Shown here: positions 1 through 64,000 of the stretch, one piece after another
Position numbering within the stretch: the first letter of the stretch is position 1
Layout of the letters: each line of letters begins with the position of its first letter
Source: Diadema setosum
Lineage: Eukaryota > Echinodermata > Echinoidea > Diadematoida > Diadematidae
Assembly: GCF_964275005.1 (NCBI RefSeq)
Contig: NC_092704.1
Location: 11,658,871-11,722,870, forward strand
Direction: 5' to 3'
Length of the DNA: 64,000 nucleotides
The notes under the pieces: model-generated
What the model was told of the DNA's origin: nothing
Seen by the model: the letters and a program-made list of their open reading frames with translations, nothing else
Database searches by the model: none
Made by a program: the position numbers and the translations under genes

Positions 1-672
1 ACAGAGCTGAAATATTATATTGAAATACAAATTAAGTACTTTCCATGACTTAGGTGATGATTTATTGTTTTGCATATCTTAATGTTCAGAAATTCAAGAT
101 GTAATTTCAAAAACAGTGTCCTCGCTAATGAATGTAAGGTTTGGCATCAATACACTGCTAAAAAAACAATAACCAAAAAACAAAGTTTAGCGTCTTGTCA
201 CTTGATCTGGTCAAGAGAGAGATTCCTGCTTCGAGTCATGTTTTACTTTACTGGACTGTGTTATTGAAATAAAATTTGGGCATTAATGCTTGGTAGCTTG
301 GAAATCGTTGGAAATTCTTGAAGAGCCTGTACAGTGAAGTTGTGTCATATTAAGTCTGTTTTTGTTTGTGTGTTTGTTTGTTCTCTTCTTTTTGGTATTG
401 AATCTAGAACGTATTCTACAAGATTAAATGTTGAAGATATCCCGTTTAAACAAGGAGTTATGTTTTGGTCATCTGGACTATATTGAAAGATGTGAAGGTT
501 ATATTTGTTTGTCGGTTTGCAATTCGTTTGATTTGTCGAAAATCCATCACTGTGAAGAAGGTGTTACATCCATTTTGTTCAATTGGCATTGAAGCTAAAA
601 TGATTTCACGATTTTTTTTTTTCGTAGAAAGCCCATTAATTCAAATATAAAAGAACAACTACAAGGCTGTAC

Positions 673-2279
673 CCATTGCTGTAGTCTGAGCAGGGGTAGT
701 AGTAGAAAGAGTTGTGGTCTCCTCCTTCCTAGTAGTACCCATCGGAGTTGTTGTGGTAACAGCTGTGGTGGTAGCTTCAGTTACTGTAGTGGGTTTCGAC
801 GTGCTGGTAGGTACACTTGTAGTGACAACGGTTGTGACTACTGTTGTTTCCATGCTCGTAGCTGATTAATGAAAGAAAAAGAACACCGAGAATCCAAGAT
901 ATGAAAGGAACGTTACAGAATGTAACTTGTGAATTTGTTGCTAAAAAGTTGAGTGCACGGTTAAGTACCAGAAGTAACCAGCGGGCAGTATGTATAGACT
1001 ATGAACTTATCAATTCAATAACATATAACTAATCTCTTTTTTTCTGTCTCTGAATTGAGAGCAGAGGAAATTTCAAATGTAATAGACCGTGGAATATCAG
1101 CAACAACGGGGACATTCAACTCGATATATTATAGATCGCATAAGAGAACAAGAGAGATGAGAAAGTAGGAATATAGGAACCCAGAATAAAAGGAAACGAA
1201 ATTACCTGTCTCAATACATCCTCTGAATGTCACCGTTAACTGCGAATCTGCCACGTTGTAGTCATCTGGAAGGGTGATGTCAAAATAAACTTCATTCAAA
1301 CCAGTCAAAGGTTCAAACTCGTACATTCCTGAAGGCTGATCTTCTCCGGGTTCAGCTGTAAATTGGCGTTCAACATCTCCATCGCTCGACGGCGGGACAC
1401 CAATTGTGACAGTATTGGGAGGCGAGCCATTCGTTGTGGTTATGCTGACGGCTGATACCTTAATCGTCACTTCGGAGGTGTCATCCGTTGATTTGACAAT
1501 GACTCTTACTTTCCTATTGGAAGTAGGTTCCGTCCAAAGGTTTGTTTCGACGTTGTCCAGTAAAACTCTTAATTTAGTATCAGGGTCCTCGCCATCCAGC
1601 GGTTTTCTGCAATAACCTGGAAAGTAAAAGAAAATAATTTGTAGCGTAAAACTGTTTGGGAAACAGAAAACCGTGGACTGGTACACAGAGTTACCAACAT
1701 TTGTATTTATACGTTTGTCTAGTTTAGCAAACTGGCTCGTTTGATGTGGTGTAGCAGGAAAGTACATGATGGAACAGGTTATGTTAACGCGGAAAACTTG
1801 TCTGACTGCCTTCTAATCAAATGAAATCCTTCAGGTTTAGAGTCTTGGGACACAAGTCCGACAAAAATGGAAGTGAAAAAGTACCTGGCGTAGTAGATTC
1901 CGGCCTTTCTGTAGTGATCGAAGTAACAGTTGTCTGAGTTGTAGTTGTTGCTTCAGGAGTGGCAGTAGTTTCCTCAACTACTGCTGTTGTTTGCTCTGTT
2001 CCTGGAGCAGTAGTCGTTGTCGCTCGCGTTCGCGACCTTGTTGTGACTTCTGTTAAAAAAAGAAAACGACACGCATGTATCTGTCACTCAAAGTTTATGA
2101 CAGTTGAGAAAAACATTTTGAAGACAATACCTATAGCGAAGAATAGCCGAAACCAGTTTGATCTTAAAGTAATTATTATTTAGTGATAACCGATTTTCTT
2201 TCTTACTACACGTTAATTCAAAAAGGTTACAAATACAACGCAGACTTAGACCTACCTGACTGACCCAGAGTTGTCGTTT
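673..2279 (-). CDS. Left array unit L1, four-exon cassette
   Basis: In transcription order: microexon 2256-2279 (24 nt, residues ETTTLGQS), exon B 1885-2049 (165 nt, Thr-rich, opening EVTTRSRTR), exon C 1206-1616 (411 nt) and exon D 673-861 (189 nt, Thr-rich). All borders are GT-AG and phase 1. Exon C encodes a 137-residue domain opening GYCRKPLDG, passing through NLWTEP and ending VTFRGCIET. It has one Cys near each end and an NGS N-glycosylation sequon. It is beta-rich by pattern and I do not recognise its family. B and D are typical O-glycosylation substrates. This is the last unit visible before the window edge, and I could find no difference from L2 by eye. Confidence 0.9.
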
Positions 2280-5200
2280 CTGTAAATGTTGAGAGAGAAA
2301 AAAAGAGAACATTCTAGTTATGGATCGATTACAGTCGCATCAGACAGAGCTGAAATATTATATTGAAATACAAATTAAGTACTTTCCATGACTTAGGTGA
2401 TGATTTATTGTTTTGCATATCTTAATGTTCAGAAATTCAAGATGTAATTTCAAAAACAGTGTCCTCGCTAATGAATGTAAGGTTTGGCATCAATACACTG
2501 CTAAAAAAACAATAACCAAAAAACAAAGTTTAGCGTCTTGTCACTTGATCTGGTCAAGAGAGAGATTCCTGCTTCGAGTCATGTTTTACTTTACTGGACT
2601 GTGTTATTGAAATAAAATTTGGGCATTAATGCTTGGTAGCTTGGAAATCGTTGGAAATTCTTGAAGAGCCTGTACAGTGAAGTTGTGTCATATTAAGTCT
2701 GTTTTTGTTTGTGTGTTTGTTTGTTCTCTTCTTTTTGGTATTGAATCTAGAACGTATTCTACAAGATTAAATGTTGAAGATATCCCGTTTAAACAAGGAG
2801 TTATGTTTTGGTCATCTGGACTATATTGAAAGATGTGAAGGTTATATTTGTTTGTCGGTTTGCAATTCGTTTGATTTGTCGAAAATCCATCACTGTGAAG
2901 AAGGTGTTACATCCATTTTGTTCAATTGGCATTGAAGCTAAAATGATTTCACGATTTTTTTTTTTCGTAGAAAGCCCATTAATTCAAATATAAAAGAACA
3001 ACTACAAGGCTGTACCCATTGCTGTAGTCTGAGCAGGGGTAGTAGTAGAAAGAGTTGTGGTCTCCTCCTTCCTAGTAGTACCCATCGGAGTTGTTGTGGT
3101 AACAGCTGTGGTGGTAGCTTCAGTTACTGTAGTGGGTTTCGACGTGCTGGTAGGTACACTTGTAGTGACAACGGTTGTGACTACTGTTGTTTCCATGCTC
3201 GTAGCTGATTAATGAAAGAAAAAGAACACCGAGAATCCAAGATATGAAAGGAACGTTACAGAATGTAACTTGTGAATTTGTTGCTAAAAAGTTGAGTGCA
3301 CGGTTAAGTACCAGAAGTAACCAGCGGGCAGTATGTATAGACTATGAACTTATCAATTCAATAACATATAACTAATCTCTTTTTTTCTGTCTCTGAATTG
3401 AGAGCAGAGGAAATTTCAAATGTAATAGACCGTGGAATATCAGCAACAACGGGGACATTCAACTCGATATATTATAGATCGCATAAGAGAACAAGAGAGA
3501 TGAGAAAGTAGGAATATAGGAACCCAGAATAAAAGGAAACGAAATTACCTGTCTCAATACATCCTCTGAATGTCACCGTTAACTGCGAATCTGCCACGTT
3601 GTAGTCATCTGGAAGGGTGATGTCAAAATAAACTTCATTCAAACCAGTCAAAGGTTCAAACTCGTACATTCCTGAAGGCTGATCTTCTCCGGGTTCAGCT
3701 GTAAATTGGCGTTCAACATCTCCATCGCTCGACGGCGGGACACCAATTGTGACAGTATTGGGAGGCGAGCCATTCGTTGTGGTTATGCTGACGGCTGATA
3801 CCTTAATCGTCACTTCGGAGGTGTCATCCGTTGATTTGACAATGACTCTTACTTTCCTATTGGAAGTAGGTTCCGTCCAAAGGTTTGTTTCGACGTTGTC
3901 CAGTAAAACTCTTAATTTAGTATCAGGGTCCTCGCCATCCAGCGGTTTTCTGCAATAACCTGGAAAGTAAAAGAAAATAATTTGTAGCGTAAAACTGTTT
4001 GGGAAACAGAAAACCGTGGACTGGTACACAGAGTTACCAACATTTGTATTTATACGTTTGTCTAGTTTAGCAAACTGGCTCGTTTGATGTGGTGTAGCAG
4101 GAAAGTACATGATGGAACAGGTTATGTTAACGCGGAAAACTTGTCTGACTGCCTTCTAATCAAATGAAATCCTTCAGGTTTAGAGTCTTGGGACACAAGT
4201 CCGACAAAAATGGAAGTGAAAAAGTACCTGGCGTAGTAGATTCCGGCCTTTCTGTAGTGATCGAAGTAACAGTTGTCTGAGTTGTAGTTGTTGCTTCAGG
4301 AGTGGCAGTAGTTTCCTCAACTACTGCTGTTGTTTGCTCTGTTCCTGGAGCAGTAGTCGTTGTCGCTCGCGTTCGCGACCTTGTTGTGACTTCTGTTAAA
4401 AAAAGAAAACGACACGCATGTATCTGTCACTCAAAGTTTATGACAGTTGAGAAAAACATTTTGAAGACAATACCTATAGCGAAGAATAGCCGAAACCAGT
4501 TTGATCTTAAAGTAATTATTATTTAGTGATAACCGATTTTCTTTCTTACTACACGTTAATTCAAAAAGGTTACAAATACAACGCAGACTTAGACCTACCT
4601 GACTGACCCAGAGTTGTCGTTTCTGTAAATGTTGAGAGAGAAAAAAAGAGAACATTCTAGTTATGGATCGATTACAGTCGCATCAGACAGAGCTGAAATA
4701 TTATATTGAAATACAAATTAAGTACTTTCCATGACTTAGGTGATGATTTATTGTTTTGCATATCTTAATGTTCAGAAATTCAAGATGTAATTTCAAAAAC
4801 AGTGTCCTCGCTAATGAATGTAAGGTTTGGCATCAATACACTGCTAAAAAAACAATAACCAAAAAACAAAGTTTAGCGTCTTGTCACTTGATCTGGTCAA
4901 GAGAGAGATTCCTGCTTCGAGTCATGTTTTACTTTACTGGACTGTGTTATTGAAATAAAATTTGGGCATTAATGCTTGGTAGCTTGGAAATCGTTGGAAA
5001 TTCTTGAAGAGCCTGTACAGTGAAGTTGTGTCATATTAAGTCTGTTTTTGTTTGTGTGTTTGTTTGTTCTCTTCTTTTTGGTATTGAATCTAGAACGTAT
5101 TCTACAAGATTAAATGTTGAAGATATCCCGTTTAAACAAGGAGTCATGTTTTGGTTATCTGGACTATATTGAAAGATGTGAAGGTTATATTTGTTTGTCG

Positions 5201-8200
5201 GTTTGCAATTCGTTTGATTTGTCGAAAATCCATCACTGTGAAGGTGTTACATCCATTTTGTTCAATTGGCATTGAAGCTAAAATGATTTCACGATTTTTT
5301 TTTTCGTAGAAAGCCCATTAATTCAAATATAAAAGAACAACTACAAGGCTGTACCCATTGCTGTAGTCTGAGCAGGGGTAGTAGTAGAAAGAGTTGTGGT
5401 CTCCTCCTTCCTAGTAGTACCCATCGGAGTTGTTGTGGTAACAGCTGTGGTGGTAGCTTCAGTTACTGTAGTGGGTTTCGACGTGCTGGTAGGTACACTT
5501 GTAGTGACAACGGTTGTGACTACTGTTGTTTCCATGCTTGTAGCTGATTAATGAAAGAAAAAGAACACCGGGAATCCAAGATATGAAAGGAACGTTACAG
5601 AATGTAACTTGTGAATTTGTTGCTAAAAAGTTGAGTGCACGGTTAAGTACCAGAAGTAACCAGCGGGCAGTATGTATAGACTATGAACTTATCAATTCAA
5701 TAACATACAACTAATCTCTTTTTTTCTGTCTCTGAACTGAGAGCACAGGAAATTTCAAATGTAATAGACCGTGGAATATCAGCATCAACGGGGACATTCA
5801 ACTCGATATATTATAGATCGCATAAGAGAACAAGAGAGATGAGAAAGTAGGAATATAGGAACCCAGAATAAAAGGAAACGAAATTACCTGTCTCAATACA
5901 TCCTCTGAATGTCACCGTCAACTGCGAATCTGCCACGTTGTAGTCATCTGGAAGGGTGATGTCAAAATAAACTTCATTCAAACCAGTCAAAGGTTCAAAC
6001 TCGTACATTCCTGAAGGCTGATCTTCTCCGGGTTCAGCTGTAAATTGGCGTTCAACATCTCCATCGCTCGACGGCGGGACACCAATTGTGACAGTATTGG
6101 GAGGCGAGCCATTCGTTGTGGTTATGCTGACGGCTGATACCTTAATCGTCACTTCGGAGGTGTCATCCGTTGATTTGACAATGACTCTTACTTTCCTATT
6201 GGAAGTAGGTTCCGTCCAAAGGTTTGTTTCGACGTTGTCCAGTAAAACTCTTAATTTAGTATCAGGGTCCTCGCCATCCAGCGGTTTTCTGCAATAACCT
6301 GGAAAGTAAAAGAAAATAATTTGTAGCGTAAAACTGTTTGGGAAACAGAAAACCGTGGACTGGTACACAGAGTTACCAACATTTGTATTTATACGTTTGT
6401 CTAGTTTAGCAAACTGGCTCGTTTGATGTGGTGTAGCAGGAAAGTACATGATGGAACAGGTTATGTTAACGCGGAAAACTTGTCTGACTGCCTTCTAATC
6501 AAATGAAATCCTTCAGGTTTAGAGTCTTGGGACACAAGTCCGACAAAAATGGAAGTGAAAAAGTACCTGGCGTAGTAGATTCCGGCCTTTCTGTAGTGAT
6601 CGAAGTAACAGTTGTCTGAGTTGTAGTTGTTGCTTCAGGAGTGGCAGTAGTTTCCTCAACTACTGCTGTTGTTTGCTCTGTTCCTGGAGCAGTAGTCGTT
6701 GTCGCTCGCGTTCGCGACCTTGTTGTGACTTCTGTTAAAAAAAGAAAACGACACGCATGTATCTGTCACTCAAAGTTTATGACAGTTGAGAAAAACATTT
6801 TGAAGACAATACCTATAGCGAAGAATAGCCGAAACCAGTTTGATCTTAAAGTAATTATTATTTAGTGATAACCGATTTTCTTTCTTACTACACGTTAATT
6901 CAAAAAGGTTACAAATACAACGCAGACTTAGACCTACCTGACTGACCCAGAGTTGTCGTTTCTGTAAATGTTGAGAGAGAAAAAAAGAGAACATTCTAGT
7001 TATGGATCGATTACAGTCGCATCAGACAGAGCTGAAATATTATATTGAAATACAAATTAAGTACTTTCCATGACTTAGGTGATGATTTATTGTTTTGCAT
7101 ATCTTAATGTTCAGAAATTCAAGATGTAATTTCAAAAACAGTGTCCTCGCTAATGAATGTAAGGTTTGGCATCAATACACTGCTAAAAAAACAATAACCA
7201 AAAAACAAAGTTTAGCGTCTTGTCACTTGATCTGGTCAAGAGAGAGATTCCTGCTTCGAGTCATGTTTTACTTTACTGGACTGTGTTATTGAAATAAAAT
7301 TTGGGCATTAATGCTTGGTAGCTTGGAAATCGTTGGAAATTCTTGAAGAGCCTGTACAGTGAAGTTGTGTCATATTAAGTCTGTTTTTGTTTGTGTGTTT
7401 GTTTGTTCTCTTCTTTTTGGTATTGAATCTAGAACGTATTCTACAAGATTAAATGTTGAAGATATCCCGTTTAAACAAGGAGTTATGTTTTGGTTATCTG
7501 GACTATATTGAAAGATGTGAAGGTTATATTTGTTTGTCGGTTTGCAATTCGTTTGATTTGTCGAAAATCCATCACTGTGAAGGTGTTACATCCATTTTGT
7601 TCAATTGGCATTGAAGCTAAAATGATTTCACGATTTTTTTTTTCGTAGAAAGCCCATTAATTCAAATATAAAAGAACAACTACAAGGCTGTACCCATTGC
7701 TGTAGTCTGAGCAGGGGTAGTAGTAGAAAGAGTTGTGGTCTCCTCCTTCCTAGTAGTACCCATCGGAGTTGTTGTGGTAACAGCTGTGGTGGTAGCTTCA
7801 GTTACTGTAGTGGGTTTCGACGTGCTGGTAGGTACACTTGTAGTGACAACGGTTGTGACTACTGTTGTTTCCATGCTTGTAGCTGATTAATGAAAGAAAA
7901 AGAACACCGGGAATCCAAGATATGAAAGGAACGTTACAGAATGTAACTTGTGAATTTGTTGCTAAAAAGTTGAGTGCACGGTTAAGTACCAGAAGTAACC
8001 AGCGGGCAGTATGTATAGACTATGAACTTATCAATTCAATAACATACAACTAATCTCTTTTTTTCTGTCTCTGAACTGAGAGCACAGGAAATTTCAAATG
8101 TAATAGACCGTGGAATATCAGCATCAACGGGGACATTCAACTCGATATATTATAGATCGCATAAGAGAACAAGAGAGATGAGAAAGTAGGAATATAGGAA

Positions 8201-11200
8201 CCCAGAATAAAAGGAAACGAAATTACCTGTCTCAATACATCCTCTGAATGTCACCGTCAACTGCGAATCTGCCACGTTGTAGTCATCTGGAAGGGTGATG
8301 TCAAAATAAACTTCATTCAAACCAGTCAAAGGTTCAAACTCGTACATTCCTGAAGGCTGATCTTCTCCGGGTTCAGCTGTAAATTGGCGTTCAACATCTC
8401 CATCGCTCGACGGCGGGACACCAATTGTGACAGTATTGGGAGGCGAGCCATTCGTTGTGGTTATGCTGACGGCTGATACCTTAATCGTCACTTCGGAGGT
8501 GTCATCCGTTGATTTGACAATGACTCTTACTTTCCTATTGGAAGTAGGTTCCGTCCAAAGGTTTGTTTCGACGTTGTCCAGTAAAACTCTTAATTTAGTA
8601 TCAGGGTCCTCGCCATCCAGCGGTTTTCTGCAATAACCTGGAAAGTAAAAGAAAATAATTTGTAGCGTAAAACTGTTTGGGAAACAGAAAACCGTGGACT
8701 GGTACACAGAGTTACCAACATTTGTATTTATACGTTTGTCTAGTTTAGCAAACTGGCTCGTTTGATGTGGTGTAGCAGGAAAGTACATGATGGAACAGGT
8801 TATGTTAACGCGGAAAACTTGTCTGACTGCCTTCTAATCAAATGAAATCCTTCAGGTTTAGAGTCTTGGGACACAAGTCCGACAAAAATGGAAGTGAAAA
8901 AGTACCTGGCGTAGTAGATTCCGGCCTTTCTGTAGTGATCGAAGTAACAGTTGTCTGAGTTGTAGTTGTTGCTTCAGGAGTGGCAGTAGTTTCCTCAACT
9001 ACTGCTGTTGTTTGCTCTGTTCCTGGAGCAGTAGTCGTTGTCGCTCGCGTTCGCGACCTTGTTGTGACTTCTGTTAAAAAAAGAAAACGACACGCATGTA
9101 TCTGTCACTCAAAGTTTATGACAGTTGAGAAAAACATTTTGAAGACAATACCTATAGCGAAGAATAGCCGAAACCAGTTTGATCTTAAAGTAATTATTAT
9201 TTAGTGATAACCGATTTTCTTTCTTACTACACGTTAATTCAAAAAGGTTACAAATACAACGCAGACTTAGACCTACCTGACTGACCCAGAGTTGTCGTTT
9301 CTGTAAATGTTGAGAGAGAAAAAAAGAGAACATTCTAGTTATGGATCGATTACAGTCGCATCAGACAGAGCTGAAATATTATATTGAAATACAAATTAAG
9401 TACTTTCCATGACTTAGGTGATGATTTATTGTTTTGCATATCTTAATGTTCAGAAATTCAAGATGTAATTTCAAAAACAGTGTCCTCGCTAATGAATGTA
9501 AGGTTTGGCATCAATACACTGCTAAAAAAACAATAACCAAAAAACAAAGTTTAGCGTCTTGTCACTTGATCTGGTCAAGAGAGAGATTCCTGCTTCGAGT
9601 CATGTTTTACTTTACTGGACTGTGTTATTGAAATAAAATTTGGGCATTAATGCTTGGTAGCTTGGAAATCGTTGGAAATTCTTGAAGAGCCTGTACAGTG
9701 AAGTTGTGTCATATTAAGTCTGTTTTTGTTTGTGTGTTTGTTTGTTCTCTTCTTTTTGGTATTGAATCTAGAACGTATTCTACAAGATTAAATGTTGAAG
9801 ATATCCCGTTTAAACAAGGAGTTATGTATTGGTCATCTGGACTATATTGAAAGATGTGAAGGTTATATTTGTTTGTCGGTTTGCAATTCGTTTGATTTGT
9901 CGAAAATCCATCACTGTGAAGAAGGTGTTACATCCATTTTGTTCAATTGGCATTGAAGCTAAAATGATTTCACGATTTTTTTTTTTTCGTAGAAAGCCCA
10001 TTAATTCAAATATAAAAGAACAACTACAAGGCTGTACCCATTGCTGTAGTCTGAGCAGGGGTAGTAGTAGAAAGAGTTGTGGTCTCCTCCTTCCTAGTAG
10101 TACCCATCGGAGTTGTTGTGGTAACAGCTGTGGTGGTAGCTTCAGTTACTGTAGTGGGTTTCGACGTGCTGGTAGGTACACTTGTAGTGACAACGGTTGT
10201 GACTACTGTTGTTTCCATGCTCGTAGCTGATTAATGAAAGAAAAAGAACACCGAGAATCCAAGATATGAAAGGAACGTTACAGAATGTAACTTGTGAATT
10301 TGTTGCTAAAAAGTTGAGTGCACGGTTAAGTACCAGAAGTAACCAGCGGGCAGTATGTATAGACTATGAACTTATCAATTCAATAACATATAACTAATCT
10401 CTTTTTTTCTGTCTCTGAATTGAGAGCAGAGGAAATTTCAAATGTAATAGACCGTGGAATATCAGCAACAACGGGGACATTCAACTCGATATATTATAGA
10501 TCGCATAAGAGAACAAGAGAGATGAGAAAGTAGGAATATAGGAACCCAGAATAAAAGGAAACGAAATTACCTGTCTCAATACATCCTCTGAATGTCACCG
10601 TCAACTGCGAATCTGCCACGTTGTAGTCATCTGGAAGGGTGATGTCAAAATAAACTTCATTCAAACCAGTCAAAGGTTCAAACTCGTACATTCCTGAAGG
10701 CTGATCTTCTCCGGGTTCAGCTGTAAATTGGCGTTCAACATCTCCATCGCTCGACGGCGGGACACCAATTGTGACAGTATTGGGAGGCGAGCCATTCGTT
10801 GTGGTTATGCTGACGGCTGATACCTTAATCGTCACTTCGGAGGTGTCATCCGTTGATTTGACAATGACTCTTACTTTCCTATTGGAAGTAGGTTCCGTCC
10901 AAAGGTTTGTTTCGACGTTGTCCAGTAAAACTCTTAATTTAGTATCAGGGTCCTCGCCATCCAGCGGTTTTCTGCAATAACCTGGAAAGTAAAAGAAAAT
11001 AATTTGTAGCGTAAAACTGTTTGGGAAACAGAAAACCGTGGACTGGTACACAGAGTTACCAACATTTGTATTTATACGCTTGTCTAGTTTAGCAAACTGG
11101 CTCGTTTGATGTGGTGTAGCAGGAAAGTACATGATGGAACAGGTTATGTTAACGCGGAAAACTGCCTTCTAATCAAATGAAATCCTTCAGGTTTAGAGTC

Positions 11201-14200
11201 TTGGGACACAAGTCCGACAAAAATGGAAGTGAAAAAGTACCTGGCGTAGTAGATTCCTGCCTTTCCGTAGTGATCGATGTAACAGTTGTCTGAGTTGTAG
11301 TTGTTGCTTCAGGAGTGGCAGTAGTTTCCTCAACTACTGCTGTTGTTTGCTCTGTTCCTGGAGCAGTAGTCGTTGTCGCTCGCGTTCGCGACCTTGTTGT
11401 GACTTCTGTTAAAAAAAGAAAACGACACGCATGTATCTGTCACTCAATGTTTATGACAGTTGAGAAAAACATTTTGAAGACAATACCTATAGCGAAGAAT
11501 AGCCGAAACCAGTTTGATCTTAAAGTAATTATTATTTAGTGATAACCGATTTTCTTTCTTACTACACGTTAATTCAAAAAGGTTACAAATACAACGCAGA
11601 CTTAGACCTACCTGACTGACCCAGAGTTGTCGTTTCTGTAAATGTTGAGAGAGAAAAAAAGAGAACATTCTAGTTATGGATCGATTACAGTCGCATCAGA
11701 CAGAGCTGAAATATTATATTGAAATACAAATTAAGTACTTTCCATGACTTAGGTGATGAGTTATTGTTTTGCATATCTTAATGTTCAGAAATTCAAGATG
11801 TAATTTCAAAAACAGTGTCCTCGCTAATGAATGTAAGGTTTGGCATCAATACACTGCTAAAAAAACAATAACCAAAAAACAAAGTTTAGCGTCTTGTCAC
11901 TTGATCTGGTCAAGAGAGAGATTCCTGCTTCGAGTCATGTTTTACTTTACTGGACTGTGTTATTGAAATAAAATTTGGGCATTAATGCTTGGTAGCTTGG
12001 AAATCGTTGGAAATTCTTGAAGAGCCTGTACAGTGAAGTTGTGTCATATTAAGTCTGTTTTTGTTTGTGTGTTTGTTTGTTCTCTTCTTTTTGGTATTGA
12101 ATCTAGAACGTATTCTACAAGATTAAATGTTGAAGATATCCCGTTTAAACAAGGAGTTATGTTTTGGTCATCTGGACTATATTGAAAGATGTGAAGGTTA
12201 TATTTGTTTGTCGGTTTGCAATTCGTTTGATTTGTCGAAAATCCATCACTGTGAAGAAGGTGTTACATCCATTTTGTTCAATTGGCATTGAAGCTAAAAT
12301 GATTTCACGATTTTTTTTTTTTCGTAGAAAGCCCATTAATTCAAATATAAAAGAACAACTACAAGGCTGTACCCATTGCTGTAGTCTGAGCAGGGGTAGT
12401 AGTAGAAAGAGTTGTGGTCTCCTCCTTCCTAGTAGTACCCATCGGAGTTGTTGTGGTAACAGCTGTGGTGGTAGCTTCAGTTACTGTAGTGGGTTTCGAC
12501 GTGCTGGTAGGTACACTTGTAGTGACAACGGTTGTGACTACTGTTGTTTCCATGCTCGTAGCTGATTAATGAAAGAAAAAGAACACCGGGAATCCAAGAT
12601 ATGAAAGGAACGTTACAGAATGTAACTTGTGAATTTGTTGCTAAAAAGTTGAGTGCACGGTTAAGTACCAGAAGTAACCAGCGGGCAGTATGTATAGACT
12701 ATGAACTTGTCAATTTAATAACATACAACTAATCTCTTTTTTTCTGTCTCTGAATTGAGAGCACAGGAAATTTCAAATGTAATAGACCGTGGAATATCAG
12801 CAACAACGGGGACATTCAACTCGATATATTATAGATCGCATAAGAGAACAAGAGAGATGAGAAAGTAGGAATATAGGAACCCAGAATAAAAGGAAACGAA
12901 ATTACCTGTCTCAATACATCCTCTGAATGTCACCGTCAACTGCGAATCTGCCACGTTGTAGTCATCTGGAAGGGTGATGTCAAAATAAACTTCATTCAAA
13001 CCAGTCAAAGGTTCAAACTCGTACATTCCTGAAGGCTGATCTTCTCCGGGTTCAGCTGTAAATTGGCGTTCAACATCTCCATCGCTCGACGGCGGGACAC
13101 CAATTGTGACAGTATTGGGAGGCGAGCCATTCGTTGTGGTTATGCTGACGGCTGATACCTTAATCGTCACTTCGGAGGTGTCATCCGTTGATTTGACAAT
13201 GACTCTTACTTTCCTATTGGAAGTAGGTTCCGTCCAAAGGTTTGTTTCGACGTTGTCCAGTAAAACTCTTAATTTAGTATCAGGGTCCTCGCCATCCAGC
13301 GGTTTTCTGCAATAACCTGGAAAGTAAAAGAAAATAATTTGTAGCGTAAAACTGTTTGGGAAACAGAAAACCGTGGACTGGTACACAGAGTTACCAACAT
13401 TTGTATTTATACGCTTGTCTAGTTTAGCAAACTGGCTCGTTTGATGTGGTGTAGCAGGAAAGTACATGATGGAACAGGTTATGTTAACGCGGAAAACTGC
13501 CTTCTAATCAAATGAAATCCTTCAGGTTTAGAGTCTTGGGACACAAGTCCGACAAAAATGGAAGTGAAAAAGTACCTGGCGTAGTAGATTCCTGCCTTTC
13601 CGTAGTGATCGATGTAACAGTTGTCTGAGTTGTAGTTGTTGCTTCAGGAGTGGCAGTAGTTTCCTCAACTACTGCTGTTGTTTGCTCTGTTCCTGGAGCA
13701 GTAGTCGTTGTCGCTCGCGTTCGCGACCTTGTTGTGACTTCTGTTAAAAAAAGAAAACGACACGCATGTATCTGTCACTCAATGTTTATGACAGTTGAGA
13801 AAAACATTTTGAAGACAATACCTATAGCGAAGAATAGCCGAAACCAGTTTGATCTTAAAGTAATTATTATTTAGTGATAACCGATTTTCTTTCTTACTAC
13901 ACGTTAATTCAAAAAGGTTACAAATACAACGCAGACTTAGACCTACCTGACTGACCCAGAGTTGTCGTTTCTGTAAATGTTGAGAGAGAAAAAAAGAGAA
14001 CATTCTAGTTATGGATCGATTACAGTCGCATCAGACAGAGCTGAAATATTATATTGAAATACAAATTAAGTACTTTCCATGACTTAGGTGATGAGTTATT
14101 GTTTTGCATATCTTAATGTTCAGAAATTCAAGATGTAATTTCAAAAACAGTGTCCTCGCTAATGAATGTAAGGTTTGGCATCAATACACTGCTAAAAAAA

Positions 14201-17200
14201 CAATAACCAAAAAACAAAGTTTAGCGTCTTGTCACTTGATCTGGTCAAGAGAGAGATTCCTGCTTCGAGTCATGTTTTACTTTACTGGACTGTGTTATTG
14301 AAATAAAATTTGGGCATTAATGCTTGGTAGCTTGGAAATCGTTGGAAATTCTTGAAGAGCCTGTACAGTGAAGTTGTGTCATATTAAGTCTGTTTTTGTT
14401 TGTGTGTTTGTTTGTTCTCTTCTTTTTGGTATTGAATCTAGAACGTATTCTACAAGATTAAATGTTGAAGATATCCCGTTTAAACAAGGAGTTATGTTTT
14501 GGTCATCTGGACTATATTGAAAGATGTGAAGGTTATATTTGTTTGTCGGTTTGCAATTCGTTTGATTTGTCGAAAATCCATCACTGTGAAGAAGGTGTTA
14601 CATCCATTTTGTTCAATTGGCATTGAAGCTAAAATGATTTCACGATTTTTTTTTTTCGTAGAAAGCCCATTAATTCAAATATAAAAGAACAACTACAAGG
14701 CTGTACCCATTGCTGTAGTCTGAGCAGGGGTAATAGTAGAAAGAGTTGTGGTCTCCTCCTTCCTAGTAGTACCCATCGGAGTTGTTGTGGTAACAGCTGT
14801 GGTGGTAGCTTCAGTTACTGTAGTGGGTTTCGACGTGCTGGTAGGTACACTTGTAGTGACAACGGTTGTGACTACTGTTGTTTCCATGCTCGTAGCTGAT
14901 TAATGAAAGAAAAAGAACACCGGGAATCCAAGATATGAAAGGAACGTTACAGAATGTAACTTGTGAATTTGTTGCTAAAAAGTTGAGTGCACGGTTAAGT
15001 ACCAGAAGTAACCAGCGGGCAGTATGTATAGACTATGAACTTATCAATTCAATAACATACAACTAATCTCTTTTTTTCTGTCTCTGAATTGAGAGCACAG
15101 GAAATTTCAAATGTAATAGACCGTGGAATATCAGCAACAACGGGGACATTCAACTCGATATATTATAGATCGCATAAGAGAACAAGAGAGATGAGAAAGT
15201 AGGAATATAGGAACCCAGAATAAAAGGAAACGAAATTACCTGTCTCAATACATCCTCTGAATGTCACCGTCAACTGCGAATCTGCCACGTTGTAGTCATC
15301 TGGAAGGGTGATGTCAAAATAAACTTCATTCAAACCAGTCAAAGGTTCAAACTCGTACATTCCTGAAGGCTGATCTTCTCCGGGTTCAGCTGTAAATTGG
15401 CGTTCAACATCTCCATCGCTCGACGGCGGGACACCAATTGTGACAGTATTGGGAGGCGAGCCATTCGTTGTGGTTATGCTGACGGCTGATACCTTAATCG
15501 TCACTTCGGAGGTGTCATCCGTTGATTTGACAATGACTCTTACTTTCCTATTGGAAGTAGGTTCCGTCCAAAGGTTTGTTTCGACGTTGTCCAGTAAAAC
15601 TCTTAATTTAGTATCAGGGTCCTCGCCATCCAGCGGTTTTCTGCAATAACCTGGAAAGTAAAAGAAAATAATTTGTAGCGTAAAACTGTTTGGGAAACAG
15701 AAAACCGTGGACTGGTACACAGAGTTACCAACATTTGTATTTATACGCTTGTCTAGTTTAGCAAACTGGCTCGTTTGATGTGGTGTAGCAGGAAAGTACA
15801 TGATGGAACAGGTTATGTTAACGCGGAAAACTGCCTTCTAATCAAATGAAATCCTTCAGGTTTAGAGTCTTGGGACACAAGTCCGACAAAAATGGAAGTG
15901 AAAAAGTACCTGGCGTAGTAGATTCCTGCCTTTCCGTAGTGATCGATGTAACAGTTGTCTGAGTTGTAGTTGTTGCTTCAGGAGTGGCAGTAGTTTCCTC
16001 AACTACTGCTGTTGTTTGCTCTGTTCCTGGAGCAGCAGTCGTTGTCGCTCGCGTTCGCGACCTTGTTGTGACTTCTGTTAAAAAAAGAAAACGACACGCA
16101 TGTATCTGTCACTCAATGTTTATGACAGTTGAGAAAAACATTTTGACAATACCTATAGCGAAGAATAGCCGAAACCAGTTTGATCTTAAAGTAATTATTA
16201 TTTAGTGATAACCGATTTTCTTTCTTACTACACGTTAATTCAAAAAGGTTACAAATACAACGCAGACTTAGACCTACCTGACTGACCCAGAGTTGTCGTT
16301 TCTGTAAATGTTGAGAGAGAAAAAAAGAGAACATTCTAGTTATGGATCGATTACAGTCGCATCAGACAGAGCTGAAATATTATATTGAAATACAAATTAA
16401 GTACTTTCCATGACTTAGGTGATGATTTATTGTTTTGCATATCTTAATGTTCAGAAATTCAAGATGTAATTTCAAAAACAGTGTCCTCGCTAATGAATGT
16501 AAGGTTTGGCATCAATACACTGCTAAAAAAACATAACCAAAAAAACAAAGTTTAGCGTCTTGTCACTTGATCTGGTCAAGAGAGAGATTCTTGCTTCGAG
16601 TCATGTTTTACTTTACTGGACTGTGTTATTGAAATAAAATTTGGGCATTAATGCTTGGTAGCTTGGAAATCGTTGGAAATTCTTGAAGAGCCTGTACAGT
16701 GAAGTTGTGTCATATTAAGTCTGTTTTTGTTTGTGTGTTTGTTTGTTCTCTTCTTTTTGGTATTGAATCTAGAACGTATTCTACAAGATTAAATGTAGAA
16801 GATATCCCGTTTAAACAAGGAGTTATGTTTTGGTCATCTGGACTATATTGAAAGATGTGAAGGTTATATTTGTTTGTCGGTTTGCAATTCGTTTGATTTG
16901 TCGAAAATCCATCACTGTGAAGAAGGTGTTACATCCATTTTGTTCAATTGGCATTGAAGCTAAAATGATTTCACGATTTTTTTTTTCGTAGAAAGCCCAT
17001 TAATTCAAATATAAAAGAACAACTACAAGGCTGTACCCATTGCTGTAGTCTGAGCAGGGGTAGTAGTAGAAAGAGTTGTGGTCTCCTCCTTCCTAGTAGT
17101 ACCCATCGGAGTTGTTGTGGTAACAGCTGTGGTGGTAGCTTCAGTTACTGTAGTGGGTTTCGACGTGCTGGTAGGTACACTTGTAGTGACAACGGTTGTG

Positions 17201-20200
17201 ACTACTGTTGTTTCCATGCTCGTAGCTGATTAATGAAAGAAAAAGAACACCGGGAATCCAAGATATGAAAGGAACGTTACAGAATGTAACTTGTGAATTT
17301 GTTGCTAAAAAGTTGAGTGCACGGTTAAGTACAAGAAGTAACCAGTGGGCAGTATGTATAGACTATGAACTTATCAATTCAATAACATACAACTAATCTT
17401 TTTTTTTGTCTGTCTCTGAATTGAGAGCACAGGAAATTTCAAATGTAATAGACCGTGGAATATCAGCAACAACGGGGACATTCAACTCGATATATTATAG
17501 ATCGCATAAGAGAACAAGAGAAATGAGAAAGTAATGATAATGATAATGAATAACATTTATATAGCGCTTAATACTGATGTTTCTAAGCGCATCAAATCGG
17601 GGAAAAATAATATATATAACGTAAAAACAAAATACAGCATTATGTACATATTATGATAACGACAGCAACAACAACAACAGCAAGATTAAGGTTGTGTAAA
17701 CAGATGAGTTTTCAACAATGACTTAAACCTATCAACATTTTCAGCGTTACGAATATAAAAAGGGAGTTCATTCCAAAGAAGTGGGGAAATAACTGAAAAG
17801 GCCCTATCACCATAACGTGTACAGGTGCGGGGACCACGTGATAATTGGAGAGCGGAGGAAGAACGAAGAGAACGGGTTGAAGTGGAGGAGCGGAAGGAAA
17901 TTAGATCTTTAAGATAAGATGGGGCAAGATTATTACATATCTTGTAAACAATAAGGAGGATTTTAAAAGTGATACGTTGATGGATGGGGAGCCAGTGGAG
18001 GGATTGGAGAACTGGAGTAATGTGGTCAGATCTTTTTGTAAGGGTCACAAGCCTAGCAGCTGTATTTTGAATTCTTTGAAGTGGTGCAGTACTTGAAGCA
18101 GGGAGACCAACAAGAAGGGAATTGCAGTAGTCAAGATGAGAGGAAACAAATGCGTGAATGAGACGTTCTGTGGAAGACTGATCCAATAATTTACGTATTT
18201 TACCAATTTTACAAATACCCCAAGCAGCAGAACGACATGAATTCTTAATATGTTGTTGAAAGTTCAGATGCTTATCTACAATAACTCCGAGATCTCTGAC
18301 GGACTGAGAGATGGGGATAGTACTATCTTCAAAGGAAAATTCTGTTAGAGAGCTACCCCGCCTGAACTGAGAATGAACATACAAAAATTCCGATTTAACA
18401 CAATTCAATTTCAAATAATTATCGTGAGACCATTGCTTGATATCATCAACGCATCTACTAAGTTTGCAGAGTGCTTCGACTTGGGTATTTGGTTGTATGA
18501 TTATGTAGATTTGAGTATCGTCGGCATACATAACATGTAAAATATCGTTATGAGAGTTGATTACTGAAGACAGAGGGGCTGTGTATAGAAGAAATAGTAA
18601 AGGACCAACCACAGACCCCTGGGGGACACCATGTCTAAGAGGGAACGACTGAGAAAATGCACCGTTCACAGTAACCATCTGGTGGCGGTCGTGTAAGTAA
18701 GATGCAATCCATCTCAAGACTGTTCCCGTTAGACCAAAATTAGTCTCCAATCTGTTAAGGAGAATTTCATGACTGATAGTATCAAACGCAGCAGAATAAT
18801 CTAAAAGCAGAAGAGCAACTTCATGGCCTTTGTCTACTGCTAAGAGGAGGTCATTGAGTACCTTCAATAAGGCGGTTTCGGTGGAGTGGAAGTGTCTGTA
18901 GGCAGACTGATTACTAGGAAACAAGTAGGAATATAGGAACCCAGAATAAAAGGAAACGAAATTACCTGTCTCAATACATCCTCTGAATGTCACCGTCAAC
19001 TGCGAATCTGCCACGTTGTAGTCATCAGGAAGGGTGATGTCAAAATAAACTTCATTCAAACCAGTCAAAGGTTCAAACTCGTACATTCCTGAAGGCTGAT
19101 CTTCTCCGGGTTCAGCTGTAAATTGGCGTTCAACATCTCCATCGCTCGACGGCGGGACACCAATTGTGACAGTATTGGGAGGCGAGCCATTCGTTGTGGT
19201 TATGCTGACGGCTGATACCTTAATCGTCACTTCGGAGGTGTCATCCGTTGATTTGACAATGACTCTTACTTTCCTATTGGAAGTAGGTTCCGTCCAAAGG
19301 TTTGTTTCGACGTTGTCCAGTAAAACTCTTAATTTAGTTTCAGGGTCCTCGCCATCCAGTGGTTTTCTACAATAACCTGGAAAGTAAAAGAAAAGAATTT
19401 GTAGCTTAAAACTGTTTGGGAAACAGAATACCATCGACTCGCACACAGAGGTATCAATATTTGTATTTCCATCGGAAGTACGTTCCGTCCAAAGATTTGT
19501 TTCATTGTCGTCAAATAAAACGTGTAATTTAGTATCAAGATTCTCACAATCCAGTGGTTCTCTGCAAGCGCCTGGTGATTAAAAGATATGTCATGGATGT
19601 TGACATTTATGGCCACTAATATTGAAGGAAAAGTGTTTGGTAGTTCTGCTATCTTGTCCGCCAATCCAGTGGTTCTCTGCAAGCGCCTGGTGATTAAAAG
19701 ATATGTCATGGATGTTGACATTTATGGCCACTAATATTGAAGGAAAAGTATTTGGTAGTTCTGCTATCTAAGAGTTGTCCGCCAATTTAGTGGTTCTCTG
19801 CAAGCGCCTGGTGATTAAAAGATATGTCATGTCATGAGTTGTCCGCCAAAAAGATCCCCCTAGTAATACACGAGGTGTTGCTGTTTGAAAGAAAACTGTC
19901 CAAATAATTCACCCAAAGATTGCTGAATTTCAATTCTGAAAATACAAAATCTTTCTCGCGCGAGAGAGGGATACCCCCTCCCATACCCTCTCCCTTTCGG
20001 TCATTTCTACCTAGTACACTTTTCGATTGACAGATTTCCGAATATCTCATCAAAACTTTGCGCCAGATCTGTCACTTCCGTCCAAAAAATGCAAAAGTTC
20101 CGTCGGGTGGGTGGGAAGGGATATGTAGATACTTTCAGTTAACCCTATTTTCCACCGCTTGGTTTCCCTCCATAGATTTAGTGCACTTCTGGGACCGACA

Positions 20201-21383
20201 GTTTTCCGAATTCCATCAAAAAATGTGTTTACGAGATGTTTTCATTTGATTCTAAAAATGCAAAACTTTCCTCGTATGCAGAGGCGTCGATTCTGGAGGT
20301 CTAGGGGGCAAACATGTCATTTTGCTCCCCCAGTAATTTCACGTATATAGTTATTTAGATCCGTTTGACAGGACATTCCTGTGAAAACAACGGAGAGTTC
20401 TAGTTTCGTGACATGTACGAGTCACTTTGTTCAGCTCTATGCGAACTGTCCGGCTGGCATCCATCACGGATAGATGCTCGTCGGTGTCGGTCAGAGCTGA
20501 AGAAACAATCCAGACGAGACATGAAACAGTTACACTCAGTGGTGTTCACATAGGTACTCCTGTCAAGCAGATTTGATTACGGGTCGTTACCGCACTATAT
20601 ATGAATAAATATCTGCATCGATATATCTTGAGATAAACAAGTTGAGACATTGGATAAACGTATGGCAAACGTGTGTGAATCGTAGAGTTCAGTGCTGTTT
20701 TTGTTTCCCCTCGAATCAGTGATATCATTGGCATCCACATAAATGCGATAAGAGATGATAGCAAAAACTGAGAAGCCTGGACTGACCTATGTTAATATAC
20801 AATGTGTATTATATATATTATATATACTTGTTCTTTTTTTCTTTTGATGTGAAATCAAAATGGTAGAGCTGCAATTTCGCGAGGAGTATTTGTTGTAGCA
20901 TATTTACTGAAATGTGGCGAGTTCTTTCTTTCTTTCTTTCGTCCTTTGTTGGGGGAGGTTGGATGAGCTGGATGTTATTGGTGGAGAAGACAAATTCTGA
21001 TATTCAAATAATCAGTTTTTAATATCTAAATCAGAGTCTACCAAAACACGATATGGAGTTTGACGGATACGCCTTTCAAACATAAGTATTCAGGTCTGAG
21101 TGTATGAAATTAGTATGGGCATTTTGTCTCGTTTTGACTTTAGATTGAAAGATATTACCTGGTGTTGTAGGGACCACGACCTCCCCTGTTGTAGGTGTAA
21201 ACGTGGAATATTTTGTCGTTTCCTCCTCCTGTACTCGTGTGGTCTCCGTCATTGTTGGTGTGACGATAGTTGTGATCCTTTCCGTCGGCGTGGTAGTATG
21301 CCCTGTAGAATGTTTGAAGTACCGAATTTCATCAGAATATCATCACCCGTCGAGCAGTACACACTTATACATTGTACATATAT

Positions 21384-21430
<47 letters not shown>

Positions 21431-24400
21431 TTACATAGACAAATACATGCACATACATACATGTGCACATACTACTATGTGTAAATAAGGTGACTTTCAA
21501 CATTCCGGCATAGAAGACAGCGTAGGTAATAGAAAATATTGCCATTTACGTAAGTATGTCTTTGTTTATGGTGATCATAATACTTGCACGCTTTAGTCCG
21601 CCATGCGACACAGCGTGTTTTTACTCTCCGGGTCTTCACTGACCTATACAAGTACCTATACGTATAAAAGCATCCTTTTAGTCTTCCTTCGTCAATTTCT
21701 TCCAATATTTTTGAATTTCTGTGACCAATATTTGTTAGCATGTGACATTCGCCTTTTCCCCACGACTAGACCTACGCACAAATCGAGGATTTATGTCTCA
21801 GAGCGTTTGCGTGACCATAGTACTGCAATATTTAAAAATACAGAAACACTGTTGATCGTTCGAGAGTTTGTCAAAGATTGCAGTCATTCCTTGCTTTAGA
21901 GTTTTTTTCCCCGTGATTACACTGAATGCTATCGACTTCATTACCCAATATCATTACAGCCGATATGAATGACATGCTTTCAAGAAATTTCAAGTGCATG
22001 GTCTGACTTGTGTATATTTATACTATCATAATCACTATCATCATACTTTTCTATCAAAATTTATTACTTTATCATGAACCGAGATACATCCGTGACATCC
22101 AAATGTGACAACTTGGCAGTCAGAAGCTATTCTGCTTACCGACAATGCAGCCCTTGAAATCAAAGGTAAAGTAGACAGCGCTTGCTGTATTGTCCAGCGC
22201 GGTGACAGTAATCCAGAATTCCTCAATGTCTGTCACTTGCATCATGGTTTCAGGAAGCTCCACGTTCCAGGGACTACTGCTATCGCCACTCTTCTGTAGC
22301 TGGAAGTCCAGTGAACCCTGTCAATGACAAGAGCAACAACACCACCACCCACAATTCGTTAAGTCCATAACTGTAAAGAGTTTGGTCGGAAAACAGGCTA
22401 AAGGCCACCGCTACTATACGACTTTCGATCGCACGACTGACCGACTTCGGATCTGAAATTAACAAGCGTGTATATTCTAAGAATATTCTGATTTATTTCA
22501 GATCTTCACTGCAAAAAGTCCGGTGTTAAATATGAAACACCGAGCTGGTGTTAAATTTCCGGTGCTCATTCATGGTGTTAGATTAACACCTCCGGGTGTC
22601 ATTTCAAAATTTAAAATTGTTTTTTGAATAGTTTCTTAGTTGCTGCACTTCTTTTTAATTTTGAACTTCAACAAGACGATAGAGAATTTTCCGATAAAGT
22701 ACTTGATTTTTGAAAAAATCTGTAAATACATTTACACCACAGTAACACCAGTTGGTGTGGTCCCCTATTGAAGCTGGACGGGTGTTATACCATTGAAATT
22801 AACACCAGCCACATTGTCAAATTAACACCACGAATTGCCAGGCGAACACTTTTTAACACCGTCACAATATATTTTCTACACCTGTGGGTGTGGTCCTCTA
22901 TTGAAGTTTGATCGGTGTTAGATTTAACACCCATGGTGTTAAATCTAACACCGATGTTTTTACAGTGTAATGTCGGTCAGTCATGCTACCGAAGGTCGTG
23001 TACTGTGCGGTTGAAGTGTCATTGTCAAACAAATTAAAGTAGGTCCACCATCATTTCAAGCAGAATAAACCTTTCCAGCGACACCTCACTTGTTGCATAC
23101 CCAATTATTTTCTTGAAGTTGTGATTGGAAATACCCTATGTTTTCTTATATTTTTCTTTTATTGTTTTAGCAGCTTTGATCTCAGATTTTTCATATTAAC
23201 ATGAATCAACCTCTTCTTATGAGGGGTTGATTGTCGTCACGAGTTGCAGGGCTGATGAAATGCGTCAAAGCGCTCCGCAGTACTGGAATCTTTGTTTGCA
23301 CCCGCCTGATCTGCGGAGTGATATGTGTTACACAATGATGGTATGTATTCATTGTTACCATGGAGAATACTGCTATCAGACAGAAGTCACACTGCACTTT
23401 ATGGGATGTGCATATGTGACCGCGCGTCACAAAACCAGCAAAACGTCGCACGCCCTGATTGTACGTGAGGAGTGGAAAAGGTGAAACGGGTCAACCTAGT
23501 AAATCTTGACTTTTTCATATTATCTGAAAGAGCAATTATTCTATCATAAAACAAATGGGAAATTGTGTTTTAGCAGTTTTTGTAGAACACATTTTTTTTT
23601 TTTTTTTTTGTAGGATAGTGTGATCAGGTATGTCTTCGAGGCACCTTTTAATTTCTCAGAAACCCTTTACACACTCTTTACTCTCAAATCTTATAATTTT
23701 TGAAGGGATGGTGCTACTGCTTTGAAATTCATGGAATGAATCCATGGATAGAATGTGTTAATAGAGCATTCTCAATTTTCATGATAATCGGATAATTCCT
23801 TCACTGTTGTTTATATGGACTTTTACACCCTGTTTTTGCCCCATTCATTGCAAAGAGCACGGCTTGGTAAAATTAAGTGATTGGATAGACCCTATACTTA
23901 AGAGCCTCTTTTTTCATTACTCAGTTTTCCAGAGAGTGTGCTTTCTTCTCAAGATTTAGATAGATCAGGAAAGTCCATTTCAATCGAGTTATACATCAGT
24001 CAAAGCTTAAAGTGTGCTCTTTTAGAATCTGCCCCTAGCTAAATATCCATGACTGGCTACTCATTGTCTGTTTTGTGGTGCTGAGTCACATATACAAATG
24101 GTGTAGCAAAAAAAGAATGTACTAAAAGAAAAAGGTGGTACGTACTGGAGGAATTAATCAATTAAGTTAAGATGTACCGAGAGAATTTGAATGCCCCTAC
24201 ACGTGTGTATTCGTACAAAGTAGGCACTTTCCCAAATAAATAAGTCCAATTCTTTCTACAGGTTAACCCTAAAAGGGCCGGGCGGGGGGAGAGTTGAATC
24301 AACCCCCCTCGACATTTTTCGCGACTTCTCCGCCGTGCGAAATTTTTTGACTGCGCCGTTTGCTGACTTTTTACTTTCAAGTCACGCGCATCTGTTGACA

Positions 24401-27400
24401 CCATTTTCGCGAAAATCGTGCATATCGTTACGACGCTGCATAACGTTTTATACATGCCTGTGAGACCAAAAATGGCTCAAAAAACGTGATTTTGTGTATA
24501 AAGTCTGTGCATATGGAGTTTTTTCTTCTTATTTATAAAGATATGATTATTTTCACTTCCATAGGCTGAAACTAATCAATTTTAGGATAATTATGCTGGA
24601 AATAGGTTCAGTCATCAATTTTACCGAAAAAAAAAATGATAAAACAAAAGGTCAAAAAAACCAAAAAAAAAAATACATAAGAAATTCATAAAACAATAGA
24701 ATACATAAGAAATTGATTTCGATACCAATCTTTTTTTAAAGTACATTGTTAGGAATGCTAAGAATAATGTTTTCACCAAAAATTAGGATTCTAGGAGCTT
24801 GCTTTAATTTCTGATTTAGAGCAAAATGTATGATTTTATGCATATATTAGCATAATTAATCACTATGGTGAAAATTTCTATTTCTTTTTGTATAGTTTGG
24901 TAGATTACGCCACAGGTAATGCACGTGCCAAATTTCATGACGATTGCGCGATCAACGACAGAGATCTCGGGAGGGGGGGGGGGTTTGAATCAACTCCTCC
25001 CCGGCCACAGGACCCAAAAAAGCCCGGCCTGGTTAGGGTTAATCATTTCTATTGTTTATTGTTTCATAGGGTCTGTTTTGTAACTACATTTAAGCATACT
25101 GTTCCAGCAAAAGCCTGGGCCCTGCATTTGTTTCAAGTGGAGGGAAGTACATGTGGTAGAGTCAAAGGGAAGACAAGTTTTGAGAGCAGATGCAAAAAAG
25201 AATGATGCAGGGAAGAATATCTTACTGATGTGCTCATTAAGAAAAACTTAAATATTTGTATAACAACAAACGGTTCTAGGACAAGTACCCCTGGGCTATT
25301 ACCCCAGACCCTTCTACCGACCCAAACTCTAATCCTAATCCTGAACCTAATCCTAAGCCTTACCAAATTTCTAAGGCAACAAGAACCATTTTTCTTTTGC
25401 ATCCTTTTCTTGCACCAAGCGGCAGAGCGTATTGACATAAAGTCACATGTATCCTTGTACATTTAGGAAAGCATTATCACGTTCGTGGTTGTGAACATCG
25501 AGACAAATATATAGACACTCAAGAACACCGGCCAAACTCACGTCGGCACGCTGTACGGGGTTCAGTGATTGCTGTCCAGATCGTCGATACTGCAGTCGTA
25601 TCGTGACGCCCGTGATCGAGTTTCTTTGATCGCCGACGACCACTGACGACACTGTGACAGGTGTGCTAAAGGTGACCATTAGACTCATCGGAAGCTGGCC
25701 AGTGGGGTTCAGTATGTTCCATACGTTGCCCGACATGACTAAACCAACTTCGTTAACGGGCGTCATGACGATGCTGACGTCACTGATGTCACTGAGAGGT
25801 TCGTCGCAGATGCCTGGCAGTCGCAAGAGAATAGAAAGAGAAAAAAAAAAGAAATGCTGATTGTGTAATCTTAACCCAAGCGACGCAACGTCATCCAAAA
25901 CAATTCCAGCGTGAAAATCGTACTATCTCATTTACATTAATTGTTCTCTGAGTACTCTTATTCACTGATCAGGAACCCATTACCTATATAGACAAGTGAC
26001 AAATTTGATTCACAGATTGCATTCTCATAATTTTTACGTCTTATGTTTATCTCTACTGTTGTATTTCAAAATATCGACGAGATAGAGATGACGAAGATGT
26101 GGTGTTTGTGAAGTAATACGAACAACGGTTGTAATCATCACAATAGACATAGTGAATACGATTATTACGACAATATGGATGATAAGAGTAAAAGCAATGA
26201 AAACAAAATTCAGACTCTCGTAATGTTCAGTCTAGCGACAGCAGCGGTAAACTTACCTGGTGTTGTCAGTCGTGTAGTGGTGGCGATGGTTGTGGCCGCA
26301 GTAGTCGGCATTGTTGTTGCAGATGTTGTAGTGGGCATAGGCGTGATAGTTACACGTCTGGTCATTGTTGTTGGAATGACCGTTGTTGTACCAACTGAAG
26401 GTAGTGTTGTCGGTACCACTGATGTTTTCACTGCAGGTGTTGTTGTTTCAAATACCCTTGTAGTTGCAGCGGTTGTTGGTATTCCTCTTGTTGTAATGAT
26501 TTCTGGTGTCGTTTCAACTCTTGGGAACGTTGTTTCAATTGTCTTTGTAGTTTTAACCGTTGGCGATGTGGTTAGTACTGCCGTTGTAGTTTTCATTTCG
26601 GGCGTTGGCGTTGTAAAAGCCGTTGTAGTTACACCCACCGTTCCTTCCGTTGTTCCTAGTGTTGTGGTTGGAATATGCTTTGTCGCCTTTTTGGACTCGG
26701 TGGGGTTGGCCGGTCTTGGTCGGGTTGTGCTGGCTGGAGATGCAGTTGTAGATAAAACAGTAGATGGAACTAACGTGGAAGACTGGAACAGCTTAGTAGT
26801 CGGCGAGATAGTTGTTGTCTTGCCAACCGTTTCAGTGGATGGAACTGTCGTGATCTTTGTTAGTATGGGTGACGTCACCGAAGGGATTCTGGAAGTTTCT
26901 CGGGCGCGTGTGGTTGGTAGCGGTGATGTAACAGGTGCCAGGGTAGTCGTCATTTTTTCTTCAGTGACTTTCTCCGTTACTGTTGTCAAAACATTCGACG
27001 TTGGGGTTGCGGCCGTAGACACCGAGACCCGAGTTGTAACACTTGTCACCTTCGGGCCCTCAGTTGTCGTGACAGAGTGAGTAGAAGTGGTTGGTGCCAA
27101 AGTTGTAGCCAGTTTTGTCGTAACGGGTAATTTTGTTGTCTCGACTGTAGTGACAGTGGTAGTCATCGTGGTAGTTGGTCCCTCCGTTGAATGCTCTGTC
27201 GTAGCCTTGGTTGTAATGGTCTCTGTGGTGGTGGTAACCTCTTCTCTGCATTCGCAGCACTTGCCTTCCGTGTTGTCCAAAACTAGTCCATCCTAATTCA
27301 AAGACATAATCAAGTACATTGTAATATATATTCAAGAATGGATGGAACTGTACTTCTATTTGGAACGTCGACCGTCATTTGAATATTCTAAAATACGGAA

Positions 27401-30400
27401 TTTTTCAAGCATACCATAAGTATTTCATTACGTCTACGAAGGTAACTTCAAATTCATTTTGTATCCAGTTCGGTATAACAGGAACAGACTTGGCAGAAGT
27501 TGAGCCAGACTATCGAATCAAATGTACTACGCATACATGTACATATGTATGCATCTCACATGCTCACGAAGTTGGGTGCAAAAAAAAAAAAAGGAACAGA
27601 AATCGCTTTTGCCAATTTCACAGACAATCGAAAAAATACGAACGGGGAAACTATGGTCTATGAGAGCTGTGTAGCATCCTTACCTGGCTACAGTCTTCTT
27701 CAGTCAGTAAACAAGTGGTGGTACAGAATACAGCACCGCCTAGTGACCCCATTTGATCGCACACGCAGTCCTTGCACGTTCCCATCGTGAAATTCTCCCC
27801 CGGCTGAGGGGTTCAGAAAACATGGAAAGGAGTTACTTCTGAGTAACATCAATCTCTTTTCGTTTATAATTATTGTGTGACATAGATAGCATGTAGCTAT
27901 CCCCCTCTTTCTCTATCAAACAAGAAAGTAGACAAGGAAATACGGCACAGACGAATTAACTATTCTTGGTAAACATACCGATTCGCTAACGTACATGATT
28001 ACAGTCTAATACTACAGTTTTCGATCAAAATAATCATAAGAAGGCAAGTGATGCAAGGCGTAAGCTGATCGTCTGCAGTCCCGATACAGACGCAGCTTTC
28101 CAAGCAGTGCCCGCTGCATGCCGTCTGCGCTGAGCATAGATGGCCGGGCTGTAGGAACCGTGTTTTGGTTCTTGTGTGTGAGCTGGTAGCCAACTCACCA
28201 TGAGTATTTCACCATCACTGTCACTGTCCAAAATGACAAAACTCTCTGTGTCTATGTTCACAGTAAAATGTATATGACATAAACCATTTATTGAATAATT
28301 CCCTGCAGTGTTTTCGAAACCTTGTGCAGACTGAAATGGCAGTTTGTGGTGGCTATATTCGCTGGGCATCATCCAGGCCCCAAGCATGTCTGATCCGCAG
28401 TAATACCTGTCTTTTAATAGTGCCGATCTTTCCTTTGTTGTTGTTGTTGTTGTTGTTGTTTTAGGTCTGATAGGGTCTTGGATATAATTATATTTCATTC
28501 TTTTATTTACAAAATATTTCTTACATGGATTATGAAGGTTATCCGAGGACTATGTGCATCAAAGAATTTACTATTATACATATGCATTAAAAATACACAT
28601 ATTTTTCTTTTTCCCCAAAACGTGATTGTAGTACTTTTTTTTTGCATCACCAATGGTAGCGATTCGCTGATGACGTCACTTGTTGAATGTATATCCAGAT
28701 ACGGACCTGTATGACTTGGTTGTTGAAGAAACATTCAGGACATATTGGCATCCTCAGACAGAGAGATGTGCCCCAGATGTAGTCTCTGATGAGTGTGTCC
28801 GTGCACATGCAGTTTCGACAATCTTCGTTATCCGAACAGCTGAGCGACACAGATGCCCCTTGTCCTCTTTGATCACAGGTAACATTGCAGGAGCACTCCT
28901 CATCGCAAACTGTAAAGTTGGCCGAAAAAAAAAAATACTTAATGACTTTAAGCTTCGTCCGAGGTGACAAAACTACAATGTCGACTACACGATGTCACTG
29001 TACTGTGGACTATACTGTTCAATCCCGTCAATGATCTAGAGTATGCTCTGTCACCCACGAGACCAAACGCACCCCCGCGCGCAAACAGACAAACGTACAC
29101 ATGCACGCACTGAGGGACAGAAAGACAGACACACACACCATCACACTTATCATACTATCATACAGTCATACCAGCAAATTATACTCTTATTTACACATAT
29201 ACACTCCCATAACAGTGCCACTCAGTGGAAATTTCCTTAAATTCCTTTTTTACGACCTTTGTTATGTTACACAGAAAGAGACCCCGATTTTTTTTTTCTG
29301 CAAAAATGTAAATCACAACCAACAATAATTGAGAGGCAAGTTTCACTTTGGATTGGAAGACCATGTGCAATTCCTCAAAAAGATAGAAAGTGACATGATG
29401 AATTTCGAATTCTATTACCCTAGCGTTGTCAGGTAGGCCCTACCCATTTATAAACCTGGGCCATGGTGGGTTAGAAACACCTTGCCCAAGGACGTAAGGA
29501 CTAGGCGGGAATCGAACTCTGATTGGGAGTTCGAAATCTTATCCACTATGCCACAGCGCCCCCACACTGCCATACCGCCCCCACAATAACCAGCAGCGGA
29601 GCCAGTTGAAATTACCGTTTGACACTGTCGTCGTCGTGCTGAGCTGACAGTTCTCGGGTTCGAACGGTTCACAATCAAGCACGTATGGACTCGTTTCTCT
29701 TGCGTCCGTCTCGGGATTCCGAATGCACTGACACTTTGTGCAGTCTCCCGGTATCGTGATATATGATCCATACTGTGTTACATCAGATCAATGCAAAAAC
29801 AAATATGGAGAATCGTCAGAGAGAGGTAGATAGATAGAGAGAGAGAGTATATTCCCTTCTATTTGTTGTTTTCGACCATCATTTCTATGACAGATATCAT
29901 AAAATAGATAACGATCCACCAAATATGACAGTGATAAAAAAGTAAAGAGTAATAATTTCCAATAATTACAAAATATGGTTTAGAGAAGACATTTTCGCCG
30001 AGTCAGGATATAAAACGTTTCTGTTTGTATGTACTTATGTATTTTTTCCCATTTTCCCCATTCATTTACTGAAAACAAGTTAGAATGTAAGTCATCAGTT
30101 TTACTTTTCTGGGTGGGAAGCATTCATTGCTCTTCAACAGAAGAATGAATTCATTTCACTCAGTCGATTTAAGGGCAAAAAGGTCAAATCATATAGTAAG
30201 GGTTACATATAACCGTAATGCAATCCTGAATTGAAGAGAGGATATAGTATGGCACCTACAAATCTCAGATTTGCGAGCCAGAACTCACCCGGACTTCCTC
30301 ACCGTTGTACTGGCAGTACGTGCACTCCGTCTCACCCAATGGCTTCACGCACATTTTAGTATTGGACACGAGTCCAACATTTGCCAGGAATTCCTCCTGG

Positions 30401-30711
30401 TTTTCGATAGTGTCCTTGTAGTAGCCCGCCTTGCAGGCGCAATCCGGGTTGGCTGCGAGGTCGGTTATTTTCTTGCAGTCGCTATCGGTCGGAAACGGTA
30501 TTGTCTCTATGGAGGAGTCGCACGTGACCTCGACGTGACAACGTTCTTGGCAAACTGGAACAGGAAGGCAACCACGAAATGTAAGAAATGTATTTAATGG
30601 GATTTTCTTCATCATAGATTCTTATGGTACGTTTGTTGGGAATGATTGCATAGAAATGTGCGCTTAGAAATGCCAGTATGAAGCGCCATATAAATGCAAT
30701 TATTATTATCA

Positions 30712-30742
<31 letters not shown>

Positions 30743-33700
30743 TATTGCTGACTGTTCAGGACACGTATTATCATTATAAAAAATGATGAAGACGATGAAT
30801 AACAGTACGTTCTGCAATAATAATAATAATAATGATGTTGATAAAGATAATGATGACAATAATGATATTGATGATAATAATAATAATTATTAGTATTATC
30901 GTATTGCCGAAAAAAGAGAGTTAGTAATCATGGCTAACCCGAGGAAAAAAAAAACAACGTAAAAATATGTATAACATATAAGATTATAGAATACATAAAA
31001 AAAAAAAATATGTTTGTTGTTTTCATATGGAGAAGAGATTGTACTGGCATAAGATCTTTGTACTACCGCACCTGTATCCTAAAAAGATAAAATTGAAGTA
31101 AAGTAATCACCTTCTTCGGTTGGCAGTGTAGAAGCAGTGGTGGTTCGGCCTTCCGCTGTAGTTGATTCTGTAACTGAAATATTATCATTGGAAATACAAT
31201 TTCCATAATGTTATAATATATATGCAATTTGCATGTGGCATAATGATGAATGGATTGCAGTTACACTATTCTTGTTCCTTCCTAGAATACTCACGAAATA
31301 ACAACAGAAAACACATTCCACATAATAAATCTCACTTAACTTTCTCCTTTTATTAAGAAACGTTTAAAAAATACATTAGCAAGTTATTACAATGTACGTA
31401 GAATCTTCAATTAAAGTTGCACTGCAGAACTCGAAACATTTTAATCGTTTAAATGTTGCATAAATTATTCTCTCTACCATCGTCTTTTCCATTTGGTCAT
31501 CATGACGGATACTACTGCTGTCATGATTCATTTTAGGCAAGGACTTTACAATGATATTAAAAAGAATACATACAGAAACCACAAAAGCCGCGGTCACATT
31601 GGCAAAAGATCGCGAAGTCTAAGATCGCGATCTTTATGATCTCGATCTTTTGCCAGTGTGAGCGCGGCTTGTGTCGACATTTTGATACCATACGTATCAG
31701 CACATTATTTTTGTCTAGGTAGTGATATTTGCTGTCGGTTATGAAGTCTGGAAAATGTTGAAATAAAACTAGCGATTTGGAATGGACTCGATTGTCCGGT
31801 CTGGACTTTTTGACCACAATCAGACAATGTGGATTAGGGAGGATATAGTGCTCGAGCAGATGCGACTGACGTCATAGATATGATATGTTGGATACATTTG
31901 GTGCTTACAGCCACATCGATAATACCATGGACATACGACGTTGTTTAAGGTCCATGGTAGTAGTACACCCACCTGACAGTGTCGTAGTAGGCACCGCGGA
32001 TGACGTAACCTGAGGCGTTGTCGTTTCTGGTACTGTACAATCACACACACATATACGTGAGATAGCATTGACGGAAATTCTATACAATAATCATGTTTTC
32101 TCGGGTTGTGGTCACCTTTTTCTTTTGGAAGAAGCGGTCCTCTTTTCGACTGACATTAGAAGAGGACCGAATAACTCTTTGTGAGCAAAACATTACGTGA
32201 GCGGATATCGGCAAAACTCATTGGAAATTGCGAAAGTACAGTAACCATAATTGTGTAATACCAAATTTGACGTCAGTGAAATTGCTGAAAAATGATGTAA
32301 TTCTAAATGACACATAGATAGTACTTGAAATCAAATGAAAGAAAAAATCAAATCAACAGTAGGAATGGATGCTACAGATATACAGGACGCATCCATCTTA
32401 TGCTTTGTCAAAGGTTTGCAGACGCATTCAAAATGATAAAGGAATAGGTCATGTTATAGAGATATCACGGAACTAGCTCCATTTGTATATCAACTGCTAA
32501 ACTTTACTTTGGTTCTCCACTTACCTGGCGTGGTAGGCACTGTTGGCGACGTAAATTGAGGCGTTGTTGTTCCTGGCACTGCGCGTTCAAACACATACGT
32601 ATATGGTAGAATTAGTGGTAACGTAAATTGATATAATAACACTTGCTTTCGCAGTTTATGTGCACCCTTTCGAGAAAAGGACTCTTTTTGATCATTTCTG
32701 ACAAGCAGACCAAAGAACCACAGCAGACATGCATGGGGCGGGGGGCGGGGAGGGGAGGGTTTGACCAAACTTATTTCAAATCGCTAGAGAATGGAGTAGG
32801 AGGAACACGAATAAAAGGTGCAGTTTTACGAAAACTGAGGAATGAGAATAGGTGCTTCCAGTGCTTTTCTCTCAGTGTACATCAGTATCAAATGCTAACT
32901 ACCTTCTAAGCTATCTGCCATGAATAGAAGAACATTAAGCACTTATGATGGTACGTATAGAATTTGTATCGAAAAGTCTGACATAACTTTAGCATAGAGG
33001 TAGGCATGTTACAATGTGGTATTTTGTTGTTTTCTGTATGCAAAATATCTTAGCTTTTCTGCCAGAAACAAAAAGAAATCATTAGACCAAAGCCAACATG
33101 GACATGGACCTGCACTTCACTTTGAAAAGAGTCGGGTAACAGAATGATTACGCTGACGCGATTATCATTAAATTGAAACGACCAACTGACAAAATGATCA
33201 TATGCGACGGTGTACGGAACAAACATTTGAATATGCAAGATATTAGTCTTTAAAAAAAAAAAAAAAACAATGCCATGCTCACAAAAGCTTACCACACTCG
33301 GAGGATATTGTCTCTCGAATGATATACTGTGTTCCTATCTTGATGCACTCGGCAATCTTGCATTCCGATATCGCCCAGGCCTCGTTGAGCTGGACAGGGC
33401 GAGAAATTGGATGGTGGTTGTAAATTTATTTATACAACCAGTACGTCACTTCTCAAATCTCAGAGCAGAAAAAAAAAACAAGGTCATGTTCCTTGCTCAA
33501 GTTTAAACCTCCTTGGGCCATGAAAAAAAAGAAGAAGAAATGGCTGCCCCAGGGTATTACAATACACTTGAACTTGACTGTACATTGCGAAAAGCTACCA
33601 ATCTGTCATAAATGCACACCGAAAGTAAAGATAAAGTTATCTTCCAAAATCAACCGGTGTAAGTGGTACGTTACAATCAGAGAAACAAAATGTTTAATTT

Positions 33701-36700
33701 TTTGTTTTTTATCCATGGTGATTAACCCTTTCTGTGCCGATGTCAAGTCGAATATGCACAAATTTCACATACAAAACTATGGACAGGTAATTAGAGTGGC
33801 ACATAGAGGGTCAATTCATCTTTACATCATGTATATAGCCATTAAAATGTTTGAAGAGCCGTCAAAATGAATCTTAAGCTATCATATTATGATTGCTTTA
33901 CAACTTACCTCTATGTAGCCATTGGGGACATCCGGATCAATGCAACGTTCTGAAGAAAAAAAAATACAATGCAATAGAATTTGCAGGATAACCTATTATA
34001 GCCAGACGCATGTATTGGTGAACCAACGTTTGTTGTAGTGTTCTCGTCTGAAAGCTGTCATAGTTATGTTGAATTTCAAGTTATGAATAGGCCTTGAATA
34101 CTGTTGATGTATATTTCTGTACACCACATCTCGAGTGAAATGCGTAATTTCCTTTCTTATTTTGTCTTTTACGTTCTATTTCTCGTCGATGAGTTTTGAG
34201 AACAAACAAAAACGAAGTCAAGTTATCAACACCATGTACGACCCTTTATAGTATGTTTGTTAGTTAGGAGTTATTTGAATATTTGAAGAAAAAAAACATG
34301 AAAAATACAGATAAGTGTTTAAATTGTTTGTACCAAAGAAATGGCTTTGTGTTGAAGTAATAATTTTGTATTTCATCCATTCTCTGTATAATTATGTTGC
34401 TTCGAGAAATCAATAAATTCTATCATTGGAAAAAAAAACACCATCAAACTTACTTCAACAAGCTAATCATAGACCTATCAGCAATACTTTTCTTGCTTTG
34501 CACTTAGTCCACTTGTGGTTTCATAAAAAAAATACACTTTCACGCAATGTTTCTGTTTTTAACATACCTCAACATCACTGTCAGTCCATCCTTCTATTTC
34601 TTTTTTTCTGTTGTTTATAGAAATATGATCCGAATTTTACTCTTTCTGCATTCGTTTAAAGGGCTGCAAAACACTTTTGTTTCTAGATAGTACTGCTTTG
34701 CATGGAAGTTGCGGTATGAAAACTGTGTACTGGACGCACTGTGATCAGAATCTTAACGTCCCCGCTTTCTTTTATATGGCTGTATAGACCCTTTGCTTTG
34801 TAAATAATACTGTTTTGGGGTGATGAAAACACTTTTACACTAGTGTATTACAATTATCATACATTTTCACTACCTTATTTCCAATTACAAAGAGACAGGA
34901 ACAAACAGAAAGCCTTATTAATAATACCTCTTGGCACACATCTGCAGCACTCGTTGGGAACGTCTTCAATCTCCTCCTAAAAACACCGGCATTAAAAAAC
35001 AGAACAAAAATCAAATGACGATAGAAATCAACCATCATCTCAATTATTCTCTTGATACGAGTTCGAAAAAGTGCAACTATACTAAAAATTACTTGACTTT
35101 AATGAGGTGCTCTCTCCTTCACTGTTATAATAGTATAGGTCAGCAGGACTGATTCATTTAAGTATCAATTTTTAACTTATGACATGGCATAAGTGTTTCT
35201 CGTGTTATTTCCTATCATCATTAAACCTCCTAAAATTATACTAATATCTGAGATCATATCAATGACACGACATTCAAACAAAGGAGCTTAACAATACCAA
35301 AATGCATCACTACTTACATTCGTGTACGCAGCCCCAAATTCATACTTTATAAGCTGTAAAAACGGGGACATACTATTCACATATAAATGATAACGGAAAA
35401 CAAACTCACGTCCGCCGCACATTCCAGTGTGCAATTCTTGTGACAAGATTTGATGCACGAGATCGGGTCTGAATATTCGCAATATGTGCAGTTTCCTTCC
35501 ATCCAGGTTCCCTGGAAAGCAAAACCCACGCACAGTTTGAGAGACAGATATGAAAAACGAAGCGAAGTTGGACGGTAACCTTGACCAGGACATACTGCTA
35601 GGCTATAGCATCACTGAGGCAATGTTATGGGAATATCATCTTTTGACGTCTTCCCTTATGAAGGATGATTACGGGCGTGCCATTAATTTACCTAATTTAT
35701 GTGTATTTATACACAAATACATTAGGTATACGCATTACTCATGACTGGCCATTTATTTTCGGAGAGGTAAAAGAAAATCGCCTCCAGAGACGCATAGTAT
35801 ACGTACGGCACAAATAAGGAAAGAACACTGATGATATTCAAAGTGTCAATTTACGAGATGAACGCAAATGATTAACGATTGTTGTTGTTGTTGTTGTTTA
35901 TCTTATAGTTGGCGGGTTAGGGATAAGGCCCCTCTCCGACTCTGCATCTATTTCACGAGTGTAATGCTAGAAGCCTTACATCATGCTCGCATTGGCAGCT
36001 GTCAGCGCACGCCGTGCCGTTCCAGACCATGTTGTCCGAGCAGTAGCAGGGACTCTCCCGGCCTTCCACGTTGCACACCTCGGTGTCGGAGTCGCAGGTC
36101 CGCTCGCAACGTTCTTGAGGATCCTCGCGCCACTCCCTTCCGTCGGTGCACTCTGGATATGCACGTTCATGAAGAAACAAAGTATTTCCGGTAAGTGGGA
36201 TACCACATTACAACATTAAATTGATGTCTTCATTAGCCTACCTGTTGCCTTTCTTTTTCTTTACACACTGGTTGGTGAAAGAACAAAATACTGCGTCTAG
36301 TTATTGAACTAGTCTATTATTATTATTATATTCTTTATTCGCTTCTTACAAAGCACATATAGTATATACAATGAAATATTCCTAAAAACATGCAGATACA
36401 ATGTATATACGTGGATACAGAAATGAAGTATTAAAAAAAAATAAACAGACACACACATGAATCTAAAAATGCCCTCAGGGAGATGCAAGAGACATCCACA
36501 TATTTTCTGTTATTAATACATTCGCCCATCAACCCTCCCTCACCCGTGCCCACTCTCGACTGTTCGGGGAAGAGAGTGGAGCACAGCACCCATCCATATC
36601 CCGGCTAAAAAACTACGCACCCAATCCAGCACAATGTACCTCACTCTCTGACTAACTCTCTATAATGAGGCAAATGTCTTTTGCTGTGGCATTGAAGTCA

Positions 36701-39700
36701 TATCATGATGTCTTGACTCAAATATCACTTAATAAAAAGCCCTTGGTCAAAAACATTGTCTTGCGATTAGTACATGCTAAATATATAGAAGGAACATAAA
36801 CGTTTGGAGATTTTAGTTCGCAATAAACGATGATTTTCGTCAGTATAAGGTCACACGACACGTGAATATACGCCCTGTATAAACGCGGGTCTCTCACACA
36901 CAATATATTCTGACACTTAATGTCGAGCATGCAGCGTGTCAACATTTACCGGGCACACAGCGACAGCATGATCCGTCTTGCAGATCGTACAGCCTCATGC
37001 CTTCCGCGCAGGTATCAATGTTACACGACTTGACCTTGCTGTTCTCAAGACGGATCACCGTCGGGCCGCACGTTGCCGAGTAGCAGTCGTCCAGAATGAC
37101 TTCTTCGCCGTACTGGTTCGGAAAGAGTGTGAAAGATGAAAGAGCGTGAATGCTGGGTATAGGCGTAATATGCAATCGTCGTCAGAAACCTATGACATTA
37201 ATAGCAACGGCTCACGGCCCTACGGCCCTCTACTCAGGCGGGCAACCACACACATATGCTTCATCCAGATTCTTAGAAATGCAGTGTACCTCCGTTAGGG
37301 ATGGAAATTGGTCAGGATTGTGACCCCCTATTACGGACTTATGGAAGGGAATCCACAAAATTACCTCTATCACAATTTTTTAGACATGTTGGAAGGGAAG
37401 ATTGTAAAAATCTCCATAAATGAAGAAAGAATTCAGAGGTGAAGAGTGTCCACACTTTTAGCCCTTGCATTGACAGGGATTTGCATTTACAGGAGTTAAG
37501 TGTGGCGTTCCACAGGGAAGTCTTTTAGGGTCGCTGTTATTCATAATATATATCAATGATTTTTCCTCTGTTTCAGAGTTACTTTCTTTTATACACTTTG
37601 CTGATGATACCAGTGTTTTTCTTGCCCATAACGATATCGATGTTCTTGTTCAAAAAGTTAATACGGAATTGAAAAAAGTGATCAACTGGGTCAGAGCTAA
37701 CAAGTTATCATTGAATGTTCAAAAAACAAAATATATGCTTTTCAGCAATACTGTTGATTCTTTGAATTCAGAAATACTTCTGAATGATTGTAATTTAGAA
37801 AGTGTGTCATATTTTAAATTTCTTGGTATTTTTGTAGATAATAAACTTTCTTGGAAAATATATATTGATCATATCTGCAAAATTATTTCTCGCAATATAG
37901 GTGTTATGAACAGACTGAAATTTTATATTCCTGAAAAGTCCTTACTAGTGTTATACTCCTCTTTGATACTCCCTTACCTTAATTATGGAATTTTAGCTTG
38001 GGGCAATACTCATCAGACGCTGCCGAATAGAGTGTTATTACTGCAAAAGAAAGCCCTCCGTATCATTTCCAATTCTCCCACACGTTCACATACAAATGCA
38101 TTGTTTGACTGTTATAAGCTATCAAAAATCAACGAATTATTTTTTATTTAACTTAGGTCAATTTATGTATATGTATGATAACAGTTTACTATCTTTGGTT
38201 CTATGTTCCAAAACAAAAAACAAACAACAATCATACCATAATTACCCCACCCGACGCTCTAACGGGTTTCATTTACCGCTCCTTCGAACGATTCTAGCAA
38301 AGAATACACTTATTTACGCTGGACCAAATTATTGGAATTCCCTGAATCATGATTTAAAATCTGCTCCTTCTATAAACTCATTTAAAAGGAGATTAAAGTT
38401 TTTTCTTTTACAATCCTATAATGACGACTCCCAGAATCAGATTAGTTTATAGGCTTACTTTGTTACCCGTCCGCAATATCTGCATTGCCGTTCTTTTTAT
38501 TATTGTTACTATTGCCTAAGCCTTGACTATAAGATCTTGTTTAACCTATACTTCGCAGTTGAAGGGTTTGTTCTACATTCCTTTTTTTTTCTTCTTCTTT
38601 TTCTTCTTCTCTTTCTTCCTCAAACCTCCGAGGATCGTTGTCTTTATCTTTGTTGCATATTCCTGTCTATTCTGTTACCTCTTTATCACGCTATAATCTT
38701 GTTTCCTCTTGTGGCGTCTAGTCAGTTTTTTTTTTTCCTACAAGTAGTCCTGTTGCTGTCTCAGTCCTGTTTTATGCTCATTACTCTGTTTGTTGTTGTT
38801 TTTTGTATAACTATTTGTCCGTCTGTCTCTTAGTGGGCTGCCAAACTTTTTTTGTGACAAACTTTTTGTGCCGATTTGTTGTTGTCTTCAATTCAACTTT
38901 TGCATCGGGCTTTTAATACAAGAAGGGCCCACACTCTACAAGCTTTGTCTTTTTAGTGGGTCCCTCCGTTTTTCACACAGTGCATATATTGACAACCATT
39001 TCACTTTCGTTACCTCAGCAACTATTGCAATGTATCGCTACTGTTAGTTTTTTTTCTATTATTGTTGTTTTCTCTTTACAATTGTATGCATTGTTTCTTT
39101 CACTCAAGAAAGTGAGATTTATGTTTGTATATTGTGGAAAAAACGAATAAATTTGAACTTGGATTGATTTGATTTGAATGTCTTCAGAGACTTTCTCATG
39201 CTGAATATACCAGAGAAGCTGTACTTCCCTGCGAAAAGAAGGCCAGCCCAATGTGCTTTGCGGCAAAACATTCCGAGTAAGCACATTCGGGAGAATCGGA
39301 GGAAACACCAAGAAGCCGTAATACCCCTATTTTGGGATTTTTCGGGGGTTTGAAACTAACTCTGTTCGGGACCTGTTTCAGGGTTGTTGATAAAGATTTG
39401 AAAACTACCCCTGATTAAAATTATTTCGGACAAAAATCCTATAAGATCTCGTATGTTAACTATTTTCGGGATTTTCCCCCGAATTGAGCCCATTAAAATA
39501 TACTCCTTTTCCCCAAAATCGGAAACGCGCATGCGGTACAGAATGACCCCCTGAGTGTGTGTGTATGCGAGGGCGGGCAACGGCTTTGCAAATTGTCGAT
39601 TTTTTTCTTGCCCATTTTGTTGCAGCAACATTGGTCGGGCAAATTCTTAACTTTTTTTTTTTACATGACGATATACTCAATACTGCAAACGAAAGTCGTG

Positions 39701-42700
39701 CCATCGTTAATGTTATAACCTTCATCGCCATCCAAAATATTACGATCATTAAATTACACCTGAGCTCTTGTTTCTCTTTCGCTATAGGTCTACGCCCATA
39801 CATACAGACAAAAGACGCAGACACAAACACACACTGTACACTGGAAATAGAAGTATATACCATTTTGATATGGATGAAACATAAACGCGCATCTGAACAT
39901 CTATGTATGCATTATTATGGCAGACGTGTGATACGAACCTGATAGAATTGTCCATTGTAGTAACATGGGCAACTCTCCTCATGTACGCATTCTCCATCGT
40001 CCAAGACGTATCCTTCTGCACAGTGGCAGGCGTACACACAGTTGTTGCATGATGGGTTGTTGGCCATATCCTCGCAGGTAGTACTGCAGCCGCATTTCCA
40101 CTCTCGATTTTCTTTGCAGGCTTCAAATTTTAGCGAAAAAAAAATTGATGTGATATAATCAAAACTGCCATAATCACATCGATATTTGGCATGATAGGAA
40201 GTATTCATTGCAATACACAGATAAACGGCATCAATCATGTCTACTCAACATCACGAATTGACTAAAAAGGGATATCACAATCACTATGCACCTCCATGCT
40301 CAAAGGAACTGTATAGTTTTGGTCAAGATTTGTCTTCATTTTTTCTTTTGGTCTACTACTACTTGTGAAATATGAGAAAGCATACAATTCTAAAAGGAAA
40401 TCAAAGATTATTTTTGATGAACAACGGTTTTGAAATGACTGAGATATAAAAAAAAAATAAGAATAAAAAAGGTAGGACCCATGCACCTCTTATCATTATC
40501 CCTTTGTTGTTGGATATCTCAATTATTTCAAAGCCAAATTTCATCATACATAATTTGAATCCTTCTTATATAGATTGGCATGGTTTTTTATTTTATATAT
40601 ATATATATATCATTATATCTCACAAGAAAGTTAAAAACCTGAAGCCCCATCTCAACCAAAAACTATACCATCCCTTTAAATTATGTTGGTAACTTGGACA
40701 CAACCACTTCTGCCAGGGGTCTTGAACCCGGGACTTCCTGACTGAGAGTCCGTTTGATCATCTACTGAGTCACACTGGCTTCTAGAACGAGTACTCTAAA
40801 AAAAGTTCGTGTGTTCAATTCGGTATCTTTTCTGAAAATGGATTGTCCACTCATATACTCAATTAGTTACCGGGGGTTGTTGTCACTTTTGGCGTTGCTG
40901 TGGTTGCCTCCTGGGTTAATGTAGTTGGTAGCTCTGAAAAGAGAAGTTACAGCGGTCATAAAAGTAAATATCTATATATATCTGCAACATGTATATCTAT
41001 ATCTATATCTATATCTATATCTATATCCATATATATTTCTATCGTTCTCTCTCCCCTATATATGTGTGTGTGTGTGGGGATCAACCAACAACCTCGTTGC
41101 ACAGGGGCTGTCTTCTTGTGACAATATTTGCATGTAACTCCCTACTATGAACAGAAACGTGAGTACACACGCACACATACACATACACACGCACACACAC
41201 ACACACACACATACACACAATACTACTCATGCGATTGGAAGCTCCTGAGCAATTCTCGTAATCACGCTTTGGATGCTATCGTAGCAAACTGTGTTCTCTG
41301 CTTATTGCAAACAACAACAACAAACAAACAGTGGCAACAAACATAACAAAACAACCCCTCCCCCCCCAAAAAAAAAACAAACAAACCAAAAACAAAAAAC
41401 AAAAACCGAAACCCGAATAAAGCCTGCTTAATTATCCTGAACACAACCCCTTTCAGTTACATGGTGGTGTATGTACAACTCGCGTATGAATGATTTGAAA
41501 GTTTGTTTCATTGCTGGCGAAAACCGATGTTCCATACTTTGGAGTTTCAAGTACATTCAATGCATAGCCCACCATGATCAAGTTGACGAATATCAGAATA
41601 AAGATCGAGCTAAAAAGTGTCCTCCAAATGGGACAAGAATAGCGAAATGATAATGTATTCATCACACGAAATGTTTCTTATGTTGATGGTGTTGTAACCG
41701 CTCTTACCAGAAACAGAAGTCGTCCCGCCCGGAGTGGCTGTAGTCTTGACGGTGGTCGACTCTTCGGGTGCCGACGTTGAATGCTCTATGACGGTCGTCG
41801 TTTCTTCCATATTCGGGGTGGTTACCGTTGTCGTTCGAGCTGACGTCCAGAAGGTAGTTGATTTACCTATCAATATGATATCATCATTTAAGTTATAGTT
41901 ATGATGATAATAATTCCTAGTCTTTATACAGCGCATTTCACATTTATTAAGTATCTCAATGCGCTTTTTGGACTATTATTACCCTGGCCACTGGAAACAA
42001 AGTTTCCAACCAGCACTGACAACAGTGCTCACCCTCCACTCCCTGGGGAGCATTCCAGCCTGTCGCAGTCATGGCACACACATGATGCTGATCAACCAAC
42101 AAAAGCTTTCTCATCCTACCAGGTACCCATTCATACTCCTGGGTGGAAAGCAGCAATGTGGACATAGCGTCTTGATGAAGGACAAACGTGACGGGCTTCC
42201 CATGGGCTCGAGCATGATTCTTACATACCAGGCTCATGTTATTCAGAGACGAGCTCTCTTACCCACACAGCTCTCTTACCCACACATGAAAAAGGTCCAG
42301 TTTGCGCTGACTGAGTGCTGTTGCGTAACATTATACTTTTGGAGACGTAGACAGGAATGGCGAAAGATGACGTGGTGTATTTGTCAAATGGTATACCTTT
42401 GAGTTTTGCCTTCGTGGACATACTATAATATCAGTGCTAACTTCACCAGGTCAAGTATTTCTCTCCAGGCAATTTCATGGTCGAAAAACGTGATTCTTTT
42501 AAAACACAATAAAAAACAACAACAAAAGGAACAAGCACACAAACACATACGCGCGCACGCACATGCACACACACGCACACACAAAACGCGTGGTAAGTGG
42601 TATGAAAACTTCTTGGCTTCCTATAATTTGGTTGACGTTCTCATAGATACTCTTGACGCGATAGACGGGGCCAGAAGAACGGAAAAGTTTCTGCATCCGT

Positions 42701-43308
42701 GTCGGTATTTCGGCGAAAGACCAGACATCAGCGAGACACGGTTTTAAAAATAAGAAGCAAGTGTTCAAAGTCATAACTTATTCTAATCAGAGTCATCTCA
42801 ACACGTTTGTACGCAAATGGGGTGCATTGTTGGTTACATGGCGGATAAAATAAAAACTTATCCGACTGTCCAGGAGTTGTCGCTTCTGAAAATGTGACAA
42901 GCGAGAGAGAGACAAAAAAAACAACAACAAATGCTTTTGTAATCAACTTCTAACCGTCGTTGTAGAGAGCTGAGATTACAAATGTATTGTAAAAGACAAA
43001 TAAAGCACTTTCCGGGACTTAGATGACAATTTATTGTATATATTGATGATGGTAAAGTCAGATATGATTGGGAAACAGTATCCTTGTTGTATAACATGAT
43101 GAAAAACGAGCAGTGGCGCGGCACAATTCGCGCAATAACAAATTTTCAGAACAGTTGTACTTTGAGCAATAGTCAGTTTCTTGATTTAGTTGGCATGTTT
43201 TGCTCTACGTGTACCAAAATGTTATTTCGTGGTTATCTTGTCACTTAATGGTTGTGCATTGGTTATTCCTGTTGCCAGTCACGTTTTGGCAAACAGGGCT
43301 TGGCTATA

Positions 43309-43352
<44 letters not shown>

Positions 43353-46300
43353 CAGGAATGCTTTCTGGTGTACAGTCCGTTTGATTTTGATAGAGATCCA
43401 GTATGGTGAAGTAGTGTCATATCCATTGTGTCTAATTTGGTGTGAATCTAGAAATAATTTCCGAGATGTTAAGAGATACATTGTGAAGGAAGCCCGTTAA
43501 ACACGAAAAGTATGCCTTGATCATCTCCCTTGCACTATTAGAAGAGATCAAGGACAATCCTGCTCGTTGGTTTGCGAGTCGTTCAATTTTTCAAAAAAAA
43601 TCCAGCAAAGTGCAGTCGGTGCCATTTCCATCTTGTGCGCATGGTATTGAAGCACAGAATTACTATATGAGAATGATTTTTGAAGGAAACCCATGGAACA
43701 CCCCCCCCCAAAAAAAAAACAAAAACACAAAAAACAAAAACTTTGTTTGTCTTTTACAATACATTTGTAATCTCAGCACTCTACAACGTGATTGCAGCGT
43801 ATGGCGCTTCGCTGTGGACTTGAGCATTAAAAGAAATATTTTTTTTTTTTTTACTTATTTAATGTTTCATGGTATTTGACCAAACCGAGAAAACCTAATA
43901 TTTTTATGAAAATACATTGTATTACCTGGAGGAGAGGTACCTCTCGTGGTTGGAGCCAGAGTGGGTCCTGCGGTAATATACAAACAAAGGGGAAAATAAA
44001 TCCATAGCAACCTTTTTAATGAAATTGATCCGGCCATAGCTAACAACTTAAAATGCTCTAAGTTCACTTATTATACCGTTCATAGCGCACGGAGTGAATG
44101 CAATGTGTCTTATAATCTATACATGGATAAAGAATCAAATGATTAGAAATAAATCATAGTATATTCCTTTTCTGCGTAACTAGAACTTTTAAGGATCACG
44201 ACAGACACGTTAGATAGAACTGCTTGAATTTTAATCCTGAACGAGAATTTTCCGTTTGAACTCACAAGAACTTGTCCAGATAAGAGTGTTGTTTTTGAAT
44301 AAGTCACTTAAAGTGCACCTACCCTGACAGCCGTAGACCTCGATTTCATTTCCCAGATTAAGTACATCTCCAAAGGTTGCTCCGATAGCTCGCACAGGCC
44401 CCAATTCGGATGGAAGCCAGAGGTTCGTTGGAGCAGAGTCACTCAACGAAAACGTCACTTCGCCCTATGAAGAATACAAAGAAATTAATCAGTGCATTAG
44501 TACAACTTTCCAATTGATTCTGGACCAAAGAATGTTCAGAAAATGCGAATGCAAATCTAGAAAATCAAATATGTTTGAAATACGACTGCAATAAAGGGGT
44601 GACATAATAATGTTTTTCCAAGAAAGATAACAAGTTTTAGTACGATGAATCAGAGAAGACGATCAGTAGAGATTTGACAGCTAGGACTGGTACACTGAAA
44701 ATAGAGGATATTGTTAAGCCTTTCTCTATCATTCATGGTCGTTGGATATCGTATACAGTGCTTTAGGGTTGTACGTGCAAATCAACACTCAAAGCACATA
44801 ATGGGTTAATAGAAGATACAGGCGAAATACCGCCCATTTCCTTTTATAACGTATTAATACAAGAAGTGGTAAAGTATGTTCTGTGTAGAACAAGGGAATA
44901 CTTGTTTATTTAGGATTTACCTGACTCTCTGACTCTCCCGATTCTGAACCGGAGAAGTCACCAGATCCTGATTCTGTGCTCTGTGCAGGAACAATAATCC
45001 ATTCATCTCCTTCGGCGCGCTTGATCCTGAATACTACTGTAGTCATTGTAGGGAAGCTGCTGGCAGGTAGTTTGATTCCTCTGATAGTAATAGGATGACT
45101 GAAACTGGCTTCGTATGTCAAGGTAGTGACTTCTTGCAATGGCTCTTGTGGCTCGTAGCATTCTGAAAAGAATGGTCAATCGTTCGTCTCAGTTATTGGG
45201 TAACATATTTTGGCCATACCATAGCGTTCCACTACCGTTGATGTTTGTACTAATGGGACATGAATCATATTAGAATGGAATGGAAATAACCTAATGCTGT
45301 TGTTGGTTGTTCAGTTGCTCAAGTGGTATATGTGATGGTCGACTGAGTAGCAGTTGTCTGCACTACTACCACTTTTGTTGTTGGTGCAGATGTTGTTTTG
45401 GGGATATATAACAATGTATTGTATTGTAGCGATGACAATCTCCTGAGTCTTAAAATGCCACCAGTAGTCAAGTTAGAACATTATTCTCAACTAAATTCCA
45501 TGCTTTAAATTGAGATAGAAGGGAAGTGTTAACTTACGAGATTAATTTATAAAGAAAGCTCATTTGCCAGAGAGAGGAAAAAAACAAACAGAACAAGGCT
45601 TTACCCATCGCTGTAGTCTGAGCAGGGATAGTAGTTGTAAGACTTGTGGTCTCCTCCGTCTTAGTAGTACCAACTGGAGTTGTTGTGGTAACAGCTGTGG
45701 TGGTAGCTTCAGTGACTGTTGTGGGTTTCGACGTGGTGGTAGGTATAGTTGTAGTTACAACGGTTGTAACTACTGTTGTTTCCATGCCCGTTGCTGATGT
45801 ATAAAACAAAAGTACATCGGAAATCCAAGATGAAACGCTCACAGTTCTATTACAATTTAAATTCAATTCATTGATTTCATAAAAGCAATACAGCCAATAT
45901 TGACAATAATTAACAATGCAGAATGTGTAGCGTGATTCTTTTTATTTATTTATTTTTATTTTTTTGCTGGAAGTTGAGAGCACTGTAAAGCGCAAGAGAA
46001 ATGAGTGAAAAATGTATAGACATAACTTTACCAAATCAATAACCTGCCAAGTATCTTTTTGTGATCACACAAAATTCCAAAGTTGATATCCTGTTGCAAT
46101 ATATCAGCAGATAGTGGTTAAATTTAGTTGGAGAAATGAATAGATAACATACAAGAACAAAAGAGATGAATGAGGACTTCTTCAGCGAAGAAAGAAATGA
46201 AATTACCCGTTTCAATACACCCTCTGAATGTCACCGTCAATTCCGAATCTGCCACGTTGTAGTCGTCAGGAAGGGTGATATCGAAATAAACTTCATTCAA

Positions 46301-49300
46301 ACCAGTCAAGGGTTCAAGCTCGTACATTCCTGAAGTCTGATCGTCTCTGGGTTCAGCTATAAAGTTGCGTTCAACCTCCCCATCGCTGGACGAGAGGACA
46401 CCAATTGTAACGCTATCGGGAGGTGAACCATTGGTTGTGCTTATGCTGACAGCTGATATCTTAATCGTCAGGTCTGAGGTGTCATCGACTGATTTGACAG
46501 TGACCTTCACTGTCCTCTCTGAAGTAGGTTCGCTCCAAAGGTTGGTTTTATTGTTGTCAAGTAAAACTTCCAATTTAGTATCAAGATCCACGCCATCCAG
46601 TGGTTTTCTGCAAGCAGCTGGTAAATAAAAGAAATGTCTTGGGTGTAGACGGGCGTGACGACGAATTTGTAGGGTACAGTATTGTTAAGTGAACAGTAAC
46701 ACGTTAAAGTCATTGAGAGAGATATCAACATATGCATTTTAGTCATTCGTTCAGTTAAGCAAACTGGGTTGCTGGATACCATAAAGCAGAATGTAGATGA
46801 AGGAAGAGGTTATATATGCTAACATGAAAGAGTTGAGTGACCGCCTTCTAGTTTTACATGACATAATTCAGGTTTTACGTCTTCGGACACGAGTCTTGGC
46901 AAAATGGAAGTGAGAACTTACCTGGCGTTGTAGATTCCTGTCGTGTTGTTGTGGTCGATGTAACAGTTGTCTGAGTTGTAGTTGTTGCTTCAGGAGTGGC
47001 AGTAGTTTCCTCTACTACTGCTGTTGTTTGCTCGGTTCCTGGAGCAGTAGTCGTTGTCGCTCGCGTTCGCGTCCTTGTTGTAACTTCTGTGAAAAAGGAG
47101 AAAACGACACACATGTATCTTTCACTCAGTGTTTTTGACGTTGAGAGACTTTTGTTTTTAAAGAGAAGACTTATAGCGAAGAATAGTCGAAACCAGTTTG
47201 ATCTTAAAGCAATTATCATTTAGTGATATCTGATTTTCTTTTTTTTACTACATGTTAATTCAAAAAAGTTAGAAATACAATGGAGACTTAGACCTACCTG
47301 ACTGACCCAGAGTTGTCGTTTCTGTAAATGTTAAGAGAAAGAAAGAAATGAGAACATTCTACTTTTGGATTGAATACAGTCGTATTAGACAGAGTTGAAA
47401 TATCAAATATGGTCATAAAAGACAAATTACGTATATAGTGCTTTCCATGACTTAGATAATGCTCCATTGTTTATAGTTTCTTGATGTTCGGAAATTCCAG
47501 ATGTAAACTGAAAAACAGTGTCTTCGTTTTTGATGATGATAAAAAATAAGGTTTTCTCATTAATACAATGGGACTGGGATAGGGAGGATAGGATGACTTT
47601 ACATGATGAATTTCTTAAGAAAACTCATTGAATCGTAGAGGAAAAATAAAAAAGAAGAAGGCTTTACCCATTGCTGTAGTCTGAGCAGGAGTAGTAGTAG
47701 TAAGACTTGTGGTCTCCTCCGTCTTAGTAGTACCCATTGGAGTTGTTGTGGTAACAGCTGTGGTGGTAGCTTTAGTAAATGTCGTGGGTTTCGACGTGGT
47801 GGTAGGTACAGTTGTAGTAGTAACGGTTGTAACTACTGTTGTTTCCATGCCCGTTGCTGATGTATAAAACAAAAGTACATCGGAAATCCAAGATGAAAAC
47901 CTCACAGTTCTATTTCAATTTAAATTCAATTCATTGATTTCATAAAAGCAATACAGCCAATATTGACAATAATTAACAATGCAGAATGTGTAGCGTGATT
48001 TTTTTTATTTATTTATTTTTTTTTTGCTGGAAGTTGAGAGCACTGTAAAGTGCAAGAGAAATGAGTGAAAAATGTATAGACATAACTTTACCAAATCAAT
48101 AACCTGCCAATTATCTTTTTGTGATCACACAAAATTCCAAAGTTGATATCCTGTTGCAATATATCAGCAGCTAGTGGTTAAATTTAGTTGGAGAAATGAA
48201 TAGATAACATACAAGAACAAAAGAGATGAATGAGGACTTCTTCAGCGAAGAAAGAAATGAAATTACCCGTTTCAATACATCCTCTGAATGTCACCGTCAA
48301 TTCCGAATCTGCCACGTTGTAGTCGTCAGGAAGGGTGATTTCGAAATAAACTTCATTCAAACCAGTCAAGGGTTCAAGCTCGTACATTCCTGAAGTCTGA
48401 TCGTCTCTGGGTTCAGCTGTAAAGTTGCGTTCAACCTCCCCATCGCTGGACGAGAGGACACCAATTGTAACGCTATCGGGAGGTGAACCATTGGTTGTGC
48501 TTATGCTGACAGCTGATATCTTAATCGTCAGGTCTGAGGTGTCATCGACTGATTTGACAGTGACCTTCACTGTCCTCTCTGAAGTAGGTTCGCTCCAAAG
48601 GTTGGTTTTATTGTTGTCAAGTAAAACTTCCAATTTAGTATCAAGATCCACGCCATCCAGTGGTTTTCTGCAAGCAGCTGGTAAATAAAAGAAATGTCTT
48701 GGGTGTAGACGGGCGTGACGACGAATTTGTAGGGTACAGTATTGTTAAGTGAACAGTAACACGTTAAAGTCATTGAGAGAGATATTAACATATGCATTTT
48801 AGTCATTCTTTTAGTTAAGCAAACTGGGTTGCTGGATACCATAAAGCAGAATGTAGATGAAGGAAGAGGTTATGCTAACATGAAAGAGTTGAGTGACCGC
48901 CTTCTAGTTTTACATGACATAATTCAGGTTTTACGTCTTCGGACACGAGTCTTGGCAAAATGGAAGTGAGAATTTACCTGGCGTTGTAGATTCCTGTCGT
49001 GCTGTTGTGGTCGATGTAACAGTTGTCTGAGTTGTAGTTGTTGCTTCAGGAGTGGCAGTAGTTTCCTCTACTACTGCTGTTGTTTGCTCGGTTCCTGGAG
49101 CAGTAGTCGTTGTCGCTCGCGTTCGCGTCCTTGTTGTAACTTCTGTGAAAAAGGAGAAAACGACACACATGTATCTTTCACTCAGTGTTTTTGACAGTTG
49201 AGAGACTTTTGTTTTTAAAGAGAAGACTTATAGCGAAGAATAGTCGAAACCAGTTTGATCTTAAAGCAATTATCATTTAGTGATATCTGATTTTCTTTTT

Positions 49301-52300
49301 TTACTACATGTTAATTAAAAAAAGTTAGAAATGCAATGGAGACTTAGACCTACCTGACTGACCCAGAGTTGTCGTTTCTGTAAATGTTGAGAGAAAGAAA
49401 GAAATGAGAACATTCTACTTTTGGATCGAATACAGTCGTATTAGACAGAGTTAAAATATCAAATATGGTCATAAAAGACAAATTACGTATATAGTGCTTT
49501 CCATGACTTAGATAATGCTCCATTGTTTATAGTTTCTTGATGTTCATATTCCAGATGTAAACTGAAAAACAGTGTCTTCGTTTTTGATGATGATAAAAAA
49601 TAAGGTTTTCTCATTAATACAATGGGATTGGGATAGGGAGGATAGGATGACTTTACATGATGAATTTCTTAAGAAAACTCATTGAATCGTAGAGGAAAAA
49701 TAAAAAAGAAGAAGGCTTTACCCATTGCTGTAGTCTGAGCAGGAGTAGTAGTAGTAAGACTTGTGGTCTCCTCCATCTTAGTAGTACCCATTGGAGTTGT
49801 TGTGGTAACAGCTGTGGTGGTAGCTTCAGTAAATGTCGTGGGTTTCGACGTGGTGGTAGGTACAGTTGTAGTTGTAACGGTTGTAACTACTGTTGTTTCC
49901 ATGCCCGTTGCTGATGTATAAAACAAAAGTACATCGGAAATCCAAGATGAAAAGCTCACAGTTCTATTACAATTTAAATTCAATTCATTGATTTCATAAA
50001 AGCAATACAGCCAATATTGACAATAATTAACAATGCAGAATGTGTAGCGTGATTCTTTTTATTTATTTATTTTTTTTTTTTTTTGCTGGAAGTTGAGAGC
50101 ACTGTAAATCGCAAGAGAAATGAGTGAAAAATGTATAGACATAACTTTACCAAATCAATAACCTGCAAAGTATCTTTTTGTGATCACACAAAATTCCAAA
50201 GTTGATATCCTGTTGCAATATATCAGCAGCTAGTGGTTAAATTTAGTTGGAGAAATGAATAGATAACATACAAGAACAAAAGAGATGAATGAGGACTTCT
50301 TCAGCGAAGAAAGAAATGAAATTACCCGTTTCAATACACCCTCTGAATGTCACCGTCAATTCCGAATCTGCCACGTTGTAGTCGTCAGGAAGGGTGATTT
50401 CGAAATAAACTTCATTCAAACCAGTCAAGGGTTCAAGCTCGTACATTCCTGAAGTCTGATCGTCTCTGGGTTCAGCTGTAAAGTTGCGTTCAACCTCCCC
50501 ATCGCTGGACGAGAGGACACCAATTGTAACGCTATCGGGAGGTGAACCATTGGTTGTGCTTATGCTGACAGCTGATATCTTAATCGTCAGGTCTGAGGTG
50601 TCATCGACTGATTTGACAGTGACCTTCACTGTCCTCTCTGAAGTAGGTTCACTCCAAAGGTTGGTTTTATTGTTGTCAATCAAAACTTCCAATTTAGTAT
50701 CAAGATCCACGCCATCCAGTGGTTTTCTGCAAGCAGCTGGTAAATAAAAGAAATGTCTTGGGTGTAGACGGGCGTGACGACGAATTTGTAGGGTACAGTA
50801 TTGTTAAGTGAACAGTAACATGTTAAAGTCATTGAGAGAGATATTAACATATGCATTTTAGTCATTCTTTTAGTTAAGCAAACTGGGTTGCTGGATACCA
50901 TAAAGCAGAATGTAGATGAAGGAAGAGGTTATGCTAACATGAAAGAGTTGAGTGACCGCCTTCTAGTTTTACATGACATAATTCAGGTTTTACGTCTTCG
51001 GACACGAGTCTTGGCAAAATGGAAGTGAGAATTTACCTGGCGTTGTAGATTCCTGTCGTGCTGTTGTGGTCGATGTAACAGTTGTCTGAGTTGTAGTTGT
51101 TGCTTCAGGAGTGGCAGTAGTTTCCTCTACTACTGCTGTTGTTTGCTCGGTTCCTGGAGCAGTAGTCGTTGTCGCTCGCGTTCGCGTCCTTGTTGTTGTA
51201 ACTTCTGTAAAAAAGGAGAAAACAGACACACATGTATCTTTCACTCAGTGTTTTTGACAGTTGAGAGACTTTTGTTTTTAAAGAGAAGACTTATAGCGAA
51301 GAATAGTCGAAACCAGTTTGATCTTAAAGCAATTATCATTTAGTGATATCTGATTTTCTTTTTTTACTACATGTTAATTAAAAAAAGTTAGAAATACAAT
51401 GGAGACTTAGACCTACCTGACTGACCCAGAGTTGTCGTTTCTGTAAATGTTGAGAGAAAGAAAGAAATGAGAACATTCTACTTTTGGATCGAATACAGTC
51501 GTATTAGACAGAGTTAAAATATCAAATATGGTCATAAAAGACAAATTACATATATAGTGCTTTCCATGACTTAGATAATGCTCCATTGTTTATAGTTTCT
51601 TGATGTTCGGAAATTCCAGATGTAAACTGGAAAACAGTGTCTTCGTTTTTGATGATGATAAAAAATAAGGTTTTCTCATTAATACAATGGGATTGGGATA
51701 GGGAGGATAGGATGACTTTACATGATGAATTTCTTAAGAAAACTCATTGAATCGTAGAGGAAAAATAAAAAAGAAGAAGGCTTTACCCATTGCTGTAGTC
51801 TGAGCTGGAGTAGTAGTAGTAAGACTTGTGGTCTCCTCCATCTTAGTAGTACCCATTGGAGTTGTTGTGGTAACAGCTGTGGTGGTAGCTTCAGTAAATG
51901 TCGTGGGTTTCGACGTGGTGGTAGGTACAGTTGTAGTAGTAACGGTTGTAACTACTGTTGTTTCCATGCCCGTTGCTGATGTATAAAACAAAAGTACATC
52001 GGAAATCCAAGATGAAACGCTCACAGTTCTATTACAATTTAAATTCAATTCATTGATTTCATAAAAGCAATACAGCCAATATTGACAATAATTAACAATG
52101 CAGAATGTGTAGCGTGATTCTTTTTATTTATTTATTTTTTTTTTTTTGCTGGAAGTTGAGAGCACTGTAAAGCGCAAGAGAAATGAGTGAAAAATGTATA
52201 GACATAACTTTACCAAATCAATAACCTGCCAAGTATCTTTTTGTGATCACACAAAATTCCAAAGTTGATATCCTGTTGCAATATATCAGCAGATAGTGGT

Positions 52301-55300
52301 TAAATTTAGTTGGAGAAATGAATAGATAACATACAAGAACAAAAGAGATGAATGAGGACTTCTTCAGCGAAGAAAGAAATGAAATTACCCGTTTCAATAC
52401 ACCCTCTGAATGTCACCGTCAATTCCGAATCTGCCACGTTGTAGTCGTCAGGAAGGGTGATTTCGAAATAAACTTCATTCAAAGCAGTCAAGGGTTCAAG
52501 CTCGTACATTCCTGAAGTCTGATCGTCTCTGGGTTCAGCTATAAAGTTGCGTTCAACCTCCCCATCGCTGGACGAGAGGACACCAATTGTAACGCTATCG
52601 GGAGGTGAACCATTGGTTGTGCTTATGCTGACAGCTGATATCTTAATCGTCAGGTCTGAGGTGTCATCGACTGATTTGACAGTGACCTTCACTGTCCTCT
52701 CTGAAGTAGGTTCACTCCAAAGGTTGGTTTTATTGTTGTCAATCAAAACTTCCAATTTAGTATCAAGATCCACGCCATCCAGTGGTTTTCTGCAAGCAGC
52801 TGGTAAATAAAAGAAATGTCTTGGGTGTAGACGGGCGTGACGACGAATTTGTAGGGTACAGTATTGTTAAGTGAACAGTAACATGTTAAAGTCATTGAGA
52901 GAGATATTAACATATGCATTTTAGTCATTCGTTTAGTTAAGCAAACTGGGTTGCTGGATACCATAAAGCAGAATGTAGATGAAGGAAGAGGTTATGCTAA
53001 CATGAAAGAGTTGAGTGACCGCCTTCTAGTTTTACACGACATAATTCAGGTTTTACGTCTTCGGACACGAGTCTTGGCAAAATGGAAGTGAGAATTTACC
53101 TGGCGTTGTAGATTCCTGTCGTGCTGTTGTGGTCGATGTAACAGTTGTCTGAGTTGTAGTTGTTGCTTCAGGAGTGGCAGTAGTTTCCTCTACTATTGCT
53201 GTTGTTTGCTCGGTTCCTGGAGCAGTAGTCGTTGTCGCTCGCGTTCGCGTCCTTGTTGTAACTTCTGTGAAAAAGGAGAAAACGACACACATGTATCTTT
53301 CACTCAGTGTTTTTGACGTTGAGAGACTTTTGTTTTTAAAGAGAAGACTTATAGCGAAGAATAGTCGAAACCAGTTTGATCTTAAAGCAATTATCATTTA
53401 GTGATATCTGATTTTCTTTTTTTACTACATATTAATTCAAAAAAGTTAGAAATACAATGGAGACTTAGACCTACCTGACTGACCCAGAGTTGTCGTTTCT
53501 GTAAATGTTGAGAGAAAGAAAGAAATGAGAACATTCTACTTTTGGATCGAATACAGTCGTATTAGACAGAGTTAAAATATCAAATATGGTCATAAAAGAC
53601 AAATTACGTATATAGTGCTTTCCATGACTTAGATAATGCTCCATTGTTTATAGTTTCTTGATGTTCGGAAATTCCAGATGTAAACTGAAAAACAGTGTCT
53701 TCGTTTTTGATGATGATAAAAAATAAGGTTTTCTCATTAATACAATGGGATTGGGATAGGGAGGATAGGATGACTTTACATGATGAATTTCTTAAGAAAA
53801 CTCATTGAATCGTAGAGGAAAAATAAAAAAGAAGAAGGCTTTACCCATTGCTGTAGTCTGAGCTGGAGTAGTAGTAGTAAGACTTGTGGTCTCCTCCATC
53901 TTAGTAGTACCCATTGGAGTTGTTGTGGTAACAGCTGTGGTGGTAGCTTCAGTAAATGTCGTGGGTTTCGACGTGGTGGTAGGTACAGTTGTAGTTGTAA
54001 CGGTTGTAACTACTGTTGTTTCCATGCCCGTTGCTGATGTATAAAACAAAAGTACATCGGAAATCCAAGATGAAAAGCTCACAGTTCTATTACAATTTAA
54101 ATTCAATTCATTGATTTCATAAAAGCAGTACAGCCAATATTGACAATAATTAACAATGCAGAATGTGTAGCGTGATTCTTTTTATTTATTTATTTATTTT
54201 TTTTTTTTGCTGGAAGTTGAGAGCACTGTAAATCGCAAGAGAAATGAGTGAAAAATGTATAGACATAACTTTACCAAATCAATAACCTGCAAAGTATCTT
54301 TTTGTGATCACACAAAATTCCAAAGTTGATATCCTGTTGCAATATATCAGCAGCTAGTGGTTAAATTTAGTTGGAGAAATGAATAGATAACATACAAGAA
54401 CAAAAGAGATGAATGAGGACTTCTTCAGCGAAGAAAGAAATGAAATTACCCGTTTCAATACACCCTCTGAATGTCACCGTCAATTCCGAATCTGCCACGT
54501 TGTAGTCGTCAGGAAGGGTGATTTCGAAATAAACTTCATTCAAACCAGTCAAGGGTTCAAGCTCGTACATTCCTGAAGTCTGATCGTCTCTGGGTTCAGC
54601 TGTAAAGTTGCGTTCAACCTCCCCATCGCTGGACGAGAGGACACCAATTGTAACGCTATCGGGAGGTGAACCATTGGTTGTGCTTATGCTGACAGCTGAT
54701 ATCTTAATCGTCAGGTCTGAGGTGTCATCGACTGATTTGACAGTGACCTTCACTGTCCTCTCTGAAGTAGGTTCACTCCAAAGGTTGGTTTTATTGTTGT
54801 CAATCAAAACTTCCAATTTAGTATCAAGATCCACGCCATCCAGTGGTTTTCTGCAAGCAGCTGGTAAATAAAAGAAATGTCTTGGGTGTAGACGGGCGTG
54901 ACGACGAATTTGTAGGGTACAGTATTGTTAAGTGAACAGTAACATGTTAAAGTCATTGAGAGAGATATTAACATATGCATTTTAGTCATTCGTTTAGTTA
55001 AGCAAACTGGGTTGCTGGATACCATAAAGCAGAATGTAGATGAAGGAAGAGGTTATGCTAACATGAAAGAGTTGAGTGACCGCCTTCTAGTTTTACATGA
55101 CATAATTCAGGTTTTACGTCTTCGGACACGAGTCTTGGCAAAATGGAAGTGAGAATTTACCTGGCGTTGTAGATTCCTGTCGTGCTGTTGTGGTCGATGT
55201 AACAGTTGTCTGAGTTGTAGTTGTTGCTTCAGGAGTGGCAGTAGTTTCCTCTACTACTGCTGTTGTTTGCTCGGTTCCTGGAGCAGTAGTCGTTGTCGCT

Positions 55301-58300
55301 CGCGTTCGCGTCCTTGTTGTAACTTCTGTGAAAAAGGAGAAAACGTCACACATGTATATTTCACTCAGTGTTTTTGACGTTGAGAGACTTTTGTTTTTAA
55401 AGAGAAGACTTATAGCGAAGAATAGTCGAAACCAGTTTGATCTTAAAGCAATTATCATTTAGTGATATCTGATTTTCTTTTTTTACTACATATTAATTCA
55501 AAAAAGTTAGAAATACAATGGAGACTTAGACCTACCTGACTGACCCAGAGTTGTCGTTTCTGTAAATGTTGAGAGAAAGAAAGAAATGAGAACATTCTAC
55601 TTTTGGATCGAATACAGTCGTATTAGACAGAGTTAAAATATCAAATATGGTCATAAAAGACAAATTACGTATATAGTGCTTTCCATGACTTAGATAATGC
55701 TCCATTGTTTATAGTTTCTTGATGTTCGGAAATTCCAGATGTAAACTGAAAAACAGTGTCTTCGTTTTTGATGATGATAAAAAATAAGGTTTTCTCATTA
55801 ATACAATGGGATTGGGATAGGGAGGATAGGATGACTTTACATGATGAATTTCTTAAGAAAACTCATTGAATCGTAGAGGAAAAATAAAAAAGAAGAAGGC
55901 TTTACCCATTGCTGTAGTCTGAGCTGGAGTAGTAGTAGTAAGACTTGTGGTCTCCTCCATCTTAGTAGTACCCATTGGAGTTGTTGTGGTAACAGCTGTG
56001 GTGGTAGCTTCAGTAAATGTCGTGGGTTTCGACGTGGTGGTAGGTACAGTTGTAGTTGTAACGGTTGTAACTACTGTTGTTTCCATGCCCGTTGCTGATG
56101 TATAAAACAAAAGTACATCGGAAATCCAAGATGAAACGCTCACAGTTCTATTACAATTTAAATTCAATTCATTGATTTCATAAAAGCAATACAGCCAATA
56201 TTGACAATAATTAACAATGCAGAATGTGTAGCGTGATTCTTTTTATTTATTTATTTATTTTTTTTTTGCTGGAAGTTGAGAGCTCTGTAAATCGCAAGAG
56301 AAATGAGTGAAAAATGTATAGACATAACTTTACCAAATCAATACCCTGCAAAGTATCTTTTTGTGATCACACAAAATTCCAAAGTTGATATCCTGTTGCA
56401 ATATATCAGCAGCTAGTGGTTAAATTTAGTTGGAGAAATGAATAGATAACATACAAGAACAAAAGAGATGAATGAGGACTTCTTCAGCGAAGAAAGAAAT
56501 GAAATTACCCGTTTCAATACACCCTCTGAATGTCACCGTCAATTCCGAATCTGCCACGTTGTAGTCGTCAGGAAGGGTGATTTCGAAATAAACTTCATTC
56601 AAAGCAGTCAAGGGTTCAAGCTCGTACATTCCTGAAGTCTGATCGTCTCTGGGTTCAGCTGTAAAGTTGCGTTCAACCTCCCCATCGCTGGACGAGAGGA
56701 CACCAATTGTAACGCTATCGGGAGGTGAACCATTGGTTGTGCTTATGCTGACAGCTGATATCTTAATCGTCAGGTCTGAGGTGTCATCGACTGATTTGAC
56801 AGTGACCTTCACTGTCCTCTCTGAAGTAGGTTCACTCCAAAGGTTGGTTTTATTGTTGTCAATCAAAACTTCCAATTTAGTATCAAGATCCACGCCATCC
56901 AGTGGTTTTCTGCAAGCAGCTGGTAAATAAAAGAAATGTCTTGGGTGTAGACGGGCGTGACGACGAATTTGTAGGGTACAGTATTGTTAAGTGAACAGTA
57001 ACATGTTAAAGTCATTGAGAGAGATATTAACATATGCATTTTAGTCATTCGTTTAGTTAAGCAAACTGGGTTGCTGGATACCATAAAGCAGAATGTAGAT
57101 GAAGGAAGAGGTTATGCTAACATGAAAGAGTTGAGTGACCGCCTTCTAGTTTTACATGACATAATTCAGGTTTTACGTCTTCGGACACGAGTCTTGGCAA
57201 AATGGAAGTGAGAATTTACCTGGCGTTGTAGATTCCTGTCGTGCTGTTGTGGTCGATGTAACAGTTGTCTGAGTTGTAGTTGTTGCTTCAGGAGTGGCAG
57301 TAGTTTCCTCTACTACTGCTGTTGTTTGCTCGGTTCCTGGAGCAGTAGTCGTTGTCGCTCGCGTTCGCGTCCTTGTTGTAACTTCTGTGAAAAAGGAGAA
57401 AACGTCACACATGTATCTTTCACTCAGTGTTTTTGACGTTGAGAGACTTTTGTTTTTAAAGAGAAGACTTATAGCGAAGAATAGTCGAAACCAGTTTGAT
57501 CTTAAAGCAATTATCATTTAGTGATATCTGATTTTCTTTTTTTACTACATATTAATTCAAAAAAGTTAGAAATACAATGGAGACTTAGACCTACCTGACT
57601 GACCCAGAGTTGTCGTTTCTGTAAATGTTGAGAGAAAGAAAGAAATGAGAACATTCTACTTTTGGATCGAATACAGTCATATTAGACAGAGTTAAAATAT
57701 CAAATATGGTCATAAAAGACAAATTACGTATATAGTGCTTTCCATGACTTAGATAATGCTCCATTGTTTATAGTTTCTTGATGTTCGGAAATTCCAGATG
57801 TAAACTGGAAAACAGTGTCTTCGTTTTTGATGATGATAAAAAATAAGGTTTTCTCATTAATACAATGGGATTGGGATAGGGAGGATAGGATGACTTTACA
57901 TGATGAATTTCTTAAGAAAACTCATTGAATCGTAGAGGAAAAATAAAAAAGAAGAAGGCTTTACCCATTGCTGTAGTCTGAGCTGGAGTAGTAGTAGTAA
58001 GACTTGTGGTCTCCTCCATCTTAGTAGTACCCATTGGAGTTGTTGTGGTAACAGCTGTGGTGGTAGCTTCAGTAAATGTCGTGGGTTTCGACGTGGTGGT
58101 AGGTACAGTTGTAGTAGTAACGGTTGTAACTACTGTTGTTTCCATGCCCGTTGCTGATGTATAAAACAAAAGTACATCGGAAATCCAAGATGAAACGCTC
58201 ACAGTTCTATTACAATTTAAATTCAATTCATTGATTTCATAAAAGCAATACAGCCAATATTGACAATAATTAACAATGCAGAATGTGTAGCGTGATTCTT

Positions 58301-61300
58301 TTTATTTATTTATTTTTTTTTTTGCTGGAAGTTGAGAGCACTGTAAAGCGCAAGAGAAATGAGTGAAAAATGTATAGACATAACTTTACCAAATCAATAA
58401 CCTGCCAAGTATCTTTTTGTGATCACACAAAATTCCAAAGTTGATATCCTGTTGCAATATATCAGCAGATAGTGGTTAAATTTAGTTGGAGAAATGAATA
58501 GATAACATACAAGAACAAAAGAGATGAATGAGGACTTCTCCAGCGAAGAAAGAAATGAAATTACCCGTTTCAATACACCCTCTGAATGTCACCGTCAATT
58601 CCGAATCTGCCACGTTGTAGTCGTCAGGAAGGGTGATTTCGAAATAAACTTCATTCAAAGCAGTCAAGGGTTCAAGCTCGTACATTCCTGAAGTCTGATC
58701 GTCTCTGGGTTCAGCTATAAAGTTGCGTTCAACCTCCCCATCGCTGGACGAGAGGACACCAATTGTAACGCTATCGGGAGGTGAACCATTGGTTGTGCTT
58801 ATGCTGACAGCTGATATCTTAATCGTCAGGTCTGAGGTGTCATCGACTGATTTGACAGTGACCTTCACTGTCCTCTCTGAAGTAGGTTCACTCCAAAGGT
58901 TGGTTTTATTGTTGTCAATCAAAACTTCCAATTTAGTATCAAGATCCACGCCATCCAGTGGGTTTCTGCAAGCAGCTGGTAAATAAAAGAAATGTCTTGG
59001 GTGTAGACGGGCGTGACGACGAATTTGTAGGGTACAGTATTGTTAAGTGAACAGTAACATGTTAAAGTCATTGAGAGAGATATTAACATATGCATTTTAG
59101 TCATTCGTTTAGTTAAGCAAACTGGGTTGCTGGATACCATAAAGCAGAATGTAGATGAAGGAAGAGGTTATGCTAACATGAAAGAGTTGAGTGACCGCCT
59201 TCTAGTTTTACACGACATAATTCAGGTTTTACGTCTTCGGACACGAGTCTTGGTAAAATGGAAATGAGAATTTACCTGGCGTTGTAGATTCCTGTCGTGC
59301 TGTTGTGGTCGATGTAACAGTTGTCTCAGTTGTAGTTGTTGCTTCAGGAGTGGCAGTAGTTTCCTCTACTATTGCTGTTGTTTGCTCGGTTCCTGGAGCA
59401 GTAGTCGTTGTCGCTCGCGTTCGCGTCCTTGTTGTAACTTCTGTGAAAAAGGAGAAAACGACACACATGTATCTTTCACTCAGTGTTTTTGACGTTGAGA
59501 GACTTTTGTTTTTAAAGAGAAGACTTATAGCGAAGAATAGTCGAAACCAGTTTGATCTTAAAGCAATTATCATTTAGTGATATCTGATTTTCTTTTTTTA
59601 CTACATATTAATTCAAAAAAGTTAGAAATACAATGGAGACTTAGACCTACCTGACTGACCCAGAGTTGTCGTTTCTGTAAATGTTGAGAGAAAGAAAGAA
59701 ATGAGAACATTCTACTTTTGGATCGAATACAGTCGTATTAGACAGAGTTAAAATATCAAATATGGTCATAAAAGACAAATTACGTATATAGTGCTTTCCA
59801 TGACTTAGATAATGCTCCATTGTTTATAGTTTCTTGATGTTCGGAAATTCCAGATGTAAACTGAAAAACAGTGTCTTCGTTTTTGATGATGATAAAAAAT
59901 AAGGTTTTCTCATTAATACAATGGGATTGGGATAGGGAGGATAGGATGACTTTACATGATGAATTTCTTAAGAAAACTCATTGAATCGTAGAGGAAAAAT
60001 AAAAAAGAAGAAGGCTTTACCCATTGCTGTAGTCTGAGCTGGAGTAGTAGTAGTAAGACTTGTGGTCTCCTCCATCTTAGTAGTACCCATTGGAGTTGTT
60101 GTGGTAACAGCTGTGGTGGTAGCTTCAGTAAATGTCGTGGGTTTCGACGTGGTGGTAGGTACAGTTGTAGTTGTAACGGTTGTAACTACTGTTGTTTCCA
60201 TGCCCGTTGCTGATGTATAAAACAAAAGTACATCGGAAATCCAAGATGAAAAGCTCACAGTTCTATTACAATTTAAATTCAATTCATTGATTTCATAAAA
60301 GCAATACAGCCAATATTGACAATAATTAACAATGCAGAATGTGTAGCGTGATTCTTTTTATTTATTTATTTTTTTTTTTGCTGGAAGTTGAGAGCACTGT
60401 AAAGCGCAAGAGAAATGAGTGAAAAATGTATAGACATAACTTTACCAAATCAATAACCTGCCAAGTATCTTTTTGTGATCACACAAAATTCCAAAGTTGA
60501 TATCCTGTTGCAATATATCAGCAGATAGTGGTTAAATTTAGTTGGAGAAATGAATAGATAACATACAAGAACAAAAGAGATGAATGAGGACTTCTCCAGC
60601 GAAGAAAGAAATGAAATTACCCGTTTCAATACACCCTCTGAATGTCACCGTCAATTCCGAATCTGCCACGTTGTAGTCGTCAGGAAGGGTGATTTCGAAA
60701 TAAACTTCATTCAAAGCAGTCAAGGGTTCAAGCTCGTACATTCCTGAAGTCTGATCGTCTCTGGGTTCAGCTATAAAGTTGCGTTCAACCTCCCCATCGC
60801 TGGACGAGAGGACACCAATTGTAACGCTATCGGGAGGTGAACCATTGGTTGTGCTTATGCTGACAGCTGATATCTTAATCGTCAGGTCTGAGGTGTCATC
60901 GACTGATTTGACAGTGACCTTCACTGTCCTCTCTGAAGTAGGTTCACTCCAAAGGTTGGTTTTATTGTTGTCAATCAAAACTTCCAATTTAGTATCAAGA
61001 TCCACGCCATCCAGTGGGTTTCTGCAAGCAGCTGGTAAATAAAAGAAATGTCTTGGGTGTAGACGGGCGTGACGACGAATTTGTAGGGTACAGTATTGTT
61101 AAGTGAACAGTAACATGTTAAAGTCATTGAGAGAGATATTAACATATGCATTTTAGTCATTCGTTTAGTTAAGCAAACTGGGTTGCTGGATACCATAAAG
61201 CAGAATGTAGATGAAGGAAGAGGTTATGCTAACATGAAAGAGTTGAGTGACCGCCTTCTAGTTTTACACGACATAATTCAGGTTTTACGTCTTCGGACAC

Positions 61301-63791
61301 GAGTCTTGGTAAAATGGAAATGAGAATTTACCTGGCGTTGTAGATTCCTGTCGTGCTGTTGTGGTCGATGTAACAGTTGTCTCAGTTGTAGTTGTTGCTT
61401 CAGGAGTGGCAGTAGTTTCCTCTACTATTGCTGTTGTTTGCTCGGTTCCTGGAGCAGTAGTCGTTGTCGCTCGCGTTCGCGTCCTTGTTGTAACTTCTGT
61501 GAAAAAGGAGAAAACGACACACATGTATCTTTCACTCAGTGTTTTTGACGTTGAGAGACTTTTGTTTTTAAAGAGAAGACTTATAGCGAAGAATAGTCGA
61601 AACCAGTTTGATCTTAAAGCAATTATCATTTAGTGATATCTGATTTTCTTTTTTTACTACATATTAATTCAAAAAAGTTAGAAATACAATGGAGACTTAG
61701 ACCTACCTGACTGACCCAGAGTTGTCGTTTCTGTAAATGTTGAGAGAAAGAAAGAAATGAGAACATTCTACTTTTGGATCGAATACAGTCGTATTAGACA
61801 GAGTTAAAATATCAAATATGGTCATAAAAGACAAATTACGTATATAGTGCTTTCCATGACTTAGATAATGCTCCATTGTTTATAGTTTCTTGATGTTCGG
61901 AAATTCCAGATGTAAACTGAAAAACAGTGTCTTCGTTTTTGATGATGATAAAAAATAAGGTTTTCTCATTAATACAATGGGATTGGGATAGGGAGGATAG
62001 GATGACTTTACATGATGAATTTCTTAAGAAAACTCATTGAATCGTAGAGGAAAAATAAAAAAGAAGAAGGCTTTACCCATTGCTGTAGTCTGAGCTGGAG
62101 TAGTAGTAGTAAGACTTGTGGTCTCCTCCATCTTAGTAGTACCCATTGGAGTTGTTGTGGTAACAGCTGTGGTGGTAGCTTCAGTAAATGTCGTGGGTTT
62201 CGACGTGGTGGTAGGTACAGTTGTAGTTGTAACGGTTGTAACTACTGTTGTTTCCATGCCCGTTGCTGATGTATAAAACAAAAGTACATCGGAAATCCAA
62301 GATGAAAAGCTCACAGTTCTATTACAATTTAAATTCAATTCATTGATTTCATAAAAGCAATACAGCCAATATTGACAATAATTAACAATGCAGAATGTGT
62401 AGCGTGATTCTTTTTATTTATTTATTTTTTTTTTTTTTTTGCTGGAAGTTGAGAGCACTGTAAATCGCAAGAGAAATGAGTGAAAAATGTATAGACATAA
62501 CTTTACCAAATCAATAACCTGCAAAGTATCTTTTTGTGATCACACAAAATTCCAAAGTTGATATCCTGTTGCAATATATCAGCAGCTAGTGGTTAAATTT
62601 AGTTGGAGAAATGAATAGATAACATACAAGAACAAAAGAGATGAATGAGGACTTCTTCAGCGAAGAAAGAAATGAAATTACCCGTTTCAATACACCCTCT
62701 GAATGTCACCGTCAATTCCGAATCTGCCACGTTGTAGTCGTCAGGAAGGGTGATTTCGAAATAAACTTCATTCAAACCAGTCAAGGGTTCAAGCTCGTAC
62801 ATTCCTGAAGTCTGATCGTCTCTGGGTTCAGCTGTAAAGTTGCGTTCAACCTCCCCATCGCTGGACGAGAGGACACCAATTGTAACGCTATCGGGAGGTG
62901 AACCATTGGTTGTGCTTATGCTGACAGCTGATATCTTAATCGTCAGGTCTGAGGTGTCATCGACTGATTTGACAGTGACCTTCACTGTCCTCTCTGAAGT
63001 AGGTTCACTCCAAAGGTTGGTTTTATTGTTGTCAATCAAAACTTCCAATTTAGTATCAAGATCCACGCCATCCAGTGGTTTTCTGCAAGCAGCTGGTAAA
63101 TAAAAGAAATGTCTTGGGTGTAGACGGGCGTGACGACGAATTTGTAGGGTACAGTATTGTTAAGTGAACAGTAACATGTTAAAGTCATTGAGAGAGATAT
63201 TAACATATGCATTTTAGTCATTCGTTTAGTTAAGCAAACTGGGTTGCTGGATACCATAAAGCAGAATGTAGATGAAGGAAGAGGTTATGCTAACATGAAA
63301 GAGTTGAGTGACCGCCTTCTAGTTTTACATGACATAATTCAGGTTTTACGTCTTCGGACACGAGTCTTGGCAAAATGGAAGTGAGAATTTACCTGGCGTT
63401 GTAGATTCCTGTCGTGCTGTTGTGGTCGATGTAACAGTTGTCTGAGTTGTAGTTGTTGCTTCAGGAGTGGCAGTAGTTTCCTCTACTACTGCTGTTGTTT
63501 GCTCGGTTCCTGGAGCAGTAGTCGTTGTCGCTCGCGTTCGCGTCCTTGTTGTAACTTCTGTGAAAAAGGAGAAAACGTCACACATGTATATTTCACTCAG
63601 TGTTTTTGACGTTGAGAGACTTTTGTTTTTAAAGAGAAGACTTATAGCGAAGAATAGTCGAAACCAGTTTGATCTTAAAGCAATTATCATTTAGTGATAT
63701 CTGATTTTCTTTTTTTACTACATATTAATTCAAAAAAGTTAGAAATACAATGGAGACTTAGACCTACCTGACTGACCCAGAGTTGTCGTTT
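673..63791 (-). CDS. Giant mucin-like modular glycoprotein gene (internal part, open at both ends)
   Basis: This entry joins all minus-strand exons listed below: nine four-exon cassettes (R9 to R1), 23 unique central exons, a two-exon partial cassette (L8) and seven four-exon cassettes (L7 to L1). Every junction has a GT donor and AG acceptor and matching phase. The summed length is about 17,235 nt or 5,745 codons without an in-frame stop. The protein alternates Thr/Ser/Pro-rich stretches (expected O-glycosylation) with cysteine-bounded beta-rich domains and a central block of TIL/VWC-type cysteine-rich modules. Such architecture is typical of secreted gel-forming mucins and extracellular matrix glycoproteins, so an extracellular role is inferred. 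No initiator, signal peptide, transmembrane segment or terminal stop lies in the window. Exon joins are predicted from sequence only. Two or more adjacent genes cannot be excluded, but the uninterrupted phase chain argues for one. Confidence 0.8.
3016..4622 (-). CDS. Left array unit L2, four-exon cassette
   Basis: Microexon 4599-4622, B 4228-4392, C 3549-3959, D 3016-3204, all phase 1-1 with GT-AG borders. Exons and introns look identical to L1 and share with it the rare T in the codons near the end of exon C (plus-strand accgttaac, where other left units have accgtcaac). The duplication that made L1/L2 is therefore very recent, unless it is an assembly artefact. Confidence 0.9.
5355..6961 (-). 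CDS. Left array unit L3, four-exon cassette
   Basis: Microexon 6938-6961, B 6567-6731, C 5888-6298, D 5355-5543, phase 1-1. The intron below D has a short deletion shared with L4 (plus-strand gtgaaggtgtt instead of gtgaagaaggtgtt) and a shared gtcatgttttggttatct variant, so L3 and L4 form a sub-family. The encoded residues equal those of L1. Confidence 0.9.
7694..9300 (-). CDS. Left array unit L4, four-exon cassette
   Basis: Microexon 9277-9300, B 8906-9070, C 8227-8637, D 7694-7882, phase 1-1. It is almost identical to L3, including the same intron deletion and the same 2339-bp period. Coding residues match L1-L3. Confidence 0.9.
10038..11635 (-). CDS. Left array unit L5, four-exon cassette (mosaic)
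   Basis: Microexon 11612-11635, B 11241-11405, C 10571-10981, D 10038-10226, phase 1-1. The part around D and up to about 10,480 carries variants of L1/L2 (gagagcagagg, cgagaatcc). Exon C and the B side carry variants of L6/L7 (accgtcaac, ctgcctttccg, and loss of the ttgtctgac segment near 11,160). The unit therefore looks like a product of unequal crossing-over or gene conversion. Confidence 0.9.
12373..13970 (-). CDS. Left array unit L6, four-exon cassette
   Basis: Microexon 13947-13970, B 13576-13740, C 12906-13316, D 12373-12561, phase 1-1. The period is 2335. It shares with L5 and L7 the 9-bp intron deletion below B and the ctgcctttccg variant in exon B. The coding frame is intact and the domain is the same as in L1. 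Confidence 0.9.
14707..16301 (-). CDS. Left array unit L7, four-exon cassette
   Basis: Microexon 16278-16301, B 15910-16074, C 15240-15650, D 14707-14895, phase 1-1. It has two private coding changes, a Thr to Ile in exon D (LSTITPAQ) and a Thr to Ala in exon B before PGTEQ. A short deletion lies in the intron between B and the microexon. Otherwise it is like L6. It is the highest-coordinate left unit to keep a B exon and a microexon. Confidence 0.9.
17037..19376 (-). CDS. Left array unit L8, partial cassette (exons C and D) split by a LINE
   Basis: Exon C 18966-19376 and exon D 17037-17225 keep GT-AG borders and phase 1. Exon C has a D to E change (DPETKL). The unit has no exon B or microexon, because array homology ends near 19,445. 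The diverged Thr-rich exon at 21159-21302 takes their place upstream. The C-D intron holds a 1.39-kb L2-like LINE. Because no stop separates exon C from the LINE, the open frame runs on through the donor site into the reverse transcriptase. If the intron is retained, a fused protein of more than 550 residues would be readable. Confidence 0.88.
17534..18922 (-). mobile_element. L2-like LINE, 5'-truncated, in the L8 C-D intron
   Basis: Minus-strand reverse-transcriptase sequence with QSAYRHFHSTETALL, LLDYSAAFDTISHE, GVPQGSVVGPLLFLLY and the catalytic YADD, followed by the C-terminal region down to the stop at 17686. About 410 codons are open without interruption, so the insertion is young. The 3' end has GCGCTATATAAATGTTATTC and a short ATTATC tail typical of L2 elements. 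The 5-bp target duplication aagta lies at 17529-17533 and 18923-18927. L1-L7 have the uninterrupted site. The 5' half of the element (endonuclease) is missing. Confidence 0.92.
19474..19571 (-). pseudogene. Truncated exon C fragment at the array border
   Basis: Minus reading from an ACCAG acceptor at about 19571 gives GACREPLDCENLDTKLHVLF, then NETNLWTERTSDG, and then leaves the domain. It carries features of both arrays (ACR as on the right, ETNLW as on the left). Only the first third of exon C remains, so it cannot encode the domain. Confidence 0.75.
19548..19850. repeat. 115-120 bp tandem repeat of an exon C acceptor segment, 2.5 copies
   Basis: Copies start at 19548, 19663 and 19783. Each begins with about 25 bp of exon C start (plus-strand ccagtggttctctgcaagcg), followed by the adjoining intron. 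The third copy is cut short with a duplicated gtcat. This is local duplication of the acceptor region of the dead exon fragment. Confidence 0.85.
19883..20350. repeat. Diverged tandem repeat, about 165 bp, roughly three copies
   Basis: The pairs cagatttccgaatatctcat (20031) and cagttttccgaattccatca (20198), and three versions of an aaaaatgcaaaa-type segment (about 19935, 20085, 20252), recur with about 165-bp spacing. No coding potential is seen. The rest of the intron up to 21158 shows nothing recognisable. Confidence 0.55.
21159..21302 (-). CDS. Thr-rich exon before the left array (48 residues)
   Basis: A 144-nt phase 1-1 exon encoding GHTTTPTERITT and later STFTPTTGEVVVPTTPG. Its size and its TTPG ending resemble exon B. 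Its position directly upstream of exon C of L8 suggests that it is the diverged exon B of this edge unit. Confidence 0.85.
21385..21431. repeat. (ATACAT)n microsatellite
   Basis: About eight copies of atacat in the intron 21303-22139. The rest of this intron shows no other feature. Confidence 0.9.
22140..22317 (-). CDS. Second divergent C-type domain, second half exon (phase 0 to 1)
   Basis: A 178-nt exon opening GSLDFQLQK and ending FDFKGCIV, which parallels VTFRGCIET in array exon C. The acceptor is GACAG and the donor GTCG|GTAAGC. It completes a domain of about 150 residues. Confidence 0.87.
22507..22967. mobile_element. MITE with CACTGYAAAAA ends and many GGTGTTA motifs
   Basis: The left end is CACTGCAAAAAGTCCGGTGTTA and the right end, read in reverse, is CACTGTAAAAACATCGGTGTTA. 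Inside the 461 bp, the motif GGTGTTA or TAACACC recurs more than ten times in both orientations, giving strong foldback potential. No coding capacity and no clear target duplication are seen, so the superfamily is not assigned. Confidence 0.75.
22968..24262. other. Intron segment without recognised features
   Basis: This is part of the 3.2-kb intron splitting the second divergent C domain. It holds a T-run near 23,600 and short chance open frames. I see no exon, RNA gene or transposon ends. The stretch 25,043-25,541 is also featureless apart from a loose CCTAATC-like repeat near 25,330. Confidence 0.6.
24263..25042. mobile_element. piggyBac-like MITE with TTAA target duplication
   Basis: The element at 24267-25038 starts CCCTAAAAGGGCCGGGC and ends GCCCGGCCTGGTTAGGG, flanked on both sides by TTAA (24263-24266, 25039-25042). 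The ends form imperfect terminal inverted repeats of about 50-60 bp, including the GTTGAATCAA / TTGAATCAAC core. The CCC...GGG termini and TTAA duplications are diagnostic of the piggyBac superfamily. There is no transposase frame, so it is non-autonomous. Confidence 0.75.
25542..25813 (-). CDS. Second divergent C-type domain, first half exon (phase 1 to 0)
   Basis: A 272-nt exon opening GICDEPLSD, with NVWNILNPTGQLP and VTIRLQYRR, and ending NPVQRAD before GTGAGT. It shares the CxEPL start and the alternating hydrophobic pattern of the array C domain. It is split from its second half by a 3.2-kb intron in phase 0, exactly as at 44.9 kb. Confidence 0.87.
25814..26256 (-). other. Intron without recognised features
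   Basis: An AT-rich intron between the large mucin exon and the second divergent C domain. The same applies to the intron 27293-27683, where I see only a short A-run. Confidence 0.7.
26257..27292 (-). CDS. Large mucin exon: VWC ending plus about 328 Thr-rich residues
   Basis: A 1,036-nt exon, phase 0 to 1. The first 17 residues (DGLVLDNTEGKCCECRE) close the preceding VWC module. The rest is Thr/Val/Pro/Ser-rich and almost free of cysteine, with imperfect repeats of a TTTxPxV type, and ends LTTPG at the donor. This is a mucin-type, densely O-glycosylated domain and the longest single exon seen. Its antisense gives a long Val-rich open frame that is only a shadow. Confidence 0.93.
27684..27803 (-). 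CDS. VWC-like exon (module 5, second part)
   Basis: A 120-nt phase 0-0 exon opening PGENFTMGTCKDCVC and ending LLTEEDCSQ before GTAAGG. The GTCxxCxC motif supports a VWC fold. It is completed by the first residues of the next exon. Confidence 0.9.
27804..28706 (-). other. Intron with a (GTT)n tract
   Basis: The (GTT)n tract at 28436-28460 gives a false poly-Thr reading on the minus strand. A stretch near 28,200-28,260 has a donor-like GTGAGT but no acceptor or phase fit, and skipping it joins CFFNNQVIQ directly to PGENF. I see no exon here. Confidence 0.7.
28707..28909 (-). CDS. TIL-like domain exon (module 5)
   Basis: A 203-nt exon, phase 1 to 0. It opens VCDEECSCNVTC and ends CPECFFNNQVIQ before GTCCGT. 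It contains an NVT sequon. It reads directly into the PGENFTMGTC start of the next exon, a classical VWC transition. Confidence 0.88.
29430..29566 (-). mobile_element. tRNA-derived SINE
   Basis: Minus strand GCGCTGTGGCATAGTGGATAA contains an A box (TGGCATAGTGG). AGTTCGATTCCC about 40 bp later is a B box. CTTGGGCAAGGTGTTTCTAA follows in the body. This is RNA polymerase III promoter spacing in a tRNA-like head. The 3' end is not clear. It is not a functional tRNA gene. Confidence 0.7.
29616..29772 (-). CDS. VWC-like exon (module 4, second part)
   Basis: A 157-nt exon, phase 0 to 1. It opens YGSYITIPGDCTKCQC and ends with a short Thr run (LSTTTTVSN). The GDCxxCxC motif is standard for VWC modules. 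The usual CCxC ending is missing, so the module is truncated and replaced by a Thr tail. Confidence 0.88.
30289..30554 (-). CDS. TIL-like domain exon (module 4)
   Basis: A 266-nt exon, phase 1 to 0. It opens VCQERCHVEVTC, has CACKAGYY in the middle and ends CTYCQYNGEEVR before GTGAGT. It is longer than a usual TIL domain because of an insert between the CxC and the last cysteines (TIENQEEFLANVGLVSN). Confidence 0.88.
30658..30740 (+). mobile_element. L2-like LINE 3' tail feeding an (ATT)n microsatellite
   Basis: Plus-strand GTGCGCTTAGAAATGCCAG, AGCGCCATATAAATGCAATT and then (ATT)n match the 3' end of the LINE at 17534-17590 (GCGCTTAGAAACATCAG, GCGCTATATAAATG). Only the last 60 bp or so of the element remain, and its tail has grown into the microsatellite 30701-30739. 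Further AAT/ATT repeats follow to about 30,895. Confidence 0.75.
31111..31173 (-). CDS. Thr-rich linker exon
   Basis: A 63-nt phase 1-1 exon encoding VTESTTAEGRTTTASTLPTE and a final Glu. The acceptor is ATTTCAG and the donor AAG|GTGATT. It links the duplicated linkers to the next TIL module. Confidence 0.78.
31585..31670. repeat. Palindromic hairpin element
   Basis: Arms at 31585-31612 (aagccgcggtcacattggca...) and 31643-31670 are reverse complements with two mismatches. The centre holds the perfect palindrome AAGATCGCGATCTT at 31621-31634. It looks like a small foldback MITE in the intron 31174-31972. The rest of that intron shows nothing recognisable. Confidence 0.8.
31973..32032 (-). CDS. 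Thr/Pro linker exon (duplicate b)
   Basis: A 60-nt phase 1-1 exon encoding VPETTTPQVTSSAVPTTTLS. It matches duplicate a in 11-12 of its first 17 positions. The donor is CAG|GTGGGT. Confidence 0.82.
32525..32578 (-). CDS. Thr/Pro linker exon (duplicate a)
   Basis: A 54-nt phase 1-1 exon encoding VPGTTTPQFTSPTVPTTP. It is clearly related to the next exon (31973-32032) and comes from a local exon duplication. Confidence 0.82.
33293..33389 (-). CDS. Short cysteine exon (module 3, second part)
   Basis: A 97-nt exon, phase 0 to 1. Residues include LNEAWAISECKIAECIKIG and end SSEC before GTAAGC. It keeps the TIL-then-VWC phase pattern but has few cysteines, so module 3 looks degenerate or reduced. 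Confidence 0.78.
33909..33949 (-). CDS. Short cysteine exon (module 3, first part)
   Basis: A 41-nt exon, phase 1 to 0, encoding ERCIDPDVPNGYIE. The acceptor has a long T tract (CTTCAG) and the donor is GAG|GTAAGT. It may be the remnant of a TIL module, reduced to its last segment. Confidence 0.75.
34928..34976 (-). CDS. VWC-like exon (module 2, end)
   Basis: A 49-nt exon, phase 0 to 1, encoding EEIEDVPNECCRCVPR. The CCRCVP ending repeats that of module 1. The donor is AGAG|GTATTA. Confidence 0.85.
35410..35511 (-). CDS. VWC-like exon (module 2, first part)
   Basis: A 102-nt phase 0-0 exon. It opens GTWMEGNCTYCEY and ends CTLECAAD before GTGAGT. Seven cysteines lie in 34 residues. It continues into the next exon, which supplies the CCRC ending. 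Confidence 0.87.
35980..36152 (-). CDS. TIL domain exon (cysteine-rich module 2)
   Basis: A 173-nt exon, phase 1 to 0. It opens ECTDGREWREDPQERC, then CYCSDNMVWNGTAC, and ends CQCEHD before a GTAAGG donor. The Cys spacing fits a TIL fold with nine visible cysteines. It is GC-richer than the surrounding introns, as expected of coding DNA. Confidence 0.9.
36153..36949. other. Intron with a possible LINE or SINE remnant
   Basis: Minus strand near 36,350-36,310 reads GCGAATAAAGAATATAATAA TAATAATAG, like a LINE tail with A-rich end. The GC-richer part at 36,500-36,640 could be its body, but no domain or promoter box is recognisable. Confidence 0.4.
36950..37112 (-). CDS. VWC-like exon (cysteine-rich module 1, second part)
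   Basis: A 163-nt exon, phase 0 to 1. It opens YGEEVILDDCYSATCG and ends GSCCRCVP, the CCxC ending of VWC-type modules. It follows the TIL exon in phase 0 across a 2.8-kb intron that holds a plus-strand LINE. Confidence 0.9.
37480..39178 (+). mobile_element. LINE fragment with reverse transcriptase (CR1/Jockey/I group)
   Basis: Plus-strand reading has VKCGVPQGSLLGSLLF near 37501 and the catalytic FADD at 37597-37608, then NWVRANKLSLNVQKTKYM, FLGIFVDNKLSW and LPYLNYGILAWGN. The frame stops near 38151 and the C-terminal part (YPTRRSNGFHLPLL, PNYWNSL) continues in another frame to 38452, so there is one frameshift. A long T-rich 3' region ends with aataaa and a TTGATTTGATTTGA tail near 39178. 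The endonuclease and the first reverse-transcriptase motifs are missing and the 5' border is uncertain. It lies antisense to the host gene in an intron. Confidence 0.85.
39179..39938. other. Intron segment without recognised features
   Basis: This stretch follows the plus-strand LINE. It is AT-rich with two T-runs. I see no exon. The minus-strand open frames here lack the phase and splice sites needed for the gene chain. Confidence 0.6.
39939..40120 (-). CDS. TIL domain exon (cysteine-rich module 1)
   Basis: A 182-nt exon, phase 1 to 0. It opens ACKENREWKCGCSTTC and ends CPCYYNGQFYQ, with 11 cysteines in a pattern typical of trypsin-inhibitor-like (TIL) domains of mucins, von Willebrand factor and SCO-spondin. 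In those proteins TIL folds are structural rather than inhibitory. The following exon supplies the VWC-like partner, as in the TIL to VWC order of mucin-type proteins. The acceptor (TTTGAAG) has a poor polypyrimidine tract. Confidence 0.9.
40690..40783 (-). mobile_element. tRNA-derived SINE head
   Basis: Minus strand contains CAGTGTGACTCAGTAGATGA (A-box-like) and CCCGGGTTCAAGACC (B box) at tRNA-like spacing. It differs in sequence from the SINE at 29.5 kb, so it is another family. The body may extend down to about 40,560. Confidence 0.6.
40871..40933 (-). CDS. Thr-rich linker exon (21 residues)
   Basis: A 63-nt phase 1-1 exon encoding ELPTTLTQEATTATPKVTTT and a following Pro, with acceptor TTTTCAG and donor CCG|GTAACT. 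It leads directly into the first TIL module. Confidence 0.8.
40934..41707. repeat. Intron with (CTATAT)n and (AC)n microsatellites
   Basis: (CTATAT)n lies at about 40,995-41,035 and (AC)n at about 41,163-41,219, followed by C- and A-rich runs near 41,355-41,400. Another AC-rich tract lies at 42,540-42,585 in the next intron. No other feature is seen. Confidence 0.85.
41708..41866 (-). CDS. Thr-rich mucin exon (53 residues)
   Basis: A 159-nt phase 1-1 exon. Residues include STTFWTSARTTTVTTP and EESTTVKTTATPGGTT. The acceptor is TTGATAG and the donor CTG|GTAAGA. It is comparable in size and composition to exon B of the arrays and probably a diverged relative. It is an expected O-glycosylated spacer. 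Confidence 0.85.
41885..42240 (-). mobile_element. LINE 3'-end-like dispersed repeat
   Basis: Minus-strand sequence ends GTGAAATGCGCTGTATAAAG ACTAGGAATTATTATCATCA, an L2-type 3' terminus and tail. The body (plus-strand aatgcgctttttgg, tacccattcatactcctggg, gcaatgtggac) is of a kind commonly dispersed in marine animal genomes. No reverse-transcriptase residues are readable, so it is a 3' UTR fragment or a LINE-tailed SINE. Confidence 0.6.
42866..43720 (-). pseudogene. Relic cassette (dead microexon and intron)
   Basis: Plus-strand sequence from the microexon-like ccaggagttgtcgcttctg through gcactttccgggacttagat and tggtattgaagcacagaatt aligns with the array intron between a microexon and exon D. 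The microexon copy would read EATTPGQS, but its donor GT has become AT. No D, C or B exon follows. A (TA)n tract at 43306-43350 interrupts the relic. Confidence 0.65.
42958..43788. repeat. Inverted repeat, two 48-bp arms
   Basis: Arm 42958-43005 (starting cgttgtagagagctgagatt) recurs as its reverse complement at 43741-43788 with about two mismatches. The 735-bp spacer holds most of the relic cassette. The left arm lies inside sequence homologous to the array unit, so the right arm is the extra, inverted piece. Confidence 0.8.
43306..43350. repeat. (TA)n microsatellite
   Basis: About 20 uninterrupted TA copies inside the relic cassette intron. Confidence 0.95.
43926..43967 (-). CDS. Short Thr/Pro linker exon
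   Basis: A 42-nt phase 1-1 exon encodes GPTLAPTTRGTSPPG across its borders. The acceptor is CCGCAG and the donor CAG|GTAATA. It is a mucin-type spacer after the divergent C domain. Its small size lowers confidence, though phase and splice sites fit. Confidence 0.7.
44323..44464 (-). CDS. Divergent C-type domain, second half exon (phase 0 to 1)
   Basis: This exon of 142 nt opens GEVTFSLSD and ends with EIEVYGCQ, the closing Cys of the domain. The EVYGC ending resembles the last strand of discoidin (F5/8 type C) folds, but that is a weak pattern and only a hypothesis. The phase-0 intron between this exon and the previous one is absent from all 17 array copies. Confidence 0.85.
44921..45162 (-). 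CDS. Divergent C-type domain, first half exon (phase 1 to 0)
   Basis: This exon of 242 nt has a TTTTCAG acceptor and a CAG|GTAAAT donor. It opens ECYEPLQEV, matching the CxxPL start of the array C domain, and runs through beta-strand-like segments (SHPITIRGIKL, TTVVFRIKRA). It ends in an acidic Ser/Gly-rich tail (SGSGDFSGSESGE). With the next exon it forms one complete domain of about 127 residues. It joins in phase to exon D of R1. Confidence 0.85.
45291..45404 (-). pseudogene. Dead Thr-rich exon
   Basis: Reading minus from about 45,404 gives TTSAPTTKVVVV and QTATQSTITYTT, then a TGA, then ATEQPTTAL followed by G|GTTATT. Composition and the phase-1 donor context match the other Thr-rich exons. 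An in-frame stop and the lack of a clear acceptor show that it is not used. Leaving it out keeps the phase between D of R1 and the exon at 45162. Confidence 0.6.
45605..47321 (-). CDS. Right array unit R1, four-exon cassette (edge unit)
   Basis: Microexon 47298-47321, B 46922-47086, C 46207-46617, D 45605-45793, phase 1-1. Exon C opens AACRKPLDG and keeps the paired Cys, the NGS sequon and an extra NKT sequon in NNKTNLW that left units lack. Exon D is the most divergent of the right array (TTTIPTTTSKPTTVTEATT, PVGTTKTEE), partly resembling the left-array D. As the last unit before the unique centre, it appears less homogenised than interior units. Confidence 0.9.
47668..49377 (-). CDS. Right array unit R2, four-exon cassette
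   Basis: Microexon 49354-49377, B 48978-49142, C 48267-48677, D 47668-47856, phase 1-1. Exon C has VYFEIT where R1 has VYFDIT. Exon D has a private Glu to Lys change (TFTKATT). R1 and R2 share LLDNNKTNLW, where R3-R9 have LIDNNKTNLW. Confidence 0.9.
49722..51440 (-). CDS. Right array unit R3, four-exon cassette with one extra Thr codon
   Basis: Microexon 51417-51440, B 51037-51204, C 50326-50736, D 49722-49910, phase 1-1. Exon B is 168 nt instead of 165 because of an in-frame trinucleotide gain near its start (EVTTTRTRTR), as expected from slippage in ACA repeats. Exon C is intact. Confidence 0.9.
51787..53498 (-). CDS. Right array unit R4, four-exon cassette
   Basis: Microexon 53475-53498, B 53100-53264, C 52389-52799, D 51787-51975, phase 1-1. 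Diagnostic variants are FIAEP and TALNE in exon C and TAIVEE in exon B, all shared with R7 and R8. Confidence 0.9.
53845..55559 (-). CDS. Right array unit R5, four-exon cassette
   Basis: Microexon 55536-55559, B 55161-55325, C 54450-54860, D 53845-54033, phase 1-1. Diagnostic variants are FTAEP and TGLNE in exon C, and in the intron above B the plus-strand aaaacgtcacacatgtatatt variant. All are shared with R9. Confidence 0.9.
55906..57618 (-). CDS. Right array unit R6, four-exon cassette
   Basis: Microexon 57595-57618, B 57220-57384, C 56509-56919, D 55906-56094, phase 1-1. It combines FTAEP (as in R5/R9) with TALNE (as in R4/R7/R8) within one exon C, another sign of exchange between units. 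Confidence 0.9.
57965..59674 (-). CDS. Right array unit R7, four-exon cassette
   Basis: Microexon 59651-59674, B 59276-59440, C 58565-58975, D 57965-58153, phase 1-1. Exon C opens AACRNPLDG (Lys to Asn) and carries FIAEP and TALNE. Exon B has TAIVEE and TETTVT. These variants are shared only with R8. The period to R8 is 2056. Confidence 0.9.
60021..61730 (-). CDS. Right array unit R8, four-exon cassette
   Basis: Microexon 61707-61730, B 61332-61496, C 60621-61031, D 60021-60209, phase 1-1. It is nearly identical to R7, sharing the Lys to Asn change after the first Cys. A few differences around exon D (for example gttgtaacgg versus gtagtaacgg, and gaaaagctc versus gaaacgctc) show that it is not a pure copy. 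Confidence 0.9.
62077..63791 (-). CDS. Right array unit R9, four-exon cassette
   Basis: Microexon 63768-63791, B 63393-63557, C 62682-63092, D 62077-62265, phase 1-1. It is very close to R5 in exons and in the intron above B. It is the most 5' unit of the gene in the window, and the D exon of a further unit would lie just past 64,000. Confidence 0.9.
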
Positions 63792-64000
63792 CTGTAAATG
63801 TTGAGAGAAAGAAAGAAATGAGAACATTCTACTTTTGGATCGAATACAGTCGTATTAGACAGAGTTAAAATATCAAATATGGTCATAAAAGACAAATTAC
63901 GTATATAGTGCTTTCCATGACTTAGATAATGCTCCATTGTTTATAGTTTCTTGATGTTCGGAAATTCCAGATGTAAACTGAAAAACAGTGTCTTCGTTTT

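Follow-up and report, generated by a model that had tools for sequence, protein, structure and literature searches.

A repeated exon of the sea urchin Diadema setosum, here termed exon C, very probably encodes a discoidin (F5/8 type C) domain that has changed heavily, a reading that leans on predicted structures. It was encountered in a window of 64,000 nucleotides (contig NC_092704.1, positions 11,658,871 to 11,722,870), whose internal numbering is used for features inside it, while features outside carry genomic coordinates. The overall explanation that we consider likely is that diverged discoidin knots have been amplified in a giant mucin-like protein, in which they would serve in cross-linking.

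Results

The type copy of exon C (copy 1; 1206..1616, minus strand) comprises 411 bases, i.e., 137 codons, and is bordered by a phase-1 intron on each side. Both this length and the number of 17 full copies in the window agree with the initial annotation, which had been made from the letters alone. All 17 copies lie on the minus strand and were placed by tblastn and their splice sites, eight in a left and nine in a right array. Copies 2 to 8 of the left array occupy 3549..3959, 5888..6298, 8227..8637, 10571..10981, 12906..13316, 15240..15650 (copy 7, the query of the second AlphaFold model) and 18966..19376 (copy 8, the most 5' copy of this array). The right array consists of copies 9 to 17 at 46207..46617 (copy 9, the query of the first AlphaFold model), 48267..48677, 50326..50736, 52389..52799, 54450..54860, 56509..56919, 58565..58975, 60621..61031 and 62682..63092. 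Across the whole 912.7 Mb genome, at least 44 full copies and one fragment were found, all within C20 11.629-11.762 Mb and divided into 21 copies in the left and 23 in the right array. Repeat counts of the genome search are lower bounds, and the stretch read at the locus contains the same 44 copies.

The arrays look coding, constrained and recently duplicated, as judged from open frames, splice sites, left-right divergence and neighbor identity. Stop codons are absent from all 44 copies, each of which has an intact AG acceptor and G|GT donor. Together they encode 17 distinct protein sequences, every one of which keeps both cysteines. Comparison of one left with one right copy gave a dN/dS of 0.31 (27.3 synonymous and 32.7 other changes). 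Repeat units measure about 2.06 or 2.34 kb, and neighboring units are 98.1-100% identical at the DNA level (mean about 99.5%) in 33 of 42 consecutive pairs, the other nine having been left out because a unit fell outside 1.9-2.5 kb. The exact copy number is dependent on the assembly.

Exon C alternates with threonine-rich exons. In the right array, a cassette starts with exon C; a Thr-rich exon comes next, then a short one (ETTTLGQS) and another that is Thr-rich, with every junction in phase 1. Where measured, the exons on either side of exon C contain 45-50% threonine, the measured portions covering the first Thr-rich exon at 41 of the 44 copies (39 cut at 41 residues, two extending to 63) and the second at 38 of 44; the locus thus has the Ser/Thr/Pro-rich segments expected of a gel-forming mucin or SCO-spondin-like protein. 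Around copy 9, open frames at 45534..45941 and 46875..47219 (both minus strand; from the open frame list and the letters) contain the Thr-rich exons that follow and precede exon C, respectively. A long, mucin-type Thr-rich exon lies at 26257..27292 on the same strand, within an open frame at 26210-27292, its ends being assigned from splice-site letters.

Other features were noted in the window. An open frame at 17686-19578 (minus strand) extends from copy 8 of exon C into reverse transcriptase sequence (RVT_1, E 1.1e-24) and therefore marks a retrotransposon piece just beyond this copy; a second reverse transcriptase fragment lies at 37474-38151 on the plus strand (RVT_1, E 6.9e-13). A 115-base tandem repeat of 2.4 copies at 19547-19831 contains a truncated exon C start (CREPLDC...) and apparently consists of broken-off exon pieces.

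The initial annotation had also pointed to two strongly diverged relatives of exon C in the center of the window. Both are real and both consist of two exons on the minus strand, the second of them being no lone copy. D1, located by tblastn and inspection of the letters, begins with CDEPL in exon 1 (25542..25813, phase-0 donor) and ends with FKGCIV in exon 2 (22140..22317, phase-0 acceptor); in the genome search it matches only itself. D2, located by letters, tblastn and genome search, begins with CYEPQEPL in exon 1 (44921..45162), which includes an acidic SGSGD linker, and ends with EVYGCQ in exon 2 (44323..44464). It belongs to a 22-copy array that lies mostly outside the window. All 22 first exons found in the genome search map to this locus, with nothing better than E 3.2 elsewhere (the other matches had E 3.2 and 6.3). 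Splicing was performed for 21 D2 copies, leaving out the one at 11824701, whose second exon matches weakly (E 0.31). The proposed frame of a CxxPL start and a GC end holds for exon C and D1, but not at the start of D2; the two cysteines themselves are retained by the relatives across large divergence. Four further relatives, termed E, are single exons outside the window at C20 11868680, 11863549, 11859969 and 11856528, with a fragment at C20 11868110. A genome search with E returned additional candidates at C20:12156734 (E-value 0.0025), C20:11939372 (0.0084) and C2:133144 (0.17). Each has a VWD piece on the same strand to its 5' side (C20:12165962, C20:11962854 and C2:142841, respectively), which suggests that these are paralogous genes. 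SGSGD-type linkers occur in the first exons of other D2 copies as well as in that of the window, a pattern that we take to resemble glycosaminoglycan attachment sites. In the long D1 intron, repeated GGTGTTA/TAACACC stretches at 22540-22960 possibly represent a mobile element.

Sequence searches did not recognize exon C. Neither Pfam nor NCBIfam had a match above cut-off for exon C, D1 or D2, and E had no match in Pfam. For two exon C sequences, Pfam returned no family at E up to 10, so that a CysD match was likewise absent. PF00754, the F5/8 type C profile, matched none of the sequences tested (two of exon C, one of D1, two of D2 and two of E). In a genome search with PF00754, 150 of 327 candidates were scored and gave 148 matches, none of which falls on exon C, D1, D2 or E. 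By Pfam's rule, which asks for a score over the cut-off, exon C does not count as a member of PF00754. Sub-threshold matches to Laminin_B (D1, E 0.069) and LtfC (D2, E 0.094) were taken as chance or a common beta pattern. PDB sequence searches produced weak matches with no common theme, none of them convincing for exon C. Profile-profile comparisons were weak, aligning 11 columns between exon C and D2, 31 between exon C and D1, and 81 between D1 and D2. A combined profile of F0 (the canonical domain described below), D1 and D2 was not counted, because, in a set of 17, it reached exon C only at E 0.017 or worse.

The name came from predicted structure rather than from a family profile. A mixed alignment of exon C with single D1 and D2 exons was visibly wrong and was kept out of folding. 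Both AlphaFold models of exon C (copies 9 and 7) are all beta, in keeping with the cysteine-bounded, beta-rich domain originally described. In structure comparisons, F5/8C rows head the lists for both models and cover the model end to end (residues 1 to 135), and the predicted models have the discoidin jelly-roll fold; one further structure comparison gave weak discoidin support. CUB was named in no row among the structural matches listed, which is not an exclusion of that fold. In F5/8C domains, the two ends are disulfide-bonded to each other. The closing GC motif, which had been read as a hint at a discoidin-like jelly roll, is thus backed by structure comparison and, as detailed below, by a chain of intermediates.

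One of the PF00754 genome matches lies within the locus. This domain, F0, spans 11781113-11780811 and 11780234-11780091 when spliced and is a canonical F5/8C domain (E 2.3e-11, 44.4 bits against PF00754). F0, D1 and D2 are each in phase 1 at both ends and contain one internal phase-0 intron, located 46, 56 and 45 residues from the closing cysteine, respectively. An automatic alignment placed the introns of F0, D1 and D2 in different columns (125, 111 and 134), and the shared intron is therefore support for common descent rather than proof. Pairwise relationships were assessed by global alignment with 500 shuffles per pair. No shuffle was as good as the real alignment for all 68 E-exon C pairs, all four D1-E pairs, 12 of 21 D1-D2 pairs (17 with at most five such shuffles), 3 of 21 F0-D2 pairs (10 with at most five) and 1 of 17 D1-exon C pairs (11 with at most five). 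In the comparison of the window's own D2 with F0, 9 of 500 shuffles did as well as the real alignment. No significance was obtained for F0-exon C (17 pairs), F0-E (4) or E-D2 (21), and reversed-sequence controls in four sets gave no signal. From these pairwise tests, similarity appears to run in steps from F0 over D2, D1 and E to exon C, the F0-D2 step being the weakest.

The modules described all share the minus strand of C20 and fall within 11.615-11.897 Mb. The presence of introns and the types of domain encoded are those of an animal. On the 5' side are exons encoding VWD (E 1.6e-14), C8 (E 1.3e-18), TIL (E 2.9e-11) and LDLa (E 1.4e-6) domains, with further VWD pieces more 5' at C20:11884691 and 11896598. 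The locus therefore has VWD-C8-TIL units on its 5' side, as do gel-forming mucins and SCO-spondin-like proteins. Within the window, a TIL domain exon was found at 39936..40127 (minus strand; Pfam TIL, E 2.1e-7). An open frame farther 3' (C20:11615802-11615401) resembles Cys_knot (E 2.7e-4) and DAN (E 9.3e-4), both below Pfam's cut-offs, and is a probable C-terminal cystine knot by sequence. Both exon C arrays lie between the VWD side and this frame, together with E, the D2 copies, further Cys-rich and TIL exons, F0 and D1; we infer that these modules form one joined gene. Elsewhere in the same genome, a VWD locus at C4:13848514-13882325 (plus strand) likewise contains a tandem array, with eleven VWD pieces at an exact spacing of 3296 bases, each in a 311-residue open frame.

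Discussion

The domain composition points with good confidence to a giant secreted protein of the SCO-spondin/gel-forming mucin class; secretion and glycosylation are presumed from this composition. SCO-spondin is described as a giant protein that unites VWD, FA5/8C, LDLa and TIL domains with a cystine knot at its C-terminus, the chick protein having one FA5/8C and 27 TSR domains (PMC8487547). Our locus likewise has VWD, F5/8C, LDLa, TIL and a probable cystine knot; in contrast to SCO-spondin, it carries discoidin relatives in many copies, which take turns with Thr-rich exons. Repeated discoidin domains are also reported, in the parts of these sources consulted, for the secreted echinoderm adhesive Nectin (six), and discoidin together with VWD and C8 for the secreted adhesive Sfp1; unlike the present protein, neither is described there as having tandem cassettes in which the domains take turns with Thr-rich mucin exons (PMC7037938, PMC10057474). 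Among the titles and abstract openings of the literature matches listed, we found no description of an alternation between discoidin domains and mucin exons rich in Thr. The setting is unusual in its copy number and in this alternation.

Exon C would have been amplified along with its neighboring Thr-rich exons to give tandem arrays within the giant secreted protein, each cassette consisting of a rod that is rich in Thr and presumably O-glycosylated, after which comes a single folded knot bounded by cysteines. These knots may bind weakly and non-covalently at many sites, whether to one another, to glycans or to matrix partners, and could in this way cross-link a polymer whose ends join via the VWD and cystine-knot regions. 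We hold this cross-linking role, which is drawn by analogy, tentatively, at slightly under an even chance. A more specific version, in which dozens of sugar-binding knots bind the polymer's own O-glycans as a self-cross-linking lectin-mucin, with knot number tuned by tandem duplication, is speculative and improbable as it stands. By analogy with SCO-spondin and gel-forming mucins, the knots may act in a CysD-like manner, the folded units between glycosylated rods holding the gel together or to its surroundings. The CysD domain has a fold of its own that is not discoidin. Exon C shares with the CysD domains of MUC2, MUC5AC and MUC5B that a folded module repeatedly interrupts Thr/Ser-rich segments in a VWD protein, but differs in its discoidin-type predicted fold, its two conserved cysteines and its at least 44 copies plus relatives. 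CysD domains, of which there are nine copies in MUC5AC and seven in MUC5B, are reported to make homotypic contacts (PMC11933400).

A cross-linking function has to be weighed against the view that the discoidin-type fold is an inert spacer, which breaks up the Thr-rich rods and limits glycosylation or stiffness while binding nothing. Neighboring units are near-identical, so their number may drift at little consequence, and no ligand site could be assigned to exon C in this analysis. Discoidin domains are, however, binding modules in general, the relatives retain their two-cysteine frame across large divergence, and the single left-right pair has a dN/dS of 0.31; we regard the spacer as unlikely, if worth keeping in mind.

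As to the identity of the domain, exon C resembles F5/8 type C (PF00754) in its end-to-end predicted jelly roll, a cysteine at each end and the closing GC, and is tied stepwise via D2, D1 and E to the canonical copy in the locus. It differs in being a single exon, probably by losing the intron that its relatives have, in having no detectable PF00754 match and in a sequence beyond direct recognition. There is a small chance that it is another galactose-binding-like jelly roll (of CBM, SUN or laminin-B type) with a convergent cysteine frame not derived from F5/8C, an idea at odds with the F5/8C rows that top both structure lists at end-to-end coverage, with the presence of a canonical F5/8C domain at this locus and with the phase-0 intron that D2 and D1 have in common with that domain. 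Slighter still is the chance of an unrelated new beta-sandwich family: exon C lacks a Pfam, NCBIfam or convincing PDB sequence match and F0 matches neither exon C nor E directly, yet the structural matches to F5/8C and the stepwise chain of E, D1, D2 and F0 leave the earlier idea of an unplaceable, possibly new family unsupported. Exon C is most likely a diverged variant of a known domain. It is very improbable that the arrays represent a decayed repeat or an artefact of assembly instead of working exons, as all 44 copies are open with intact splice sites, 17 distinct proteins occur among them and one left-right pair shows a dN/dS of 0.31, even if very high neighbor identity leaves the exact copy number uncertain.

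Taken as a diverged discoidin domain, a repeat missed by sequence searches is now named, and D2, D1 and E are intermediates suggesting how such a domain drifts past recognition inside one locus. The arrays also suggest that a different fold stands in the place held by CysD in vertebrate gel-forming mucins. With them, the mucin-type genes for which long reads are needed to establish copy number gain a coding array that is very large and recently duplicated.
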